From a virus, in the IMG/VR virus record IMGVR_UViG_3300047320_000196, positions 1 through 64,000 of that record: 64,000 bases of DNA; one strand, written 5' to 3'. The notes under the pieces are model-generated. The model ran no database searches, was not told the DNA's origin, and saw nothing but the letters and a program-made list of their open reading frames with translations. Position numbers and translations under genes: made by a program. Every line of letters begins with the position of its first letter. Positions within the stretch are counted from its first letter, which is position 1. Below, one piece after another: positions 1 through 64,000 of the stretch.

Positions 1-58
1 AAAACGTAACGGCAGCCAGTACTGGAATGCGACCGTGTATCAATATGGCGATGTGTAA
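1..58 (+). CDS. 3' end of an unknown gene (partial)
   Basis: Reading from base 2 there is an open frame of 18 codons ending in TAA at 56-58, with a composition (…QYWNATVYQYGDV) that looks like the C-terminus of a real protein. The start lies left of the window. It directly abuts the integrase remnant that follows, so it may belong to sequence brought in by the deletion or rearrangement there. No family is recognised. Confidence 0.25.
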   Translation, partial: KRNGSQYWNATVYQYGDV

Positions 59-59
59 G

Positions 60-130
60 AGGCGGGTTGTTACAGAGGATGGAAAGAGGAGGTAATTCCA
101 GGTCTGAATATCAGCGAAATTACCGGGTAG
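60..130 (+). pseudogene. int: Tyrosine integrase 3' remnant with internal deletion
   Basis: Bases 62-90 match the integrase at 62679-63794 around its position 63580, and bases 93-130 match the last codons of the same gene, ending …NISEITG and TAG. About 150 bp between these blocks is missing. The missing stretch encodes the catalytic H-x-x-R, the GH box and the nucleophile tyrosine in the intact homologue, so this copy cannot be active. It sits at the right end of an element that extends left of the window and is oriented toward the att copy at 208-253, exactly as the intact integrase is oriented to its own att copy. Confidence 0.75.
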
Positions 131-151
131 TTTTGCGCGGGTTTTGCGCAG
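130..151 (+). repeat. Two 11-bp tandem repeats after the integrase remnant
   Basis: Two copies of GTTTTGCGCGG (130-140 and 141-151, the second ending AG) start at the last base of the integrase stop codon. The intact prophage has four copies at the equivalent place (63794-63837). Short repeats between int and att are often arm-type integrase binding sites; that role is inferred here. Confidence 0.7.
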
Positions 152-159
152 GCACAAAA

Positions 160-185
160 AAACCGATCCATATGATCGGCTTAAG
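160..185 (-). terminator. Hairpin terminator next to att copy A
   Basis: CCGATC (163-168) pairs with GATCGG (174-179) across a 5-base loop. The run of A before it becomes a T-run on the minus strand, so it ends transcription leaving the minus-strand tRNA half. The same hairpin lies beside att copy C, suggesting that this phage family carries a replacement tRNA terminator. Confidence 0.6.
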
Positions 186-207
186 TGTCTGATTTTACTC
201 AGGAATT

Positions 208-253
208 ATGGTCGGGACGGAGTGATTCGAACACTCGACCCCTAGCACCCCAT
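208..253 (-). repeat. att copy A: 3' half of tRNA-Pro(GGG)
   Basis: This is a 46-bp sequence repeated at 15079-15124 and 63894-63939. On the minus strand it reads from the anticodon loop (ATGGGGT) through the anticodon 3' stem, the variable loop and a T-arm (stem GAGTG/CACTC, loop TTCGAAT) to acceptor CGTCCCG, discriminator A and CCA. A C at acceptor position 1 is implied, and anticodon GGG points to proline. The bases to the right do not form a D-arm or 5' acceptor strand, so this is an attachment-site fragment, not a working tRNA. Confidence 0.85.
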
Positions 254-368
254 CTCCTTTTTCATACTTCTTGAAAGCTTTCAAAATTTTACTCTGGAAT
301 ATTCAAAGCTAGTATTTACTTGAGTTTCAGCGGAGTTCTGCTCCACAAAGGTCCAGTAACGTCCATCA

Positions 369-396
369 AGAGCCGACGTTTTTGTGGGGGAAAAAG
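369..396 (+). repeat. Imperfect 28-bp direct repeat, left copy
   Basis: The sequence beginning AGAGCC and containing TTTTGTGGGGG matches 24 of 28 positions with 14998-15025. It lies just upstream of the integrase pseudogene start, where P4-type integrases often have binding or attachment sequences. It could be an arm site or the att of an island nested inside the larger one. Confidence 0.5.
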
Positions 397-413
397 TAGG
401 GGGAACCGATTTT

Positions 414-1085
414 ATGGCCAAAATCACCATCAAAGAACTCGAGTCGCTGACCGCCAACGATGCCGGTCGAATCCTCCGGGAGGATGGCAATCTGGCCGGT
501 CGAATCTCCCTGCGTAAGGACGGTGTGTCGGTCAGCTTTTTCTATCGGTATCGCTGGGGCGACCAGAACAAAGAGTACTCCTGCGGAACCTGGCCGCGCA
601 AATCCCTGACGGACATCCGCAAGGCGCGCAACCAGGCCCGTGCGCTTATTGATGAGCAGATCAATCCCAACGAGCACAAGAAAACCGCGAAGGTGCAGGC
701 ATACGCCGCCGCTAACGTAGAGACCGAACACCTAAAAACAACGAAGGTGCAAACACTGACCGTCCAGGATCTGGTCAAGGCCTAGCTGCTGGATGGTGTC
801 GCGCGTAAAGACGGCAATGCCGAGTTGCAACGACGCTTTAACAAGGACCTTATGCCAGCACTCGGCAAGACCGCAGTGAGCAGCGTCTCCGAACATGATG
901 TCCGGGCGCTGATCCAGGCCGTGGTCAAACGCGGCGCTTACCGGCAGGCCATCAGCTTCTTCGCCGACCTCACCCAGTTGTTCAACTAGGCTAGAAAGCG
1001 CCAACTCTGGCGGGCGTTACTGGTTGAGGGTGATCCGACTGAACTGGTCGACATCTCCCCCCTGATTGCAAACCTCCAGTCCTTG
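414..1085 (+). pseudogene. P4-type tyrosine integrase, N-terminal part, two amber stops
   Basis: The frame starts MAKITIKELE and runs through an N-terminal DUF4102-like arm-binding region (FFYRYRWGDQNKEYSCG) and a core-binding region. It is interrupted by TAG at 783-785 and 987-989, but reading through both gives continuous homology-like sequence (LLDGVARKDGN…, ARKRQLWRALLVEG). Both ambers fall where related integrases usually have Trp, so TGG-to-TAG changes are likely. After about 1085 the similarity stops and the whole catalytic domain is absent. It once integrated this island or one nested in it; it is now dead. Confidence 0.8.
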
Positions 1086-1494
1086 AAGAGGGCCGCTTCC
1101 TTGATGGAGGTGAACCAGGCTGGTCAGTGGTTCCTGGACGCAGCTCAACTATCAGCTTGCCTTCATCAAGGCCTTGGCTATGCCCTTGAGCAAAACCCTC
1201 TGCCAAGCCTTCGGTTTTACCCTCCGGGCGCCCTTCAGTCCGCCCCTCAACGCGGCCCAGTTCCACTCCATGGCCTCTACCCGACTCGAAGCCCTCTCCT
1301 ACGCCGACCAGGTGCTCAGCTTTCCAAGCCGAGCGCTGCTTGAAACCTACGGCGTCGAGAATGAGGTTGGCGAGACCACTGAAAAAGCCACCCTTTACCG
1401 GCATCACGCTTCTGTCAGGGACGGGCGATTTTCCTTCTGCCTCGGCCTGGGCCAGAGGTGATGGGGAATTAGGGTCTGTTGTTGGTGAATCCAC
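991..1494 (-). CDS. Hypothetical protein with EG-rich repeats, probably truncated
   Basis: A minus-strand frame has a plausible N-terminus, a segment FFSGLANLILDAVGFKQR, then a run of short Glu-Gly repeats (EGRTEGRPEGKTEG) as in FliH-like or Yae1-like low-complexity proteins. The last 50 or so codons are Pro/Arg/Ser-rich and overlap the integrase remnant, so the true 3' end was probably replaced when the integrase was truncated. No function is recognised. It may be a fragment of a chromosomal gene scrambled at the island edge. Confidence 0.35.
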   Translation of the reverse strand: MDSPTTDPNSPSPLAQAEAEGKSPVPDRSVMPVKGGFFSGLANLILDAVGFKQRSAWKAEHLVGVGEGFESGRGHGVELGRVEGRTEGRPEGKTEGLAEGFAQGHSQGLDEGKLIVELRPGTTDQPGSPPSRKRPSSRTGGLQSGGRCRPVQSDHPQPVTPARVGAF

Positions 1495-1757
1495 TAGCTG
1501 AAGGCACCCTGCTGTCCTAGAGCGTGCCTGACAGACGTGGCACGCCTTTGTGAAGAAAGGTCAGAGGTTAACACCATAATTGTAACGCCAAGCTTCTAAC
1601 GCCTGGGTTTGCTCTGCCGGATGAAATGCAAACTACGAGGCAGAGGCGCTATGAGAGCGTCTGCGAAGCTATGGCAGGCCAGGGTGTTTTGGATTGCTTT
1701 GCCCTGAAAAAGAAGCGTAGTGTCTACTGCTAACGCCTCACCAACGGAGATGGATCA

Positions 1758-2189
1758 ATGAGCAAAAGTTTTCGTGACCGCATCCAGACAATGAATGCGA
1801 TGTACAAGCTGCCCATCCATGAGGCTCCGCACCTCTTCCCGGATGCAGAAGATCGCCTCCTGAAATTCAAGCGGACGCTGCTCGACGAAGTCGCCGAGAT
1901 CGATGACATTACTGAGCAGATTCGTCGAGGAGACGATGCCATCGATGTTCAGGTCGCCATTGCAGACCTTCTCGGCGACGTCATCGTGTATTGCCGCTCC
2001 GAGGCAATGAAGTACGGCATCCCTCTTGAAGCCGTACTGGAGCTGATCATGGACAGCAACGAGAGCAAGCTAGGTGCCGATGGCAAGGCTATCTACGATG
2101 AGAATGGGAAATTCCTCAAGGGCCCCAATTACTGGAAACCCGAGCCCCAAATCAAGCAGCTCCTGGCAAGCCTCCCGGCCCAAAAGTAA
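1758..2189 (+). CDS. MazG-like all-alpha NTP pyrophosphohydrolase
   Basis: This 143-residue protein has the two metal-binding helices of the MazG/PRA-PH superfamily: LLDEVAEIDDI (E-x-x-E/D) at about residues 40-50 and DLLGDVIVY (ExxD-like, D-x-x-x-D) at about 75-83. Such enzymes hydrolyse (d)NTPs or phosphoribosyl nucleotides to monophosphate and pyrophosphate. GGAG lies 8 bases before ATG. The next gene begins 23 bp downstream on the same strand, so it is probably the first gene of a three-gene operon with the GHKL and PRTase-like genes. The pairing of a nucleotide pyrophosphatase with a PRTase fold suggests nucleotide-pool chemistry, which is inference. Confidence 0.8.
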   Translation: MSKSFRDRIQTMNAMYKLPIHEAPHLFPDAEDRLLKFKRTLLDEVAEIDDITEQIRRGDDAIDVQVAIADLLGDVIVYCRSEAMKYGIPLEAVLELIMDSNESKLGADGKAIYDENGKFLKGPNYWKPEPQIKQLLASLPAQK

Positions 2190-2212
2190 CCCCACGTTTC
2201 AGAGGTGATAGC

Positions 2213-3355
2213 TTGGCAATTAACCACGTGGGGAAGTGCCGGAGCCTGGTTGAGATTGAGGAAATCATCTCCCAGATCGAGTACTCCGACAGCGATACCG
2301 TGTTTCGCTTCCCTATAGACACCCTCGGCGCTCGACATAGCCCGATGCATGACGCATCGCGACTGCAGATGGTCGTTACGCTCGCTCGCCAAAAACTCGA
2401 AGATGACTATCTGGACATTCATCCAAACGCTCAAGAACTGGATGCTCAGCAGGCTGTTTGTGATTACTCACCTGGGATTGCAGGGGTTCGGCTGTCCAAG
2501 GGAATACGGATTGGTAGCAAGGAAATTGATCGCCGAGACGTTCTGACCTTCGCGACCAAAAGAATGCAAGCGATGGATGCTCAAGAGTTTGACGACCTTG
2601 TCAAGGGGCGCTGTATAGACCTCCTGTGCGTCGGAGGTTCCAAAATCCAGTATCTGAAGCCGCTGTTTTCTTCGCGAGGCAAGGCTAAAGAGAAAGACGG
2701 CATGGCCCCAGTGATGCGCACGCTAGTGGATCGTACAACGCAGCAAAGCAGGGCCAAAGTACCTGAGTCCCTGGTCGATGCGCTCGCTTTGTTCTCTGCT
2801 GAGCTTATTCAAAACACCCAAGAGCACGCGATCACAGACCATACTGGCAGGCCGTATCTCTCGCATGTCGAGGGGGTGCTGATGGGCTGGACACGGTTTT
2901 ACGAGTCGACCTTCAAAGACGATTTCTCTGGCCACCCCGATCTGAACAAATACTGGAATGATGAAGCTGCTAGAACCGAAACCGGAGCCAAGAGCCTCCG
3001 GGCATTCGAGATCAGCTATTTTGACTCAGGGCCAGGGTTAGTCAGCCGCTTCACTGGCAAGCGCGTGCAAGAGATGTCACTCGAAGATGAACGACGAGCG
3101 CTTCTCCGTTGCCTGCAGCACAAATCAACGTCGAAATCCCAGACAGCAGCAGGTGAAGGCTTGCCCTCGGTCTTGCAAGAGTTGAGGCAGATCGGCGGGC
3201 TGATGAGGATCCGCACGGGAAGGCTGTCGATGTTCAACGCCTTCACGCCTGGCGATAACCGTGACCTCTTTGCTTTCAATGACTGGACTGAAACCAACCT
3301 TTCGCCCGTTCAAGGTGCGGTCATTTCTATTCTCGTACCGCTGAGGGCTCAGTGA
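2213..3355 (+). CDS. GHKL-type ATPase, second gene of a MazG/GHKL/PRTase operon
   Basis: This 380-residue protein starts with TTG, chosen because AGAGGTGA lies 4 bases upstream. Three GHKL (Bergerat) ATP-binding motifs are visible in order: an N-box ELIQNTQEH at about residue 197, a G1-box DSGPGL at about 270, and a G2-like GEGLPSVLQEL at about 314 followed by GGLMRIRTG. The N-terminal 190 residues match nothing I recognise. There is no kinase phosphoacceptor or transmembrane segment, so it is not an ordinary sensor kinase; a stand-alone switch ATPase (as in Hsp90-, MORC- or MutL-like proteins) is more likely. Its TGA overlaps the ATG of the next gene, implying coupled translation. Confidence 0.75.
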   Translation: MAINHVGKCRSLVEIEEIISQIEYSDSDTVFRFPIDTLGARHSPMHDASRLQMVVTLARQKLEDDYLDIHPNAQELDAQQAVCDYSPGIAGVRLSKGIRIGSKEIDRRDVLTFATKRMQAMDAQEFDDLVKGRCIDLLCVGGSKIQYLKPLFSSRGKAKEKDGMAPVMRTLVDRTTQQSRAKVPESLVDALALFSAELIQNTQEHAITDHTGRPYLSHVEGVLMGWTRFYESTFKDDFSGHPDLNKYWNDEAARTETGAKSLRAFEISYFDSGPGLVSRFTGKRVQEMSLEDERRALLRCLQHKSTSKSQTAAGEGLPSVLQELRQIGGLMRIRTGRLSMFNAFTPGDNRDLFAFNDWTETNLSPVQGAVISILVPLRAQ

Positions 3356-5553
3356 TGGAACGCTTTTATTCCTGGCGGCACCTGAAACACTGCCCCACGC
3401 ACGGCAGCATTGAAGCCCTAGTGCTCTGCTATAAACGCTGCCACCTGACCGAAGGCAATGTGTATACCGATGTAGAGACCGCCCTCAAGAGTGATGCCAA
3501 TCTTCCCGATTGCGTGTACATCGTGGGCTCTACCGAGCAATGCAACACGTTCAAGGCAGCCTGGGATCCGGCCAATCTACACCTGCAAACCATGATCAAG
3601 CGCGGCATGAAGGCTGGCTTTGACTTCGTGAAGCAATACACCTTCGTTGAGTGGGATGGCACAAACTTCAATCAACACGCCCTTGGAGCGCATACGGGCC
3701 CTTACAACGTGGATCTGAAGCTTCTCATAACCCGTGGCGTAAACAGCCTTATCGAGAAGAACAGTGCCATTCACCAGGCCCCCTCTGGCCATGTGTTCAA
3801 GCACCCTTCCCAACGCCGGAACAAGGTCTTCATCCAAGCAAGGGAAATCGCCTCAGGCGAGGCAGAGTTGTACGTCGTCGCATACTTGATCACGCTATGC
3901 CACGGGCAGACCCTGCAAGGGAGCACCAAGGTTTTCATCGATACCATGGGTATCTATGCTTACGTCAAATGCGCCCTGGCCCTGTGCCGCTCCGAGGCAG
4001 AGATAGTCAGCTTCCACTCCTATGATGAGTTGGAGAAGATCAATCCTCCATCAGATCCCTATTTCTGCATTGTCTCCGCCTCGACGTCCGGAAGCATGGC
4101 AAAGAAGATGGCAAGCAGCGTTTGGGATCCTCAGCGAATCGCCACCATCGTCGATGTGACGTCCCAGGGACGAGCCGGCGACGTAATGGTCGCGCTTGAT
4201 AATATGGGGGTCGCATTCCCTGACTTGAAAGTCAGCGACGGCACCCTGATCGAGATCATCGGCGAAAATTTCTCGTCAAAAGCCAAGCCTCCTCGACCAG
4301 TCGTTCTCGGACAGCCACATACTCCGAAAGCCTTGGCCGATTTCCATCAGTTTTTTGGCTTTTCGATAAACCCTTTCAATACCCGAGTTGGAACGAAGAG
4401 CAAGCTGCTGCAGCTTGATGTCATCGAGTTGCTGGAACACGCAGAGTTTAAGAAATGGCTCGACGCAGAAATTGACTGGTCATTCCCCCTGACCGTAAGT
4501 CACGTTATCCACGCCGATGACGAGGCTTCCAAAGCTCTCGCAGTGATCGTCGTGGCTCGCCTGCGCACTCGCTTGGCTGCTGGTTCGTCGATTACGGTGC
4601 TTCCATACCACGAACTGGAGAAGGACAACTGCAAAGACGCCACCGGCGTAGTGATCGTTTCCACCGTCGCCCGAGATGGCGGCGTGCTTCGCGAAATCAG
4701 TCGCGATCTGCGTTCGTACATCAAAGCGTACATTCCGAGGCATTTTCTTTCCCCGATCGGTATCCCCCAGACGAACGCGTCATGGAACCAATTGCGTATG
4801 TTCTTGGTTCGCAACTCCACGACCAGGGAGTACGGCTTTTCCAACTGGATACAGCTCCCACTTGGTGAAGACTCCAATGACAACTCTTGGCATCGCTTGA
4901 TCGAAACTCACAAGGCTCATTCGGAACAAAACATCCATGACCTAGGCCTTGAGCACCTGCCCAACACCTCCAACATCCTGCCGTCCCTCGATCTAGCTGG
5001 AAAGGCAGCCTTAAGTGCGTTTCGAGGATTTTTGCTTTCGCCACGAGGCAACTCGCTGCGGCTCTCAGAAGGTTTTCTCTTTTTCGGAAACAAAACCGAG
5101 ATTGCCAGGCGCTACGCTGACGTTGAGCCCAGCATGGTGCACCTCACAATGGCAGCCGTGCTCCAAAACGCCCGGGAACACAAAGATCACGAAAGGCGTC
5201 TCTGCCCCAACGGCTACGAGTCGGTCGTATTGGCCCCAGAGTGCTTCCTCAGATTCAACGAGGCCATCCTGCAAGCGTGCATGCTGAGGGCATGCCACCC
5301 AGCGGAGTTGGACTACTCATCCAGCCCTGAGCTCAGCAAGGTGATGAAAGAGCTGTTAGTGAAGGTGTTTGCACGTTCGGACAAGGACTTCGGCGACGCA
5401 GCCCTTGAGTTCGCTGCTGCCATCGCCGTAGGCTCGCTTCGGCTGGCGAAAACGGATATGGAAACTCTGCTGGACGATGCGCTGAAGCAGCACGCTGGCA
5501 ATACGTCCGAATTGCTCGGGATGCTTGTGCTGGCCAAGCAAGCTAATCACTAG
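3355..5553 (+). CDS. Large protein with two phosphoribosyltransferase-like repeats
   Basis: This 732-residue protein starts at ATG 3355, overlapping the previous stop (a GTG at 3352 is also possible). Two regions look alike. Around residue 224, YDELEK is followed by CIVSASTSGS; around residue 420, YHELEK is followed by VVIVSTVARDGG. Each resembles the strand and loop that bind PRPP in type I phosphoribosyltransferases, but the usual two acidic residues are replaced, so catalysis may be lost. The C-terminal 200 residues are helical and unassigned. Operon context with a MazG-like enzyme and a GHKL ATPase suggests one system, possibly defence. I do not recognise it as a named system. Confidence 0.65.
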   Translation: MERFYSWRHLKHCPTHGSIEALVLCYKRCHLTEGNVYTDVETALKSDANLPDCVYIVGSTEQCNTFKAAWDPANLHLQTMIKRGMKAGFDFVKQYTFVEWDGTNFNQHALGAHTGPYNVDLKLLITRGVNSLIEKNSAIHQAPSGHVFKHPSQRRNKVFIQAREIASGEAELYVVAYLITLCHGQTLQGSTKVFIDTMGIYAYVKCALALCRSEAEIVSFHSYDELEKINPPSDPYFCIVSASTSGSMAKKMASSVWDPQRIATIVDVTSQGRAGDVMVALDNMGVAFPDLKVSDGTLIEIIGENFSSKAKPPRPVVLGQPHTPKALADFHQFFGFSINPFNTRVGTKSKLLQLDVIELLEHAEFKKWLDAEIDWSFPLTVSHVIHADDEASKALAVIVVARLRTRLAAGSSITVLPYHELEKDNCKDATGVVIVSTVARDGGVLREISRDLRSYIKAYIPRHFLSPIGIPQTNASWNQLRMFLVRNSTTREYGFSNWIQLPLGEDSNDNSWHRLIETHKAHSEQNIHDLGLEHLPNTSNILPSLDLAGKAALSAFRGFLLSPRGNSLRLSEGFLFFGNKTEIARRYADVEPSMVHLTMAAVLQNAREHKDHERRLCPNGYESVVLAPECFLRFNEAILQACMLRACHPAELDYSSSPELSKVMKELLVKVFARSDKDFGDAALEFAAAIAVGSLRLAKTDMETLLDDALKQHAGNTSELLGMLVLAKQANH

Positions 5554-5773
5554 AATGACCCGCTGAAAGTCGGCTTGCCGGCCATGGCATGTCGAATACG
5601 GAGAGACCAAGCAGTAGTTCAGGCAATGAAGTGGCAAATTCGATGGGCCCAATCAACGGCTCACTAATCTTGCTGGGCTACGGATCTGCGAGCCAGACGG
5701 TGGCGTCCGTTGGGACAGGCAGCATGAGCTGCCTGGTCTCGTTAGGCTGAAAACTCCTAGCGCGGCTGATGGA

Positions 5774-5956
5774 TCAATTGAGCCACGACTCAACAGTTCC
5801 CGCACCATACTGTACTTTCCAGGCCTTAAGACCTTTGTGATTTCCCCCTTTGCTCTCTATAAATTCACCCGTGTGGGGATTTACCTGATAGTGCCCCGGC
5901 AACATCGATTCGACAGTGCACCACGGCAATTTTTCGGTCTGAGCGATGGCGTCCAC
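5774..5956 (-). CDS. Possible small protein, 60 aa
   Basis: This is the only convincing frame in the 541-bp gap between 5553 and 6095. The sequence (GHYQVNPHTGEFIESKGG…) has protein-like composition with aromatic and Gly turns, but no clear Shine-Dalgarno precedes the ATG and no family is recognised. The rest of the gap holds nothing I can name. Confidence 0.3.
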   Translation of the reverse strand: MDAIAQTEKLPWCTVESMLPGHYQVNPHTGEFIESKGGNHKGLKAWKVQYGAGTVESWLN

Positions 5957-6094
5957 ACTGTACAGTGGACGTCATGCATGCCATCGGAGCTGATTCGTCG
6001 TAAGCAGTGACGATCGCGTTGATCTAACCAGAGACGGTGACCTCTCCAGGCCATCCTCCGCTGAGCCACCAATTGAGCAGTGCAAGGATTCGCG

Positions 6095-7702
6095 ATGCCC
6101 AGATACCTCAGTAACAGCGCAATACGTCTTTTGGAAGCGAGCCAAGAATCTTTGGCCTTGGCGCTGCATTGCCTGGGCACTCCAAATCGGGGAAGCCTGA
6201 GAGTTGAGGTAGCTCGATACTCCCCCGCGATTGGATTGATCGGAGCCGCCGCTGAGCAGGCTTTGGCTGCAATTATCGTTCAGGTTCGGGGCGATGAGGC
6301 TCTGGCTGCGTCCCCCACCCAGTACAAAAGCGCGCGACAGATTTTGTCGGACATGAGGGATTTACTCCGCGCGCCCATTCCTGCCAGCTCTTTCCTGACC
6401 GCAGGCGTAGCCGACCCCGCTCAACACCGCGAGTCGATCCTGCAGGCGTCAGAAGGATTTTCTGTGCTTTTCACCTACCGGGCGACCGGGCTCCATGCTG
6501 GCCTTGGTTTGTCTCGCACAGTGACACTGAAACAAGCCGTGAAGGTTCACAGTTTCCTTGAGCTCCTATCCAGGTCAACTCGTATCCGCGCCTATATGGA
6601 TCGGTTGCCGATACCACCAGATGAAGTCATCGACCAGACTGTATTGATTGATGACCTCATTCAAAAATTCCAAAGCACCGATGCAATTACCGAGCGGGTC
6701 AACGCCTTACGATCTTTGTTCCTGATCCTCCCCGAAGTCCCCCCAGAAGCACCGGAGTGGCTTGAAGCGTTTGACCGCTCCGTAGTCTCGCCACGCCCTG
6801 CTGACATCACTTTGCTTTTGGAAACACTTGAACGCGCGGCACCAATGAGGTTCCGTCGCATGAATGCAGGGGGCCAAGCACTACCAGTAGTTGTCCGGCC
6901 AAACGACCCAAATGCGTTACCTATCGCCTTGCAGGACATGCGCCAAGCCTTTGGCCACGCGCGTGAGCAGTTTGGCGCAGACGTGGGAAATGCAAATGGA
7001 CGACTCGATCAAGGTATTCTGGATCTGCCCCCAGAGTCCTTCTTGCTCGATTTGTGCCTCCAAGGCCCTGAGCAGCTACGCGAGACTCTGGATCGGCAAA
7101 CGCTCACCGGTCAAGAGGTGTGGCCTTTCGTGGCTACTGCATTGAACCAGCAAGGAACAGAGCGCCCATACTGGTTCTTGGTATCGATGGTCGACGACAT
7201 CGGTCAGCTAATCGGCCAGCTTCGCAGGGCTTCGGCGGTATCGGCTCAGGGACAGTTCAAAGAACGCTGTACCGCAGCCATCAGAGCCCTTGAGGCCAAA
7301 AGACAGGAGCGCACACTTCCGCCAGCTACTGAAATTGCGACCTTTACCGTCACACAATCTGCTGCGGCTGAAACCGCACGAGAAAGCATCCCCGACTCGA
7401 TGGAGCGCAACGAAGGCACTGTTCGTGAAGCCTCTTTGGAAGCAATGCCGCCACTAGCCGCGTTATATGCCGGCGAATTCACTGCCGGCCAGGCTTTTCC
7501 TGCGGTGTATGCGTCCGAGAATCCAGATTCTAAGAAATACTGGACTCGCCAGTTGCTCATAGCAGCGACCGATGCCAGCGACCGCTCAATGCTCATCACT
7601 GCCCTGCGAGACCCTGAATTCGCCAACCTAAAGACGGATGCTCGAAAAGCGCTGCGCCTGGTAGATATTCTGACCTACGGGCCGAATATCGAACTAGGGT
7701 GA
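6095..7702 (+). CDS. Unknown 535-aa protein, partner of the downstream nuclease gene
   Basis: ATG 6095 is preferred over 6080 because AAGGA lies 6-7 bases before it. The protein is mostly predicted helix. An early segment (IGLIGAAAEQALAAIIVQV, about residues 45-63) is hydrophobic but too Ala-rich and charged at its edges to be a secure membrane span. No catalytic motif is visible. The nuclease gene follows after 37 bp on the same strand, so the two probably form a unit. It may be a sensor or immunity partner; this is inference from gene order alone. Confidence 0.6.
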   Translation: MPRYLSNSAIRLLEASQESLALALHCLGTPNRGSLRVEVARYSPAIGLIGAAAEQALAAIIVQVRGDEALAASPTQYKSARQILSDMRDLLRAPIPASSFLTAGVADPAQHRESILQASEGFSVLFTYRATGLHAGLGLSRTVTLKQAVKVHSFLELLSRSTRIRAYMDRLPIPPDEVIDQTVLIDDLIQKFQSTDAITERVNALRSLFLILPEVPPEAPEWLEAFDRSVVSPRPADITLLLETLERAAPMRFRRMNAGGQALPVVVRPNDPNALPIALQDMRQAFGHAREQFGADVGNANGRLDQGILDLPPESFLLDLCLQGPEQLRETLDRQTLTGQEVWPFVATALNQQGTERPYWFLVSMVDDIGQLIGQLRRASAVSAQGQFKERCTAAIRALEAKRQERTLPPATEIATFTVTQSAAAETARESIPDSMERNEGTVREASLEAMPPLAALYAGEFTAGQAFPAVYASENPDSKKYWTRQLLIAATDASDRSMLITALRDPEFANLKTDARKALRLVDILTYGPNIELG

Positions 7703-7739
7703 CCACGATCCGTTCAACGACATCGGAGCCCCCCTGCGC

Positions 7740-9116
7740 ATGCCTCGAACCCAGCAAAACCTCACCAGTCTGCGAGATACCTTCAGTCAGATCTTGGGCA
7801 ACCAGAAAGACCACTACACGGATACACGGATCCCTGAATTGCTTTTCAGGCTAGGGCTGGATGATTGCACTGAGTACAGCTCCAAAAGGCAACACCTTGA
7901 GAAAGCAGTAGAAGCTTCGAGTGATGCTCAAATGTTGGCTGCCGCTCAGACGGCCTTGGAACTGATCGGCTTTGCGGCTCATGAGCGAGACCAGCTTCAA
8001 GAGCTGGTGTGGGACGATGGAACAGCGCCTGTCATCCCCGGTCGTTACCGAAGAGAGCTGGCAGAAAGGCTCAACCCCATCGAGCTTTTCATAGACAGGG
8101 CTGCTTTTGAACACGTGCTCGGTGAGTTCTGGCAAATCGACACGATGTCGTTTGTGAATTTGCTGCGACCGACCCCGACACTTCGCCAAGAAATTGTCCG
8201 CCACTACATCGAAAATCCCGATTGGGATGCGGTGACGATCTTCGACAAGCTCGGAGCGTTTCAGTCCTCGCATGCCCGATTTGGCCGATTCGTCGAAGCC
8301 TTGGCTTCCTCGCGGGTATTGCCCAGCGAACCCGCTCAGCGAAAATTCATTGAGATCGTCAACGATACCCTCAAAACGTGTGGAGTCCACATTGTCGTCG
8401 GGGTGGGGGACGATGCCTTCCTGACGGCCTCCTTGGCTTACGTAGGATCAGCCAAGCAGTCCTCCCCCAAGAACCTGATCTTCGCCTCCACCACGAAGCC
8501 AGATCTGCGACTCGGCAACGCCCTGGACAACGATATAGAGGTGATGTCCGACCCAACGGATATCCTGATCTATGACCGACCTATCGGAAGCACCGGCCTC
8601 TTGTGGCGCGACCTACAGGCTTGGTATGCCCAAACCTATGACATCGAGGAAGGCCAGGCCAAAAATCGCCTATATCGGCGCCTGGAGGCCTGCCTGCCTA
8701 AATCATCGCCCCCTCAAGCGCTAGCCTTCAGCAGCTTTTTCAAGGCCTTCACGACACTCATTCCTGAACTTCCAGTCTTACTGCCCGAGGTCTGGTTTCA
8801 CTGGGATCCCCTGACGGTCTCACGGCGCGGCAAGGAGGCATTGCTCAGGTCGCGCATGGACTTCCTTCTACTATTGCCGGGCGGGGTGCGGGTTGTCATC
8901 GAGATTGATGGCAAACACCACTATTGCGATGCAACCGGACGCTCAAGTCCCCACCTCTACGCCGAGATGATGGCAGCTGACAGGGCTCTAAGGCTGGTGG
9001 GGTATGAGGTCTATCGCTTCGGTGTTCACGAGCTTCAGCAGCCTAATGCCGAGGAGGTGCTGATAATATTCTATCGCTCGCTGTTTGAACGTTACTCATT
9101 GCTACCGGCACCGTGA
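7740..9116 (+). CDS. Protein with C-terminal PD-(D/E)XK nuclease domain
   Basis: In this 458-residue protein, the C-terminal 90 residues show a restriction-endonuclease-like core: RMDFLLLL at about residue 371, then VVIEIDGKHHY at about 385 (D … E-x-D-G-K), and LVGYEVYRFGVHEL near 425, the Vsr/DUF559-like layout. The N-terminal 60 residues (LRDTFSQILG…LLFRLGLDDC) and the middle region resemble AbiJ N-terminal-type modules found in phage-exclusion proteins, but that match is by eye and uncertain. GGAG is 11 bases upstream of ATG. Together with the preceding gene it makes a plausible two-gene defence unit with a DNA-cleaving effector. Confidence 0.7.
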   Translation: MPRTQQNLTSLRDTFSQILGNQKDHYTDTRIPELLFRLGLDDCTEYSSKRQHLEKAVEASSDAQMLAAAQTALELIGFAAHERDQLQELVWDDGTAPVIPGRYRRELAERLNPIELFIDRAAFEHVLGEFWQIDTMSFVNLLRPTPTLRQEIVRHYIENPDWDAVTIFDKLGAFQSSHARFGRFVEALASSRVLPSEPAQRKFIEIVNDTLKTCGVHIVVGVGDDAFLTASLAYVGSAKQSSPKNLIFASTTKPDLRLGNALDNDIEVMSDPTDILIYDRPIGSTGLLWRDLQAWYAQTYDIEEGQAKNRLYRRLEACLPKSSPPQALAFSSFFKAFTTLIPELPVLLPEVWFHWDPLTVSRRGKEALLRSRMDFLLLLPGGVRVVIEIDGKHHYCDATGRSSPHLYAEMMAADRALRLVGYEVYRFGVHELQQPNAEEVLIIFYRSLFERYSLLPAP

Positions 9117-9356
9117 TTCACTGATCCCATAAGCCGAAGATCGCTTAGCCTGAGCGCTGAAAAACTTTCCGCGAAGTAATTGATCAACGCCGATGCTTGC
9201 GGCCTCTTCCTGGATTCATATTGCTCCTCCAAATCCACAGATGGCACCATGTGGAAGACCTGATCATCACGATAGAATTTCAGCGAGACGCTGGGATGCT
9301 CACCCTCGCCCCCCGAAGGCTCACATTTTCAAAATCTACCAAGGAAATCGAAATTC

Positions 9357-10385
9357 ATGGACAGTGTTTTTGAAGGTACCTTCCCTACTGACGCGAGCCC
9401 AGAGGAAATCTTCCCGCAAAACGCGCTCTCAATATTGCCATTCGTTCCGGAGGCCATATCAGCCTGGGCGTCAGGAAACGACCTGCATACCTTCATTCAC
9501 AAACTACTTGAAGGTACGGGTTATGAAGATCAGGCAGATGAAAGGCTGGAGGGAGCGATCAACCAAGCCCTGGCTTTGGCAGACCACTTTGCAGAGACCG
9601 CAAGTCATTCAATGCCGGCGCCTGGTGCACGAACCCAAGCACCCGTGATGGTCGACTTTGAGCATGACCCTGTGTTCGGACGGTTAGCCAAGACATTGAT
9701 AGCTTGGCAAGAGACCATCGGCAACGTCTTGTCCGAAGCAGGATATTTTTCTCTTTCACACATGCTTGAAACCCGGTCTGATCTGATGTGCTCTGTACAG
9801 CTGGCGGGCGCGCTGTACTACCGTCAGTCCATGCAAGTGCTGCGCGGATTCATCGAAAGCGTCATTTTACCAATCCATTTTTGCAGACGGCCCGAGCTGT
9901 TCAAGAAATGGAAATCTAACGAGTACCAAGCGCCTTCGATACGTGGCAAGGACGGAGTTCTATCGCGCCTGAAAAAAGATGGGATCATTTCGACAGAGCT
10001 GGAAACTACCATCTCCGATGCCTACAGCCTGCTCAATGGGTATATCCATGGTAGCGAAGAGAAACTGAACAACACCGGCCTGGATCGAGGCGAGTGGGAA
10101 GGTCATACATTCCAACAGGCGCGGTTCGAGGCATGGGCGCAGGTCTTTGCCTCACTCATCGAGGCCTCCCTCCCTCTCGTCAAAATCAATTTATCTCAGT
10201 GGGCAACAGCCAGGTTAGATTGGGAATTGTTCTGTAGCGTATGCCATGGTCATGACCTCGAAACCAAGCAGCAAAGAATTGACCCACCGATGACTCAGCA
10301 TCAGTGTAAGCAATGCAGTCATACCTTCTGGAGGAATGAGGACGGCCAGCAATTCGTGCATGCAACCGTAGAATTTCTCGACTGA
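9357..10385 (+). CDS. Possible HEPN-like protein with C-terminal zinc ribbon
   Basis: This 342-residue protein has a central helical region containing LRGFIESVILPIHF (about residues 162-175) and, 50 residues later, YSLLNGYIHGS. This pattern resembles HEPN-like helical bundles, although the canonical R-x4-6-H is not exact. Near the C-terminus C-x2-C (CSVC, about 292) and C-x2-C (CKQC, about 316) should bind one zinc ion. It is separated by 240 bp from the nuclease gene, so it may have its own promoter. No named family is recognised. An RNase or nucleic-acid-binding role would fit the neighbourhood but is not shown. Confidence 0.55.
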   Translation: MDSVFEGTFPTDASPEEIFPQNALSILPFVPEAISAWASGNDLHTFIHKLLEGTGYEDQADERLEGAINQALALADHFAETASHSMPAPGARTQAPVMVDFEHDPVFGRLAKTLIAWQETIGNVLSEAGYFSLSHMLETRSDLMCSVQLAGALYYRQSMQVLRGFIESVILPIHFCRRPELFKKWKSNEYQAPSIRGKDGVLSRLKKDGIISTELETTISDAYSLLNGYIHGSEEKLNNTGLDRGEWEGHTFQQARFEAWAQVFASLIEASLPLVKINLSQWATARLDWELFCSVCHGHDLETKQQRIDPPMTQHQCKQCSHTFWRNEDGQQFVHATVEFLD

Positions 10386-10688
10386 TCATTTCATGCGCTC
10401 AGGGCTGTGGAGAAGACCTCAACAGCCCGCCATGCAAACAGACTTTTTAGCTGACCTGCACGGGGATAGCCCAAGCCAAGCCCACGAGTTAACATTTGGG
10501 CGTTATTAGCTCTCCACGACTCCATGACTCGGGACTCAAGACTCAGGGCTCCCATGACGCTGATCGGGAAGGTTTAAGCTTTGGCCTGTACCTTCACCCA
10601 AACCAATCATTCGTGTTTACAGAGAGCCGAAAGCTAGTAAGTCGATCACCGCGCCATGTAAGGGTGACCGACAAACTATACAGTCGGA
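10386..10688. other. 303-bp gap between convergent cargo units
   Basis: No gene is supported. The stretch at 10511-10552 contains GACTC four times in about 40 bp. The gap separates the plus-strand cargo from the minus-strand ABC-three-component operon. No T-run terminator hairpin is obvious. Confidence 0.5.
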
Positions 10689-12506
10689 TCAGCCTCGTAG
10701 TGGGAAGAAGCCGTATCTCCCACTCTTTCTGCTTTTCGTGAAGTGCTGATAATTCAAATGAGGGATGAGCGCCATATCAGGCTCCTTGTTCTCAAATACA
10801 ATCACTTGAGAATCTTTGAAGTTGTCGGCAATATCCTGATAGAACGCATAAATCACGTCCGCTGCCACTTCCTCATCATCTTCCTCAGGCTCCGGATCCC
10901 CTTCTTTGTATGTCGTCAGTGGCGAATCAAGCACCACAAAGCCAGGGTGGCGCCCAGAGAGTTTTAGTAGATTCATCAGCCCTAGAGCAAATGCAGAAGA
11001 CGCGATGGCTCGATACCCCTTGCCAAAATTGCCTCTCGCACTCCCACCAATGGTGATGTCCCGTGCTTTGAAGTTGAATTCCACCGGGGCGTGATTCGGG
11101 AAACTCCAGCGCTGCAAGATATCCTGAATCTCTTTAACCAAAGGCTTGGCAGACTCCTCAAAGCTTTCAGGGGTGTATTTGTTTTGCTCCTCAAGCAGCA
11201 ATACACCCAGCTTTTTCAGTTCCCCTCTTAGCTTGGCCTTATTCGTAACGTACTTATCCAGCGCCGAGTGATCCTGGTTGAGGCATGAGGCTAGCTCCTT
11301 CAGATCGCTCACCAGCTGCACTGAGCTCTGAATCTCTGTGGAGATCAACTTCTCCAGTGCTGCGATGGACGTTTTGGTAGTCTCAGCGGTGGAAGTATTC
11401 CGTTCAATCGCTGCCGCCAGGGATCCCTGTGCCTCCCCAAGCTCATGGAGGTTTTTCGAAATTCGCTCCAGCTCGAAGGAAACCCCCTTCTTGATGTCAT
11501 CGACATCGGTTGTGCATGATTCGGAGTCGAAATGATTGCCACAGGTTGGACAAAGCACCGCGTCTGACTCGTCGAGTAAGACTGCCGCTTGCTCAATTCC
11601 CTGTAGACGCTGGCGGTCTGATTCATATTTCTGGCCAAGCATGCCAAACCGCCCCAGTAGGGCCCTATCTTCAGCAATTTTTCCTTCGACCACTTCCAGT
11701 TCGGAGATATGGCTGGCCTTTTGGGTGAATAGCCCTTCACTCGAATGAAAAGCGCCTTCCAGCTCAGTTTCAGCCACCTTGAGCCGAAGCTTAACTTGGG
11801 TCGTAAAAGAACTGAGCTTCTGGAGTTCAAGCGCCTCAGCCGCGTCGTCACCTGGATAGAATTGCTTGATAATGTCTTCGACAGCAGCTGCCCTGTGCCT
11901 CAATGCCCCTTTTGACGCCAACTCCTTTTTAGCCTGTTTAACCCCGGTGTCGTCTTTCCCCGTCAGCAACAGCTTCAGAATGGATGTCTCCATAGTGCGC
12001 TCATCTTTCTGACCCGTACCCAGTGGAGAGTACTCAGCCACGATTCGCGTTTCATCCATCAAAAATACTTTTTCGAAATCACGAAGAGAGAACGAAGCGT
12101 TATTGAGAGAGGCTGTACCTTTCAACAACAGCTTTCCATTCAACCCCAACCTATCCAGGAATTGATTGGAGATCGAATTCATCTTTGTAGGGTTATGTTT
12201 CACCCCCAGGGTTTGAACCTTCCCCTCTTCATCGTAAAAAGTAGGCTTAGAGCTTTCTGAAAGGTGCCTCTCAATCGTGAAGGAGCGCCCATCATCGTGC
12301 ACAAACTTAACCTTGAGAGTGGTGTAGCCCTGCGACTCGTTGATAGGCTTTGGAGGCGTATTTGCACCAAGGGCAAACTTCAGGCACTGAACGATGTAGG
12401 ACTTACCAGTGTTGGAGCCGCCTTGAACAACGTTCGCACCCTTCTCAAAATAAACAGCGGCATCTGCACGGTCAGGGCCACTCACGACAACGCTTTCAAT
12501 ATACAT
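10689..12506 (-). CDS. Rad50/SMC-like ATPase of an ABC-three-component system
   Basis: In this 605-residue protein, Walker A GGSNTGKS is at about residues 29-36. Long coiled-coil arms flank a CPTC zinc-hook motif at about residue 317, and Walker B FVVLDSP is near residue 523. This is the Rad50/RecN-like layout in compact form. Its start overlaps the stop of the middle-component gene, and with the nuclease gene upstream it forms the three-gene arrangement described for ABC-3C conflict systems by Krishnan, Burroughs, Iyer and Aravind. In that model the ATPase senses unusual DNA and licenses the effector. Confidence 0.85.
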   Translation of the reverse strand: MYIESVVVSGPDRADAAVYFEKGANVVQGGSNTGKSYIVQCLKFALGANTPPKPINESQGYTTLKVKFVHDDGRSFTIERHLSESSKPTFYDEEGKVQTLGVKHNPTKMNSISNQFLDRLGLNGKLLLKGTASLNNASFSLRDFEKVFLMDETRIVAEYSPLGTGQKDERTMETSILKLLLTGKDDTGVKQAKKELASKGALRHRAAAVEDIIKQFYPGDDAAEALELQKLSSFTTQVKLRLKVAETELEGAFHSSEGLFTQKASHISELEVVEGKIAEDRALLGRFGMLGQKYESDRQRLQGIEQAAVLLDESDAVLCPTCGNHFDSESCTTDVDDIKKGVSFELERISKNLHELGEAQGSLAAAIERNTSTAETTKTSIAALEKLISTEIQSSVQLVSDLKELASCLNQDHSALDKYVTNKAKLRGELKKLGVLLLEEQNKYTPESFEESAKPLVKEIQDILQRWSFPNHAPVEFNFKARDITIGGSARGNFGKGYRAIASSAFALGLMNLLKLSGRHPGFVVLDSPLTTYKEGDPEPEEDDEEVAADVIYAFYQDIADNFKDSQVIVFENKEPDMALIPHLNYQHFTKSRKSGRYGFFPLRG

Positions 12507-12940
12507 CAGACCACCCTGTCAATTTTATAAATAGTGCGCCGTTGAGCAGCGAGAAAATCAACATTAGCCTCGACCCAAGAAACACGTCTTCTGAAATCCA
12601 CATGGTATTCAGTACTCAACTTGGCGGCAAACACACTACCCGCACTGGTGATAGAGTATCGAACACCTTTCTCATCAACTTGGGAAGTAATCAAACCTTT
12701 AGCGGTAAATAGTTTTATGGCGCTTGGGAAAATTTCTCGCCTACGCACCAGTTCGGCAAGTCGATTCAAAAGGACTGGATGCAGGCTTGCATCCCCTTGA
12801 AAGTCACTACTATAAATAGAGGCATAGTCAAAGAATATAAGTTCATCGAGATCAAGCTGCCGGGCTAAGCCTGCAAGCAACAGAACAATGCGTGCACCAA
12901 CTTCCACAGGGCTGTTGTACAAATCCTTTGAGCTCGTCAT
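12506..12940 (-). CDS. ABC-3C middle component
   Basis: This 144-residue protein begins TSSKDLYNSPVEVGARIVLLL and contains a winged-helix-like second half (LFTAKGLI…GVRYSITSAGSVFAA). This is the hallmark of ABC-three-component middle components, small proteins that bridge the effector and the ATPase. Its ATG directly follows the stop of the effector gene, and its TGA overlaps the ATG of the ATPase gene, so all three are translationally coupled. Confidence 0.8.
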   Translation of the reverse strand: MTSSKDLYNSPVEVGARIVLLLAGLARQLDLDELIFFDYASIYSSDFQGDASLHPVLLNRLAELVRRREIFPSAIKLFTAKGLITSQVDEKGVRYSITSAGSVFAAKLSTEYHVDFRRRVSWVEANVDFLAAQRRTIYKIDRVV

Positions 12941-14011
12941 CTATTTCTTAATCCATTTAAACTTTAGGTCATTCACCAGTTGATGACATAGCCCCTTTCG
13001 ATCGGAGGTCTGCAAGAAATGCCGAAGTGGATGAGAGTCATATGGAATATTAACGGACTGCGTGCTTACTTCGAGAAAACGTTGATACCCATCATCGAAT
13101 TTCTTACGCACCACGCTGTGCAAGCCTTCGTGGCACTCACCTTTGAGGCTTTCATAGCATCCTGTAGGAAAAGCATCGCGCGAAAATATCTCCAGTGACT
13201 CAGCGCTGAAAAAGTTAATCCGCGCTCGCTCAAGATCTTCCTTATACTCAGTGTCCATGACGCTACTGAATGAATACTCTGCACCATCGGCATCAGAGAA
13301 CGCATCTAAAAGCGCATCAATATAAATTTTCTCATTATCACCAACAGCGCTGGGCTCAGGCTTCCGAACCTGCGGTCGCTTAAGATGATAGCTTCCAAAC
13401 CGCGTCGTGTGATATGGCGTCAGGGCGTGCCTATCAATTAACTCCTGTGAAGACATTTCATCAACAAATGAAAAATCAAGGGTATTTATATAATCCAACA
13501 GACCACCCTCAAGAGGAATGGACTCCTTCTTCGTAATCTTATCCTTACATACCTTATCCCAACGCTTAATGATCTCAGCCTTGATGCGAGACTTCTTGGA
13601 CAGCATATCGATGCAATCAGAGCTGCAGCCTTTAGGGGAAACAAAGCGGTACTCACGCGGCAGGGTGTAATCCTCCCTCCACGTGTAGTAAACCAGCTTA
13701 CCCAGCTCCCCAACTACGTTTGCTACGCTCAGTTTATCTTTGTAGTGCTTGCATTGGTAATTGTCCCACCCCGTCGCATGCCGCGCGATGACATCGCGCC
13801 CCTTGTCTCCCGCACCAGCACAGCGAGTGACCGATTCGTAGTCTTTACCTAAGTAAGAGACGAACTCCAGCGTAAAGATTTCCCAAGTATCCGCAGACAT
13901 GATCTGCAGGCGATCCAGGGGATGAACTGTTTCACCTTTTTCTACATCCAGTGCTGTGAGCTCGAATTCCGGGGGTGGAGGGAGCTTAATGGCATTTTCA
14001 CCAAAAGACAT
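12941..14011 (-). CDS. ABC-3C effector with Mrr-like nuclease domain
   Basis: In this 356-residue protein the N-terminal part carries a restriction-endonuclease-like core: WEIFTLEFVSYLG, then GAGDKGRDVIARH (catalytic Asp at about residue 70) and YQCKHYK (Q-x-K, about 88), the Mrr-type D…QxK variant. The C-terminal 200 residues, including LIDRHALTPYHTTRFGSYH, correspond to the ABC-3C C-terminal domain that ties effectors to the complex. It is first in a three-gene minus-strand operon. The expected activity is DNA cleavage on activation by the ATPase; activity is inferred from the motif. Confidence 0.85.
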   Translation of the reverse strand: MSFGENAIKLPPPPEFELTALDVEKGETVHPLDRLQIMSADTWEIFTLEFVSYLGKDYESVTRCAGAGDKGRDVIARHATGWDNYQCKHYKDKLSVANVVGELGKLVYYTWREDYTLPREYRFVSPKGCSSDCIDMLSKKSRIKAEIIKRWDKVCKDKITKKESIPLEGGLLDYINTLDFSFVDEMSSQELIDRHALTPYHTTRFGSYHLKRPQVRKPEPSAVGDNEKIYIDALLDAFSDADGAEYSFSSVMDTEYKEDLERARINFFSAESLEIFSRDAFPTGCYESLKGECHEGLHSVVRKKFDDGYQRFLEVSTQSVNIPYDSHPLRHFLQTSDRKGLCHQLVNDLKFKWIKK

Positions 14012-14065
14012 TAGCTACTCCTCTGCGACAAGGTGCTTTGCTTGCTGAGTTGTAATTAGCCCATA

Positions 14066-14371
14066 TCATAATCCGAGGTCGCGCTCCACCTGTAGAGTCT
14101 GGATACGATCTGGCATCTCACCAAGGATTTTATTTGGATTCTTCCGCAAGACGCCCGTGAGCTTCTTCAGGAAACGCTGATTCAACTCCATATTCCCCAT
14201 CAGTTCGGCAATAATGATTTCAGGGTCAACGTCAGCTTCTTCCAGTCCAATTGCCAGCGCCGCGCGGGCTGCGCCGATGGGTTTGTCCATCGCGTATTCG
14301 ACTAGATCGGCAGGATGAAAAGCATATTCCTGCTTCTGTTCCTGGCCCTTTTCCTGCTCCTGCTCACTCAT
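14066..14371 (-). CDS. Hypothetical acidic/helical protein, 101 aa
   Basis: This has a Gln/Glu-rich N-terminus (EQEQEKGQEQKQEY) followed by a helical region (AARAALAIGLEEADVDPEIIIAELMG). It lies 54 bp upstream of the ABC-3C effector on the same strand and could be the first gene of that transcript. No family is recognised. Confidence 0.55.
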   Translation of the reverse strand: MSEQEQEKGQEQKQEYAFHPADLVEYAMDKPIGAARAALAIGLEEADVDPEIIIAELMGNMELNQRFLKKLTGVLRKNPNKILGEMPDRIQTLQVERDLGL

Positions 14372-14997
14372 GCATGAGTTCCTTAGTTGTCGGCATATTG
14401 TTCGTCTGGGGATTCGTCTGGGTTCTTGAGTTACTGGGCTTTCAGGCTTTCAAGCGGGTGCTCTTCTAATCGCATGCACGACTAAGACTCCCAAGTAGCC
14501 GCCTCGGGATATGATGGTCGTCTGTCTGCGTTTCTGTGGCGTAGCTGATCCATGCCGAATTCCTACCGCCCTACTCTCCCCTTAGGCGGGGGTGGCTGGG
14601 CATCTAAGTGTCCATAGGTAATGGCACAATACTATCTTTATGCGCCGTGCTGGGGAACCCGACGGGGCGCCTGGAGGGCTAACTGGAGGAGTCGTGCGGG
14701 GCACTTGGGGACTGAGGGTTATGGAATTGCGGGCTTTGTGTGGGGGTGGGGGTAGCCGACATGTTCATCGATTTGAGAAAAATGGACAATGGACAATGGA
14801 CAAAAAAATAAGCTACTGATTTGTATAGATTTGACATGTCCATTTATGGATTTAGCTCACACGTACAGAACTTATCGGACGCGGCCACGACTTTTTCCTA
14901 ATCGTCGAGAACAAGATTTCAGCCGATTCAATAAAGAGACCACGCGTGAGCGCTAACGCCTGCGTCTACCCACGTGAAAGCCGTGAGAATTCCACCC
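14372..14997. other. About 630-bp gap before the island's right edge
   Basis: There is no convincing gene. A 31-codon plus-strand frame at 14374-14469 (MSSLVVGILFVWG…) would encode a single membrane-spanning peptide but lacks a ribosome site. Around 14784-14806 ATGGACA is repeated three times in tandem, with an inverted TGTCCAT about 40 bp later. G-rich low-complexity sequence occurs near 14730-14755. Confidence 0.5.
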
Positions 14998-15025
14998 AGA
15001 GCCAGCGATTTTGTGGGGGTAAAAT
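14998..15025 (+). repeat. Imperfect 28-bp direct repeat, right copy
   Basis: This matches 369-396 at 24 of 28 positions, including TTTTGTGGGGG. It lies 54 bp left of att copy B. See the left copy for interpretation. Confidence 0.5.
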
Positions 15026-15031
15026 CGTTCA

Positions 15032-15072
15032 CAAATAAAAAGGGTCGCGAAATAAAATCTCGCAACCCTTTG
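15032..15072 (-). terminator. Hairpin terminator next to att copy B
   Basis: AAGGGTCGCGA (15040-15050) pairs with TCGCAACCCTT (15060-15070) with one mismatch and a 9-base loop. On the minus strand it is followed by TTTTATTT. It lies just downstream of the minus-strand tRNA half, where a tRNA terminator belongs. It differs from the hairpin beside copies A and C, so this flank has a different origin, possibly the ancestral chromosome. Confidence 0.65.
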
Positions 15073-15078
15073 ATTTAT

Positions 15079-15124
15079 ATGGTCGGGACGGAGTGATTCG
15101 AACACTCGACCCCTAGCACCCCAT
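15079..15124 (-). repeat. att copy B: 3' half of tRNA-Pro(GGG), prophage left end
   Basis: This is identical over 46 bp to copies A and C. The bases to its right (TGCTGGGAACTC) cannot complete the anticodon 5' stem or D-arm, so it too is a fragment. It is the boundary between the defence island and the prophage. Confidence 0.85.
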
Positions 15125-15323
15125 GCTGGGAACTCTAGAAATCCAAGCCCTTGTTTTTAAAGGATAAAACCCTGCCTTAAGAGTAGCAAAACATCCTTTT
15201 TTTTGTGATTATGCAAACGGAAACGCGCGGCCTCCAGAGGAGGTTTTGCGCACCATCTCCACGGCGTTCTGCCGAAAGATCAATCCCACTGCTACGCTGG
15301 TTTCGTCCAAAGAGGAAACCAAA

Positions 15324-15533
15324 ATGCCCAACTCCGACCTGCTCCCTTCCCTACTCTTCAAGATCAACGAAAACCAGCTCGCCCTCGAAGCCGCCATCAT
15401 GGAGCTGACCAACTGGGTCGAGCAGCGCGGATCGGCCGATGTCGCCGAGAACGTCCGCGGCGCACTCTGGACGATCGACAAGAACGAGGAGTTTATCAAG
15501 ATGACCCTGGCGGTTTTGATGGCGCCCGAATGA
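15324..15533 (+). CDS. Small hypothetical protein, 69 aa
   Basis: ATG 15324 follows AGAGGAAACC, a reasonable ribosome site; the longer frame from 15246 lacks one. The protein is helical and amphipathic (LLFKINENQLALEAAIMEL, then EQRGSADVAENVRGAL). It looks like the small Pseudomonas proteins often found as cargo beside tRNA att sites. Function unknown. Confidence 0.6.
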   Translation: MPNSDLLPSLLFKINENQLALEAAIMELTNWVEQRGSADVAENVRGALWTIDKNEEFIKMTLAVLMAPE

Positions 15534-15550
15534 AACAAATAATCGCGGCG

Positions 15551-16015
15551 TCAAAACGAGTAACCGGTTGGCACTAAGCTCCATTGAATGGTGGGATGCG
15601 ATACCGAAACGAACAGTTCGGGGTTTATCATCTTTATTTCAATGACCCCCTGCCCTCCAGATGCCAGTCCCTTGCCAAGACCACTTTCCGAAGGGGATAT
15701 CGTCATCTTTAATGGGATACGTGTATCGGAGCTTTGCATGTAATACGAGAATTTGACAGTTTTGGCGCTCATAGGAATTGAACCCTGCAGGTCGAATCTG
15801 ACGATAGGGGTCCACTGATCTGCACTGACTACTGAGGCTGACTCAGCCACGCCCTGTATTTTTTTTAAGTTCTGCCAAACACTTTCGCCCGCCAAGCTGG
15901 AACCTAAAAACATCAGAACTCCTCCTATGAACGCAGCCAGCGAGCCCACTACAAAGAAAAAAAATCCCACCAGGTTGATTTTGTCGCCGATTCCGGAGGT
16001 CATAAACAATTCCAT
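15551..16015 (-). CDS. Membrane-anchored hypothetical protein
   Basis: In this 154-residue protein, one strong transmembrane segment lies near the N-terminus (VGFFFFVVGSLAAFIGGVLMF, about residues 16-36). It is followed by a beta-rich soluble domain (WTPIVRFDLQGSIPM…) that would lie on the far side of the inner membrane. No family is recognised. It is in the conversion-gene region at the prophage's left end. Confidence 0.55.
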   Translation of the reverse strand: MELFMTSGIGDKINLVGFFFFVVGSLAAFIGGVLMFLGSSLAGESVWQNLKKIQGVAESASVVSADQWTPIVRFDLQGSIPMSAKTVKFSYYMQSSDTRIPLKMTISPSESGLGKGLASGGQGVIEIKMINPELFVSVSHPTIQWSLVPTGYSF

Positions 16016-16199
16016 TTTTCGCCGCTCGATTGGTCATAGCAAAAAGTAAATCACTTACCTGGCATCTCGTCGATGCTCTGTTGTGCCGTCATCCTGACTG
16101 TTACAACCAAGTTCTACAGCTCGTCGCCTTCCCCTCGCCCACCTTCCTCGCCTCAATTACTGTACATGCATACAGCATCCGTGCAGCGAATCTCCTTCC

Positions 16200-16925
16200 A
16201 TGAATTTCGACCAAGCCAAAACTCTCCGGCTCCAGCGATGGCGCGCGACTCTCGACGACCACGACTTTCGAATGCAAAACCCCGAGGGGCACCGGGAAAC
16301 TCTCCATGATATGGCTGCGGCGCTGCATGCAGAGGGACTGATCGACCAGCTAGAGCGCTTCGACATGAACGAGATGGCAGATGCCGCCTACTGGCACGCC
16401 GTGGAGGAGCTGCAGAACTCGCCGGACCAATACCGCGGAGCGTCGACCTATGACGTCGTGCAGGTCGACAACGGGAAATTGCTGGGCACAATCAGCCGCT
16501 CGATCTTCAATTTTTCAAACACCGAGCCGGGCATCGCGTCGTCTTCCTATGACGGCAAGGTTTACTCTGGCCCAGAGGGGATACACCTGAATCTGAGGCT
16601 TTCCCGGAATGTCGGCACAATCACGGGGCTGATTTTGGAGATGTACGGGCGACGGTACCAATTGATCGAGATGCAACGGATGATCCGCGGCGTTTGCCAC
16701 GTCCCTATCGACGACCCAGATGCGTACCGAGCGCTGGTTGATGCGGCTCAGATTGCCCAAGAGGGTCGAGATCTGCGTCTCTTTGAAAAAGTGCGCCCTC
16801 ACATTGAATCGGCCGCGTTCTGCATTTGCCCTGCCTGCCTCGATCGCTTTGGTGCGCGTGATGACTGCCCGGCATGCGCCGGAAAAGGTTTTATGACGAA
16901 GCCGGCGCCAGTGGGTCTACGCTGA
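16200..16925 (+). CDS. Hypothetical protein with C-terminal zinc-finger cysteines
   Basis: In this 241-residue protein, the last 40 residues contain C-x-C-x2-C (CICPAC) and, 14 residues on, C-x2-C in CPACAGKGF. This resembles one half of a DnaJ-type zinc finger (CxxCxGxG). The N-terminal half is helical and the middle beta-rich (GKVYSGPEGIHLNLRLSRN). It may bind nucleic acid or protein through the zinc site. No family name is claimed. Confidence 0.6.
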   Translation: MNFDQAKTLRLQRWRATLDDHDFRMQNPEGHRETLHDMAAALHAEGLIDQLERFDMNEMADAAYWHAVEELQNSPDQYRGASTYDVVQVDNGKLLGTISRSIFNFSNTEPGIASSSYDGKVYSGPEGIHLNLRLSRNVGTITGLILEMYGRRYQLIEMQRMIRGVCHVPIDDPDAYRALVDAAQIAQEGRDLRLFEKVRPHIESAAFCICPACLDRFGARDDCPACAGKGFMTKPAPVGLR

Positions 16926-16948
16926 AGTAACCAGGCGAGGATCCGGCA

Positions 16949-17628
16949 ATGTGCGGACGACTATCCCAGTACAGCGGCATTGACGACTTCGTGGGGCGTT
17001 AAGCATGCAGAACGCCCTGGTCAACTCAACCGGGGAGCAGCCTTTCGAGCGGTACAACGCCGCGCCGACCGCCCAGCTCGCCCTTTTTCACCAGGAACGC
17101 CAATTCCTGCAAACGGACATGGTTCGGTGGGGATGGCGCCGCACTGGGCATAAGATCGCGCCGCACCGATCAACGCCAGGGCAGAGAAAGTCGCCCACGG
17201 CTCATTCTTCCGCACGATCTGGTCACACCGGGCGATCATCGCGATCAACAACTGGTTCGAGCGGGTCGACGAAGACGGGGCGAAGAAGCGGCCTTATCTG
17301 ACCAGGCACCGTGACCAATCGCCGACTCTTTGTGCTCCCATTGACCAATACCCGAATGAGGAACACGGCCCGGGCGAGCATGACGGCTTCGTGATCATTA
17401 CCGCTGACAGCGCCGGCGGCATGGTCGATATCCATTGATCGGCGGCCGGTGACGTTATCGCCAGAGCTCGCTCGCGAATGGCTGGATCCGGCAACGCCGA
17501 AAGAACGGGCTGAGTAGATGGTACTGAACCTGGGCGAACCGACTGAAGTTTTCGAGTGGTTCAACGTCGGACGGACTGTGGGGAATGTTCGGGATCAAGG
17601 TCTAGATTTGAGAAGGCGGGTTATTTAA
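16949..17628 (+). pseudogene. yedK: SOS-response-associated peptidase (SRAP/YedK), frameshifted
   Basis: The gene opens with Met-Cys-Gly; Cys2 is the SRAP catalytic residue that crosslinks abasic sites. The first frame ends after 17 codons (TAA 17000-17002). Similarity then resumes in another frame (ALVNS…FERYNAAPT), shifts again near 17160 (INARAEKVAHGSFF, NNWFEW) and ends …NVGRTVGNVRDQG. At least two frameshifts separate conserved blocks, so no full protein is made. YedK/HMCES proteins protect abasic sites in single-stranded DNA. Confidence 0.85.
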
Positions 17629-17644
17629 ACCCAGTGCGCCGCTA

Positions 17645-17974
17645 TCACTTAAAATTATGTAAAACCAATCTAGATACGATGGAGATCATGCTAAGGCTGT
17701 ACACCAACAATACGGCAAAATGAACAAATACATTCAATTTCGCTTCGTTCAACTTACGTATCCCATGGCGCTCATTTATGATTACCAGAGATGCTCCGAC
17801 GACGACGATGCAGGTTCCACTGAGAATCCGCATGACATCCCAAAATCCCTGCCCTTGCTCCTCCGTCAATAGGCTGAAACCTATGGCTAGAATGACTGCT
17901 GCGACTGCAAAATTTTTGTAATGGTCGAAGATCGTTTTGACCGCATTATCACTTGCTATCAACTTCTTAAACAT
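17645..17974 (-). CDS. Small inner-membrane protein with three predicted spans
   Basis: Start at 17974 is chosen because GAGAGGGG sits 5 bases upstream; the longer frame to 18076 has no such site and overlaps Rz. The 109-residue product has hydrophobic segments at about residues 20-38, 50-66 and 83-103. It is last in the minus-strand lysis/tail transcript, immediately downstream of Rz. It may be an accessory membrane protein; function unknown. Confidence 0.55.
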   Translation of the reverse strand: MFKKLIASDNAVKTIFDHYKNFAVAAVILAIGFSLLTEEQGQGFWDVMRILSGTCIVVVGASLVIINERHGIRKLNEAKLNVFVHFAVLLVYSLSMISIVSRLVLHNFK

Positions 17975-18023
17975 AATTACCCCTCTCGAAAAAAAGCCAT
18001 TAAAACATTTTATTTTGCTTCCG

Positions 18024-18539
18024 TTAATTGGCTCGAAGTACTTCGCGCACGTACGTTTGGCACGCAGATAACGCAATCAGCCCCCGGTCGCCTGCGTCGG
18101 TGATGGCGATAATTCGTTGAGCATGCGCCGTGTCAAGTTGGGCTCGTACGGCTGCATGATCCACGCCGCCGGCGCCGGTGGTGGCTGGCACCCCACAGCC
18201 TTTGGCAGCGTCGGTTGCGTCGATGAGGACTGACAGGCGCAGATCAGCAGTGGCAAGGCGATCGCGCAGGCGATCTTGGTCACGTTGGGCATCGGTCATT
18301 TTCCTGAAGTGGGTTTGTTCACTGGCCGCCAGCCGCTGCTCGAGCGCCAGGCGTTTGTCCTGCTCGGCCTGTTGCGCGGTGGCGGCGGCCGAGGTCAGTT
18401 GATTGAGTGTTTCGGCGTGCTGCTGGGCCTGCTGGGCCAACTGCTTCCCGTAGCGCCAGTCCTGAAATTGCCAGGCACTGACGGCGCCAATCAGCACCAG
18501 CGCCAGCGCGCCCACCGCTTTCCACGGAACGACCATCAC
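18024..18539 (-). CDS. Rz: Rz-type i-spanin
   Basis: This 171-residue protein has an N-terminal signal anchor (VGALALVLIGAVSAW, residues 9-23) and then a long periplasmic coiled coil rich in Gln and Ala (LAQQAQQHAETLNQL…). This is the Rz inner-membrane spanin layout. It joins Rz1 to fuse inner and outer membranes as the last step of lysis. ATG overlaps the endolysin TGA, and the Rz1 frame is nested inside it, confirming the assignment. Confidence 0.85.
   Translation of the reverse strand: MMVVPWKAVGALALVLIGAVSAWQFQDWRYGKQLAQQAQQHAETLNQLTSAAATAQQAEQDKRLALEQRLAASEQTHFRKMTDAQRDQDRLRDRLATADLRLSVLIDATDAAKGCGVPATTGAGGVDHAAVRAQLDTAHAQRIIAITDAGDRGLIALSACQTYVREVLRAN
18077..18292 (-). CDS. Rz1: Rz1 outer-membrane lipoprotein spanin, nested in Rz
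   Basis: This 71-residue protein lies entirely within Rz in a different frame. It has a signal peptide with lipobox LLICAC (Cys at about residue 19) and a short Pro-rich mature region (GCQPPPAPAAW), both typical of Rz1. The nested arrangement is that of lambda Rz/Rz1. Confidence 0.85.
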   Translation of the reverse strand: MPNVTKIACAIALPLLICACQSSSTQPTLPKAVGCQPPPAPAAWIMQPYEPNLTRRMLNELSPSPTQATGG

Positions 18540-18958
18540 GGCACATCCTTGAAGAAGACGTGCCCGCCCAGCTTCAGCGTCAGCTTTGCCTTCGCCGCCC
18601 AGGCCGGTGCCTTGATGCTGGTGGCGTAGTAATGCGTGGCGCCGCCGGTAGGATCAGGCACCGCGCCGTCGATCACCTTGTCAGCAGCGATCCGCGCCTG
18701 CGCCAGCTCGCGGAACGGGATTTCCTTCACGCCGATCAGGAACTGATAGTTGGGGTCGGTCTTGTTCCAGCAGCTGAACTGGTACGGCCTCTGGCAGACG
18801 CCGGCATAGCCCTCGCCCCACCACGAATTAGTCTTACCGTCGAACACGCGGTTGCGGATCGTCCACGCCACGGCGATCTGGCCGGCTGTTCCTTCGCCGC
18901 GGGCCTCGCCCCACAAGGTGCGGGCAAGAATGTCGCGGTCTTTATCGGTTGCAGTCAT
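18536..18958 (-). CDS. Endolysin, SleB-type cell-wall hydrolase
   Basis: Start at 18958 has GGAG 7 bases upstream. The 140-residue protein carries the hydrolase_2/SleB pattern: ILARTLWGEARGEG (catalytic Glu at about 18-21), AVAWTIRNRV, the QFSCW segment, and GATHYYA near the C-terminus. Such enzymes cut the glycan strand of peptidoglycan. There is no signal peptide, so export depends on the holin, which lies about 28 kb away at 46.6-46.9 kb. It is upstream of and overlaps Rz by 4 bases. Confidence 0.88.
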   Translation of the reverse strand: MTATDKDRDILARTLWGEARGEGTAGQIAVAWTIRNRVFDGKTNSWWGEGYAGVCQRPYQFSCWNKTDPNYQFLIGVKEIPFRELAQARIAADKVIDGAVPDPTGGATHYYATSIKAPAWAAKAKLTLKLGGHVFFKDVP

Positions 18959-18973
18959 CACTTTTCTCCAGGC

Positions 18974-18999
18974 AAAAAAATACCCGCTCGGTGGCGGGT
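18974..18999 (-). terminator. Hairpin between tail-assembly gene and endolysin
   Basis: ACCCGC (18982-18987) pairs with GCGGGT (18994-18999); the minus strand then has a seven-T run. It may attenuate transcription between fibre genes and the lysis cassette. Confidence 0.55.
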
Positions 19000-19017
19000 T
19001 TCGTTGATCGTGTCGGA

Positions 19018-19383
19018 TCACATCGTTTCGGCGGCGCTCAGCATTGGCGCGGCCACAATCTCCGGGACCGGAGGTTGTGCTGGCCACGCGGGAGCCTGAT
19101 ACCAGGTTGGCTGAACCGTGATCTTGCCCAGTGCGAATTTGTACGCCTTCCAGGCTTTCAGCGTGATGAGCAGTGAAGCCTGTTCGGCAACATCCTCATC
19201 AGTTGCCTCTCCCACTTCGATGCCGAAGCTGATCGTGTCGACTCGATCCTGAATGCGGGCAATCTGCGACACTGCCGTGCTGTTGCGTGCAGCCAGTTCA
19301 GCCTTTGCCAGGGCCAGAGCCTCCGCAGCCAGAACAGCATCCTTCATCGCCTTGGTGACCAATTTGCTCCAATCGATATTCAT
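19018..19383 (-). CDS. Tail fibre assembly-type protein
   Basis: This 121-residue protein ends with the Trp/Pro-rich pattern of phage tail fibre assembly chaperones (WKAYKFALGKITVQPTWYQ, then PAWPAQPP). It follows the fibre genes and overlaps the preceding gene by 4 bases. It probably helps fold or attach the fibre encoded at 19709-20623. Confidence 0.65.
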   Translation of the reverse strand: MNIDWSKLVTKAMKDAVLAAEALALAKAELAARNSTAVSQIARIQDRVDTISFGIEVGEATDEDVAEQASLLITLKAWKAYKFALGKITVQPTWYQAPAWPAQPPVPEIVAAPMLSAAETM

Positions 19384-19709
19384 TTGGCGGTCTCCACGGC
19401 GACGGCAGGATCTGCCAATGGCTGGGGCAGGCTCACAACACCGTCAGGAACGTTGAGCAGCGGCTCCGGATATGCCTGCTCCGGGCTGAAATTGATCGGC
19501 AGCGGCAAGAAAATAGTCAGCGCCAGTTGGCCATCGACGCGATCGACCTGGCCCGCAAACCACTGCGAGCTGATCGCGGCCGCCGGCAAGGTGTCACCGT
19601 CGGCCAGCGGCGAGAAATCGAACACCTCACCATTGACCATCAGGGAATCGCCGCTCCGGATAAGACTCAGGGTGTTGTCACTCCGTATCGGACGCAATTC
19701 AATCCTCAT
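19380..19709 (-). CDS. Hypothetical protein of the fibre cluster
   Basis: ATG 19709 (AGGTGG five bases upstream) overlaps the fibre stop as TGATG; a GTG nine bases earlier is less likely. The 109-residue protein is beta-rich (MRIELRPIRSDNTLSLIRSG, VNGEVFDFSPLADGD). Such proteins recur between fibre and fibre-assembly genes of Pseudomonas siphophages. Role unknown. Confidence 0.6.
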   Translation of the reverse strand: MRIELRPIRSDNTLSLIRSGDSLMVNGEVFDFSPLADGDTLPAAAISSQWFAGQVDRVDGQLALTIFLPLPINFSPEQAYPEPLLNVPDGVVSLPQPLADPAVAVETAK

Positions 19710-20623
19710 CAGAACCACCTACCAATTGCAAAAATATTGAATGACACGCTGGTTGTGACCGTCGACGCCGAAGGCGAGGCCAGGAACAGGCTAAACGTGT
19801 TTCCGTTTGTGGCATCTGCCAGAGGACACCACGCTGCGCGCCCCGCCGCTGACGGATCACGCACCTGAACGAAAAGCAACGGAGCAGCGGAGAATAAAGC
19901 AGGCATATTGCCGATGATTGGACCGGCAAACCGGTTCGCTGTAACAGAAGTCCAGCCTGGGGTGAGACTCAACGACTGCACTGTAATCATCAGCCCAGAG
20001 GCGAACTTCACCCATGATCCTGCGCTGCTCGATCCAGACTCAAAGATCGCGCCTGTGGGAACACCGCCACTCTGAGAGACCGTGCCTAGAATTGCGGCGA
20101 TCGCTGCACTGCCCAGCCCAAGGCCAGTGCGGGCGTCTGCAGCATTCTTACCACCGGTGCCGCCCTGAGCGAGAGATAGAGCTGTAGTCAAGCCTGACAG
20201 GGATGTGATGTCGCCGTTGGCGCCCGACTTGGCCGCGCCTAAATTGACAAGTGCGTCCCCTGAGGTTGTTGCTCCGGTCCCCCCTTTCAGCACCGGCAGA
20301 ACATCGTAATTACCGGTGGTGCCAAGTGTGGCGAGCTTTGCACCGAATTGATTGACCAATGCCCGAAGCGCATCGGCCGAGTCTTTCACATAGCCCTGCA
20401 TTGGCGCCAAAGCATAAATGCCGGCGTTATTGGTTGCGCCCTGATAGTTCGGCGAGATCGAGAGCGCGGTGTCGCTCGCGATATTGGTCACTTCGTACCA
20501 GCCGCCGTCCGGGCCACGGAAGGCATCACCGACTCGGCTGTTGGCAATAAAAGAGGTGCCCGCGCCAATTACGGCATTGGAATTTTGGACGACAGAAACC
20601 GTCCCGGTTTTGTACCAGGGCAT
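19709..20623 (-). CDS. Tail fibre protein with GGTGA repeats
   Basis: This 304-residue protein has an N-terminal domain (MPWYKTGTVSVV…) common to Pseudomonas tail fibres. Two collagen-like fibre repeats follow (LKGGTGATTSGDALVNLG and LAQGGTGGKNAADARTGLGL), then a C-terminal beta-rich tip (residues 200-304) likely to contact the host surface. It is trimeric by family. The tip is the part expected to vary between phages. Confidence 0.85.
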   Translation of the reverse strand: MPWYKTGTVSVVQNSNAVIGAGTSFIANSRVGDAFRGPDGGWYEVTNIASDTALSISPNYQGATNNAGIYALAPMQGYVKDSADALRALVNQFGAKLATLGTTGNYDVLPVLKGGTGATTSGDALVNLGAAKSGANGDITSLSGLTTALSLAQGGTGGKNAADARTGLGLGSAAIAAILGTVSQSGGVPTGAIFESGSSSAGSWVKFASGLMITVQSLSLTPGWTSVTANRFAGPIIGNMPALFSAAPLLFVQVRDPSAAGRAAWCPLADATNGNTFSLFLASPSASTVTTSVSFNIFAIGRWF

Positions 20624-20649
20624 CGATTATCTCCAGAAAAGTTATAGGG

Positions 20650-21312
20650 TCAGGCCAGCAATTTGGCGCAGAGAAATGGCCGGTGGCCCTGATCGGTCCA
20701 AGCCGTGAAGGCAAGGCTGTACATCATGATTCGGCCGTTCGCGTAATCGACCCCAAGAGCGCATCCACCGCCTACGCCATCGTTGTGACAGTTCATCGTG
20801 AAGGGATTCAGGGAGACGTACTCCCCTGCCCCAAGGCTTTTATTTATGCCCCAAAAATACCGCCTACCAACGCCGAGCTCTTCTGTTCCGAGGTAAGTCC
20901 AATTGCCTGCAGCAAATGTCACCACCACCGCTGGGGCGCCGCTGTCATAAACGAGCGCGCTATTTTGATCCCACAGGCGCATACCGTAAGAGGCCGTGCC
21001 CATCGATGCCCAAGCGGCCACGAAATACTGACCGCTCAAGGTCTCATTAACCTTGGATGCATTCATGGCGAAACCGGTCCAGTTCCCAGGACCACCGGTA
21101 AACCAAACCGATATCGGCACCTGAATCACTCCGGTTTGATCCGGACGGATGAATACCAAAGGAGGATCTTGACTGGTGACTGCTCTCGAAAAAACTCCGG
21201 AAGCAGTTGCAACACCCGAGTACGATCCTTTCGTTAGCAGGCAAAGCCTCGGAGCTTCCGAGTCGATCTGAACAAACGAGTTGTCGTTTAAGCTCTGAAA
21301 TCCATATGTCAT
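20650..21312 (-). CDS. Tail-tip associated protein, unknown
   Basis: This 220-residue beta-rich protein starts MTYGFQSLNDNSFVQIDSE. The next gene starts MTYGSRVWDENGN; the shared MTYG-x-x-(V/L) opening suggests related N-terminal docking segments. It lies between the J protein and the fibre, so it is likely a minor tail-tip component. Confidence 0.6.
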   Translation of the reverse strand: MTYGFQSLNDNSFVQIDSEAPRLCLLTKGSYSGVATASGVFSRAVTSQDPPLVFIRPDQTGVIQVPISVWFTGGPGNWTGFAMNASKVNETLSGQYFVAAWASMGTASYGMRLWDQNSALVYDSGAPAVVVTFAAGNWTYLGTEELGVGRRYFWGINKSLGAGEYVSLNPFTMNCHNDGVGGGCALGVDYANGRIMMYSLAFTAWTDQGHRPFLCAKLLA

Positions 21313-21662
21313 GTCGAATACCTGATTGCATAGCCCTTTGCGACAACCCTTGACCCGACCGTTGAAGCGCTCGCCGATGGATTTTTGTTCCTCACAACTA
21401 CTTGCCCAACTGAAGGCGTGACGTATGGATAAGACTTACTGTTTCCAGATCCGTCAGTTTCAGATGACTGAACGTCCTGAAGCCGGATTGGGATGATCAT
21501 GAACACGCAGTTGACCGGGTTGAAACCCGGGATGTTCAGCGTGTAGCTGGGCGTAGTACCGCTGAAGTCGATCACCCCTTGCCACAGTACCTGGTAGGTA
21601 AACGAGTTGGTGTCCATGCCAAGATTGCCATTCTCGTCCCAGACTCTGGATCCATAAGTCAT
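21309..21662 (-). CDS. Small tail-tip protein, MTYG family
   Basis: This 117-residue protein begins directly at the end of J (4-base overlap) and overlaps the next gene by 4 bases, so it is in the tail operon. It is beta-rich (YTLNIPGFNPVNCVFMIIPI). Its N-terminus resembles the neighbour's. Minor tail protein by position; no specific function is recognised. Confidence 0.6.
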   Translation of the reverse strand: MTYGSRVWDENGNLGMDTNSFTYQVLWQGVIDFSGTTPSYTLNIPGFNPVNCVFMIIPIRLQDVQSSETDGSGNSKSYPYVTPSVGQVVVRNKNPSASASTVGSRVVAKGYAIRYST

Positions 21663-24600
21663 GCGTCGAGATCTCCAAGCTGCACCCGTTTTACACCGTT
21701 CTGATCGAACACCTTGATGGCCCTGTTCGTCATCGTTAGTCGCCCGCCACCCGGCGCCGGGCCGTTGAACTCAAGGTTTCCCGCTTTATCCAGACGCCAG
21801 CCCTGCGAACCGGCAACGTAGTTGTCAGATTGCAGGTACTGACCGATTTTCAGCATCGTGATGCTGCCGTCCTGGATGAACGCCGAGTTCATGAACACCT
21901 GCCCACCCTGAACCGCAAACGGCACCGAGATGGCACCGCCGGCAATCGTATTGACGATGGCGAACCGGTCAGCTGCGACGAGAAACTGGCTTTGCAAACC
22001 GGCCGGGCCGTTCTCGATGCCGAGCCCAATGCCGGCGGCGATGTACTGACCTGTGCCTGAGTTGTACTGCATCTTCACCGACCAACTTGCGGTGATCTTT
22101 CCATTCACGTCGTTGACGATCGACGTGTTCTGTTCAATCGCCGTTTGTTGGTTTCCGACAGTGGTGCTCAGCTGGCTCAACTGCTGGGCAGTGGCTTGCT
22201 GATTTGTAACCACCACCTGCTCCAGCTCAGTGATGTTCGCAGCGTTCTCGCCGATTTTCGCGTCGAAGGTGGTGATGCGCTGAGCCATTGCCTCATCTTC
22301 AGATGCTCTGACTTTGCTTTCCGACGCGATCGAGGCAGTGCTCCCCCACTCCTTGAGTGCACCATCCAGGTCTCCCTGGCCATCATCGTCCCGGGAGGAC
22401 GCACGCAAGGCTTCAAACGCCGTCGCCTGCGCCGTTACCACCCCGTCCAGCTCGGTTATTTCTGCGGTATTGGTCGCCACCTGCTGGGCAAGCCCATTGA
22501 CGGTTTCCACCGTCTGCCCTACGTCGAGCCAATAAGCTGGATTAGGCGGTGGAGTATCGACCGGCACCGGACCGGTAGCCTGATAAATGCGCTTGCCCTG
22601 CACCACCAAGTCGTACTCTTCGTAGGTGGCTTCAGGGTCGTAACCCTTCAATCCGTCGAGCGCATCGATCTGAGCCTGAAGGCCGGGGATCTTGTCGATT
22701 TCGTCGAGAAGGTCCTGACCCAGTTCCGTGCGGCCGATCTCGCCGGCGATCATCTCCAGAATTGCCGCCGCGTCCGCGCTCGATTGCCCCTGCACACCCA
22801 TACCGATCGGATACCACGGCCCGATGTTGCCGATTTTGTCGACGATCCGGCCCCAGAAGTAGAACGTCACGCCAGCGCGCAGGCCGAGCATGGAGAAGTC
22901 ACTCTGCGGATAAGCCAAGTCTGTCAGCTTCGTGGCCGCATCAAGCTGCGTCGTGGGTCCATACCAGATCTCTGTCCGCTGGCTGTCCTCAGCGCCAGCA
23001 GGGAAGCCCCACTTGAGATAAATGCCGAACAGCAACGGCGTTGCGGTCAGGAACGCCAGCGCTGGCGGCAATCCCTGCTTCCCGCTGAGGTTGGTCAGAA
23101 TTGAGTTGCGCCACTGCGACGAGATGTCGAACGCACTCACCGCGCGCACCCGGGCCACGTAGCCGCCAGCGTAAATGCCGACCACGTCCACGTTGGTCAT
23201 GCCGGTGCGCTGCACCTTGATCCAGTTGCCGCTGTCCTTGCGCCACTCCACGTCATAACCGACTGCGCCGTCCACGGCGGGCCAACTGATCGTCATGGTG
23301 GCCACGGCCAAGCCCTGGACCACCGAAGACGTCGACGCGAGGGACACGCTCGCCGGCGCCGGTACGACGGTGATCGGAATCACACTGATTGGCCGCTCTT
23401 CAAGGCGAGCACCGGTGTCGATGTGCGCGAACTTGCTCGGCTCGAACTGCAGCGCGCTGATCTCGAAGTCGCCCTCGGTAGTGCGCTTGGTGCGCAGCAC
23501 ACGGTACAGCGGGATCGCCAAATCATCGGCGTCGAGCGCCCATTGCAATTGCGCAACCGGTGGCTCGCTGTATGCGACAGTCACCGTCACGGCGCGGCCA
23601 TTGACGCTCTGCACGGTGCGGCCCTCGGCGCGGCCGCCCGGCAGGTTGATGATCAACCGATCACCAGCCTTGGCTTGGGTGTCGCGATCGAGCGTAACGA
23701 CGCGGCCAGCAGCTGACGAGATCCGCCCGCCAACTTCCCGACCGGCCAGCAACGAGTCAGCAACCGGGATGATGTGACCAGGCAGCGGAATCACGCCCTC
23801 CATGCCGGTCTTGAACGACACGGTGCGGTCTTGGTTGTTGCTCAAGATCGCCCACTTGCCGCGACGCTGGGCCTCGGAGGCGCGGGTGCAGCCAATGGCG
23901 CTCAGCTCTGTCGGGCGGTCGCCGTAGCGACGCTGCAGATCCAGGTCAGCGAACGGAATGACGTCGGTGTCGTAGTTGTTCGCCGGGTTGTCGTAGCTGA
24001 CCAGTGCTCGGGTGTACCGTGTCTTCGCCGAGGCGCTGCCATACGAGAACTTGCCGTCGATGACATTGGCCCGGGTGAAGACGTAATCGAAGTCCTGCGC
24101 GCGCGGCATATCGGCCTGCATCACCAGTTGGCCCTGAGCCCAGTACGTCATGCCCCGGTAACTGCCGGTGATATCGCGCAGCAAAGACCAGGCATCGGCC
24201 TTGCCCTGCAAATTCAGGTCATAAAGGAATCGTGGCTCGGTACCACCCAAACCGTTCGTCACTAACTGGTCGCAATACTGGGCAATTCGGTAGAGCTCCC
24301 ATTTATCGACCATCCACGGCTTGATGCGCTTGCCCAAGCCAAACATATCGTTTGTGCAGATGCCGTAAGTGATCCACGCCGGGTTGTTGGTCCAGGCCGA
24401 TTTCATCGAGCCGTCCCACGTACCGGTATAGGTGCGCTGGATCGGGTCGTAGTTGCTCGGCACCATCCAGCGCCGGGCTTTGCACTTCACCGTCACCGCC
24501 GGAATGTTGGTGAACTGTTCGGCGTCGAATTCGATGTAGAGCAGCGCGGTGTTCGGGTAGCGCAGCTTGGCATCGATCACTTCCGTGTAGCCGGCCACCA

Positions 24601-25228
24601 GCATCGTATCGGCAACCTTGTTGCTGTTCTGGTTCGGCGTCAGGCGGCGCACGCGGATCTGCCAGCCCGTGGTGGCGGTCGGTAGGTCGATACGCCGCGA
24701 ACGCTCGTAGCGCGTGGTGGTCTTGCCGTCGACAGCGTCCACCAGTACCTGCTGATAGGCGCCGCCATCGGTGGCGACGTCGATCGCGTACTCGATACGG
24801 TAGCCGCCGACATTGCCTTCATCATCGGACCGTTGCAGCGCCGGCCACGCCAGGCGCATGCGCACCGCCGACAACTGGGTGTTGCTGATCGAGCGCACCC
24901 ACGGCGCATCACTGCGCAACTCGATGTTCAGCGAGGTTTCATTCTCCACCGACGGGATGCCCGGGATATAGGTCTGATCTACCGAGCCCGGGCGCCAGTC
25001 CCACTTCACGTTCGGGAAGTTGTAGTTGCCGCTGGCATCGCGGATCGGCGTGTTGTCCAGGTAGATGTCGTAGTCGGTCGGAATGCCGTCGAACTCCCCC
25101 TCGCCCACGGCGATCAGCAGTTTTGCAAGGTTGGTCGAGCGCAGGCTGTCGCTGGCTTCGACCGGCGACTTCGGCTTGCTGCTGCCGCCCTTCTCGCCGT
25201 AAATCTCGATCTGTTCCGCTGCGCCCAT
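21659..25228 (-). CDS. J: Tail tip / host-specificity protein J
   Basis: This 1189-residue protein has the lambda J layout. The N-terminus contains SLRSTNLAKLLIAVGEGE. The mid part contains long tail-hub domains and fibronectin-III-like segments (ISWPAVDGAVGYDVEWRK). A Gln/Thr coiled-coil stretch (ATAQQLSQLSTTVGNQQTAI) is followed by a beta C-terminal tip that reads as a DUF1983-like end. J forms the tail tip hub and recognises the primary receptor. It is the largest gene of the prophage and is uninterrupted. Confidence 0.92.
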   Translation of the reverse strand: MGAAEQIEIYGEKGGSSKPKSPVEASDSLRSTNLAKLLIAVGEGEFDGIPTDYDIYLDNTPIRDASGNYNFPNVKWDWRPGSVDQTYIPGIPSVENETSLNIELRSDAPWVRSISNTQLSAVRMRLAWPALQRSDDEGNVGGYRIEYAIDVATDGGAYQQVLVDAVDGKTTTRYERSRRIDLPTATTGWQIRVRRLTPNQNSNKVADTMLVAGYTEVIDAKLRYPNTALLYIEFDAEQFTNIPAVTVKCKARRWMVPSNYDPIQRTYTGTWDGSMKSAWTNNPAWITYGICTNDMFGLGKRIKPWMVDKWELYRIAQYCDQLVTNGLGGTEPRFLYDLNLQGKADAWSLLRDITGSYRGMTYWAQGQLVMQADMPRAQDFDYVFTRANVIDGKFSYGSASAKTRYTRALVSYDNPANNYDTDVIPFADLDLQRRYGDRPTELSAIGCTRASEAQRRGKWAILSNNQDRTVSFKTGMEGVIPLPGHIIPVADSLLAGREVGGRISSAAGRVVTLDRDTQAKAGDRLIINLPGGRAEGRTVQSVNGRAVTVTVAYSEPPVAQLQWALDADDLAIPLYRVLRTKRTTEGDFEISALQFEPSKFAHIDTGARLEERPISVIPITVVPAPASVSLASTSSVVQGLAVATMTISWPAVDGAVGYDVEWRKDSGNWIKVQRTGMTNVDVVGIYAGGYVARVRAVSAFDISSQWRNSILTNLSGKQGLPPALAFLTATPLLFGIYLKWGFPAGAEDSQRTEIWYGPTTQLDAATKLTDLAYPQSDFSMLGLRAGVTFYFWGRIVDKIGNIGPWYPIGMGVQGQSSADAAAILEMIAGEIGRTELGQDLLDEIDKIPGLQAQIDALDGLKGYDPEATYEEYDLVVQGKRIYQATGPVPVDTPPPNPAYWLDVGQTVETVNGLAQQVATNTAEITELDGVVTAQATAFEALRASSRDDDGQGDLDGALKEWGSTASIASESKVRASEDEAMAQRITTFDAKIGENAANITELEQVVVTNQQATAQQLSQLSTTVGNQQTAIEQNTSIVNDVNGKITASWSVKMQYNSGTGQYIAAGIGLGIENGPAGLQSQFLVAADRFAIVNTIAGGAISVPFAVQGGQVFMNSAFIQDGSITMLKIGQYLQSDNYVAGSQGWRLDKAGNLEFNGPAPGGGRLTMTNRAIKVFDQNGVKRVQLGDLDA

Positions 25229-25244
25229 GCTTTCCTCCAGGCAT

Positions 25245-25267
25245 AAAAAAACCGCCTCACGGGCGGT
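25245..25267 (-). terminator. Hairpin between tail genes I and J
   Basis: ACCGCC (25251-25256) pairs with GGCGGT (25262-25267), preceded on the plus strand by six A, giving a T-run on the minus strand. Similar short hairpins recur at many gene boundaries of this prophage. Confidence 0.5.
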
Positions 25268-25286
25268 TGGTGTGCTGCTGTCTTGC

Positions 25287-25895
25287 TTACACTTTGTCTT
25301 CGGCCAGAATCGAGGCCGAGATGATCATCCCACCCCACCGGCGTTCGCCGATGCAGATCGGAACCGGGTTACCGCTGGCCGTGGTGTTCTTGGCGCTGCC
25401 GAAGGCGTAGGACGGGGCGTTTTCAGGGGATGCGCTTTGCTTCAGGCCTGAGGCTTGGGGGCTGAGCATTTGAATCATGCCGCCAATCGCCATCGACGCA
25501 CCGGCCGCATACAAAAAAGGTGATGCGGCGGCAAACGGAGTGAAAGACAGCACATACGCTGCGGCGATCATGACTGTGCCGACGATTGTCTGTAACCCAC
25601 CGGCACGCTTGCTGCCACCAATCACTGGAACAATGCGGATTTCCCGCGTGCCGCCGAGATCGAATCCGTCCATCCCAATGTTCGCGCGGTTCCGGAAAAT
25701 CGCAAACTTCAGCCCAAGGCGCTCCAGCCGCTTAATTTCCTCGGCGAAGCCATGAGTCGTCGCATTGAGCGCGCGGAAAACCTCCCCGGCCGACCCGCCG
25801 TCGAGAAGGAATTGCTTGCTTCGAAAGAACTTCTTAGCGAGCGAACCGGACAGCATCACTTTCGTCATCGGTGTGTAGGTAATTGCTAAGCACAT
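25287..25895 (-). CDS. I: Tail assembly protein I
   Basis: ATG 25895 with GGAG upstream is preferred over a TTG 12 bases earlier. In this 202-residue protein, the N-terminal half is soluble (lambda tail I family), and a hydrophobic hairpin-like segment (VGTVMIAAAYVLSFTPF… at about 124-160) is followed by a short tail ending …ICIGERRWGG. It is adjacent to J as in lambda. It is needed for tail-tip assembly but not found in the mature tail in lambda. Confidence 0.85.
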   Translation of the reverse strand: MCLAITYTPMTKVMLSGSLAKKFFRSKQFLLDGGSAGEVFRALNATTHGFAEEIKRLERLGLKFAIFRNRANIGMDGFDLGGTREIRIVPVIGGSKRAGGLQTIVGTVMIAAAYVLSFTPFAAASPFLYAAGASMAIGGMIQMLSPQASGLKQSASPENAPSYAFGSAKNTTASGNPVPICIGERRWGGMIISASILAEDKV

Positions 25896-25911
25896 GCCAT
25901 TCTCCAAGCAA

Positions 25912-25933
25912 TAAAAAACCGCCCGGAGGCGGT
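25912..25933 (-). terminator. Hairpin downstream of lipoprotein/K side
   Basis: ACCGCC (25918-25923) pairs with GGCGGT (25928-25933) with a T-run on the minus strand. It sits between the lipoprotein gene and tail gene I. Confidence 0.5.
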
Positions 25934-25937
25934 CTGT

Positions 25938-26360
25938 TCAAAGGGTCGTTGGCAGTATGTCGATCTGCCCATCGCCCCCGGTGAAAACTCGATATTTCTT
26001 GATCGCGCCGTCTTTCACGATCGCTTCCCGCTCCACTCGCGCAGCCCCCATGGAGCAGATGCCAGAGCCGGTGTAAGCCGCGCCAACTGAAACTGAATCA
26101 GGCGGCAGATAGAACGATGCCTTCTGGCCCGGCTCGAGCTTGGCGGCCTGTTTGCCATCGATAAAAACCGCCATCGCGCAAAGGCTTCCGGTCTGCCCAG
26201 AGTCACGGATCACTTGCAGTGTGCCATATGCCCCTGACGGCTTGACCTGGTATGCCGACAGCTGACTAGCCGGCGCCTGCTTGGCCTCACTGGAAGGCGT
26301 TGGCGAAGTCGCACACCCCGCCAACAGCGCTACCGCCAGCGCTCCTGCGATCAATTTCAT
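25938..26360 (-). CDS. Prophage lipoprotein
   Basis: This 140-residue protein has signal peptide MKLIAGALAVALLAGC with lipobox LLAGC (Cys16), then a Ser/Pro/Ala-rich linker and a beta-rich domain containing two further Cys. It is an expected envelope lipoprotein. The position between tail genes K and I and its own flanking hairpins mark it as a conversion gene that may alter the surface of the lysogen. No specific family is claimed. Confidence 0.7.
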   Translation of the reverse strand: MKLIAGALAVALLAGCATSPTPSSEAKQAPASQLSAYQVKPSGAYGTLQVIRDSGQTGSLCAMAVFIDGKQAAKLEPGQKASFYLPPDSVSVGAAYTGSGICSMGAARVEREAIVKDGAIKKYRVFTGGDGQIDILPTTL

Positions 26361-26608
26361 GTCGTTCCCTCATTGAGATTTAGGTGGACTTTATCACCTA
26401 CTAGTAGGCAACACGAAAGCTCCATGAGCGAGACAAATTAGTTCAAGAGATTTTATCACTGCGATACCCCCTCAATGAAGGAACATTGCACTGTTATCAG
26501 CCAATACCTTGCCTAACCATTAACCAGTCGGTCTATACCCCTCCTCGCCGTGCTGAATACTGCTTATGCACACTACCTCATGGCGGGGGGATGAATATCT
26601 TCTGTGGA

Positions 26609-27169
26609 TCATCCGCGCATCTCTTTCAAGTGTTCTATTAGTGCTCTCATGATGCTTAAGAACCAGCTTTTATCAAATGAGTATTCTGAGCGAGCAGCCA
26701 ATACATTAATTGCTTCTGGGGTTGTACTGCTATTCTTCCAGATGGGTAATTCTCTAAGTGCAAGTCCGTAAGAGACGAAACCGACCTGAGCCAACTCTTC
26801 GTCGTCGGTAGCCCCTTGAAGTATATTTATATTAATATCTCTAACAAGAGCTTCCGCATACCCATCGTGAACTTCAGCAAAAGTTGCATGAAACCCTCCC
26901 TCAAATGATATTGTCCATATTGTTTCATCATCAATGTAGTTGCGAGCATTTACACCAGTTTCTTGACGAAACTCCTCAAATGCCGCTAGCTCTGCAGAAT
27001 CAGCCACTTCCTTGCCTCCTGGAAACACGAGCTGACCGCCATAATTCAGATAACTACCGTTATTATATGTAAAGCCTTTAAATCTGAATCCTACGATTTT
27101 TTTGAACGCAACCAATACCGAGCCGCTATTAAAATCATAAATTACCATATAGGAATGAAATTTAGCCAT
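26609..27169 (-). CDS. Nudix-like hydrolase, degenerate Nudix box
   Basis: This 186-residue protein has FPGGKEVADSAELAAFEEF followed by RQETGV, which aligns with the Nudix box GX5EX7REUXEEXGU. Gly, the key E-x-x-E-like positions and ETG are kept, but the RE pair is shifted to EE and the pattern is not perfect. AT-rich base use differs from the tail genes around it. No partner gene is evident. It is likely a recently acquired accessory gene; the substrate cannot be predicted. Confidence 0.65.
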   Translation of the reverse strand: MAKFHSYMVIYDFNSGSVLVAFKKIVGFRFKGFTYNNGSYLNYGGQLVFPGGKEVADSAELAAFEEFRQETGVNARNYIDDETIWTISFEGGFHATFAEVHDGYAEALVRDININILQGATDDEELAQVGFVSYGLALRELPIWKNSSTTPEAINVLAARSEYSFDKSWFLSIMRALIEHLKEMRG

Positions 27170-27567
27170 TTCTGTATTGCTCCTTGTATTTTCTTCCTAT
27201 TTACACCAAACCATTAGGAGGCCGGAAATGTTGCCAGATCAAAATTTAGGCTCGTTAGTGTGACCTATTCGATATGTGCAATAGGTATAGTCAAGGGACT
27301 GATTATTTCAACCCACGACATCAGAACAGTGTAAAAAGCCAGTTATTTTTATCGTTAAGGGCCCGACATTCTGAATGGTTCCGAATGGGTGGGCGTCACA
27401 ATCGGCAGTCGTGGACTCTTAGAAGTCATTGACCGGCATGCACGAACATATCGCCCCCTCTCCTGTACGAATCCCCAGTAACGCCCCGCCTACCTCCGAT
27501 AGTAGCCTCTTGCCCTCACGGAAAGACTGCATGCCTAGAGCAGTGCAAGCAAATGGGGATAACCGAA
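27170..27567. other. About 400-bp non-coding stretch in the K-I insertion
   Basis: No gene is supported. A perfect AGGAGG precedes an 11-codon frame at 27228-27263 (MLPDQNLGSLV, then stop), which may be the beheaded start of a lost gene. It lies upstream of both the Nudix gene (minus) and the small genes (plus), so it should hold divergent promoters. Confidence 0.45.
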
Positions 27568-27822
27568 ATGTCCGTTAGAGATGAAATGCTTGATGAGTTT
27601 GAGGCCCAAGACGGCGTGAATTGCGCCATTTTAGAAGTTCTGAAGAGAGTTTCTTCCATCGTGGCGTTGAGACTGCCGCCAGATTTGCGGGCCGATTTTC
27701 ACGAAATGCTTGAGAGCATACCTACACAATTTGAACCTTTCCGGGAAATGCCTGTGAATGCTCAAGAAGCATTCACTCACGTAGTCAGCTCAATCTCAGA
27801 CACTGTCAAAGAGGTGCTCTGA
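27568..27822 (+). CDS. Small helical hypothetical protein, 84 aa
   Basis: Start ATG 27568 (MSVRDEMLDEFEAQDG) is chosen over 27553 because the longer frame adds only a poor segment. It is acidic and helical. It shares strand and spacing with the next small gene, so the two may be co-transcribed. No family is recognised. Confidence 0.5.
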   Translation: MSVRDEMLDEFEAQDGVNCAILEVLKRVSSIVALRLPPDLRADFHEMLESIPTQFEPFREMPVNAQEAFTHVVSSISDTVKEVL

Positions 27823-27914
27823 CACAGTCGAAGGATTCCCCAGTCCTTTGCCTGCAAGCCCAAGGACTGGGATTGCGCCAATTTCGGCGCGCTTATGACC
27901 TAGGAGGTCAAAAA

Positions 27915-28145
27915 ATGCAAACCATTGATCAGCGCGTAGTTGTGCTTGAACAAGCGGCTAATACCATTTCTGCGGTAACCATCAACGCATTGCTAGCCAT
28001 CATCACTTCAATATCTAAGCTCGAGTCTTTGGACAAGCAAGCTTTGAAAGCTGAACTGGAAAGCTTGAAAGCCGTCCATGTGCAAAACGGCAATCAGGCT
28101 CAATACTCCGATATCATTTCCCTACTTCAGCAGCGAATTTCCTGA
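27915..28145 (+). CDS. Small helical hypothetical protein, 76 aa
   Basis: AGGAGGTC lies 6 bases before ATG 27915, the strongest ribosome site in this segment. The product is a two-helix protein (VLEQAANTISAVTINALLAI, then LKAELESLKAV). It lies within the plus-strand insertion between tail genes K and I, opposite to the tail operon. Function unknown; an anti-sigma or coiled-coil regulator cannot be excluded. Confidence 0.55.
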   Translation: MQTIDQRVVVLEQAANTISAVTINALLAIITSISKLESLDKQALKAELESLKAVHVQNGNQAQYSDIISLLQQRIS

Positions 28146-28269
28146 CCGCGTGATTGGCGTCAGCACGTTTGCTGGCGCCAATCCAAGCCCCAAACCAGCA
28201 ATAACCTTCCTTCCGTCGTTCATAATCACAATTTGCAGTTGCATTCTTTACTCCCGCGGACTGGCCGCA

Positions 28270-29034
28270 TCAAGTGGTTATTTGTGCGCTTCTGTGCCTG
28301 AGGATCAGGCGCGTGCGGTCTAGCCACGGCCCGCCGAACACGATCACTTCAGACGGTCTTCCATACAGGTGATGCAACAGAAACGGGCCGGGGCCGAAGG
28401 TCGCTGCGTCCTCGCCGGGCAGTGCCGAATCGGCGCCGAGGAAGATCCCTGCGTGGTTCGGGCAAACCGTCCGCCCTACTTCCATCACGATCATGTCGCC
28501 GCGCTGCGGTTGATCGACCCTATAGAAGCCGGCGGCCTCGTAGTTCGCCTCGTAAAGGCTGGTATTGTCCTTGCTCTCCCACCAGCCATCGACGCGCTTG
28601 AAGGCTTCGAACTCCAGCCCCCATTCGCGTTTGTACCAGTCGGCGCAGACTTGCCAGCAGTCCCAGGCGCCGTGTACGAATGGACGCTTCAACAGCGGCA
28701 CATCACCGGAAGGCATCACGGTGCGCAGGTCGCCCTCGGGCCAGCTGATGATGTGCCACGGTATGGCCGTCGCTTCACACATGGCCAGGTCGCGCGGTGA
28801 CGGCCGGCTGGTTGCGTCAGGATGCGAATGCACCACGCCGATAACTTCGCCGATGTCCTCCGCTGCCGCGTATTCCTCCGGGTCGATTCGAAACTCCTCG
28901 TTCGGCTCGGTAGACACGTTGCGGCACGGGTAATACTGCTGCTTGCGGCCCACAGCCAGCAGCAGGCCGCAGCACTCTTTCGGGTACTCGGCCGCCGCGT
29001 GCGCCTGGATCGCATTCAAAATGTGTTTACGCAT
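28270..29034 (-). CDS. K: Tail assembly protein K (JAMM + NlpC/P60)
   Basis: In this 254-residue protein the N-terminal JAMM/MPN metalloprotease domain has E-rich ECCGLLL and HSHPDATSRPSPRD (metal ligands at about 68-78). The C-terminal NlpC/P60 peptidase domain starts near HGAWDCWQV (catalytic Cys at about 124) with His in CPNHAGIFL. This two-domain layout is that of lambda tail protein K, which may process tail components and cut peptidoglycan during DNA entry. Its start is separated from L by 1 base. Confidence 0.92.
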   Translation of the reverse strand: MRKHILNAIQAHAAAEYPKECCGLLLAVGRKQQYYPCRNVSTEPNEEFRIDPEEYAAAEDIGEVIGVVHSHPDATSRPSPRDLAMCEATAIPWHIISWPEGDLRTVMPSGDVPLLKRPFVHGAWDCWQVCADWYKREWGLEFEAFKRVDGWWESKDNTSLYEANYEAAGFYRVDQPQRGDMIVMEVGRTVCPNHAGIFLGADSALPGEDAATFGPGPFLLHHLYGRPSEVIVFGGPWLDRTRLILRHRSAQITT

Positions 29035-29035
29035 A

Positions 29036-29785
29036 TCAACTCCGTGCGATCAGCGAGACGGCCGGGAAGCCGCCGAAAGGCAGCGGGTTACCCTCGCCAA
29101 AGCGCGGGATGCAACCCTTGCCCAGCGTGGCGTCGCACTCGTCCAGTTCAGGGTTGTCGGTGACGACGCCGTCCTTGGTCACGTACGGGCCGGTGTAGCC
29201 ACAATTCGGCCCTCGGTAGCCGCCGGTGAGGCACCAATGGCACAGCGTTGTCGCCTGCCGGCCGATGGACTCGTTACCAACATCGCCCGGGCTGGCCAAC
29301 TCCCAACTGACCGTCTCACCGTCCTCGTTCGTCTTCTGGTCGATGTACCAGACCTCGATCGTCTCCTGGGTAGGGTCTGCCGTCGGGTTGCCGGCCGGGA
29401 AGTTCACCGCGTCCAGGTACGTGCCCAGCGTGTGACGCATGGTCAGCTTGAACTCGAGAAGATCCTCGAACGCGAGGCAGAGCGCTGTGATGCGTCCGTT
29501 GACGTTGCCGACCGACAGGGTTGGGCGAACCGCAGTGCCGTCGCCGTTCGCCTCGATGCCGTCGATCTGCATCGGCCAGGCGCTGTACTCATTGCCCTGC
29601 CAGTAGATCGCCTTCGCCGGCAGTTGATCGGCATTGTCGCCGGCGGCGATCACCTCGGCCGCGGTGTGCGGGATCGCGTGCCCATGAAAGCGCAGCACGT
29701 CCGCGCCATAGTCCGTGCCGTCCAATTCAAAGAGCAGCACTTCGCTGCCAGGCTCAAGCACCTGGATATCACTGATCAGCGGCAT
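29036..29785 (-). CDS. L: Minor tail protein L
   Basis: This 249-residue protein has a C-terminal cysteine cluster, C-x2-C (CHWC), then C in GPNCGY, and ECD…KGC. In lambda this cluster binds an iron-sulphur cluster. The N-terminus (MPLISDIQVLEPGSEVLLFE) matches the family. It caps the tail hub between M/H and J. Confidence 0.9.
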   Translation of the reverse strand: MPLISDIQVLEPGSEVLLFELDGTDYGADVLRFHGHAIPHTAAEVIAAGDNADQLPAKAIYWQGNEYSAWPMQIDGIEANGDGTAVRPTLSVGNVNGRITALCLAFEDLLEFKLTMRHTLGTYLDAVNFPAGNPTADPTQETIEVWYIDQKTNEDGETVSWELASPGDVGNESIGRQATTLCHWCLTGGYRGPNCGYTGPYVTKDGVVTDNPELDECDATLGKGCIPRFGEGNPLPFGGFPAVSLIARS

Positions 29786-29794
29786 GATTGCCCC

Positions 29795-30133
29795 TTATGG
29801 TTGGAATGCCCGCTCGAACGTGGCGGTGAGTTTGAAGACTCCGCCGCCCATTGGTGTGGGAGCGGGATTTTTGCAGGTGAACAGCCCGAGCTCGCCGAGC
29901 GGCGTTGTCCAGAGAAACGCCTTTGCCCCGGCGTGTCGGTCGAGGAACTTCATGATCTGCTGCACCACGGCCTTCTGGCCGACGCAGGTAACTGGATAGG
30001 AGTCCTCTTTGTTGTTCGGGCCGTCGCCGACGTTCTGCGCGTAGCCGTTACCAAACTTCGAGGTGCGCACCCGATAATTGATATCGGGTGTTTGCCCGCG
30101 CTCGGTTGGCCAGATGAATTTCTCGATGGCCAT
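29795..30133 (-). CDS. M: Minor tail protein M
   Basis: ATG 30133 overlaps the tape-measure stop as TGATG, so this is the coupled start; a longer upstream frame is a shadow. This 112-residue protein (YRVRTSKFGNGYAQNVGDG, then AFLWTTPLGELGLF) is typical of lambda-like M proteins that join the tape measure to the tip. Confidence 0.9.
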   Translation of the reverse strand: MAIEKFIWPTERGQTPDINYRVRTSKFGNGYAQNVGDGPNNKEDSYPVTCVGQKAVVQQIMKFLDRHAGAKAFLWTTPLGELGLFTCKNPAPTPMGGGVFKLTATFERAFQP

Positions 30134-33100
30134 CAGGCCCTCCCATTTGCGCGTCGGAAGCTGGCTCCACCAGGCTCCCAAGAGTCGGCCACAACTCTTT
30201 CCGCCACGGCTCGCATCTGTGTTTGAAGGTTTTTCGAAAGGGCTTGCTGGTCGATCTGCATTCCTTCGGAGCCTCGATCCTGGGTCACCACCGTGACCGG
30301 TGCGCTGATGCTGATCGCAGTCCCGGAGCCACCGCCGGCGGCGAGAACACCCAGCTTGCCGCTGGAAGTCCGGGTGAGCGGCATAATCGCCTCAGGCCCC
30401 GCTTCACCCATGACACCGGATCGGCCGCCGGCCATCCCGAAGGCGGTTGGCGTACTGACGATGCTGTTGGTGAAGGCACCGCCGTTGGCGAACATCTGCA
30501 CGCCTGACGACCAGGCACCGCCGAGCGCCTGCGGGAAGTAGCTGCTGGAGTAACCCGCCGAGGACGCCCCGAGATTCGACGACGTCGCACCTGCTGATCC
30601 AGCCGCCAGCCCATTCCCGCCACCACCGCCCGTGAAGTAACTGGTGGCCGCGCCGACGAGACTGCTCAGCAATGCCGAGCTGGCCTGCCGGGTCGCGATC
30701 CGCGCCATATCCGCGAGAATCGACTTGGTGAAGTCAGCAAACGACAGCTTCCCGGTCATGGCGAAGTTGACGACTGCGTCTTCCATCGAGCTGAAGGCGT
30801 TACCGAACAGGGTTTTCGTCTGGCCGGCAATGTTGCTCGCCGAATCCAGGTAATTGGCCCAGGCCGATGTCGCGCCTTTGGTCCAATCTCCCTGCGCCGC
30901 CTCCACATCCGCGTAGTTCTGGCGGATCTGGTCGGTGGCGGCCTTGTTCGCATCGGCGAGAGCCTGCGACTTACGGCTGAACTCCTCCTCGGACATATTC
31001 CGCGACGGGTCAGATTTCTGGTTTGCCAGCTCCAGAGATTGCTGTGCGAACCGGTCTTGCTGGCTGTTCAGCTCATTATTGAGTGCGTTCTGGCGATCAC
31101 CCTGGCCGACGCCGAGAACGGCGCGCTGTCCTGCCAGCTCCAGCGCTCGCTGCTGCTGAGCCAGTGCCTGAACGTAGGTCGTGATCGACCGCTCTTGTCG
31201 AGCAAGGCGACCGGTCTCGTTCGTGGCCAGAACCTCAAGCTGGCTGTCCGCCTCTTTCTGCGCCTTGACCATCCCGGCTCGCGCATCGGCGATCTTCTGG
31301 TCGAGCTGAATGCTTTGCGCAGCAGAAGTGGTCTTTTTCGCCTTCGCGGCTTCCAGTGCGGCGATTTCCGCCTCGTAGGCCGCAGTCACCTCGTCGCGCT
31401 CGTTGCCGATCAGCGCTTCGCGTTTCAGGGCGTAGTCGGCTTGCGAAACGAGCCCGGCCTTCTGCGCTGCGTCCAGTTCTTTCTGGGCGTTTTTGTACTC
31501 TTCGCTGATGGCTACCAGGTTGTTCTTGGCATTGTTGAAGCCGGTCAGATCGACCTGAGTACCTGCCGTTTTCGCATCCTTGAACTGGTCGTTGATGTTC
31601 GCCAGATTCTTGTCGATCGCGGCCTGATTCAGGCGCGGGTCGTTGGGTGCGACCTTGCGAATATCTTCGAGCTGCCGCTTGTATTCCTTGATCGCCTCAG
31701 TGCGCTTCTGTTCATTCGTCCACGCCGACTTGGTGAGTGCGTCGATCTTGCCCATGGCGGTAACAGCTTCGCCCTGGGCTTTTGCCTGTTCCCCTTCCCA
31801 TTTGGCAATATCGGCTTCAGCTGCTTTTTGATCTTCAAGCATGTTGAGACGATTCTGGTAGAGATCGATCATCTCCTGCTTGTTCTGGAACAGACCAACA
31901 TTGCCCGACTGGGCAGATTCCAGGTTGCGGCGCGCCTGTTCGATATCGGCGTTGATATCCGGTCGGCCAAGGTTCTTCAAATTATCCGCGGCACGCGCAA
32001 CAGCGTTGTAGCCTTTCTCCCAGAAACTCAGGTTCTCCAGGATTCGCGGTGTGCGCTCGTTGATCGCATCAGCGTACTGCTCTGTTGCCAGCTTCACGGC
32101 ACCAGCATGGTCACCCTGCTTCTCCAGCGCGGCGATCTGCGAGTAAACCGATGCGGTCAGGTAGTGGTATTGCTCATTCAGCGCAGCAGACGCCTTGACC
32201 GGGTCGTCAGCGAGCTTGGCGAACTCGGCCACGGTCTCGCTTACGGCCTTGCCAGTTGCCTCCTGCATCAACACGGCAGCCTGGGTGATTCCGGTGAAGC
32301 TTTCGCCGGCGATCTTGCCGTTGTCCGCCAGCAGAGCGAGCACGGCTGCGGCTTGACCAGTGGTGCCAACGGTTGCGCTGACTTGACGGGCCATGTCGCC
32401 CAATTGCCCGGCGCTCACACCAGCGTAGTTACCGGTCAGGATCAGCGCTTTGTTGTAACTGTCCTGTTCCTCGCTCCCCTTGTAGAAAGCGTACGCCAGA
32501 CCACCTACGGCAGCGGTGGCAAGTGCGAGCGGGCCAAGAATAGCGAGCAGCCCTGCCGCGCCGGCGCCTGCACCAGCGCCCAATTGCGCAACCGCTCGTA
32601 CGCCGCTGCCCCAATCGCCAGAGGACAGCGCATTCCCCAGCTGAACGACGTTTTCCTGTGCCTGACGCGTGCCGAGGCGCAGCTTGTCGAAGCCGGTGGT
32701 GGTTTTGTTGAGCTTGTCGTAGTCCTTGTCGATCTTGCTCAGGGCGGTGTTGTACTCATCCTGGCTGATCCGGCCAGCATCCAGGTGCTTGCCCAACTGC
32801 TCGACCTGGGTATCTAGCTTCGCCAGTGCGGCGCGGGCCGGGTCAATAGCGCCCAGTAGGCTGTTCAGCGCCTTCTGCTCATCCATGGCCGACTTGGCCA
32901 GGGCTAACTGCTGCTTGTCGAGCTGCGCGGAGATCTTCGCGGCCTCAGCCTCTCCATAGGCGCCGGTTTTGGTCAGTTTCGCCAACGCGTCGCGCTGTTT
33001 GGCCAGGTCCTGCGTAGTCTTGGCGCTGGTAGAAAGCGACTTCTCCAGCGCCTGCATTTCGTTCATCAGCGAAACGGCGGACTGCTCGGCCCGGCCGCCG

Positions 33101-33183
33101 GCCTTCGCCATTTCATCAAGGCTCGTTTTGGCCTCGATTGCATCGGCCGAATCGATCTTGACGCCGAGTTCTGCAATGTTCAT
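30133..33183 (-). CDS. H: Tail tape-measure protein
   Basis: This 1016-residue protein is long and helical, with an N-terminal scaffold (MNIAELGVKIDSADAIEAK). A central Gly/Ala hydrophobic patch (GAGAGAAGLLAILGPLALAT, about 205-225) may insert in the membrane. The C-terminal lambda-H-type domain includes LSFADFTKSILADMARIA. Length sets tail length, about 150 nm by the usual 1.5 angstrom per residue rule. It follows the G/T region as expected. Confidence 0.92.
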   Translation of the reverse strand: MNIAELGVKIDSADAIEAKTSLDEMAKAGGRAEQSAVSLMNEMQALEKSLSTSAKTTQDLAKQRDALAKLTKTGAYGEAEAAKISAQLDKQQLALAKSAMDEQKALNSLLGAIDPARAALAKLDTQVEQLGKHLDAGRISQDEYNTALSKIDKDYDKLNKTTTGFDKLRLGTRQAQENVVQLGNALSSGDWGSGVRAVAQLGAGAGAGAAGLLAILGPLALATAAVGGLAYAFYKGSEEQDSYNKALILTGNYAGVSAGQLGDMARQVSATVGTTGQAAAVLALLADNGKIAGESFTGITQAAVLMQEATGKAVSETVAEFAKLADDPVKASAALNEQYHYLTASVYSQIAALEKQGDHAGAVKLATEQYADAINERTPRILENLSFWEKGYNAVARAADNLKNLGRPDINADIEQARRNLESAQSGNVGLFQNKQEMIDLYQNRLNMLEDQKAAEADIAKWEGEQAKAQGEAVTAMGKIDALTKSAWTNEQKRTEAIKEYKRQLEDIRKVAPNDPRLNQAAIDKNLANINDQFKDAKTAGTQVDLTGFNNAKNNLVAISEEYKNAQKELDAAQKAGLVSQADYALKREALIGNERDEVTAAYEAEIAALEAAKAKKTTSAAQSIQLDQKIADARAGMVKAQKEADSQLEVLATNETGRLARQERSITTYVQALAQQQRALELAGQRAVLGVGQGDRQNALNNELNSQQDRFAQQSLELANQKSDPSRNMSEEEFSRKSQALADANKAATDQIRQNYADVEAAQGDWTKGATSAWANYLDSASNIAGQTKTLFGNAFSSMEDAVVNFAMTGKLSFADFTKSILADMARIATRQASSALLSSLVGAATSYFTGGGGGNGLAAGSAGATSSNLGASSAGYSSSYFPQALGGAWSSGVQMFANGGAFTNSIVSTPTAFGMAGGRSGVMGEAGPEAIMPLTRTSSGKLGVLAAGGGSGTAISISAPVTVVTQDRGSEGMQIDQQALSKNLQTQMRAVAERVVADSWEPGGASFRRANGRA

Positions 33184-33210
33184 CGACTCACCTTGAATAA
33201 GCGCCCGTGA

Positions 33211-33911
33211 CTACGGGCTGTTTTCCCTTTCCTCCGCCATGACGCGCAGGGCTTCGCCTTCCAACACCTGCAGGTCAGGAAAGATTTCAACGAGTTTCTT
33301 TTTCTTGATGCCGAGGAAGCCGGCGACGTCGCGAATGCAGTTGTAATCGAGGCCGATGGCGCCACCGGTGCCGACCCGCCACTGCGTGGACATTCGGTTG
33401 AACAGGAGGAAGGCTGGCCAGTTGCATGGCCAGACCTCTGTTTCCTCTTCCAAATCACCCGGTGCGAGGCCGAACATACTCATCAACTCAACCGGCGCCG
33501 CGGGCGCATATAGGGCGCGCGCGGCGTCTGTCAGTTTCCCAGGCGGGCCTGGTTGTAGGCGCCTTGATATGCCTCAACCACTGCTTCGGTTGCGCCTTGG
33601 CACGACCTCACCAGTGCGGTGATGCTCTTCTCATCGAACTTGTCGTCGAAGGCCCAGCCAGTTACCAGATCCTTGATCTGCTGAACCTGCTGGGCTGCAT
33701 CTGCAGCGACCACTTCAGAGAGCGATGGTTTATCACCTAGCGCGGCCATGGCTTCCTTGCGATTCTGGTTCCACTCATCGAAAAGCGCGGCCAGTTCCAG
33801 CCGGTCGCGATACTTGAACGTGAACTCGATCTTTTCGGGCGCGCTGCCAACGATCGGGATCAGCACCATTGCTTGGAACGTCGGGTTCTGGGCGATTCGG
33901 ATTTTTGCCAT
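33211..33911 (-). CDS. Tail assembly chaperone GT fusion via -1 frameshift
   Basis: The T-frame (33211-33530) has no good start of its own. Entering from the G gene after a -1 slip on GGGAAAC at 33534-33540 gives a continuous product, with junction residues LTDAARALYAPAAPVEL joining MSMFGLAPGDLEEE. The T part resembles DUF1799 proteins. In lambda the G and GT forms occur in a fixed ratio and wrap the tape measure during tail assembly. Both are left out of the mature tail. Confidence 0.85.
33531..33911 (-). CDS. G: Tail assembly chaperone G
   Basis: This 126-residue protein starts MAKIRIAQNPTFQAMV and ends …ARLGN with TGA right after the slippery heptamer. It is helical and acidic in the second half. 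It is the short product of the G/GT pair and lies between tail tube and tape measure, as in lambda. Confidence 0.85.
   Translation of the reverse strand: MAKIRIAQNPTFQAMVLIPIVGSAPEKIEFTFKYRDRLELAALFDEWNQNRKEAMAALGDKPSLSEVVAADAAQQVQQIKDLVTGWAFDDKFDEKSITALVRSCQGATEAVVEAYQGAYNQARLGN
33534..33540 (-). promoter_or_regulatory. -1 programmed frameshift site GGGAAAC
   Basis: On the minus strand the G frame reads CTG GGA AAC TGA, so the heptamer G-GGA-AAC is in the correct register for tandem -1 slippage. The zero-frame stop follows at once. The -1 frame is open for about 320 bases. Lambda uses GGGAAAG at the same gene. Confidence 0.88.
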
Positions 33912-33914
33912 TGG

Positions 33915-34571
33915 TTACACCACCGCGGTCAGGTAGCGGGTCGGCTCAGCCTGAAGCGCCAGGTTCACAGTGCGAGTCAGCAGGTTGTTGCGGGACACTG
34001 CTGGCTGCTTGGAGAACGATGTGTAAGCGCCGTAGAGCAGCGTGTCATTACCCGGCAAGTTCAGGCGCGCAGCCTCAACCTGCTTGCCGGCATCAGCCTT
34101 CATCAGCACCTTGTTGAAGTCCTGAGCAGGGTCATCCGCCAGGGTCAGCACCATGCTGGCTGCCGATTTGTCGGTCGGAATTTGCTTGCCTTGGTCATCC
34201 TCGAGGAAAACAACGTCGAGATAGTTCTGTTCACCGCCGGAGAAGGCAACGTCGGAGATTTGCGGAATCTGCACCCAGGTCAGAACCTTGCGCATGGTGC
34301 CCGCCCCGCCGCCGGCCGGAAAGATCTGGGTGTCAGTGGTGTCGATGCCCTCGAGCGTGATTGCCGTGGCGGTCGCCGCCTTCACTCGAACCACTTTGCT
34401 GTCCAGCTTGCTCCAGCCCGAAGTCAGCAACACGATATCGCCAGCGCTCAGCGTGCCGCCCACAACGGTGGCCACAGCTTCAGTGGCGTTGGTGATGGAA
34501 GCGAACGCCAGTGCAGTGGCATAGGTTGCAGCGTGCTGGAAAGTGCCGCCGTTCGGAATTTTGTAGCCCAT
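33915..34571 (-). CDS. V: Major tail tube protein
   Basis: This 218-residue protein is beta-rich with short Gly turns (PNGGTFQHAATYATALAFAS, LVLTLADDP) and lies directly before the G/GT chaperones. It matches lambda-V-type tube proteins by size, fold pattern and position. Hexamer rings of this protein build the non-contractile tail. Confidence 0.85.
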   Translation of the reverse strand: MGYKIPNGGTFQHAATYATALAFASITNATEAVATVVGGTLSAGDIVLLTSGWSKLDSKVVRVKAATATAITLEGIDTTDTQIFPAGGGAGTMRKVLTWVQIPQISDVAFSGGEQNYLDVVFLEDDQGKQIPTDKSAASMVLTLADDPAQDFNKVLMKADAGKQVEAARLNLPGNDTLLYGAYTSFSKQPAVSRNNLLTRTVNLALQAEPTRYLTAVV

Positions 34572-34594
34572 GGGTGATTCCCCTTTTCAGAAAT

Positions 34595-34619
34595 GACAAA
34601 ACCCGCTCAATGGCGGGTT
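34595..34619 (-). terminator. Hairpin upstream of the tail tube gene
   Basis: AACCCGC (34600-34606) pairs with GCGGGTT (34613-34619). It lies between the tail terminator gene and the tail tube gene and may set relative expression. Confidence 0.45.
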
Positions 34620-34641
34620 CTGGGTGTGCCCAATGGGCGGA

Positions 34642-35058
34642 TTAGTTGGTGTCGGCCCGGTAAGTGAAAGAGACCGGGACGGTGTACGCGGAATCGCCGG
34701 TGATGCCTGGGCCTTGGTCAACTGGCGACATAGTCACCACAGTCACAGCCCCTTTTGTGTCCCGAGCGTACAGAGGGAACAGGTTCGTCAGCTCCTCGAC
34801 GATCTGGTTCGTCTTTGTTTTCCCGGTACCGGCCGGCGCAATAACGCTCACCTGAAACACGCCGGTGAACAGCCGGTGATCGCCGCCGAGCGTGTTGCTC
34901 GCGGTATCACCCGGGATCGTGAACGCTCGCAGATAGGTTTCATCCGCTGCCGGCGTGTAGGCCGTGTTCTCGAAGATGATCTTCAGCTTCTGCGACCTGG
35001 CACCATTCCAAGCGATGAGCTTTGCCTCGTAGATTGAGGCGATGATCGCGTGACTCAT
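34642..35058 (-). CDS. Tail terminator protein (gpU-like, DUF4128-type)
   Basis: This 138-residue protein contains YLRAFTIPGDT, FQVSVIAPAGTGKTKTNQI and a C-terminal strand VPVSFTYRAD, the pattern of DUF4128 tail terminators. The GTGKTKT is not a Walker A in context. It caps the top of the tail tube before joining to the head. It overlaps the next upstream gene by 4 bases. Confidence 0.75.
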   Translation of the reverse strand: MSHAIIASIYEAKLIAWNGARSQKLKIIFENTAYTPAADETYLRAFTIPGDTASNTLGGDHRLFTGVFQVSVIAPAGTGKTKTNQIVEELTNLFPLYARDTKGAVTVVTMSPVDQGPGITGDSAYTVPVSFTYRADTN

Positions 35059-35651
35059 ACCTGATTGTTCCTGATGGCCTCATGCACGATCTGCTGGAAG
35101 CGAGCCACGGTAACCCGGACCATGCCGCCGGGGGCCTGGGTCGAATGACCAAACTCCAGCGGAATCGCGTAGGGCAAGTTGTTGATGATGTAAGCGATCT
35201 GGCCGGCGGTGAAATCACTCATCGCGGCGACCAGGGCGGCTACGGTCTCGGTGCCACTAGGGTCAACCTCGTCGAACGTGACGCTCTCGACCACACCGAG
35301 GGAAATGTGCCAGTTCGCACGGAAGCGGCCACCGACATAGCCTTCCGGTGCGACGATGTCCATGCCGTCATTGAGCTTGCGGCCTTTTTTGAGCCTGCCG
35401 CCCTTGGTCAGGTTGGCCGGATCGCTGCGCAGCGCAGTGTTGTGGTCGTCGACAGCCTTGTTGTACTGGGCCGCTACCGCGTTCTGCGCCCAGATCTCCG
35501 GGTTACCCACGGGAGACATCCGGATCAGGCTGCTGCCGACCTCGATGATGATCTCGCGCACGCTCGCGTCGATGGCCTCGCTGGCCTGGGCTGCAAACTC
35601 TGCGAGGCTCAGGGCGAAGCTGCCGGATTGACCGACGCCTGCCCGACTCAC
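35055..35651 (-). CDS. Tail completion protein, HK97 gp10-like
   Basis: This 198-residue protein has IIIEVGSSLIRMSPVGNPE near the N-terminus, the signature region of gp10-like neck proteins (…SPVDTG-like), and NLPYAIPLEFGHSTQAP near the C-terminus. Position between the head stopper and tail terminator agrees. It joins head and tail. Confidence 0.75.
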   Translation of the reverse strand: MSRAGVGQSGSFALSLAEFAAQASEAIDASVREIIIEVGSSLIRMSPVGNPEIWAQNAVAAQYNKAVDDHNTALRSDPANLTKGGRLKKGRKLNDGMDIVAPEGYVGGRFRANWHISLGVVESVTFDEVDPSGTETVAALVAAMSDFTAGQIAYIINNLPYAIPLEFGHSTQAPGGMVRVTVARFQQIVHEAIRNNQV

Positions 35652-36019
35652 GACCGCACCTGCAGTTCATACAGTATCGGCGTGCCGGCTGGATTGACCT
35701 CTTTCAGCGGCGGGACAATTGCCCATGTGCGGCCCTGGGCGACCACCTTGTCGAGCAGGCCCGGCACCCAGGCCAAACCCTGCGCGGCGATCTTGAGCTT
35801 CTTATCACCCTGCCGAATGAGACTGTTGTTTTGGAATTCTTGGCCGGTGAAGTCGAGCAGGACGCCCTGGGCAGTCTGCTCAATGGTGACGCCCGGCGCC
35901 TCGCCGCCCGTCTCCGGGTCATACTCGCCCGGCTCCGTCTTGCTGATGGTCACCGGCTGGCCGAACTGCGTTATCAACCGCAGAGCGGTAGCAGCCGTGC
36001 GGTCGTAGAACGCGCTCAT
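35648..36019 (-). CDS. Head-tail joining (stopper) protein
   Basis: This 123-residue beta-rich protein (TISKTEPGEYDPETGGEAP, VLLDFTGQEFQNNSLI) lies between the connector and gp10-like genes with 4-base overlaps. This layout and size are typical of SPP1 gp16-like stoppers. Exact family not confirmed. Confidence 0.65.
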   Translation of the reverse strand: MSAFYDRTAATALRLITQFGQPVTISKTEPGEYDPETGGEAPGVTIEQTAQGVLLDFTGQEFQNNSLIRQGDKKLKIAAQGLAWVPGLLDKVVAQGRTWAIVPPLKEVNPAGTPILYELQVRS

Positions 36020-36021
36020 TG

Positions 36022-36525
36022 TCAGGCCCTCACGGCAAACAGGCCTCGTTTGGCCAGGTAGTCGGCGAACTGGGTTCGGCTTGGGCGATCTGGTGCGGCC
36101 GGCAATAGCCTGCCGCTTTTGTTGCTGATCGGGGCGTATTCAACATCAACCGCGCCTTCGACTCGCTCGCGAATTACCGCCCCCTGACGCTGATCGACCG
36201 GGTCGATATCGTCGGTGTGGATCTCGGCAGCCAGCGCCATTTGCCCGTACTGGATCCGCGCGGGCAGGTAGTTGTCGGGCTTGATCTCGTAATCCAGCTC
36301 GACGCCGCGGCGTGGCCAGGATAGTGCCTGCTCGCTGTTGGACTTTCGCCCTTTCCACGTCATGCCGTCCATTGCCAGCGCGGCCCGGCGCAGCAGCGCT
36401 TCCTGCGCTGGAACCTCCGCCGGGATGATCACGCCGAACTTCACGGCGTACATGGCCAGGTCTTCGGCGGATGCGTAGCTCTCGGCGTCAGGCTTGCCGG
36501 TACCGTCCTCGATGATGAGAGTCAT
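36022..36525 (-). CDS. Head-tail connector, DnaT-like
   Basis: This 167-residue protein starts MTLIIEDGTGKPDAESYASAE. This opening and the helical WKGRKSNSEQALSWPRRG segment define a phage family commonly labelled DnaT-like ssDNA-binding. Its position right after the capsid genes argues that it is really an adaptor ring protein; the replication name is probably misleading. Confidence 0.75.
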   Translation of the reverse strand: MTLIIEDGTGKPDAESYASAEDLAMYAVKFGVIIPAEVPAQEALLRRAALAMDGMTWKGRKSNSEQALSWPRRGVELDYEIKPDNYLPARIQYGQMALAAEIHTDDIDPVDQRQGAVIRERVEGAVDVEYAPISNKSGRLLPAAPDRPSRTQFADYLAKRGLFAVRA

Positions 36526-36582
36526 GAATCAGCTCGCTGTGGTGTTCTGGACCGGATGCCACGTTATCGGGCACCCGGGTGA

Positions 36583-37158
36583 TTACGCCTGCTGCAGGTC
36601 AGCAACTGCCTTTTCCAGCGATTCTACCGAAGCATTCGCCCGATACGTCACGTTGGCGGCGTCGAGTTGCGCTTTGAGGTTCGCGATCTTCTCCGCATTG
36701 TCGACCGGCTCCGCTGCCGCCTTCAGGCGTGCAACTTCAGCGCGGAGAGATTCAACCTCGCCCGCCAAGTTGTCACGCTCACCCGTGAGGGCTTCGAAAC
36801 CCTGGTGAATCGCTTTCAGCGCACCGAACAATCGGATCGGCAGTTCGCCGGCGCCCGGGTGTTCCAGCTCAGACAGACCTTCAGCGGCGTCGATCAACAA
36901 CACGATGCCGTCACGTTCCGCATTCAACTTGTCGATCAGCTCCCGCAGTGCAGCGTGATCACCACTATCGGCGATCAGCAGCATCGGTGCCGGTTCAACC
37001 TGCCGCACCGTCACCTCCGGCACATCACCGGCCTCACCCTCGCGACTTTCGGTAATGTTCGCGTCGATGATGCGCAGGCCGTGTTCCTTCGCCAACGCCT
37101 TCACATCTTCCCGGTACTGGTGAAACGGTCCGGGCAGATACCAGATTTTATTGCTCAT
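36583..37158 (-). CDS. Hypothetical head-region protein with coiled coil
   Basis: This 191-residue protein has an alpha/beta N-terminal part (IWYLPGPFHQYREDVKALAK…). A coiled coil follows (LAGEVESLRAEVARLKAA), and then a C-terminal helix pair (LKAQLDAANVTYRANASVE, then LEKAVADLQQ) resembling a HeH/LEM-like motif seen in phage structural proteins. It lies just downstream of the major capsid gene. It may be a minor head protein or decoration factor. Confidence 0.6.
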   Translation of the reverse strand: MSNKIWYLPGPFHQYREDVKALAKEHGLRIIDANITESREGEAGDVPEVTVRQVEPAPMLLIADSGDHAALRELIDKLNAERDGIVLLIDAAEGLSELEHPGAGELPIRLFGALKAIHQGFEALTGERDNLAGEVESLRAEVARLKAAAEPVDNAEKIANLKAQLDAANVTYRANASVESLEKAVADLQQA

Positions 37159-37171
37159 GATTGCATCTCCG

Positions 37172-37198
37172 CCAAGCCGGGAACACGTCCCGGCTTGG
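37172..37198 (-). terminator. 11-bp hairpin after the capsid gene
   Basis: CCAAGCCGGGA (37172-37182) pairs perfectly with TCCCGGCTTGG (37188-37198). No T-run follows, so it may stabilise the abundant capsid mRNA or weakly attenuate transcription rather than terminate it. Confidence 0.5.
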
Positions 37199-37209
37199 AC
37201 ATCACGGGG

Positions 37210-38178
37210 TTACTTGGAGGCGTCACCGATCAGAGCCACACCGGCGGTGTGCTTGATGCTGGTAGCGGTCTTGTCCCAGTTGGTACCGGTCGCCAGCTCA
37301 GCGTCGGTCGGCGACTTGCCGCCGGTGGTGGTATCCCAGGTGTAGCCCTTCAGGCCCAAGCCGAAGGTGTAATCGGTTTGCAGCGTGGTCTCGATGCGTT
37401 CCTTGCCGTTGGTGGTCTGGACGTTGCTGATGATGTCGCGGCCGTCGTGGACCAGTGCAGCGCCCTGCACCAAGGACAGAATGATTTCCTTGTTCGGGGT
37501 GCCGGCCTGCATCAGCGCAGGGGCGTCCGTCACAACGGAGATCTTGCCGAGGATGTCCACCACGCGAACGTTGCCCGCCTGGAACAGCTGCTGCTGGTTC
37601 GCCAGGTTCTGGCCGACCAACTTGTGGTAGCTGGTGCCCTGCATCACCTGGGTGACCAAGTTCTGACTGGCGTCGCCGAACTTCGCATGCGCGTTATTCA
37701 GGCCGGCGTAGCTGATACCTGCGGTAGCCGACACATCGTTGACTGCTGCCGCTTGGGCGGTAATCGCTGCCACCAGCGCCGCGATTGCAGTGTTCAACTG
37801 ATCCTTCAGCAGGATTTCAGCGAACGCGCGGCTCGCGACTTCGATACCTTGCGCGGTCGGGCGCTCCAGCCAGGTCATCTGCGATGGCTCATAGCGGATC
37901 GGGCCGAAGCCGCCGGCAACCTTCACCGAAGTGTTTTTCAGTTCGGTCAGGTCGGTGGCAGCAACAGCGGCGTTGGCGCTATAACGGTCCACGCGACGCT
38001 GAGCAGCAGCCAGGGTCTGGAAGAACGACTCTTGGAGGAAGTCGCCAGTGAAGCCGTCTGGGGACAACACGATAGCGCCGCGGCTCGCAGCGTTGAAAGC
38101 GGCCAAGTACTGATCCAGCGTCTCGAGAGTCGCCGGCATGATGTACTGGTTGAAGACCTGCATTTGCGACAGGGACAT
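37210..38178 (-). CDS. Major capsid protein
   Basis: This 322-residue protein starts MSLSQMQVFNQYIMPATLETL and has the Ala-rich helices and long beta stretches of phage capsid proteins. It follows the scaffold gene and has a strong boundary hairpin downstream. The N-terminal region has no obvious propeptide and scaffold is a separate protein, so maturation is probably scaffold-driven. Assignment is by gene order and composition. Confidence 0.85.
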   Translation of the reverse strand: MSLSQMQVFNQYIMPATLETLDQYLAAFNAASRGAIVLSPDGFTGDFLQESFFQTLAAAQRRVDRYSANAAVAATDLTELKNTSVKVAGGFGPIRYEPSQMTWLERPTAQGIEVASRAFAEILLKDQLNTAIAALVAAITAQAAAVNDVSATAGISYAGLNNAHAKFGDASQNLVTQVMQGTSYHKLVGQNLANQQQLFQAGNVRVVDILGKISVVTDAPALMQAGTPNKEIILSLVQGAALVHDGRDIISNVQTTNGKERIETTLQTDYTFGLGLKGYTWDTTTGGKSPTDAELATGTNWDKTATSIKHTAGVALIGDASK

Positions 38179-38189
38179 GAGTTATTTCC

Positions 38190-38897
38190 TTACGATTGAG
38201 GGAGATCCGGGAACCGGCTTGCGATCGCAGCCGTACGTTCCTCTTTGTTACCGCCGATTTTTCCTTTCGGGGCCCCGCCCCCACCACCTGCACCGCCGGC
38301 CCCGCCGCCCGATGCCTTACTACCTGCGATCAGCGGCGCGAACGCCGCGTCATTCGCAATTTCTGCTTTCAGCTCATCCAGCGTTGCCGCCGAGAGCTTG
38401 CCCTGCGCGTCGAGGACGACCACTACGGGCTTCCCGTCGCGCTGCTCGACGCTCAGACGGCGCTCGATGTGCGGCAACAGGGCTTTTGCGCTGCCCTGCA
38501 CTGCAAGTGCGGAGGCGATGTCAGTAGCGGTACGGCCGACAGTCAGATCCCGGATCTGCCCGCTCAGCGTTGCCCGCTCCTGTTCCAGCGTGCCGGTCAG
38601 CTCAGCTTCGCGGCGAGTGAATTTCTCTGTCCAGGAACGCTCGAGCTCTTCGACGTTGCCGGACTTGCGAGCGAGTTCTTCCCGCTCCAGGCGCGCAGCC
38701 TCTTCGGCTTCGCGCGCCTTCTTCTCAGCGGCTTTCTTCTCGCCGAGCAGTTCATCTACCTTGGCCTTCAGGCCGGATACATCTTCTTGCTGCGGCAGAC
38801 CTTCAATGCCGAGTACGAACTTGCCGTCCTTCTCGGTGTAAAGAGCGCGCACGGCTTCATCTACCCCTTCCAGGGTATCCAGTTGGAATTTCAGCAT
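38190..38897 (-). CDS. Capsid scaffolding protein
   Basis: This 235-residue protein has a central Glu/Lys/Ala coiled coil (EKKAAEKKAREAEEAARLE) and a Gly-rich linker (about residues 195-212) before a short basic/hydrophobic C-terminus (IASRFPDLPQS). This is the classic layout of a scaffold placed just upstream of a major capsid gene. It is expected inside the procapsid and lost on packaging. Confidence 0.85.
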   Translation of the reverse strand: MLKFQLDTLEGVDEAVRALYTEKDGKFVLGIEGLPQQEDVSGLKAKVDELLGEKKAAEKKAREAEEAARLEREELARKSGNVEELERSWTEKFTRREAELTGTLEQERATLSGQIRDLTVGRTATDIASALAVQGSAKALLPHIERRLSVEQRDGKPVVVVLDAQGKLSAATLDELKAEIANDAAFAPLIAGSKASGGGAGGAGGGGGAPKGKIGGNKEERTAAIASRFPDLPQS

Positions 38898-38987
38898 TGG
38901 TTGTCTCCCAGAGACTTAGGTGCAGGCCCTGCCTGCGAAATTTGGACACAATCAAAAAAAGATATGAGAATGCCCGGTTAATCATCA

Positions 38988-39578
38988 ATGCCAGAGATCT
39001 ATATGCCCGACAGTGAAGTTATTCAGTCAAAAAGACTTGAAGTTGGCAGTGCCATCCTTATCGCAGGTCTCTCCGGCTTACTGACGCTTGCAGGAGTTAT
39101 GAGCACCAGCGTAATAGGCGCACTTTCGGCTAAACAATCCGCAGAGCTCGCAGCCCAGTCAGCGAAACTCTCAGCAGGCTTAACTGCGCAAGCAGCAAAG
39201 CTCGCAGCGCAGCAGGCTTGCGTGAACCGAATTGACCTACAGGAGAACAATCTGCGGAATAAGGCCGATCAGTTCCTGAGCGCCTTCGGTATTTATGTGT
39301 CCTTGCTGGGGCACTCTCAATATATGAAGGACACTAGTGACTCTCGACTCGATGATCTGCTTAAAGCTGGATTTGCGTTCAGTGCTTATGCTCCAGCAAA
39401 CGTTGCTACGACGACTCAAAACATGGTCATAAGTCTAAACAGAAGCCTATCTGAAAAAGATGAGAAAAAGGTTAATGAATATACTGACAAAGTGAATGAG
39501 ACCTATAGAAAGTGGAACCATGAGTACCAAGAGGGCTTACAAAAGCTAGATCACTCTCGCGAGAAGTGCGCTTCATAA
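38988..39578 (+). CDS. Plus-strand membrane/coiled-coil protein inside the head operon
   Basis: This 196-residue protein (a second ATG lies at 39003) has one transmembrane segment near the N-terminus (AILIAGLSGLLTLAGVM). Ala/Gln/Lys heptads follow (AKQSAELAAQSAKLSAGL…), then a soluble helical region with two Cys. It is opposite to all head genes and converges on the MuF gene with a 6-base overlap. TTGGAC near 38942 and GAGAAT about 18 bases later could be its promoter. It is likely expressed in the lysogen; function unknown. Confidence 0.6.
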   Translation: MPEIYMPDSEVIQSKRLEVGSAILIAGLSGLLTLAGVMSTSVIGALSAKQSAELAAQSAKLSAGLTAQAAKLAAQQACVNRIDLQENNLRNKADQFLSAFGIYVSLLGHSQYMKDTSDSRLDDLLKAGFAFSAYAPANVATTTQNMVISLNRSLSEKDEKKVNEYTDKVNETYRKWNHEYQEGLQKLDHSREKCAS

Positions 39579-40658
39579 CTCGGCTTTTTCAAACGCTATC
39601 GGCTCAAGAGCCCTCATCTGAGTGAGCGTCAGCGGTGAAAAATTGCGACCAAGTTGAAGCTCTGCGAAACGTTCGGTTGTCAAACCGCCTTCGCGGAAAA
39701 GCTTGGCGCGGACCGGGCCAATGGCCCTGTCCTGAAACGCCGCCGGCTGCTGCTTGAGCCAGTCGTAATAGCTGAGGTCTGCCCTCACCGGCTGCGCGCC
39801 ACTATTGCCGACCGATGCCCGCGTGGCGCCCTCAGCAAACAGCGCGCTAAAGCGAGTCACCGCAACCACCGTCGATCGACAGTTTATGTGGATCGGCGGT
39901 CGCGGCCCTTCGGTCAGCTTGAACCGGCGCTTGTCCAGTGTCCGGCACTGGCTGGTCGTCTTCGAATCCAGCGTGCTGACCCACTCCACCGACGGCACGA
40001 CATCGGAGTTCGCTTTCAGCGTCTCCATGCGCGCCTGGGTGGCAACGTGCTGCACCGCGGTTCGCACGATGGCGCCAGCGGTGCGGTTGGTCGTAGCCAG
40101 GATGCCGTCGTTGTACTTGAGCGCCTTGGTCCCACGGATGTTCCTGATGATCTGGAAGTTGGTCTGGCCTTCGAAGAAGCCCTGCCTGATCGCGCCGGTG
40201 AGGCGTTGCCGCTCCGTGACGGTGAAGCCATCAATGAACGACTTGAGCAGCTTGCCGCCGTCCGCGCCGCGCACGCTGAGCGGGTTGATGAGGATCGCCG
40301 CCCTGATTGCCGCAGCGCCAGGCACCGCAGCATCGAAAGAGACGCCGACCGGTGCTGCCCGGGTCAGGCTAGTTGCCTCAAACTCGGCCTCGTAGTTGGC
40401 GATATCCTCCAGGTCGAGGTTCAGCTTCTCGCTGTACCGGTCGAAGATGCCCAGCAGCAGGCTATCAACCTCGCTCAGCAGCCGCTCCAACCGGGCGACG
40501 GTGTAACCCGTCAGATCCGCCCGGGTCAGCCGCTCACGAATTGATCGATCAATCTCCTTCAGGAACGGCGCGAACTTCGCGACCTCCCCCGACTTCAGCT
40601 GCTCAAGGAAGACGGCATGGCGGATTGTGGCATCAAGGATCGCTTGGTTTGCCGCCAT
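39573..40658 (-). CDS. Minor head protein, Mu F / SPP1 gp7 family
   Basis: In this 361-residue protein, the C-terminal part contains the MuF signature with SKTTSQCRTLDKR-like sequence (LDSKTTSQCRTLDKRRF) and PIHINCRSTVV, where Cys-x-His-x-N-C residues are conserved. The N-terminus is helical. MuF proteins are injected or internal head proteins placed after the portal, and here the gene overlaps the portal gene by 26 bases. Confidence 0.88.
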   Translation of the reverse strand: MAANQAILDATIRHAVFLEQLKSGEVAKFAPFLKEIDRSIRERLTRADLTGYTVARLERLLSEVDSLLLGIFDRYSEKLNLDLEDIANYEAEFEATSLTRAAPVGVSFDAAVPGAAAIRAAILINPLSVRGADGGKLLKSFIDGFTVTERQRLTGAIRQGFFEGQTNFQIIRNIRGTKALKYNDGILATTNRTAGAIVRTAVQHVATQARMETLKANSDVVPSVEWVSTLDSKTTSQCRTLDKRRFKLTEGPRPPIHINCRSTVVAVTRFSALFAEGATRASVGNSGAQPVRADLSYYDWLKQQPAAFQDRAIGPVRAKLFREGGLTTERFAELQLGRNFSPLTLTQMRALEPIAFEKAEL

Positions 40659-42093
40659 TCGGAATTACCTCGTCGTCATCCAGGTCAGGCCCAGTGCTTT
40701 GCGCTTCCAGCTCTCCCCGGATTTCATCGTCCGTTTTCTCCGGGTTGATCACGCCGCGATCGCGCAGGTACTGCCAGAAGTCGCCCTCCGGCAGTTTCCC
40801 GCCCTGCACTGCGTTGAACAGCGCCGCCAAGATCGTCGCGTCCAAAGTGATCTGGCTGAAGTCCTGATTGAGTTTGTAGACCACTACGCCGGAGGCGTTC
40901 ACGAACTCAGCCATCCATGTCAGGCACTGGCTGTAAGCCTCGCTGACGTTGCTGACCACCAGCGACAGAACGCTGTGTTCGGCGGCGCTATCGTTGTCGG
41001 CCTGGGTGGCGGTCTTCACCGCGCTACCACGCTCGATCAGCCGGGCGCCGAGCGACACCATGTCCTGCTTCTTGGATTCCATGGCCTCCTTAGCCACCGT
41101 GTTCGGCTGAGCCTGCCAAACTCCGCAGGTGCCGTTTACCGGGAGTAGCCAGGGCGCACGGGAGCCGAGGAATATCCCGTTCGTCTCCATGTGATCGCGC
41201 CACTGCTCATCGAGACCAGCCATCCACGGTTGAGGCTGGCCCACCAAATAGGCAGCTTCTTCGTAGTCCGCACTATTGCGGTAATGGCCGATGTTCACTT
41301 CGGCCATGTCGTAAAGCGGCGCGTCGTCAATGGTTGTGTCGTTGTTCTCGCTGCCAACGAATTGGAACGGGATCACCTGCCACGGTCGGCCGAGGCCATT
41401 CAATGGTGTGAATGGCGCGACCTTCTGAGTTGTCGCGCTTGAACCCTCTTCCCACACTTCCTGCGTGTACTGACCCAAGACATCAAGGCGCAATACTCGG
41501 TATTGCACGACCTGCTCACTACCGAAACCATCGTCGGTATCGACGTCGACCGTTTCGCGCAGCACGACAAGGCTCAACAGGTGCTGGCCGCCGACTTGGC
41601 GGGTCTTCCAGTTGATGATCGACTCAGCTGTGTAGCTTGCGATGTTCGCCCGGGCGCGGCCAGATTGCTCGTCAGCCTTGCTGACTGTCCCAGCCACAAC
41701 GGAAACATAGTCCACCAGCAGCCCATGGCGGCCGACTTCGAGCAGATGCCCGATCACCGACTGTGATTGCTGGTAAACGCTCACGCCCTGCCCGTCGATA
41801 TCCTTGGATACGTAGTCGAGTGCGCCGGGAACAGTGAGCGTAGGCCAGGTACGAAACACTGCGCCAACGAGGCTGTGCTTCGTGCGACCGGTAGCGTTGT
41901 AGAACACAGCGCGCTTCTTGTACGCCTCATAGCGCGCCTTGTTGTCGTCACTGGTGTCGGCTGCGTTCGGCCTTGGCAGATATCGGTCGCCGGCAGCCTT
42001 GATGGTTTCCGACCCTTTGCAGACGTCGCGCACCAAGCGCCATCGGTACTGTGCCGCCTTGTACTCGGGACGAGTAAAAGTGACGTCCGTCAT
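40633..42093 (-). CDS. Portal protein (DUF4055-type)
   Basis: This 486-residue protein lies between large terminase and MuF with overlaps on both sides. Segments such as YEAYKKRAVFYNATGRTKHS, VSVYQQSQSVIGHLLEVGRH and QPNTVAKEAMESKKQDMVSL are typical of DUF4055 portals. It forms the dodecameric DNA channel at one capsid vertex. Confidence 0.85.
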   Translation of the reverse strand: MTDVTFTRPEYKAAQYRWRLVRDVCKGSETIKAAGDRYLPRPNAADTSDDNKARYEAYKKRAVFYNATGRTKHSLVGAVFRTWPTLTVPGALDYVSKDIDGQGVSVYQQSQSVIGHLLEVGRHGLLVDYVSVVAGTVSKADEQSGRARANIASYTAESIINWKTRQVGGQHLLSLVVLRETVDVDTDDGFGSEQVVQYRVLRLDVLGQYTQEVWEEGSSATTQKVAPFTPLNGLGRPWQVIPFQFVGSENNDTTIDDAPLYDMAEVNIGHYRNSADYEEAAYLVGQPQPWMAGLDEQWRDHMETNGIFLGSRAPWLLPVNGTCGVWQAQPNTVAKEAMESKKQDMVSLGARLIERGSAVKTATQADNDSAAEHSVLSLVVSNVSEAYSQCLTWMAEFVNASGVVVYKLNQDFSQITLDATILAALFNAVQGGKLPEGDFWQYLRDRGVINPEKTDDEIRGELEAQSTGPDLDDDEVIPNGGKPSDP

Positions 42094-43391
42094 CGAGCGA
42101 CTCCCATTTTCATTGAGGTGACCGGTTTAACGATCGGGTACTCGCGGTGAATGAAGTAACCGCCGCCGTCGTTGGCGTGGTCGTTGCCTTGGCTCTTATC
42201 CGGCTCGCCGTTCGGCGCCCAGATCTGCTGCTCCAGGCCATCTGCGTAGGTCGGGCACGTAAACGGGTTGACCAGATAGCGGCGTTCGCCCTGCGCGTTG
42301 CAGAACATGGCGTTCATAGCGTTGATCCGGTCCTTCACCGGTGGGTTGGCCGCCGGCGCGATGACCGTGAACCCAGCCTGCTTGAGCATGGCTATATCGG
42401 TGAGGCTTGCATTGACCGACTTGCGCGAATCGCCAGAGGCGTCGGGGTAGATCCGGATCTCGCAGGTCTTCTTGTAGTCGTTGCCGGTGTGTTCCCAGTA
42501 CCGTTCTTTGATGCGGCGGATCATGTCCGGCGTGTCATAGCCATCCATCAACTCGTCCACGGCGCGCGGTAGCCCTTGGCCACGTTTGACGTGGGTGATC
42601 GCCGCCATCTTGCCGACGTTGAAGTCCATGCCGATGAACAGCGGCTCACCGGGCTGCACAGTGTCGAAGCACTGGTTCAGCTTGCGGTCGTAGGCGTGGT
42701 AGATCGATCCGGACGTCAGGTTGACGAACTGGCCGTTCAGGTATGCGCGGATCAGCTGCTCTGGGTACGACTCCATCAGCGACGCGATGTAGTCGTCAGG
42801 CAGGTTCAGCTCGTTGTCGAAGGTGCTGGCTTGGATAAGGCCATACATCTCCTTCAGCGCGGGCTTGTCGCGTAACTGCTTCACGAACTGGAGGAAGACG
42901 AACTTGAAGCCTTCCGGCGTCGTGGTCACGTCCACGCCATTTTTCAGCCCCGGCAAGTTGTAACGCATCCGGGCAATGATCTTGCGCCAGGCTTGCTGAG
43001 CCTTGATCGACGTCAGCACGTCCAGTTCATCCACCAGGGCGTGACCGATCTTGAAGCCGACGATTGTTTGCGGCTTCTCCATGGACCGGCAAATCACAGT
43101 GCCGCGATATTGCCGGCCGCTGTAAATGTGAACCTCATGGTTCGCCTGGTTGATCTTGGTCTTCAGCCCCCAGTCGTAGGCCACCTCCTCCATCGTGGGA
43201 TAGAAGATGTCGCGGATCTGCGGATAAGTCGGAGCGAAGTAACCAGCGTTGACGCCGGGCCACTCCATGAAATGCTTGCTGAGCGCTGAGCATCCGACCC
43301 AGGTCTTCCCGGAGCCGAACCCAGCAACGAACGCGCGAAACTTGTGGGGCAATAGGAGGAACTGCGACTGCGGAACGTTAAGGCTCGGCAT
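42090..43391 (-). CDS. terL: Terminase large subunit
   Basis: In this 433-residue protein the ATPase domain has Walker A GFGSGKT (about residues 25-31) and Walker B HALVDELD (about 117-124). The nuclease domain has GMDFN (about 240), then IYPDASGD (about 310) and a late acidic site GNDHANDGG. All motifs are intact. It packages DNA by an ATP motor and cuts it at the ends. It overlaps TerS by 14 bases and portal by 4. Confidence 0.93.
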   Translation of the reverse strand: MPSLNVPQSQFLLLPHKFRAFVAGFGSGKTWVGCSALSKHFMEWPGVNAGYFAPTYPQIRDIFYPTMEEVAYDWGLKTKINQANHEVHIYSGRQYRGTVICRSMEKPQTIVGFKIGHALVDELDVLTSIKAQQAWRKIIARMRYNLPGLKNGVDVTTTPEGFKFVFLQFVKQLRDKPALKEMYGLIQASTFDNELNLPDDYIASLMESYPEQLIRAYLNGQFVNLTSGSIYHAYDRKLNQCFDTVQPGEPLFIGMDFNVGKMAAITHVKRGQGLPRAVDELMDGYDTPDMIRRIKERYWEHTGNDYKKTCEIRIYPDASGDSRKSVNASLTDIAMLKQAGFTVIAPAANPPVKDRINAMNAMFCNAQGERRYLVNPFTCPTYADGLEQQIWAPNGEPDKSQGNDHANDGGGYFIHREYPIVKPVTSMKMGVAR

Positions 43392-43839
43392 TCGGCTTCC
43401 TCGCGTCCACTACGTCGACCTGAATGCGCGTCGGGATTGCCGGTTCGTCGTCAGGCTCATCCTTCCGATGCCGATTGACGTAGACGTCGCCGACTTCCTT
43501 CGCAGCCTGCTCGAGGATCTGCATGGCGAGGCCGATGTTCTTCATCGTCTCGGCCTTCTCCACAAACCGGTTCATCGCACGAAGGCGGAATGCTCGGTTA
43601 GCGATCGGGATCTCGGCTGTCTCCTCGCGGAAGCGCTTGCGGGTATCTTCAAACACCGCTTTCCACTTCACGCCAAGGTCACGGCCAGCGTGTTTCGTTG
43701 GGTCGTACTGCTCGCACTGCTGGCGAGACACTTCGACGCCGAATGTTTCCTTGACCGCCTGCACTACCTGAGTCGGCGTATCAAAGCAGGCCAACGCCTG
43801 CACAATGAAGCGCTTCACCTCATCTTTCAGGGCTGCCAT
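43378..43839 (-). CDS. terS: Terminase small subunit (DUF2280-type)
   Basis: This 153-residue protein is a DUF2280-type protein: KDEVKRFIVQALACFDTPT and an N-terminal helix-turn-helix-like region (VVQAVKETFGVEVSRQQCEQ), then a helical oligomerisation part. It recognises the pac or cos site and loads the large subunit. It is directly upstream of terL. Confidence 0.88.
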   Translation of the reverse strand: MAALKDEVKRFIVQALACFDTPTQVVQAVKETFGVEVSRQQCEQYDPTKHAGRDLGVKWKAVFEDTRKRFREETAEIPIANRAFRLRAMNRFVEKAETMKNIGLAMQILEQAAKEVGDVYVNRHRKDEPDDEPAIPTRIQVDVVDARKPNAEP

Positions 43840-43932
43840 ATGGGTTTATTCCGTCAAGGTCCTGTCAAGGATCAGGCCGACTTGAGCAGACAGGTTCCGC
43901 AGGCCCTCGATATGTTCAACTTCGGCGTCATT

Positions 43933-44442
43933 TCAGATGTGCGCCCATGTTCTTCTTGCTGCCACATCCCGAACGGTCGCCATCGACACGCCGAATTGAT
44001 CAGCCAATTCAGCCTGAACTGATTTCGTCAGCGGCCTGGTCGCGCGAATGACGCGAACGTTGTCTTCAGTCAGCTTGGAGTAGCCGTTACGCTCACCTTC
44101 AGCTGCGTTGGCGCCATGATCATATCCGTGCTTACGATTACCTGAGGCGCTGACCCACTCCAGATTGAGCAGGTCGTTGTTGGATCGAGATGCATCAATA
44201 TGATTTACCTCGGTGGCGCCTGCCTGCTTTGGCAGGAAGGCTTCAGCAACCAGGCGGTGGACACGCACAGATTTTCGCTTTCCGGAATCGGTTAGGTTCA
44301 CCGACGGATACCCAGAGACCAGGAACTGCGAAAGAATTGCTCCAGCCACTCCGCTGTTTCGAGTCGTGAGCCTCTTGATTCGTCCGCGATCACTGACCGC
44401 GTAGTTGGGCCAGTCCAGAATCTGTTTCCATTGCTCTTCCAC
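43933..44442 (-). CDS. NUMOD4/HNH endonuclease
   Basis: This 169-residue protein has an N-terminal NUMOD4 segment (LDWPNYAVSDRGRIKRLTTR), then an HNH core with VHRLVAEAF and VNHIDASRSNNDLLNLEW (about residues 76-95). A C-terminal helix-turn-helix (LADQFGVSMATVRDVAARR) follows. It lies right before terS. HNH proteins beside the terminase can be needed for cos cleavage, or may be free-standing homing endonucleases; the NUMOD4 and HTH parts favour the homing type. Confidence 0.88.
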   Translation of the reverse strand: MEEQWKQILDWPNYAVSDRGRIKRLTTRNSGVAGAILSQFLVSGYPSVNLTDSGKRKSVRVHRLVAEAFLPKQAGATEVNHIDASRSNNDLLNLEWVSASGNRKHGYDHGANAAEGERNGYSKLTEDNVRVIRATRPLTKSVQAELADQFGVSMATVRDVAARRTWAHI

Positions 44443-45066
44443 CTATGTAGCCCCTCTGATGCAAGTACCACAGGACCGGGCAATCGAAGCCTTTGAGACC
44501 TCGGGGAACCCGTTCGCCGCCTCAACCATTTGCTGGACGTCTTTTGATGCGCCGTACCGCCTGACTACGCCAACAAATTCCTCGACATCATGCCCGCGGA
44601 TACAAAGTTTTGGCGCACCCTCTTTTGTAAACTTTGGAGCCCCGTACTGATCAAGCTCTTGAGCTATATGAAATAACTCATGCTCCACCAGTGCGCAGAA
44701 GTCAGCGTCAGAGCAGTCAGCGCAGTAGTCAGCCGCCAGGGTGATGACGTAGGCCGGCACGTTGCCGAACCAATCCAGCATCTGCTGTTCCATCCTCGCC
44801 TTCTGCCAACCGCCGGCGCGGAATGCGACTTGCTCGGCCTGGCCGACAACTGCCCGCCCCTTCTTGATAAAGGCAGCAGACGCCCACAGCACGCTGATGT
44901 TGGCGTCGATCAGATGAGAATGCTCGGGGTTATGAATGCTGCCAGTGTCGGCAAGGACTTCGGTCTGCATCCACTCCCATACCTCGGGGGCAGGCGTCAG
45001 GCGAATGCCAAAACTGGACAAATCCGAGAGATCTAGGAGATCCCCAGGCGGGCGCGGCCTTTTCAT
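44443..45066 (-). CDS. Phage-associated putative zinc metallopeptidase
   Basis: This 207-residue protein has HELFH at about residue 129 (HExxH) with further acidic and His residues downstream, and four Cys in the second half (CADC, CGTC). This is a protein family repeatedly found next to terminase and late genes in Pseudomonas prophages. Substrate unknown. It ends one base before the HNH gene. Confidence 0.75.
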   Translation of the reverse strand: MKRPRPPGDLLDLSDLSSFGIRLTPAPEVWEWMQTEVLADTGSIHNPEHSHLIDANISVLWASAAFIKKGRAVVGQAEQVAFRAGGWQKARMEQQMLDWFGNVPAYVITLAADYCADCSDADFCALVEHELFHIAQELDQYGAPKFTKEGAPKLCIRGHDVEEFVGVVRRYGASKDVQQMVEAANGFPEVSKASIARSCGTCIRGAT

Positions 45067-45125
45067 GGGTCATGTCCCTACTGATATGATGGCCAGCTGC
45101 CATTTTTTTGTTTACAGGATAGTGC

Positions 45126-45659
45126 ATGACGCAGGCTAACTCGGGAATATTGAAAGCAACCGTACAACTCGTATTTGGAGGTGCAGGTGTGGCTGCACTC
45201 ATCACAATCGCATACACGATGTGGCACGACTCCAACGAGAGATCCACTGCATTCGGGGAAAACAAGGCCGCATTGGCATTTGCCAATGGTCAACTTACGG
45301 AGAGCAAAGCCGAGAATGAGAAGCTGAAAACTGAGAAGGGACAACTCCAGCAACAGATTGACGATCTGCGGCAGCAAATCTTGACTGAGCAGAATAACTA
45401 CAGATATGACAAGAAGCTGCTAGATGAAAGCTACGAGAAATCTCAGAAGCTCGAAGGTTACGTCGCTCAGCTAACCGCAATGCTCAAAAATGCGGATCCC
45501 TGCGCACCGATTCGCGCAGAAATCACGTCGCTTGAAGAAGAGTTGCAGCGTCCAGCCTACATAGTGCCTCAGCTTAGCGACGTCCAACGGGCGCAAGGGC
45601 AATCGAGCTTAGAAAAAAAGTATAAGTCTCTCGATGTTTGCCAGTCATCGCGTAGATAA
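45126..45659 (+). CDS. Membrane-anchored coiled-coil protein
   Basis: In this 177-residue protein, one transmembrane helix (LVFGGAGVAALITIAYTMW, residues 15-33) is followed by a long coiled coil (LTESKAENEKLKTEKGQLQQ and onward) and a C-terminal region with two Cys. It is on the plus strand, opposite to the late genes. Layout resembles the plus-strand gene at 38988, though no sequence repeat between them was seen. It is probably a lysogen-expressed envelope protein. Confidence 0.6.
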   Translation: MTQANSGILKATVQLVFGGAGVAALITIAYTMWHDSNERSTAFGENKAALAFANGQLTESKAENEKLKTEKGQLQQQIDDLRQQILTEQNNYRYDKKLLDESYEKSQKLEGYVAQLTAMLKNADPCAPIRAEITSLEEELQRPAYIVPQLSDVQRAQGQSSLEKKYKSLDVCQSSRR

Positions 45660-45757
45660 ATCCTCGTTTTCTTGGTCGCCATAATCCGCTTCGACTGCTT
45701 GAAATGAAAACTGGTTGCCGGTATTGGTGAGGCTCAAACCAACGCAGGAGCCGTAGA

Positions 45758-46087
45758 ATGGATTTCGAAACAGCGGAAATTGATGTTGACCAAGGATCTG
45801 ATAGCCATGTGAGGCTTTCTGCGGTGCCGTTCCATTTCAATCCGGGCGAACGCTCTCTCTACACCGGTGCAGATGGCTCAGGCGGCATTGTACAACGTAC
45901 TGGATGGCTGGGCCTGAAGACGGAACCATTCAACGGCTGGTATTCGGCTCACATCATTTCGGTGACCGGCCACAAAGGAACTGACTTTGTGTTTGAGGTG
46001 AAGCGGAATTTCCACACCCCACTGCAAGATGGCGAGTGGCTATGGTTCCCTGCTTCGCGGCAAACAGTCGAGCCCTACCGTACCTGA
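45758..46087 (+). CDS. Hypothetical protein, 109 aa
   Basis: This beta-rich soluble protein (AVPFHFNPGERSLYTGADG, GTDFVFEVKRNFHTPLQDG) with a weak upstream ribosome site is probably co-transcribed with the coiled-coil gene 98 bp upstream. No family is recognised. Confidence 0.5.
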   Translation: MDFETAEIDVDQGSDSHVRLSAVPFHFNPGERSLYTGADGSGGIVQRTGWLGLKTEPFNGWYSAHIISVTGHKGTDFVFEVKRNFHTPLQDGEWLWFPASRQTVEPYRT

Positions 46088-46119
46088 ATCCCTGCGTGCC
46101 GTACTCACCTGCGGCACTC

Positions 46120-46374
46120 CTACCCTTCTCCGCCATCCAGCAGCACATCAATCAGTTTCTGCTCACCCAGGCGCATTGCACCCAAGCACTGGAGGTCGTC
46201 GCACTTGGGACCCAGACCGAACACCGTCACTTCGCCTTTCGGCCCCATGAGGCTCAGCGCGCCTACAGTGCACTCCGGGTGCACACCGGCATCAAGATCA
46301 TCAGCAATCTTGCGTAGCGTCTTGGCGGCATCGCGCCACCCCTCACGCTTGAGCTCAACGAGTTTTGCGGTCAT
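46120..46374 (-). CDS. Small hypothetical late protein, 84 aa
   Basis: ATG 46374 overlaps the upstream stop as ATGA, favouring it over GTG starts at 46382 and 46395. It is charged and helical (LVELKREGWRDAAKTLRKIA), then beta (GPKGEVTVFGLG). It is in the late transcript beneath the holin; role unknown. Confidence 0.6.
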   Translation of the reverse strand: MTAKLVELKREGWRDAAKTLRKIADDLDAGVHPECTVGALSLMGPKGEVTVFGLGPKCDDLQCLGAMRLGEQKLIDVLLDGGEG

Positions 46375-46559
46375 GCCGTCACCCTCTGTAACCACTCTTC
46401 AATAATCCGGCGCAGAACCGGCTCGGTCAGGATGGTCGATGGCTTGTCGCCGGCGATCACTGAGCGCACCAAGTCACAGGGAATCACGTGGACACCGATA
46501 GCCGCCGCTACTGTCAGGTGCGGGCGCTGATCAGCGATGTCGTGGATGTCTGCGGTCAT
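46371..46559 (-). CDS. Small hypothetical late protein, 62 aa
   Basis: The start MTADIHDIADQRPHLTVAAA has GGAG-like purines upstream (ACTGGAGTGAGC). It overlaps the next gene by 4 bases. It ends with a helical segment (EPVLRRIIEEWLQRV). No family is recognised. Confidence 0.55.
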   Translation of the reverse strand: MTADIHDIADQRPHLTVAAAIGVHVIPCDLVRSVIAGDKPSTILTEPVLRRIIEEWLQRVTA

Positions 46560-46611
46560 GCTCACTCCAGTGTCGCGACACAATTTGCTGATTCGCGAAA
46601 CGTGTCGCGAC

Positions 46612-46944
46612 TTACTCCGCCTTGCGGGTGGGAAGCTTGAAGTCAGTCACCCGGTCAGCGATGTTCCGGATCTTCTCGACACCCAAGAAGCCAACCCAGC
46701 CACCGGCAAAGGTGGCCATGCTCTGTGGCAGGCCGAAGAAGTCCAGGCCGCTGATTATGGTCAGTGTGAGGCCGCCGCAGATGGCGCCTTCCACTAGCAT
46801 CTGGCGACGAGTACCGCCGCCGTAAGTGATCCGCAAGACGGCCATAGCGCAGGACAGCGCAGCCGCATAGAGGATCGGCGAATGCTGGCTCAACCACGCA
46901 AGCGCTATCGCCCATGTGTCTGGTTTGTCTGGCATGTTTGGCAT
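46612..46944 (-). CDS. Holin, lambda S-like
   Basis: This 110-residue protein starts MPNMPDKPDTWAIALAWLSQ and has three hydrophobic spans (about 22-37, 51-70, 75-90), the layout of the lambda-type holin family (PF05106). It makes the lesions that release endolysin. It is separated from the endolysin/Rz cassette (18.0-19.0 kb) by the whole head and tail region, an arrangement seen in some Pseudomonas siphophages. Confidence 0.85.
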   Translation of the reverse strand: MPNMPDKPDTWAIALAWLSQHSPILYAAALSCAMAVLRITYGGGTRRQMLVEGAICGGLTLTIISGLDFFGLPQSMATFAGGWVGFLGVEKIRNIADRVTDFKLPTRKAE

Positions 46945-47177
46945 CTCGGTTCCTCCCCGTCAGGGAGATAGGAATATCGCAGGCGGTGGTCCACAGATTT
47001 GAATCCACTCGAACAGCACTCCCAGCTCGGAGTATTGGGTGTGAGGAGCTGAAAACGAAAAAGCCCCGGCATTTGCCAGAGCTCTGTGAAGTATTTCAAT
47101 GCAACAAACTTTCCATCTGGTGGCGCAAATCAAACTAATTTACTAGAGTCTTCACTAGCTACAGGAGGGTACTTCCA

Positions 47178-47513
47178 ATGAAAATTCCCACTGCTTTTTT
47201 GCTCCTCACGATGGTATGCACCCTTAGCAATGCCTATGCAATAGACCACTTGATGCCAGGTGATGAAGGTGGAGGTGGAGGCGAAGTCGTCGAAAAACCT
47301 GAACACGGAACAAAACCGGAGATCATTGATAAGCCAGCGACCACTCAAAAACCAACTGACGAACTCGTTCGATGGCATGAACAGGTGACAAATGATCGTA
47401 TCAAACAAATACAAGAGGACAGCATGACATCGGCCAGTCAAAAGGATGCTGCAATTCAAGGCCTCAAACGAAACCATGAGGCGTGCATAGGAGATGCTTC
47501 ACACTGCAAGTAA
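47178..47513 (+). CDS. Small secreted hypothetical protein
   Basis: AGGAGG lies about 10 bases before ATG. The 111-residue product has a clear signal peptide (MKIPTAFLLLTMVCTLSNAYA, cleavage after AYA at about residue 21), a Gly/Glu-rich linker and a Lys/Pro repeat-like stretch (EKPEHGTKPEIIDKPATTQK). Two Cys near the end could form a disulphide. It is a plus-strand insertion in the late region and likely acts in the periplasm of the lysogen. Confidence 0.65.
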   Translation: MKIPTAFLLLTMVCTLSNAYAIDHLMPGDEGGGGGEVVEKPEHGTKPEIIDKPATTQKPTDELVRWHEQVTNDRIKQIQEDSMTSASQKDAAIQGLKRNHEACIGDASHCK

Positions 47514-47570
47514 CAAAAAACTCTTTAATCCTCAAAACACTGCGATTTCCGGCTCAGGAGTTTCAGAAAG

Positions 47571-47597
47571 CAAAAAGCCCGGCATTTGACCGGGCTC
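47571..47597 (-). terminator. Terminator downstream of the 47.6-48.1 kb gene
   Basis: AGCCCGG (47576-47582) pairs with CCGGGCT (47590-47596), with a T-run on the minus strand. It lies between convergent genes at 47513 and 47641. Confidence 0.65.
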
Positions 47598-47640
47598 CGT
47601 ATCGCATAAACTTATTATCAAACAGAACTTAATGAGTTAA

Positions 47641-48120
47641 TCAGACCCGATCAGGATCAAAAATGTACATCAAACGCTCGACCAGAGCAGCGTAGATAGG
47701 ATCAAAACGCTGTTTGTCTTTATCATCAATACCGACTGACAAATTTATCGGCAACTTTTTGACGGAAAAGTCAAAACTCTCACTATTTAGCGACACAGAG
47801 AACTCAAAAATAACGACCTGTCTAAGACCAAAATGGGCGTCCTGCTCCACCGTCAACGCGATGGAAAAATCCACAACACCGTCAATAGAACTGAGCCGCA
47901 AATAGTCAATTTCCTGAAAGGAGTGTTCATCTCCAGTTCCAAGGCGAACATACCGCTGTTGCTTTCCCTGCGAGTCCGTCCAAGTGACATCCGGAATCGA
48001 TAGGTAACGTTCAAACCCAACGGCAAGGGCGTTGGCCGCACTGGACATCAGATGCAGCCTAGCCTGTTGCTTTTCAAATAGTCTTTTGTACTGCTGAGAG
48101 AGCTCGTTATAAATGGACAT
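47641..48120 (-). CDS. Hypothetical protein, 159 aa
   Basis: ATG 48120 has AAGGAG nine bases upstream, so the ten extra codons of the longer frame are not used. The N-terminal third is helical (YNELSQQYKRLFEKQQARLH); the rest is beta-rich. It is AT-richer than its neighbours. It lies between Q and the holin, so it may be an accessory gene with its own terminator. Confidence 0.5.
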   Translation of the reverse strand: MSIYNELSQQYKRLFEKQQARLHLMSSAANALAVGFERYLSIPDVTWTDSQGKQQRYVRLGTGDEHSFQEIDYLRLSSIDGVVDFSIALTVEQDAHFGLRQVVIFEFSVSLNSESFDFSVKKLPINLSVGIDDKDKQRFDPIYAALVERLMYIFDPDRV

Positions 48121-48288
48121 CACCAACTCCTTTGTGTGAGCTGGAAACATCTCATAGCGATCATTTTTTTTCTATAAACAGATGGCAAAAAGCCCGACAC
48201 AATGGCCGGCCTTCGTCTGCTGTGTCGCGCTTGAAAAGCTGAACACCGTGCCATGAAAACAGGTGTTTATCCGCGTGGAAAGACTTTT

Positions 48289-48678
48289 TTACGCAGCTTC
48301 CCGAATCGTCTCTAAAGCACAATCGATCCATGCCACTCCGGCTTTGATGACCTCCCGTGCCTTCGCCTCACCTATGCCATTTTCCCTACCAATTCGCAAT
48401 GCCGGCCACTTAGCACCAAAGTACAACCAGATGAAATTTCCCATCTGTTGATCGCGTATCGTCAGACGGGCAACAGCCCCATCCAACACGAGGGCCAGAT
48501 CATCGGTCATTGAGTATTCCTTCACCCCACCCTCGCACGGCGTGTTGTCACGGATCAGTGAGTAGAGCGGCGATATGTAGCTTGGCACTCCCATTCCGTC
48601 CATTCGCCAAAAACCCCACTGCTCCAGCATCCACTCGGTATCTCCCAAGGGTTTGCCGATATACGTTCGCTTTTTCAT
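48289..48678 (-). CDS. Q: Antitermination protein Q
   Basis: This 129-residue protein has TEWMLEQWGFWRMDGMGVPSY near the N-terminus and a C-terminal helix-turn-helix (IGEAKAREVIKAGVAWIDCA), the pattern of phage antitermination Q (PF06530). It lets RNA polymerase read through terminators into the late genes. It is at the end of the early minus-strand transcript, upstream of lysis, packaging and head genes. This agrees with the many hairpins in the late region. Confidence 0.85.
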   Translation of the reverse strand: MKKRTYIGKPLGDTEWMLEQWGFWRMDGMGVPSYISPLYSLIRDNTPCEGGVKEYSMTDDLALVLDGAVARLTIRDQQMGNFIWLYFGAKWPALRIGRENGIGEAKAREVIKAGVAWIDCALETIREAA

Positions 48679-48965
48679 GCGGCCTTCCTCGGGTCCGGAT
48701 CACTTAGGCCAAATAGGTCACGCAGTAACCGGTCGGCAGGTTTGTTCTTGGCATTACCGTCGATCAGCCACCGCTGGCCGTAGTCATGGAAACCAATCTG
48801 TGCTCGGCTGCCATGCCAACTCGCGACCATGTCCAGCAGATACGCGAGTGCGATCGGACCACCCAACTTAATCTTGGATAGCTCTTCGCCCGCGACCTTC
48901 AAAAACTGGCGCTCCAAATCACTCATACTCTTGCGCGGAAGCATTGCAGCAACTCGATCATTCAT
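48675..48965 (-). CDS. Hypothetical early protein between dnaB and Q
   Basis: This 96-residue protein overlaps both neighbours by 4 bases, so it is part of the early operon. It contains an N-terminal helical stretch (MSDLERQFLKVAGEELSKIK) and GQRWLIDGNAKNKPADRLL. No family is recognised. Confidence 0.65.
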   Translation of the reverse strand: MNDRVAAMLPRKSMSDLERQFLKVAGEELSKIKLGGPIALAYLLDMVASWHGSRAQIGFHDYGQRWLIDGNAKNKPADRLLRDLFGLSDPDPRKAA

Positions 48966-50329
48966 TGAGTGTTTCCCCTGTACTTACTAGCGAAGGGACG
49001 ATTCATCTCGACCTCTTCGTCAGACGGCTCTCGGTTACCGGCGAAGTTGATGAAACGCGCGTACTGGCCTTGCTGCTGAACTAGACAGGAGCCGACCGGC
49101 GCATGCCTACACTTGGGCATGATCAGTTCGGTAACGCCGTTCTGCCCCTCTTCGGAGTCATTGTCGCGGTGAACGAGGATGATGCAGTGAGCGTCCGCCT
49201 CGATCTGTCCAGAGTCACGCAGGTCGGAGGCGATTGGCTTCTTACCCGGGCGGTTCGTCGAGTTGCGGTTCAGTTGCGCAAGCAGAATCACAGGCACCTC
49301 CAACTCCTTGGCAATGTTCACGATGCCGGTCGAGATTTTTCCCAGCTCCGAAGCGCGGTTGAACGCCTTGCCATCGGAGCCGATCAGGCCGATGTAATCG
49401 ATCACCACCACATCGAGTCCATGAGCGCGCTGCGCCTGGCGAGCGATGCTGCGGATGCGCGCCACCGTCAGCCCGGATTTGTCGCAAACGAACAGCGGCA
49501 CATCCAGGATCTTGCTCACAGCCGATGTCAGCCGCGGCCAGTCATCGTCCTGCAGCTGTCCGTCATCGAGTTTTCGCAGGTCGATACCGCCGATGGACGC
49601 CAACGCACGATTGCCCAGCTCCTCCTCCGGCATTTCCAACGAAAACACCATGCCGACTCCGGCACCGCTGCACGCGATGTGCTGGGCAATCTGCAGGCCG
49701 AGCGTCGTTTTACCGCTCCCTGGCAGGCCCGCCACGATGGTGACAGTCTTTTTCCGCAGGCCGCGGATCATCTTGTCCAAATCCACCAACCCGGTCGACA
49801 AACCTGACTGCACCGTTTTGTTGAACTTCGCGTCGATGGTGTCAACGTTGCGCGCTACCACCTCATCCATCCGCTTGTAGTCCGGCTCACCGGTTTGCAG
49901 GTCGCGTAGATCCGCCATTGCCTGCTGGGCATTGGCGATGATCTCGGCGACCGGTCGGTTCTCGGTTGCTAGTTCGCGCACCGCGTCAGCAGCGTCCACA
50001 AGGCGGCGCAGCACGGCCCGCTCTGTTACAACCTTGGCGTAAGCCTTCCAGTTGGCGGTGCTTGGCGTGTTACGTGCAAGCTCGCCCGCATAGGCCATGG
50101 TGCGAGTGCCGCTTGGTAAATACTCGGCGAAGTCATGCAGCGTTACAGGGTCAACGGGACAGCCTGCCGCGTGACAGCCAATCATCGTCTGGAACAGCGC
50201 AGCATTCTCTGGGTCATGGAAGTCCGACACCTGCACTTGGGCTGTAATGGAGTCGAATAAGTCGGAGTCCAACAACATGGCGCCCAATAGAGCGTGCTCC
50301 GCCTCATCGCTAAACAGTTCTCGTGTCAT
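48962..50329 (-). CDS. dnaB: Replicative DNA helicase, DnaB family
   Basis: In this 455-residue protein the N-terminal DnaB domain (EHALLGAMLLDSDLFDSI) is followed by a RecA-like motor with Walker A GLPGSGKTT (about residue 203), Walker B DVVVIDYIGLI (about 310), and ILLAQLNRNS (motif H3). This is full length for the family. It unwinds DNA at the phage origin. It starts overlapping the DnaC-like stop (ATGA). Confidence 0.93.
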   Translation of the reverse strand: MTRELFSDEAEHALLGAMLLDSDLFDSITAQVQVSDFHDPENAALFQTMIGCHAAGCPVDPVTLHDFAEYLPSGTRTMAYAGELARNTPSTANWKAYAKVVTERAVLRRLVDAADAVRELATENRPVAEIIANAQQAMADLRDLQTGEPDYKRMDEVVARNVDTIDAKFNKTVQSGLSTGLVDLDKMIRGLRKKTVTIVAGLPGSGKTTLGLQIAQHIACSGAGVGMVFSLEMPEEELGNRALASIGGIDLRKLDDGQLQDDDWPRLTSAVSKILDVPLFVCDKSGLTVARIRSIARQAQRAHGLDVVVIDYIGLIGSDGKAFNRASELGKISTGIVNIAKELEVPVILLAQLNRNSTNRPGKKPIASDLRDSGQIEADAHCIILVHRDNDSEEGQNGVTELIMPKCRHAPVGSCLVQQQGQYARFINFAGNREPSDEEVEMNRPFASKYRGNTQ

Positions 50330-51129
50330 ACAGCACCTCGCGCGGATGCCCAGTTGAACCCAATGGCTTTCCCGCCGGCCTGGCGCAGGCGGTCGAGCGC
50401 TCGGTCTCCGATGTAACGAGCCAGATCCGCAGCAGCCAAGTTGGAAACCACGACAGTCGGCAACACGAGCTGGTAACGGTGATCGATCACCTCATGAAGA
50501 GCGCCTAGTTCATATGCGCTGCCGCTTTGAGCACCAATTTCATCAATCACCAGCAAGTCGAAACTCGCCAGCTCGTCGAGGACATCTTTGTCCGAATACT
50601 CGGCACTGCGATCCATCGCTCTCTTGAAGACGCGGATGATCTCAGCTGCGGTGACGATTACCGCTTGAGCTCCATGCTCACGGATGACTGCCTGGACCAT
50701 CGCGCAAGCAAGATGGGTTTTCCCGTTACCGACATTGCCGGAAAGGACAAGTGAACGGCCGGCGGCATAGTTGTCGGTAAATTGGGCAACATAGTTTTCA
50801 CAGGCACCTAGAGCTTTGGCCATACCAGCCCCTCCTTCAGCGGTCCTGTAGGTGTCGAAGGTGCACCCTCTGAAACGTGGGGAGATACCAGAGCCTACAA
50901 GCAGCCTGTTTAGGTCTTCGGCTTTCTTCCTACCTCTCGCCAGGATGTGTGCCTCCGTCGACTTCGGAGCAGTGTGCAGAGCCTCCCAGTGACAATGCTT
51001 GCAGCCCCGTGGCAAAACAGAGCCGTCGAACTGCTCAATCTCGGAACTGCTCACCGAGCCATGCATCGGGCATTCGAGATCAAAGAAGCGGACACGAGGC
51101 TGTCTGAAAAAATTAGAAATTCGCGCCAC
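50326..51129 (-). CDS. DnaC-like helicase loader
   Basis: The GTG start at 51129 is inferred. GAGGTG lies just upstream, and this start keeps the N-terminal cysteine/histidine site (ECPMHG … CKHCHW) that an internal ATG would lose. The AAA+ core has Walker A SGNVGNGKTH (about residue 130) and Walker B LLVIDEIG. It overlaps the initiator gene by 17 bases. It loads DnaB onto the origin together with the O-like protein. Confidence 0.85.
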   Translation of the reverse strand: MARISNFFRQPRVRFFDLECPMHGSVSSSEIEQFDGSVLPRGCKHCHWEALHTAPKSTEAHILARGRKKAEDLNRLLVGSGISPRFRGCTFDTYRTAEGGAGMAKALGACENYVAQFTDNYAAGRSLVLSGNVGNGKTHLACAMVQAVIREHGAQAVIVTAAEIIRVFKRAMDRSAEYSDKDVLDELASFDLLVIDEIGAQSGSAYELGALHEVIDHRYQLVLPTVVVSNLAAADLARYIGDRALDRLRQAGGKAIGFNWASARGAV

Positions 51130-51847
51130 TCGGCACCTCCGGATACATCTCTTGCGTATGGTTCGGCAGACCGTGAAAGGCCGAGCTTGGGTTGACACCC
51201 GCAGGCTTAAGTACGTCGTGCCACCGTTCACCGTTCAGCCAGGTGGCGGCGTTCGGGATGTACCGTCCGCCGTCCTTGGTCCAGTCCTCGGAAATGCAGT
51301 GACTGCACAAAGCGGTGATCAGAGTCTGATGTAACTCGACGTTCGGCTTCAGCTTCGCCCAAGCTTTGGCAGCGTCCTTGCGTCCCTTCTTCTTCGGGTA
51401 CAGCTTCCAAAATTGTTCAAACCCTTCCAACAGGTCCGTGTCCGGAGTGACCATAGGTTTAGGTTCATTGACTGGTTCAGAAGAGTGACTGGTTCTGGTG
51501 CTTTCTGGGCCTACACCCCCTGTAGGCTGTGGGCCTACACCTGTGCTTTCTGGGCCTACAGGTGTGCTGTTTCGGCCTACACCTCCGAAGGTCAAAAAAT
51601 ACAAGTTCGTCGAGTTACCTTTTGGGCCGTCCCTGTTCTCAATACGCAGCAAACCTTGAGCTTCCAATTGCTTGATATGCTTGCGCACAGTGCTCCGGTC
51701 GATCTCACATTGATCTGCAATGTGCTGGTAAGAGGGCCAGCACTCACCCTGGTCACTGGCGTTATCTGCCAACTTGATTAGCACCAGCTTGCGCAGAGGA
51801 TTGCCGACCTTGGTTTTCATGGCCTTGACCATCAATTCCATGCTCAT
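51113..51847 (-). CDS. Replication initiator, O-like, with winged helix
   Basis: In this 244-residue protein the N-terminal helix-turn-helix (CWPSYQHIADQCEIDRSTVR, about 37-56) is typical of phage O/DnaD-like initiators. The middle holds a repeat-coded stretch (VGPESTGVGPQPTGGVGPEST) whose DNA is a set of iterons. The C-terminal DnaD-like or helicase-contacting part has QFWKLYPKKKGRKDAAKAW. As in lambda, the origin appears to lie inside this gene. Confidence 0.82.
   Translation of the reverse strand: MSMELMVKAMKTKVGNPLRKLVLIKLADNASDQGECWPSYQHIADQCEIDRSTVRKHIKQLEAQGLLRIENRDGPKGNSTNLYFLTFGGVGRNSTPVGPESTGVGPQPTGGVGPESTRTSHSSEPVNEPKPMVTPDTDLLEGFEQFWKLYPKKKGRKDAAKAWAKLKPNVELHQTLITALCSHCISEDWTKDGGRYIPNAATWLNGERWHDVLKPAGVNPSSAFHGLPNHTQEMYPEVPSGANF
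51505..51586. other. Probable phage replication origin: four iterons inside the initiator gene
   Basis: Four near-identical 11-mers occur on the plus strand: GGGCCTACACC at 51508-51518 and 51532-51542, GGGCCTACAGG at 51553-51563, and CGGCCTACACC at 51574-51584. Spacings are 24, 21 and 21 bases, about two helical turns. They encode the low-complexity VGPxST repeats, as in lambda ori within gene O. Confidence 0.75.
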
Positions 51848-51850
51848 AGG

Positions 51851-52072
51851 TCAGAGCTCCATCTCGTCTGTCACACGCTTGATGAAGGCGTCATAGGATT
51901 CAGCCATGACGAATCCCTGATCCTCCAGCGCCTGTCGATACGCCTTGGCGCTGCCGTAAAGCACCCAGCGATCACGCTCAGGGAGATTTCGGAAACTGGT
52001 ATAGACAGGCCAAGGTCCAGCTATCTTGCAGGGCGTGGTGGGCTCCACAGGCGACTTAAGGAGAGACCTCAC
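51851..52072 (-). CDS. Small early hypothetical protein, 73 aa
   Basis: The GTG start at 52072 overlaps the stop of the 27-residue gene as GTGA and has GGGAG 8-10 bases upstream. Content such as FRNLPERDRWVLYGSAKAYR is protein-like. It lies immediately before the initiator gene. No family is recognised. Confidence 0.6.
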   Translation of the reverse strand: MRSLLKSPVEPTTPCKIAGPWPVYTSFRNLPERDRWVLYGSAKAYRQALEDQGFVMAESYDAFIKRVTDEMEL

Positions 52073-52152
52073 TTAGTTTTCTCCCGGCCTACGATGTGTG
52101 CCGAACCCGATGAATCAGCTCTCGGTGTCATAGGAATATTTGGCAGGCTCAT
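52069..52152 (-). CDS. Tiny coupled early gene, 27 aa
   Basis: ATG 52152 overlaps the upstream stop as ATGA, and its own TGA overlaps the downstream GTG as GTGA. GGAG lies 8 bases before its ATG. The 27-residue product (MSLPNIPMTPRADSSGSAH…) is polar without a membrane segment. The double overlap in a compact early operon strongly suggests that it is translated, at least to couple its neighbours. Confidence 0.6.
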   Translation of the reverse strand: MSLPNIPMTPRADSSGSAHIVGREKTK

Positions 52153-52523
52153 GCGTCGAACTCCACGCTGCAATAACCACCCGCGGCATGCACTCGCCGA
52201 GTTCCGTAGAGTTTCAGGTTTACAGCCTCACAATCCCCCCGATAACGATCGTACTCAGGGCCGGTACCGACACCTTGATTCTTGACCCAATCTGGCAACG
52301 AGCCACGCGCGCGCATTTCGTTGAGAAAGGTCCACCATCTAACCGCATGCTTCCGCTCGGCCTGGATGAGCTCCGCGACCGCGATGCGTTGCTCTTCGGT
52401 CAAACCATGCAGCGCACTCCCTTTTTTGGCTTCGTACAACGTAACGTCAGAATCTCGTACCTGAGGACGAGGGAATGCATGCACATTCGAACTGACTTGT
52501 TCACTACGGATTGCGTGTGCCAT
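52149..52523 (-). CDS. Early hypothetical protein, 124 aa
   Basis: ATG 52523 follows AGAGGTA; the longer frame runs into non-coding sequence. The protein (MAHAIRSEQVSSNVHAFPRP…) has a helical centre (EEQRIAVAELIQAERKHAV) and an aromatic-rich WWTFLNEM segment. It is probably part of the early operon after cII. Confidence 0.6.
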   Translation of the reverse strand: MAHAIRSEQVSSNVHAFPRPQVRDSDVTLYEAKKGSALHGLTEEQRIAVAELIQAERKHAVRWWTFLNEMRARGSLPDWVKNQGVGTGPEYDRYRGDCEAVNLKLYGTRRVHAAGGYCSVEFDA

Positions 52524-52670
52524 GATTAGTACCTCTGTGAGATGTGTTGTCCTGGTTGCACAGGACGATTTGATAAGCCCGGTTCCCGCCGGGTTTGTTA
52601 CTTTCTGGACCGGGCGACTTTCATCATCCACCAGTTTTAAATAATGCAAGTTCTGTCCTGGCTGGCGTGT

Positions 52671-53093
52671 TCACGCCGCCTTCACCGATTCTTCAAGCAT
52701 CAGCAAGCTCTGCCGCACATGGCCGATTTCTTTCTGGATGCCTGCCTTCTCGATCTGCGTTACACGCCCATCAGCCATCGCATCATGGACAGCCCGGGAA
52801 ACGTCCCCGGACTCAGCTGCCAAGTGCACCAAGGCTTGAACCAGACTTTTGCCTTCAGGCTTAACCAGCGGCACCAACTCGTACCCCAGAGCACTCGCCA
52901 GTAACTGCAACGGCTCAGGGTTCTTGCTGTGCACCAGAATCTGTAGGAACTGCTCCAGGTTCAGTCGGTGCGAATCGTCATTTGGGTTACTGCGGTTGAG
53001 CAACGCGGTGTGGCTCATGCCCATCAGGTGCGCCAGTTGCTTAGGACCCGCATCAAGCACTGCTTCATGAATTGCGCGATGTACCTGTTCCAT
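52671..53093 (-). CDS. CII-type regulator (Phage_CP76 family)
   Basis: This 140-residue protein begins MEQVHRAIHEAVLDAGPKQL, followed by the helix-turn-helix LAHLMGMSHTALLNRSNP. This is the phage CII/CP76 family (PF06892), which activates lysogeny genes. It is early in the rightmost minus-strand operon after cro, as in lambda order. Confidence 0.85.
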   Translation of the reverse strand: MEQVHRAIHEAVLDAGPKQLAHLMGMSHTALLNRSNPNDDSHRLNLEQFLQILVHSKNPEPLQLLASALGYELVPLVKPEGKSLVQALVHLAAESGDVSRAVHDAMADGRVTQIEKAGIQKEIGHVRQSLLMLEESVKAA

Positions 53094-53161
53094 CTCGGGA
53101 AACCCCTTCGTTGTTGTCGTGGCGGCACGTCTTGTCGATGAGCGAAACTTTGCTCATCGGA

Positions 53162-53407
53162 TCAGGCGGCAGATTGCTCGGAGCTGGTAGGTGAATTGCG
53201 CAGATAAGCCCAGTCGATATCAGGACGCAGTTCTTCACACGTCACCGCCCTCCCCGACTCGCGATCAAGATTGATGGCGAGCCCAGGACCAGCCAGGCGA
53301 TATCCGTAGGCAATCTGTTTGAGGTTGCCGACGCTGGTGCCGCTTCGCTCTGCTAGAGCATCCAGTTGTGCCGGCTCCAAGGAGCGGATGAGGTCGAGTA
53401 GCGTCAT
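53162..53407 (-). CDS. Cro-like regulator
   Basis: This 81-residue protein has the helix-turn-helix LDALAERSGTSVGNLKQIAY (YdaS/Cro type), then a short linker with EELRPDIDWAYLR. It has GGAG 7 bases before ATG. It is divergent from the CI-like gene across about 100 bp of operator DNA, so it should shut off repressor synthesis and early transcription as Cro does. Confidence 0.85.
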   Translation of the reverse strand: MTLLDLIRSLEPAQLDALAERSGTSVGNLKQIAYGYRLAGPGLAINLDRESGRAVTCEELRPDIDWAYLRNSPTSSEQSAA

Positions 53408-53436
53408 GGTGATCTCCGAAAGAGCTCCAGATTACA

Positions 53437-53490
53437 CAATGCTAAATCGCATAGCAATAGCGATTAGTAATTTACCAACTGCTAAATCGA
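53437..53490. promoter_or_regulatory. Operator cluster between cro and cI
   Basis: TGCTAAATCGCATAGCA (53440-53456) has inverted arms TGCTA/TAGCA; TGCTAAATCG recurs at 53480-53489 and the related GCGATTAGTAA lies at 53460-53470. These are evenly spread between the two divergent regulator genes. They match half-sites near 61.75 kb. Confidence 0.65.
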
Positions 53491-53505
53491 GACCACTATT
53501 CGCCT

Positions 53506-53931
53506 ATGGATATGAAAACTCTTCGGGTCGACGCGCTGCGGCGCGTAATCGGCCAACTCAGCCAGAAAGAATTCGCCGACCAGCACGATCTGGATGCTTC
53601 CTATTTGTCGCAGATCCTCAATGGGCATCGAGGCTTGGGCGAAAAAGCGGCGCTTAATCTTGAGCAGAAGATCGGCTTGGCACCTGGCGTACTGGTTAAC
53701 CCGGGCAACTACGGTTCGAACGTTATCGAGGGCGAGTTCACTCGTCATGAGGTCGTTCGCGAACAGTCCCCTGCTTACCAAGCGATGCTAGGAACAGCCT
53801 CCCCCAGGGCGATTGCCATCATCGATAAGCTGGCCAGAGCCGCAGCTAAGGGCAAGCTTAAGGAGTCGGATCTGGTGCTGCTGGAAGGCATCGCCGGCCT
53901 CCTCGAGAAAGCCAACTCCGAAAAGCCATAA
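53506..53931 (+). CDS. CI-like phage repressor, short form
   Basis: This 141-residue protein (ATG 53506 or 53512) has an N-terminal helix-turn-helix LSQKEFADQHDLDASYLSQI and NGHRGLGEKAALNLE. There is no S24 peptidase domain; the C-terminal half is a short helical region, so induction would not be by LexA-type self-cleavage. There is no Shine-Dalgarno upstream, so a leaderless mRNA is possible, as for lambda cI from PRM. It maintains lysogeny by binding the adjacent operators. Confidence 0.82.
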   Translation: MDMKTLRVDALRRVIGQLSQKEFADQHDLDASYLSQILNGHRGLGEKAALNLEQKIGLAPGVLVNPGNYGSNVIEGEFTRHEVVREQSPAYQAMLGTASPRAIAIIDKLARAAAKGKLKESDLVLLEGIAGLLEKANSEKP

Positions 53932-53943
53932 ACCCCAGATAGC

Positions 53944-53972
53944 AAAAGCCCGGCGCTAGGCCGGGCTCTCTC
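53944..53972 (+). terminator. Terminator between cI and the Rha gene
   Basis: AGCCCGGC (53947-53954) pairs with GCCGGGCT (53960-53967), with a pyrimidine-rich tail on the plus strand and an A-run before it. It serves two convergent genes. Confidence 0.65.
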
Positions 53973-53975
53973 CTT

Positions 53976-54773
53976 CTACTTCAGCAACTCCTCTTCCCTG
54001 CTCTGCCACATAGCCTGAAGCTTGGTCAGCCCCTTCCCTGTGATCAGCGTCGAGCACGTCGGGATTGTGCCGTCGATTGGATGCTCAAAAGTACCCAGTT
54101 TCACATCGAGCAGGCCCGCTTCTATCTTCGCCTGGTAGGGCTCATTGTTCCTCGTCACCCAACCTTCCTTGCGCATGAACCGCAGCAACCGAGTGCGACC
54201 AGTACCGATGATCTTCGCCGCTTGGGCTGAGTTGTAGGTTTTGTGTGACACCGTGACCATGTCGTGGAAAGCCACCTTCGGAGCGTCCTGCTCAACCTTC
54301 ACTTCCAGTTCGTGGTTCTCTTTAGAGAGCTCAATGTTGTCCGCTTCCAACGCAACGACCTTTGTCACGTTCTCGGTGAGCAGCGCCAGGAGCGTGCGGG
54401 GGTTGCTTAGCGCTGCTGCGTAGTCGAAGGCCGGCTTAGCAATTTGCTCTTCCAACTCTTGCCAGCGGTCAACCAGGCGAGCAGTGAACTCCGGGCAAAG
54501 CTGGGCGACCACAATGAAGCTGTCACGCTTGTTGACCAAGTAAACTTCTAGAGGCCGCGCGCCGGCGCCTTCGTGTGAGGTTTCCACCGACGGTGTAAAG
54601 CTCACAACGCCCTTCTGCTGAAGGCGTTCGATGGTGCGCTTCACGCTATCGTGGCGCGAACCGACCAGCTCGGAGATATCAATGGAAGATATAGTCCGCA
54701 ACACGTGTTGGTGAATCTGAAAATCTGTCGCTGCGCCGGCTGGATACCCTTGTTGGCTCAAGGAGTTGTTCAT
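53976..54773 (-). CDS. Rha/antirepressor protein with KilAC domain
   Basis: In this 265-residue protein the N-terminal Rha-type winged helix (DISELVGSRHDSVKRTIERL, YLVNKRDSFIVVAQL) is followed by a coiled linker (LEADNIELSKENHELEVKVE). A C-terminal KilAC/ANT DNA-binding domain (NSAQAAKIIGTGRTRLLRFM) completes it. Such proteins act as regulators or antirepressors in prophages. It overlaps the DUF3077 gene by 4 bases. Confidence 0.85.
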   Translation of the reverse strand: MNNSLSQQGYPAGAATDFQIHQHVLRTISSIDISELVGSRHDSVKRTIERLQQKGVVSFTPSVETSHEGAGARPLEVYLVNKRDSFIVVAQLCPEFTARLVDRWQELEEQIAKPAFDYAAALSNPRTLLALLTENVTKVVALEADNIELSKENHELEVKVEQDAPKVAFHDMVTVSHKTYNSAQAAKIIGTGRTRLLRFMRKEGWVTRNNEPYQAKIEAGLLDVKLGTFEHPIDGTIPTCSTLITGKGLTKLQAMWQSREEELLK

Positions 54774-55081
54774 GCGAGCTTCTCCAGGCCTTCACCCACA
54801 GAGTCAATCACCGCCTTGGCTGATTCGACGGCCATATGGAGCAACCATGCTTGACTCGGAGAGATAGTGACCTGCTGCATCCCAGCCTCACACAGCGACT
54901 CCCTCACGCTATAGAGAATGCAGGACGCCTGGTTAAGCGCATCCACGGCTGGCAAGCTCGCCTGCACTGCAAAAAGATGCTGTTTCTCAACATTGCAAAC
55001 GGTGAAGGTGCTCTCAACGGTAAGCGGCTCCTTGGTAGCGCCGGCATTGAGTTTTTCGTTTACTTCGGTATGCTTGTCCAT
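54770..55081 (-). CDS. DUF3077-type protein
   Basis: Start ATG 55081 has AAGAAGAA upstream; the longer frame overlaps the Arc-like gene and is not used. This 103-residue protein (LFAVQASLPAVDALNQASCIL, then AWLLHMAVESAKAVID) matches the small DUF3077 proteins common in Pseudomonas genomes and prophages. Function unknown. Confidence 0.75.
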   Translation of the reverse strand: MDKHTEVNEKLNAGATKEPLTVESTFTVCNVEKQHLFAVQASLPAVDALNQASCILYSVRESLCEAGMQQVTISPSQAWLLHMAVESAKAVIDSVGEGLEKLA

Positions 55082-55149
55082 GACGTTTTCTTCTTGGTAG
55101 TTGATCTCGTTACCTGAAGCCCTGGCCTGCACGCCGGGGCTTCTTCGTT

Positions 55150-55305
55150 TTAGGCTATTGCCTGCTCTTGTCGCTTCTTTGCCGCCGTCAGCCAGAAGAC
55201 AATTTCGGCTGTCTGGGACCGGCAATTTTCCTTCGCGTTTTGCTCCACCCATTCCTTTACCTCCTCCGGTAGCCTCAGGTTGAACTGTGGATCTTTCCTG
55301 CCCAT
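55150..55305 (-). CDS. Arc-like ribbon-helix-helix protein, 51 aa
   Basis: This is a short gene with AGGAGAGGG just before ATG 55305. The product MGRKDPQFNLRLPEEVKEWV continues EQNAKENCRSQTAEIV and is a classic Arc/MetJ ribbon-helix-helix protein: the QFNLRLP strand pairs in a dimer to read DNA. It is divergent from another RHH gene across three operator-like repeats, and upstream of DUF3077 and Rha on the same strand. Confidence 0.85.
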   Translation of the reverse strand: MGRKDPQFNLRLPEEVKEWVEQNAKENCRSQTAEIVFWLTAAKKRQEQAIA

Positions 55306-55324
55306 AACCCTCTCCTTTCCGTAT

Positions 55325-55384
55325 AGCACTTTGCTTTGTTTTCATTAAAGCACTTTGCTTTATTGCCGTCTATAGCAAAGTGCT
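55325..55384. promoter_or_regulatory. Three evenly spaced RHH operator-like repeats
   Basis: AGCACTTTGCT occurs at 55325-55335 and 55349-55359, and inverted as AGCAAAGTGCT at 55374-55384. Each is a near-palindrome (AGCA…TGCT). Start-to-start spacings are 24 and 25 bases. They fill the intergenic space between the two divergent ribbon-helix-helix genes and probably control both. Confidence 0.75.
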
Positions 55385-55398
55385 ACAGAATCCGCCGC

Positions 55399-55833
55399 AT
55401 GAGCAAAGAAGAACTGCAGGTCAATTTCAGAATGCCGGCCAGCCTCAAGCGCGACCTTGAAGCTGCGGCAAAATCAAACGGGCGATCACTTACGTCCGAA
55501 GTAGTTCTGCGGCTGGAGGTTAGCGTTGCGCTGGACACTCCGCGGCCGGATAGATACTTGTCGGCAGACCGGGCTCGTGCGCTTGCCGATTTTGCGAGGA
55601 AGGATGTCGCTACGCTGGTTCAGGAAAATGTTCAGAGATCTATTCTTGTGTCAGCCCATAGCGGCAACACCGAAGCCGTCGTGAGTCTTGAGGACTATGA
55701 TCTGGCCCAATTGCCTCCAGAAAAGCTTGAATTCCTCAGCAAGATTGTTCGAGCCCTTGAAGAGCAAGGCTATAGGGTGAAGGTGAATGACCTGAGCAGT
55801 ATCCACATTGATTTCTCGGCTCCTTCCGCCTAG
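55399..55833 (+). CDS. Arc-family ribbon-helix-helix regulator, long form
   Basis: Start ATG 55399 gives MSKEELQVNFRMPASLKRDL; the earlier frame runs through the operator repeats. In this 144-residue protein the N-terminal RHH has strand QVNFRMP and helices KRDLEAAAKSNGRSLTSEVV. The C-terminal domain (QLPPEKLEFLSKIVRALEEQ, YRVKVNDL) is probably for oligomerisation. It is divergent from the 51-residue Arc-like gene. Confidence 0.82.
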   Translation: MSKEELQVNFRMPASLKRDLEAAAKSNGRSLTSEVVLRLEVSVALDTPRPDRYLSADRARALADFARKDVATLVQENVQRSILVSAHSGNTEAVVSLEDYDLAQLPPEKLEFLSKIVRALEEQGYRVKVNDLSSIHIDFSAPSA

Positions 55834-55889
55834 CCCCCCCCCGTCATCAAGTTATGGCAATCATCACCATAACTGAATCGAGTGAACCG

Positions 55890-55912
55890 AGCCCGGCCCG
55901 CCGGGCTTTTTA
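55890..55912 (+). terminator. Terminator after the long RHH gene
   Basis: AGCCCGGC (55890-55897) pairs with GCCGGGCT (55900-55907), followed by TTTT. It ends plus-strand transcription from the RHH gene. The flanking 314 bp to 56147 hold no supported gene. Confidence 0.75.
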
Positions 55913-56098
55913 ATGTCTGTACGAATCGGTGTAAAGCTCTGCGTCTTTTCAGAATTGTCCTAATAGTTTTCGGACAGGATCGCGCGAAATACTTATAGAT
56001 TGTGGCACTCGCCAATTGCGTTGAATGATCGTTCAGATCAGTCATGCTGTTTCCTGCCATTGATTGGGACTGGAAACAGTTTGAGGCTAAAGGATACT

Positions 56099-56151
56099 TG
56101 TCAGATAGACCTGACATACTGACATGACACTATGTCAGATTGTTATGTCAG
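56099..56151. repeat. TGTCAG inverted-repeat cluster
   Basis: TGTCAG-6-CTGACA (56099-56116) is followed by CTGACAT-6-ATGTCAG (56119-56138) and a fifth half-site ATGTCAG (56145-56151). The two palindromes have centres 21 bases apart. The last half-site overlaps the stop codon of the 56148-57149 gene. It looks like a multi-dimer operator, although it lies between convergent genes. Confidence 0.7.
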
Positions 56152-57149
56152 GCTTTTGGAAGATCGTCGGGCTTTATGGCTGCGGCTAGCTCCGCGAGCT
56201 TCCGAGCGTTTTCTCCAGTGCGGCCGGCGAGGAACGTAGCGACCGTCTTTTGAATGCCGTAGGGTGCTGGCTTGGATCTATCGTGCTCCGCCCAATGAAC
56301 CAGTGCTGCATCCCTCATAGCCTCGAGTTGTTTAGTTGCGTAGGGGAAAATCAGGCCACTGACTAGTTCGGCAGCCTGGCTTGGGAGGCGCCCTTGGGAA
56401 TGATGTTTTCGTAACTCCTGTGTTAACCCTACGATGACCTTGTCGTCATCTCGAATTTTTTCGATATAGTCAGTTAATTGCCGATCCAAAGCTGCACCCA
56501 TTCGTTCGGCCTGTTCTGCACGCTCCTGCATGGCTGCAAACTCTTTGTGGTCATGCATGAGCATATTTTTCATATCGGCTAGAGCCCTTTTACCATCTTG
56601 GGCACGTCGTCCTTGCAGCTCGGCTTCGACCGCTTCTCGTGCAGCTTTTTCTTGCTCAAGTTGCAGCCGCAGATCCTCAAACTGCGCAGCGCTAGGCTGA
56701 TCGGGTATATCTTTGATCCTGGCAGCTAATTCTTCAATATCAGAGGGCTTAAAATACACCGGATACCCTTCATCATCCTCGACAACCGCTTCCCAATAGT
56801 CGTGATCCGCTCGAATAGCTAGCTCATGATTTTGTGGAACTGGCTCATATCTGGCGCCTTCCAGGCTCAGTCTACGTTTTTCCGGCGTTCCCTTTTTTTT
56901 GTCCGCCTTTTTAATGGTCTCGGAACCGAGAACAAGCTGAAAGCCGCGCCCGATTACTTCTACCTCGTGACCTGCATCGTTGATGTAATGGCCAGTTAAA
57001 CCGAGCGCCTGAATGTAAACATCACACTGCTTTGAGAAGACAAGCCTCGATAGCTCTTTCGAGCCTATTGGAGATCCAGTGAGAGTGCTTAGCCAATCCA
57101 CAGCCTGTGCCATGTCTAGCCAATTTAGAAGACGATAAATACGTTCCAT
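56148..57149 (-). CDS. Hypothetical coiled-coil protein, 333 aa
   Basis: The N-terminal part (MERIYRLLNWLDMAQAVDWL, then GSKELSRLVFSKQCDVYIQA) is an alpha domain seen in Pseudomonas prophage proteins of unknown role. The middle (about 155-250) is a Glu/Gln/Arg coiled coil (LRLQLEQEKAAREAVEAELQ). The C-terminal 60 residues (ATKQLEAMRDAALVHWAEHD, PYGIQKTVATFL) are helical and may bind DNA. It is on the same strand as Arc and Rha but with its own spacing; probably a lysogen gene. Confidence 0.6.
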   Translation of the reverse strand: MERIYRLLNWLDMAQAVDWLSTLTGSPIGSKELSRLVFSKQCDVYIQALGLTGHYINDAGHEVEVIGRGFQLVLGSETIKKADKKKGTPEKRRLSLEGARYEPVPQNHELAIRADHDYWEAVVEDDEGYPVYFKPSDIEELAARIKDIPDQPSAAQFEDLRLQLEQEKAAREAVEAELQGRRAQDGKRALADMKNMLMHDHKEFAAMQERAEQAERMGAALDRQLTDYIEKIRDDDKVIVGLTQELRKHHSQGRLPSQAAELVSGLIFPYATKQLEAMRDAALVHWAEHDRSKPAPYGIQKTVATFLAGRTGENARKLAELAAAIKPDDLPKA

Positions 57150-57536
57150 TTCTACGCCCTCTCAAGCGCTCTGTATTAAAATAGATTGCCGAATCGAACG
57201 GTGGGCCCTGCTCTCAATTCACTCCGGATAGGCCGATAAAGTTGAGAAAGCACACACTGTCTATCCAACCAGCAATGTCACCAGTCTAACGCCAGTTAGC
57301 AAAATGTAACAGTCGGAAACGAGCTTGATGCTCTCTAGCCAATACCGATATGCGGACATGAGCTCTAAACCGACCCGATCAGGATTTGTCATTCAGTACG
57401 GAGCGCGGAGCGAATGAGAGACGCGAAAATTCAACACACCTAATCGATGAAACGGGGCTATCGGACCAGAAGCATCGAAAGGCTGTTCAGGCAAACAAGC
57501 GGGATCACAGAAAAGCCCGCAATAGCGGGCTGATCG
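57150..57536. other. 387-bp gap with a terminator
   Basis: AGCCCGC (57514-57520) pairs with GCGGGCT (57525-57531), with a T-run on the minus strand; it ends the gene at 57537-58383. The rest is AT-rich upstream DNA of the 56148-57149 gene. A 67-codon plus frame there lacks a ribosome site and is not supported. Confidence 0.55.
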
Positions 57537-58383
57537 TTATGTGGGAAAGTCACCGAATCGTAGTTTTAGAAGGAATGCTGTTGAAATAACCACAGAATAA
57601 ATTGTAAGGGCCACGATCACAGGTTTCTGGGTTAGATATTGTCCTCCCAGAGTTGTCTGTATTTTTCGCCGGAGTTTGTCCAGGCTTATGCGACCACATA
57701 CCATTCGAGTCACGCCGATACCAGTGGTAGTCGAAAAGCCGGGTGCTGAAGAAACGACCAAGGCAATGATCTGCCCATCGGCGGGAGACACATCAGGATT
57801 TTTTACGACAATTTGACCATCCCGTACTGCTGCTTGGCCGGTATCCGGACACGTTGGGGGATAGGGCCCTTCCTGTCCGCTTCCTTTTCCTGGCTGTGCA
57901 AATGTGTTGGTGATCTTGTCACTGGCATAATTATAACAATTATTATGCAATCTTATCGCGTCGGAGCTGTTCCATTTCGTTGAATCAAATGGCGGTGCAG
58001 CCGCCACACCGCCTTTTACGTTTTTTCCACTTCACCCTTTATAAAGCCTATTTCGTCTGAGCTTAAAGCGGTCCCCGCCGCATCAATTAGAAATGCTTCG
58101 ACCTCACTATCGTTATCAATCAGATTAGGTACTGCAAGGCTTGCAGGCTCCACAATACCGTCGAACACTCTAAACTGCATAGTTTCAGAGAAGACAGGCG
58201 TGGTCGCATGCGTCACAACCAAACCGCGATAGCCAAGCTTTCCTAACGAACCAGGAGATGTGGTGGTTGATATTCTTTCCTTCTAGACATCATCTTCAGG
58301 AATTTTTTGGCATCTGCCTCAGACAACTCCCATGACGGATTTTGCCTCCCGGAATACATATCTAACGTTACGATGATTGACAT
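57537..58383 (-). pseudogene. Broken hypothetical gene with two frameshifts
   Basis: Three frames in succession read as one protein. It opens MSIIVTLDMYSGRQNPSWEL (from ATG 58383), shifts by -1 in an A/G-rich run near 58290-58275 into SPGSLGKLGYRGLVV, and shifts by -1 again at the A6 run near 58022-58027 into KNVKGGVAAAPPF and NNCYNYASDKITNTFAQPG. The C-terminal part has a hydrophobic segment (VIVALTIYSVVISTAFLL). The opening and the CYNYA block recur together in Pseudomonas proteins as far as I recall. It is either a pseudogene or two homopolymer sequencing errors. Confidence 0.65.
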
Positions 58384-58599
58384 GGCAATTTCCATTTCGC
58401 TGCATGAATTAATATATAGCCGAACAAATAGAAACTCATACAAATCCTCTTAGTACAAATTGATAAATTAGAGCAAACAAATAATTATAAATACACTGCA
58501 TGCTATCTTGCGCACAGAACACCTTTACCAACTGCTAATGGCGGCGAGACATCTGATGGTGATAGGGTTTATTTCTGCCCTCAACACCAAGTTATTAGC

Positions 58600-59886
58600 A
58601 TGCCAGCACTCGAAAAACGCTATCCCCGCGAGTCGTTCACCAAAAAGCTGGAGCGGATTTGCCAGAGGCTGGACGAGACGCCCGTCCGCACGATCGCCTA
58701 CAAAAATTTCCTCAATAGATCGGCGACTTCCCAGGTTGAGATAACCTCTTTGTGGGTGGTGGGCTCCTACGCCCGCGGTGCGGTGATGTGCGGAGACTTG
58801 GATCTCGTCCTCGAATACAAGGTAGTTGAGGGAACCCATCCCTCGACTACCTCCATGACAAAGACATTCTTCGGCACGCCTCAATACGTTCGCTATTACT
58901 TTGGAACGCCGGAGAGCAGCACCGCTGGTGTCGTGTTCGAGAACGCCGTTCAGATCTGGAACAGTCCTGGGTGTGATTGGAGAGCGCCGATCAATTCGAT
59001 CACTCCGGACCCAGGCGCCGGCCGCGCTGAACGAGAGACGGACTCTATTCCCTTGCGAGCGGAACAACTCTATATGGAGCCTGAGCGGCTGCAACAGCTA
59101 GTGGCCCTAGAGAGGGATGGCATCATCGCGTGGGACTTTATAGGGATCGCTCGGAAGGATCTCGAGCCCATCGACACCTCTGCGCTAAGCGAACGTGACC
59201 GTAGGCTCATACGGGTCGCGCCCATGATGGGTAAAAAATCCCAGACGCTGGTGCCCGCGATCATTCGGTTGATGGCCAGGTACTCACCTTTTGGAGATTG
59301 GGACGCGTCAGAGAGTCATCGAGGAAGATTGAGATGCGGCGCCACAGTCTTACATCTCGGCAGGCCCGCCCTACCGTACTACCCGTTTGTTGATGAGCCG
59401 ACCATCGAGCAATTCGCACTGATCCCGCATATCAGTGCCAAAGGGCCCAACGGCGCTTGGATCATTCGGAGAGGTCCCAGACATCCCGACGCTCAATCAC
59501 TCGGGCAAAAGAGCGCCTATTACCTTCTGAGCGATGGAAAACCGGAGATTGTGCGATATCGCGACCACAGCAAATCCTGGTCGATCGAATTGCTGCAGCT
59601 CTTCAGTACACGGGAGGATGCGGAGGACTTTTCGGCGATGGTAGCTGCGGATGATGAGTCGTGGCGGGTAGAGATCGGAAATGCCAAAGGGTTTGAGCTG
59701 ATCCATCTATTTTCCGTGGCAGACGTCGTCGAGATTGGCGACCTCCAGTTCCCGGTGACCCACACTGGCGCTGCATACTTTGATCGAGACAAGGCAACCA
59801 TGGACGAGATCGTGGCCGCCCTCCCCTTGGCGACCACGGTGAGCCCTGAAGTCTGGCCAGAGCAATCCCGAGGTGATATGTCTTAA
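58600..59886 (+). CDS. Nucleotidyltransferase-fold protein, unknown system
   Basis: In this 428-residue protein, VVGSYARGAVMCGDLDLVLEY (about residues 52-72) is the polymerase-beta nucleotidyltransferase signature, G-S…D-x-D, with both metal Asp present. The C-terminal 150 residues form a repeat-like alpha/beta region (FELIHLFSVADVVEIGDLQF). It is longer than MNT-type antitoxins and lacks an adjacent HEPN gene or a CBASS-type effector or cap gene. It may modify RNA, protein or nucleotides. As a lysogen-expressed plus-strand gene it could be a phage-exclusion or toxin-type factor. Confidence 0.7.
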   Translation: MPALEKRYPRESFTKKLERICQRLDETPVRTIAYKNFLNRSATSQVEITSLWVVGSYARGAVMCGDLDLVLEYKVVEGTHPSTTSMTKTFFGTPQYVRYYFGTPESSTAGVVFENAVQIWNSPGCDWRAPINSITPDPGAGRAERETDSIPLRAEQLYMEPERLQQLVALERDGIIAWDFIGIARKDLEPIDTSALSERDRRLIRVAPMMGKKSQTLVPAIIRLMARYSPFGDWDASESHRGRLRCGATVLHLGRPALPYYPFVDEPTIEQFALIPHISAKGPNGAWIIRRGPRHPDAQSLGQKSAYYLLSDGKPEIVRYRDHSKSWSIELLQLFSTREDAEDFSAMVAADDESWRVEIGNAKGFELIHLFSVADVVEIGDLQFPVTHTGAAYFDRDKATMDEIVAALPLATTVSPEVWPEQSRGDMS

Positions 59887-59965
59887 ATTCTCCTCGGTTG
59901 AACACTGCAGAAATTTCGAAGCGCTGCTATAGCTGAAAGCTCAATTGATTAGCGGAGCATCTGAA

Positions 59966-60208
59966 ATGGACTTGGATCGAATTGGCGCGTGGATCTGGGG
60001 CACAGGCACTGCAGTCATGGCCATCTCGGCACTCGCAGTTGTGATAATCGGAGGATTGTATCTTGGTCCCGATGGGCGCCCTGGGCCGGACACCCCATGG
60101 AAAATTGCTGGCCTCTACACGGTGCTGAAAGATTGCGGGACTCTAGTTGCAGGAATTCTAGGGTTCAGCGGACTGGCTTGGTCAAATTTTTTCACGGTGA
60201 AGAAGTAG
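59966..60208 (+). CDS. Small membrane protein, two spans
   Basis: ATG 59966 has CGGAGC ten bases upstream. The 80-residue product has two hydrophobic spans (VMAISALAVVIIGGLYLG and LVAGILGFSGLAWSNFF) joined by a Gly/Pro-rich loop. It lies 79 bp after the nucleotidyltransferase gene on the same strand, so it may belong with it. No family is recognised. Confidence 0.55.
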   Translation: MDLDRIGAWIWGTGTAVMAISALAVVIIGGLYLGPDGRPGPDTPWKIAGLYTVLKDCGTLVAGILGFSGLAWSNFFTVKK

Positions 60209-60234
60209 CCGTTGCCTTGATTGAGCTAGGACGA

Positions 60235-60260
60235 AAAAGCCCGGCGCTAGGCCGGACTTC
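60235..60260. terminator. Bidirectional hairpin between convergent genes
   Basis: AAGCCCGGC pairs with GCCGGACTT across a short loop with one G-U-type mismatch. Flanking A- and T-rich ends allow use from either side (genes ending at 60208 and 60278). Confidence 0.55.
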
Positions 60261-60277
60261 AATGAATCTGTAGCGGA

Positions 60278-60607
60278 TTATTTTCCGAGATGCGTCGCCA
60301 TGAAATAGGTAACCCCAACCAGTGCGATTGATGCGGTCCAAGTCAGCCCCACAAACCACTGCAATTGGCCGCGCATTGACGCTTCGAGTTGAGCTTTCAC
60401 AGATTGGAGATCCTCTTTCGAGGCCATATGATCCATCTTCGTCTCAAGGCGAATCAGCTTTTCTCTGATTTCCTGAGATGTTTTCTCAAGAAGTGAGACA
60501 CGAGCTTCCATCGGGTCGCCTCCAGGTGGGTTTCCACCACCAGTATTGCCGGGGCCGTCAGATTTGTCACCCGCTGGGAAGGGGAACTGCCGAATGTTAT
60601 TGCTCAT
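60278..60607 (-). CDS. Coiled-coil membrane protein
   Basis: ATG 60607 is used; it overlaps the end of the upstream gene by 11 bases. This 109-residue protein has a Gly/Pro-rich N-terminus, a coiled coil (ARVSLLEKTSQEIREKLIRL) and a single C-terminal transmembrane helix (WFVGLTWTASIALVGVTYFM). It resembles small tail-anchored phage proteins of the XhlA/DUF1640 sort; the link is by layout only. Confidence 0.6.
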   Translation of the reverse strand: MSNNIRQFPFPAGDKSDGPGNTGGGNPPGGDPMEARVSLLEKTSQEIREKLIRLETKMDHMASKEDLQSVKAQLEASMRGQLQWFVGLTWTASIALVGVTYFMATHLGK

Positions 60608-60917
60608 TCTTTGACGTCTCCGGGCTGAAGTAGTGTTCCCAGATCTGGCCAGCCCCAAGCAGGCGTGTGTTGGCGCAGTGGCCGCAGGTCATGAAGAAAA
60701 ACCAATTGGACGACCAGTTATCTCGCACATTGACCGTAGCCATAATTGCAGGCTTATCGCCTTCTTGGGCATAGATCCATTCGCGATGTCCGCATGACTC
60801 GCAGGGACCATCTGACCCTTTCTCGGCAATGAAGTCGAGGTATTGCTCGACGGTTATCGAAAGCGTTTGATCTCCGAGAGACTTCCTTTTATCAAACAGC
60901 TCATCTGACTCGCTCAA
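60597..60917 (-). CDS. Zinc-ribbon hypothetical protein, 106 aa
   Basis: C-x2-C (CESC, about residue 39) with a nearby H and a second C-x2-C (CGHC, about 78) form a two-knuckle zinc site. It is coupled by overlap to the downstream coiled-coil membrane protein. Likely a regulator or nucleic-acid binder; unknown. Confidence 0.6.
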   Translation of the reverse strand: MSESDELFDKRKSLGDQTLSITVEQYLDFIAEKGSDGPCESCGHREWIYAQEGDKPAIMATVNVRDNWSSNWFFFMTCGHCANTRLLGAGQIWEHYFSPETSKNEQ

Positions 60918-60948
60918 GGCACCTTCCTTTTAAAATTTCAAGATTTCT

Positions 60949-61170
60949 TCACTTTATTCTCGCGCTATAGAGGTGGTTGAGCAGTATCAGCTCAGCCACA
61001 GCCACGAAAACACATAGCACGAGGAAGCCAGGACTGAAAACGCGCTTACGGCCGGAAGAACCTCCATCCATCCAGCTAGCGCCTGATTCGCTAGTCTTAA
61101 ACACCAAGAACACCATCCAAATACATGCCCAGACTTTGCCCCAGAAACCCAGGGTTCTCCATGAGGTCAT
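60949..61170 (-). CDS. Small membrane protein, 73 aa
   Basis: Two hydrophobic spans (VWACIWMVFLVFK and FLVLCVFVAVAELILLNHL) flank a basic Gly/Ser loop. It is upstream of the zinc-ribbon/coiled-coil pair on the same strand. No family is recognised. Confidence 0.5.
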   Translation of the reverse strand: MTSWRTLGFWGKVWACIWMVFLVFKTSESGASWMDGGSSGRKRVFSPGFLVLCVFVAVAELILLNHLYSARIK

Positions 61171-61224
61171 TCGTCTGTTCCACGCGCCGCTTTATTCAAA
61201 CGGTCGTCAAGTTTCTTTCAGAAG

Positions 61225-61527
61225 CTAGATCAGCTTATCCAATCCGAGGGCTTCAGCTTCTTCGCGAGCTGCCTTTTCACGAAGGTGCCGAACGTCGACT
61301 CCACTTGTATCTACGAGAGTCAGCATATACGCCCAAGGAAGAAGACCACGATCGGCAGCCGCCGCTTGGAGTGCCAGTTGTAATAACTGATCACGCTGCT
61401 GATCGGCAGTGATTCCTAGGGCATCAGCTTCTTTTGGGTCCACCGCCGCCAGCGCCGCCTGCAAGGGTGTGTTTCCCTTTAGATAAATCTTCGTGGCCAA
61501 CTCGTACGCTTCATCATTCGTAATCAT
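61225..61527 (-). CDS. Hypothetical helical protein, 100 aa
   Basis: ATG 61527 is preceded by AAGGAAGAA; the longer frame reads through promoter-like DNA. It is acidic and helical (DEAYELATKIYLKGNTPLQA…, HLREKAAREEAEALGLDKL). It is first in the minus-strand cluster at the prophage's right end. Function unknown. Confidence 0.5.
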   Translation of the reverse strand: MITNDEAYELATKIYLKGNTPLQAALAAVDPKEADALGITADQQRDQLLQLALQAAAADRGLLPWAYMLTLVDTSGVDVRHLREKAAREEAEALGLDKLI

Positions 61528-61728
61528 AGATTCTTCCTTGGACACCCTACCCCTACGGGGCCGAGTACTAGTGGAGCACTCGCCTCCGACCTCCGTCGTC
61601 ACCAAATCCGAACCTGATCATTCAAGCCGCGGCAAAGGGACAGACAGTGCTCGAAATCTAGCACCATTAAATCGCCACCACGAGTGGCAACTGGCTCGAC
61701 TCGAGCTGGGAAAGCGAATCTCAGATAA

Positions 61729-61775
61729 CATTTAGCAATTTGCATTGAGTTAAAATTTATCATTTGCTAATCTTG
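61729..61775. promoter_or_regulatory. Operator-like inverted half-sites upstream of the int cluster
   Basis: CATTTAGCAATTTG (61729-61742) and the inverted ATTTGCTAATC (61762-61772) flank an AT-rich core. They share ATTTAGCA-n-TTG with sites in the cI-cro region. This is probably the regulated promoter of the 61908-63794 genes. Confidence 0.55.
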
Positions 61776-61907
61776 GTTTGCATCTCCTTTGCCCCACGGC
61801 AACCTAGAGCGCTGATCATCCTGCGCGAACGCCAACAAACGCGGCAGGCATTTGCTCGTCTGGAGAAAGTGCACTTTTGGCCACAACAACAACTGAGAAG
61901 ACAGACC

Positions 61908-62093
61908 ATGACGAATCAAACACAGAGCCAAGCAAGCGAATTTGCGGAATTCGGCCAGCGCCTGATAGATCTGGGAATGGCGATGAAGCGGGAGAAGACG
62001 ACCGTAAAGGATCTGCAGGAGCTGGCCAAGGCGTGCGGAATAAAGCTGCTGAACCTCCGTTCAGTATCAAATCCGGAGCTGCAGAATGGCTAA
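61908..62093 (+). CDS. Small hypothetical protein, 61 aa
   Basis: This starts MTNQTQSQASEFAEFGQRLI; GAGAAGACAGACC precedes it. It is helical (TVKDLQELAKACGIKLLNLR). It is the first gene of the plus-strand integration operon, overlapping the next gene by 8 bases. Confidence 0.55.
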   Translation: MTNQTQSQASEFAEFGQRLIDLGMAMKREKTTVKDLQELAKACGIKLLNLRSVSNPELQNG

Positions 62094-62421
62094 AACAATC
62101 CTTCACACTCACCGGGACGGGATCCATTTCTACCTGAACACAGAGACCTCCTCTCCCAGTACTGGGCACCGAAATCGTTACCGGCTGTTCAAGACTGAGA
62201 ACTATGGTCGCGACAAGTCGGGATGGGTTCAGGTGGGGTCAATTGCAGGGCAAGAGCTGACCGCCCTGAAGGGGGAGAAAGCCCTGTTTGAAGCTTGTGA
62301 GAAGCTGTTCTCCAGCAAAAGACCTCAGCGTTACAAACAGTATGGCGTGATACGCGGGAAGCCGGGACCGTGGGAGGGAGAGGCCTTCCCTCTCCGCCGC
62401 GCCCAGTTGGCAACCGCCTAA
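62086..62421 (+). CDS. Hypothetical protein of the int operon, 111 aa
   Basis: This is basic and beta-rich (ILHTHRDGIHFYLNTETSS, NRYRLFKTENYGRDKSG) with a C-terminal arginine/lysine-rich region. It is coupled to the preceding gene. It may bind nucleic acid; no family is recognised. Confidence 0.55.
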   Translation: MAKTILHTHRDGIHFYLNTETSSPSTGHRNRYRLFKTENYGRDKSGWVQVGSIAGQELTALKGEKALFEACEKLFSSKRPQRYKQYGVIRGKPGPWEGEAFPLRRAQLATA

Positions 62422-62469
62422 TCCATCATGATGTCAGCCGATTCGTCGCGGATGCTTCCGAGGTAATTA

Positions 62470-62682
62470 ATGAACCGAGAATTGATCAAGATCAGCGAGT
62501 TTCAACGTCGGCGCTGGGGTGAGAACGGTACACCACCCTGCCCCCAAGCGATCCGCAACTACATCCGCAACGGCCAGGTGCCCGGCGAGCAAATCGGCAA
62601 ACTCTGGTACGTTGATTGGACAGCGTTCAGCCGGTCAGACGGCAATGATCTGGTCGCGATGGTATTGAAAGGAGCTGCATGA
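62470..62682 (+). CDS. xis: Excisionase-like protein
   Basis: This 70-residue protein (MNRELIKISEFQRRRWGENG, PQAIRNYIRNGQVPGEQIGK, WYVDW) has the winged-helix layout of excisionases. It overlaps the integrase start (ATGATGG). It would bend attR/attL DNA and drive excision by the integrase. Confidence 0.85.
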   Translation: MNRELIKISEFQRRRWGENGTPPCPQAIRNYIRNGQVPGEQIGKLWYVDWTAFSRSDGNDLVAMVLKGAA

Positions 62683-63794
62683 TGGCCCCACGGCCGCGCA
62701 ACAAGGCGAACAAGAGCCTCCCGCAGAACCTGTACTTCGATTCGCGGCGCTCGACCTATCGCTACCGCCGGCCTACCGACGGTAAGTGGTTCCAGTTCGG
62801 CTCCGACCGAATCAAAGCGATCGATGCCGCGAAGCAGTTGAATCTGGAGTTCATGCGCGGCGCTGACCTGGTCGGCGCTGTAATGGGCAGCACGTCGGAA
62901 TCGTTCGCCGGCTTCCTGGACGCATACGAGCAAGACGTGCTGCCGCCGCGGGAACTGGCGAAAGGGACCTTGGGCCTGTACGCCGTACACTTCCGCCGCT
63001 TCCGGAAACAGTTCGAAGGCAAAGCGGTCGACCAGATCACAATCCGCATAATCGCCGAGATGCTGGATGCCCTCACCCCGCGAACTGCCAACCAGTGCCG
63101 CGCGCTGCTGATCGACATCTTCAACCACGCAGCGGCCAAAGGCCTTTGCCCAGACAACCCAGCGGCCAGCACCATCAACCGAATTGAGAAGAAGCAGCGC
63201 AAACGGCACACCGTCGAAGGCCTGAAAGCCATCCGGGAAAAGTCGCCGTTCTGGCTGCAAAACGCTATCGACTTGGCACTGATCACCGCGCAGCGCCGGA
63301 CGGACATCTTGAATATGCGATTCGATGGTGTTCGGGAAGGTTTTTTGTATGTGGTGCAGCAGAAGACGGCCAAAGCCAGTGATGCGGCGTGGATCCGGTT
63401 CAGAGTGACCGAAGAACTCCAGGCAGTTATCAGCCGGTGCCGGGATGACATCGTCTCGCCTTACCTGATCCATCGCCGGCCAGACCGCAAAAAGCAGAAA
63501 CAGGCGCAGACGAAGGACCACTGGACACAGGTCGAAGAGCGATATTTGACGCGAGCCTTTAAGGAGGCCCGGGAAGCGGCGGGTTGTTACAGGGGCTGGA
63601 AGGAAGAGGAAATGCCTGGCTTCCATGAAGTGCGGGCGCTGTCGCTGCACCTGTACCAGAAAGCCGGAAAGGACGGTCAGAAGATCGCCGGCCACGCCAG
63701 CGAAACAATGACCAAGAACTACCAGAAGGGCCACGCCGAGATCGTCTGGTCGGAGGCAATTCCAGACCTCAATATCAGCGAAATCACCGGGTAG
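62679..63794 (+). CDS. int: Lambda-type tyrosine integrase
   Basis: In this 371-residue protein the N-terminal arm-binding domain (NLYFDSRRSTYRYRRPTDGK) resembles lambda Int. The catalytic residues are R in AQRRTDILNMR (about 205), H-x-x-R in FHEVRAL (about 315), GH in IAGHASE, and Tyr in MTKNYQKGH (about 347). All are present, so it should be active. It ends at the 11-bp repeats next to att. It recombines phage att with the tRNA-Pro 3' half. Confidence 0.93.
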   Translation: MMAPRPRNKANKSLPQNLYFDSRRSTYRYRRPTDGKWFQFGSDRIKAIDAAKQLNLEFMRGADLVGAVMGSTSESFAGFLDAYEQDVLPPRELAKGTLGLYAVHFRRFRKQFEGKAVDQITIRIIAEMLDALTPRTANQCRALLIDIFNHAAAKGLCPDNPAASTINRIEKKQRKRHTVEGLKAIREKSPFWLQNAIDLALITAQRRTDILNMRFDGVREGFLYVVQQKTAKASDAAWIRFRVTEELQAVISRCRDDIVSPYLIHRRPDRKKQKQAQTKDHWTQVEERYLTRAFKEAREAAGCYRGWKEEEMPGFHEVRALSLHLYQKAGKDGQKIAGHASETMTKNYQKGHAEIVWSEAIPDLNISEITG

Positions 63795-63837
63795 TTTTGC
63801 GCGGGTTTTGCGCGGGTTTTGCGCGGGTTTTGCGCAG
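63794..63837 (+). repeat. Four 11-bp tandem repeats between int and att
   Basis: GTTTTGCGCGG is repeated in tandem at 63794, 63805, 63816 and 63827 (last one ends AG). The first base is the G of the int stop codon. The left element has two copies at 130-151. These are candidate arm-type integrase sites. Confidence 0.75.
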
Positions 63838-63840
63838 GCA

Positions 63841-63870
63841 CAAAAAAGCCGATCTAGATGATCGGCTTAA
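63841..63870 (-). terminator. Hairpin terminator next to att copy C
   Basis: AAGCCGATC (63846-63854) pairs with GATCGGCTT (63860-63868) with a 5-base loop and a T-run on the minus strand. It is the same design as beside copy A. It would end transcription of the tRNA restored at this side, and could also stop int. Confidence 0.65.
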
Positions 63871-63893
63871 GTGTCTGATTTTACTCAGGAATA

Positions 63894-63939
63894 ATGGTCG
63901 GGACGGAGTGATTCGAACACTCGACCCCTAGCACCCCAT
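63894..63939 (-). repeat. att copy C: 3' half of tRNA-Pro(GGG), prophage right end
   Basis: This is identical to copies A and B. Homology to the copy A region extends left through the hairpin, the 11-bp repeats and the end of int. To the right (63940-64000) there is no D-arm or 5' acceptor strand, so the true tRNA gene is still further right and another element or remnant begins here. Confidence 0.85.
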
Positions 63940-64000
63940 TCAGTTAGGCATTATGCATCCCTGGTTCGCGCTGCTCCCCTATAGAATCCTCAAGCCCAGT

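What the first reader, a model, noticed from the sequence alone, without database searches (positions are those of the whole stretch)
1758..5553. MazG-like, GHKL ATPase and duplicated PRTase-like proteins in one tight operon
Three genes sit with a 23-bp gap and then a TGATG overlap inside a defence island. The motifs seen are MazG helices, GHKL N/G1/G2 boxes, and two PRPP-loop-like segments. MazG enzymes and PRTases both handle nucleotide or PRPP chemistry, and a GHKL ATPase could be the switch. I do not recognise this trio as a named defence system; that it is one system is inference from gene order.
Basis: partly seen in the sequence, partly recalled or inferred. Interest (0 to 1): 0.72.

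Follow-up and report, generated by a model that had tools for sequence, protein, structure and literature searches.

The report
GHKL–PRTase candidate defence gene pair
Two of the three genes form a widespread but rare and untested bacterial two-gene module, an ATP-driven switch plus a protein with two worn-down phosphoribosyltransferase-like domains, that often sits among anti-virus genes, whereas the third gene (MazG-like) is an optional neighbour rather than part of a fixed trio.

Summary
In detail: a MazG-like gene (1758-2189), a GHKL ATPase gene A (2213-3355) and gene B (3352-5553) lie in tandem, 23 bp apart and then overlapping. A and B are a real unit: A lies directly upstream of B in 90 of 90 loci where the contig reaches far enough, in several phyla, and their divergences track each other (r 0.91). 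The MazG-like gene is beside A-B only here; its close relatives lie without A-B. PADLOC already lists the pair as candidate PDC-M65A/B; I found no experimental work. B folds like an orotate phosphoribosyltransferase, but both PRPP loops lack the acidic pair in 77 of 77 relatives, so PRPP catalysis is unlikely. Most invariant residues lie in a C-terminal helical domain. Type I restriction genes flank A-B far above chance (10 versus 0.3 expected), and three lineages place a dUTP/dTMP enzyme beside it. The genes lie in a 14.9-kb defence island between repeats of the tRNA-Pro(GGG) 3' end, with an integrase remnant and Lamassu, beside a prophage. Best reading: an ATP-gated defence pair with a ligand-sensing or scaffolding PRTase fold; defence and mechanism remain inferred.

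The parts
207..253 (.). left direct repeat of the island: 47 bp identical to 15078-15124, the 3' end of tRNA-Pro(GGG) (attachment-site-like)
   Evidence: the 44-mer is the 3' part of tRNA-Pro(GGG) in Pseudomonas genomes
414..1067 (+). integrase remnant: matches residues 1-218 of an intact 483-aa integrase at 89% identity, with a stop at 783-785 and the rest missing
   Evidence: tblastn; Pfam Arm-DNA-bind_3 on 384-785
1758..2189 (+). MazG-like all-alpha NTP pyrophosphohydrolase, 143 aa; ExxE, ADxxxD and SN-SKL residues kept; optional neighbour of the pair
   Evidence: not found beside A-B elsewhere
2213..3355 (+). protein A (PDC-M65A): N-terminal alpha/beta domain plus GHKL ATPase domain, 380 aa
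   Evidence: PADLOC E 1.2e-28; model pLDDT 93.5; fold match to GyrB-type ATPases
2801..2827 (+). GHKL N box of A (E197xxxN201...H205)
   Evidence: E197 nearly invariant, N201 invariant
3023..3037 (+). GHKL G1 box of A (DSGPG, D271 G273 G275 invariant)
3152..3163 (+). GHKL G2 box of A (GEGL, G314 G316 invariant)
3352..5553 (+). protein B (PDC-M65B): N-terminal domain, two PRTase-like halves, C-terminal helical domain, 732-733 aa
   Evidence: PADLOC E 7.6e-53; model pLDDT 90.1; orotate PRTase fold, E 8e-5, probability 1.00
4063..4098 (+). first PRPP-loop-like segment of B (FCIVSASTSGSM), acidic pair replaced by S-A
   Evidence: S242 in 77/77, A243 in 73/77, no acidic residue in any
4648..4689 (+). 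second PRPP-loop-like segment of B (VVIVSTVARDGGVL), acidic pair replaced by small residues
   Evidence: positions 437-438 hold no acidic residue in 77 sequences; G443 in 74/77
5173..5421 (+). conserved C-terminal helical motif region of B (R608, R634-F-N-D/E637, Q641, R646, E652, S662, E686), proposed functional centre
   Evidence: 8 of the 13 invariant columns of B lie here
6080..7702 (+). island gene of unknown function, 540 aa
   Evidence: no family match above cut-off
7740..9116 (+). AbiJ_NTD3 protein (abortive-infection type), 458 aa
   Evidence: Pfam PF18860 E 3e-31
10689..14011 (-). Lamassu defence system LmuA, LmuC, LmuB
   Evidence: PADLOC E 5e-102, 5e-35, 1.6e-141
15078..15124 (.). 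right direct repeat of the island and left repeat of the adjacent prophage (tRNA-Pro 3' end)

Best explanation
Genes A and B form a two-protein, ATP-gated anti-phage module (PADLOC candidate PDC-M65). A is a GHKL ATPase that serves as the switch. B is its partner and probably the effector: two tandem orotate-PRTase-like halves that have lost the PRPP-binding acidic pair act as a binding or scaffolding part (most likely for a nucleotide or other phosphorylated ligand), and the strongly conserved C-terminal helical domain is the likely functional centre. Infection, perhaps through a changed deoxynucleotide pool, would shift A's ATP state and release or activate B, halting growth of the phage or the cell. 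Accessory genes dock beside the pair in different lineages (ThyX, dUTPase, the MazG-like protein here, type I restriction genes), so the MazG-like gene is an optional partner. Shown: the genes, the obligatory pair, the folds, the loss of PRPP acids, the genomic company. Inferred: defence, ATP gating, ligand sensing, effector site, and the link to nucleotide pools. The confidence given is for the defence pair as such; for the detailed mechanism I would say about 0.25.
For: A directly upstream of B on the same strand in 90/90 loci where the contig allows, 87 of them with overlap or a gap of at most 15 bp; distance matrices of A and B correlate at 0.91, 0 of 999 permutations as high. All 58 B proteins tested match PDC-M65B and no other PADLOC family. 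GHKL residues kept and GHKL fold. Orotate PRTase fold of B with acidic pairs absent in 77/77. Eight of 13 invariant B residues in the C-terminal domain. Type I methylase genes in or at the edge of the A-B neighbourhood in 10 of 50 genomes against 0.30 expected, in about six separate lineages. Company of Lamassu and AbiJ here, Qat, TIR and ubiquitin-like genes. Patchy spread: 142 relatives in about 85,000 species genomes by a pattern-limited scan, 1 of 398 in one order, and plasmids.
Against: No experiment. PADLOC candidates are guilt-by-association predictions, so the database match is not independent evidence of defence. Many A-B loci have unremarkable neighbours (for example Pantoea plasmids). 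The near-versus-far PADLOC scan did not separate cleanly because both sets come from the same islands. No ligand, trigger or target is identified; the C-terminal domain matches no known family.
Confidence: 0.6

Rival explanations
1. The three genes are one nucleotide-based system: the MazG-like enzyme destroys dNTPs or a modified nucleotide, B supplies PRPP-dependent chemistry, and A switches it.
For: Tandem order with a 23-bp gap and an overlap; MazG catalytic residues are kept; ThyX overlaps A in Rhizobiales and a dUTPase lies 24 bp upstream of A in one MAG, so dUTP/dTMP enzymes recur at this place in three lineages.
Against: MazG is beside A-B only in this window; its nearest relatives lie without A-B; the five closest A-B relatives show no MazG upstream; the PRPP acidic pair is absent in all 77 B proteins.
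Confidence: 0.15
2. A-B is a regulatory or stress module (for example a partner-switching or cofactor-sensing pair) that merely travels in genomic islands and has no direct anti-phage role.
For: GHKL proteins without a histidine-kinase dimerisation domain and PRTase-fold proteins without catalysis are both known in regulation (general knowledge); several loci lie among ordinary metabolic genes.
Against: Strong excess of type I restriction genes nearby and of defence systems in this island; rare and patchy distribution over several phyla.
Confidence: 0.25
3. About the third gene only: the MazG-like gene is a stray phage or island gene that came to lie upstream of A by chance and serves dUTP or modified-nucleotide cleansing independently. 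(This rival concerns the third gene and is compatible with the best explanation for A-B.)
For: Relatives occur in phages and viral contigs and next to other operons on Cupriavidus plasmids.
Against: Same strand and 23-bp gap suggest co-transcription; dUTP/dTMP enzymes occupy the same place in other lineages.
Confidence: 0.45

Closest known systems
PADLOC candidate PDC-M65 (models PDC-M65A and PDC-M65B, PADLOC-DB 2.0.0)
   Same: Both proteins match the two models (E 1.2e-28 and 7.6e-53), in the same order and adjacent
   Different: Catalogue entry only; no function found in the paper search; the MazG-like neighbour is not one of the two models
Orotate phosphoribosyltransferase (type I PRTase fold, e.g. 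PDB 2yzk, 4ohc)
   Same: Predicted fold of part of B matches with probability 1.00 and TM-score 0.5-0.6 over the target
   Different: The acidic pair that binds the PRPP ribose is missing in both halves in 77 of 77 relatives; sequence profiles barely match
GHKL ATPases (GyrB, ParE, Hsp90, HATPase_c)
   Same: N, G1 and G2 boxes and fold
   Different: No topoisomerase, chaperone or kinase partner domains; own N-terminal domain
Type III retron PRTase-like effector
   Same: A PRTase-like protein used in an anti-phage system (PMC12548924)
   Different: No PADLOC retron match for B and no reverse transcriptase model among the scanned island proteins
Predicted defence operons with MazG, dUTPase, thymidylate synthase (DefensePredictor, PMC13092281)
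   Same: The same kinds of nucleotide enzymes turn up as predicted (MazG, dUTPase) or validated (thymidylate synthase) defence domains
   Different: The paper's text does not describe a GHKL plus double PRTase-like pair; figures could not be read
MazG-like NTP pyrophosphohydrolases of phages (PHROG 671; PDB 3nl9)
   Same: Sequence match and conserved acidic residues
   Different: Substrate unknown; below the Pfam MazG cut-off

Membership tests
PDC-M65 (PADLOC candidate system) | protein A matches model PDC-M65A | tested here: met
   E 1.2e-28 over residues 14-378
PDC-M65 (PADLOC candidate system) | protein B matches model PDC-M65B | tested here: met
   E 7.6e-53; 58 of 58 relatives match too
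PDC-M65 (PADLOC candidate system) | A and B adjacent in the same orientation | tested here: met
   overlapping genes here; 90 of 90 testable loci
PDC-M65 (PADLOC candidate system) | protects against phage | not testable with these tools
   no experiment possible; no report found
GHKL ATPase | N, G1 and G2 boxes with E, N, D and glycines | tested here: met
   N201, D271, G273, G275, G314, G316 invariant and E197 nearly so in 73 sequences
GHKL ATPase | Bergerat (GHKL) fold | tested here: met
   the 50 best PDB matches listed are all GHKL ATPases, though the best E is only 5e-3, probability 0.85
Type I PRTase (catalytic) | PRTase fold | tested here: met
   orotate PRTase matches E 8e-5, probability 1.00
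Type I PRTase (catalytic) | acidic pair in the PRPP loop | tested here: not met
   absent in both halves in 77 of 77 sequences
Type I PRTase (catalytic) | match to a Pfam PRTase family | tested here: not met
   no PRTase family in 58 B proteins; no profile match to PRTase-CE
MazG-like NTP pyrophosphohydrolase | ExxE and downstream acidic residues | tested here: met
   conserved in window, viral, plasmid and phage relatives
MazG-like NTP pyrophosphohydrolase | Pfam MazG score above the cut-off | tested here: not met
   15.5 bits against 22; PHROG 671 match E 6e-18 instead
Type III retron | reverse transcriptase and ncRNA beside the PRTase | tested here: not met
   no PADLOC match for such parts among ten island proteins; no Rfam match in the window

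The most novel reading that the evidence does not exclude
A-B is a nucleotide-pool-gated immune switch: two non-catalytic PRTase-like domains read a pyrimidine nucleotide or PRPP level, a GHKL ATPase sets the state, a new type of helical effector acts, and interchangeable dUTP/dTMP enzymes (MazG-like, dUTPase, ThyX) tune or protect the host pool.
Probability: 0.2. Interest if true: 0.78.

Novelty: new member of a known kind. Interest (0 to 1): 0.5.

Why it matters
The kind itself is only a catalogue entry. This work gives the pair a first anatomy (GHKL ATPase plus double, PRPP-dead PRTase fold plus a conserved helical domain), shows that it is an obligatory and co-diverging pair spread over several phyla, and names residues and accessory genes that make its function testable. 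If it is immune, it would add a second use of PRTase folds in defence beside type III retrons, and would link defence to the dUTP/dTMP branch of nucleotide metabolism.

Tried and rejected
Single-protein scans of viral contigs and phages for B found nothing; an alignment-based scan found three viral contigs. No E. coli DNA match. PDB sequence search with B, alone or as a profile, gave nothing. PRTase-CE (Pfam PF24390), raised by one weak viral fold match, was fetched and compared: no relation. Profile comparison with PyrE gave only a short weak match at the PRPP loop, so the PRTase claim rests on fold plus loop position. An attempt to contrast near with far neighbours for defence families failed as a control because both come from the same islands; it was replaced by the genome-wide hsdM expectation. 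ThyX near A-B was first suspected to be the housekeeping enzyme; it is the only ThyX of the three genomes tested, but they also carry ThyA elsewhere, so it looks accessory. The ThyX group is a single lineage on the tree, so it counts as one event, not six. Larger sampling by order gave only 1 hit in 398 genomes.
Full report
What was checked. The three reading frames exist at the given coordinates, with a 23-bp gap between the MazG-like gene and A and a TGATG overlap between A and B. The first gene is MazG-like by PHROG 671 (E 6e-18) and by a solved putative NTP pyrophosphohydrolase (E 3e-5), although it stays under the Pfam cut-off. A keeps the GHKL boxes across 73 relatives and its model (pLDDT 93.5) matches GyrB-type ATPases best, weakly in score but with a uniform top list. 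B has no Pfam match, but its model (pLDDT 90.1) matches orotate phosphoribosyltransferases with probability 1.00.

The catalogue already holds A and B. PADLOC-DB lists them as PDC-M65A and PDC-M65B, and all 58 B relatives tested match that model. PDC entries are mostly unvalidated candidates (PMC12988326); I found no paper naming PDC-M65. Another candidate of the series, PDC-M66 (HipA plus DUF3037), is described as a phage defence system able to function on its own (PMC12548924), so the list contains real systems.

The pair is the unit. Plasmid, genome and viral scans gave 93 further loci (sets). A lies directly upstream of B on the same strand in all 90 loci where the contig extends far enough (the window included), with overlap or at most 15 bp in 87, and distances among A proteins and among B proteins correlate at 0.91. 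Carriers include Pseudomonadota, Bacteroidota, Planctomycetota, Acidobacteriota, Campylobacterota and a Melainabacteria MAG. The system is rare: 142 relatives in some 85,000 species genomes by a scan limited to one peptide pattern, so a lower bound, and 1 of 398 genomes of one order.

The MazG-like gene is optional. No other A-B locus has it. Its closest relatives lie on two Cupriavidus plasmids at 71% identity, beside other genes, and in viral contigs and phages. Yet dUTP/dTMP enzymes do recur at this place: ThyX overlapping A in Rhizobium, Agrobacterium and Mesorhizobium and downstream of B in Bosea, one lineage on the tree; and a dUTPase 24 bp upstream of A in L088 (Pfam E 2e-29). In the three genomes tested the ThyX is the only one, while ThyA is present elsewhere. 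This class of enzymes was chosen after seeing the data, so I treat it as a lead, not a result.

Defence company. In 50 A-B genomes there are 57 HsdM matches; 0.30 would be expected inside windows of the size of the loci, and ten lie within them or at their edge (P about 1e-12 if independent, about 1e-9 for eight), in roughly six separate lineages. Other neighbours include Qat, TIR and ubiquitin-like genes and, in the window, AbiJ_NTD3 and Lamassu.

The island. A 47-bp stretch at 207-253 recurs at 15078-15124 and, over 46 bp, at 63894-63939. It is the 3' end of tRNA-Pro(GGG). The island 207-15124 therefore looks like an integrated element beside a prophage (15.1-63.9 kb) whose integrase is at 62679-63794. 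The island's own integrase is a remnant: 89% identical to residues 1-218 of an intact Pseudomonas integrase at the same tRNA, with a stop and a missing 3' part. Phage-part matches are to phages of Pseudomonas first, then to phages of E. coli.

How it may work. B has two PRTase-like halves, weakly similar to each other. Both lack the acidic pair of the PRPP loop in 77 of 77 sequences: S-A in the first, small residues in the second. Classical PRPP-dependent transfer is thus unlikely, while binding of a phosphorylated ligand remains possible. Eight of 13 invariant residues fall in the C-terminal helical domain (R608, R634, N636, Q641, A642, E652, S662, E686), which I take as the likely functional centre. 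With an intact GHKL ATPase as partner, the simplest model is an ATP-gated pair in which B senses or scaffolds and acts. The trigger, target and outcome are not known.

Verdict. Real, conserved and interesting, but already catalogued as a candidate; the trio reading is not supported, the pair is.

Noticed in passing
window 207-253, 15078-15124, 63894-63939: Three copies of the tRNA-Pro(GGG) 3' end mark a tandem array: defence island, prophage, and a further element to the left, since 88-253 is about 83% similar to 63752-63939.
   Followed up: partly
window 414-1067: Decayed integrase of the defence island (internal stop, missing 3' part); an intact relative sits at the same tRNA in a Pseudomonas genome (L133).
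   Followed up: yes
window 6080-7702 and 9357-10385: Two unknown island genes flanking the AbiJ_NTD3 gene at 7740-9116, with no family match above cut-off.
   Followed up: no
L057 4456-8671, L064 4522-8731, L069 4456-8665: A follows hsdR by 34 bp in Bacteroidota, as if A-B were part of a type I restriction operon.
   Followed up: partly
L070 6897-7835, L006 4531-5481, L083 10636-11571: A second thymidylate synthase (ThyX) tied to A-B in Rhizobiales that already have ThyA.
   Followed up: partly
B proteins (alignment A3), linker between the two PRTase-like halves: Most relatives carry a CxxC...GS zinc-ribbon-like stretch before the conserved GD/GExF motif; the window copy lacks the cysteines.
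   Followed up: no
L100 4279-11482: The 71% MazG-like relative on a Cupriavidus plasmid lies convergent to a four-gene operon with an N-6 DNA methylase, possibly another defence system.
   Followed up: no
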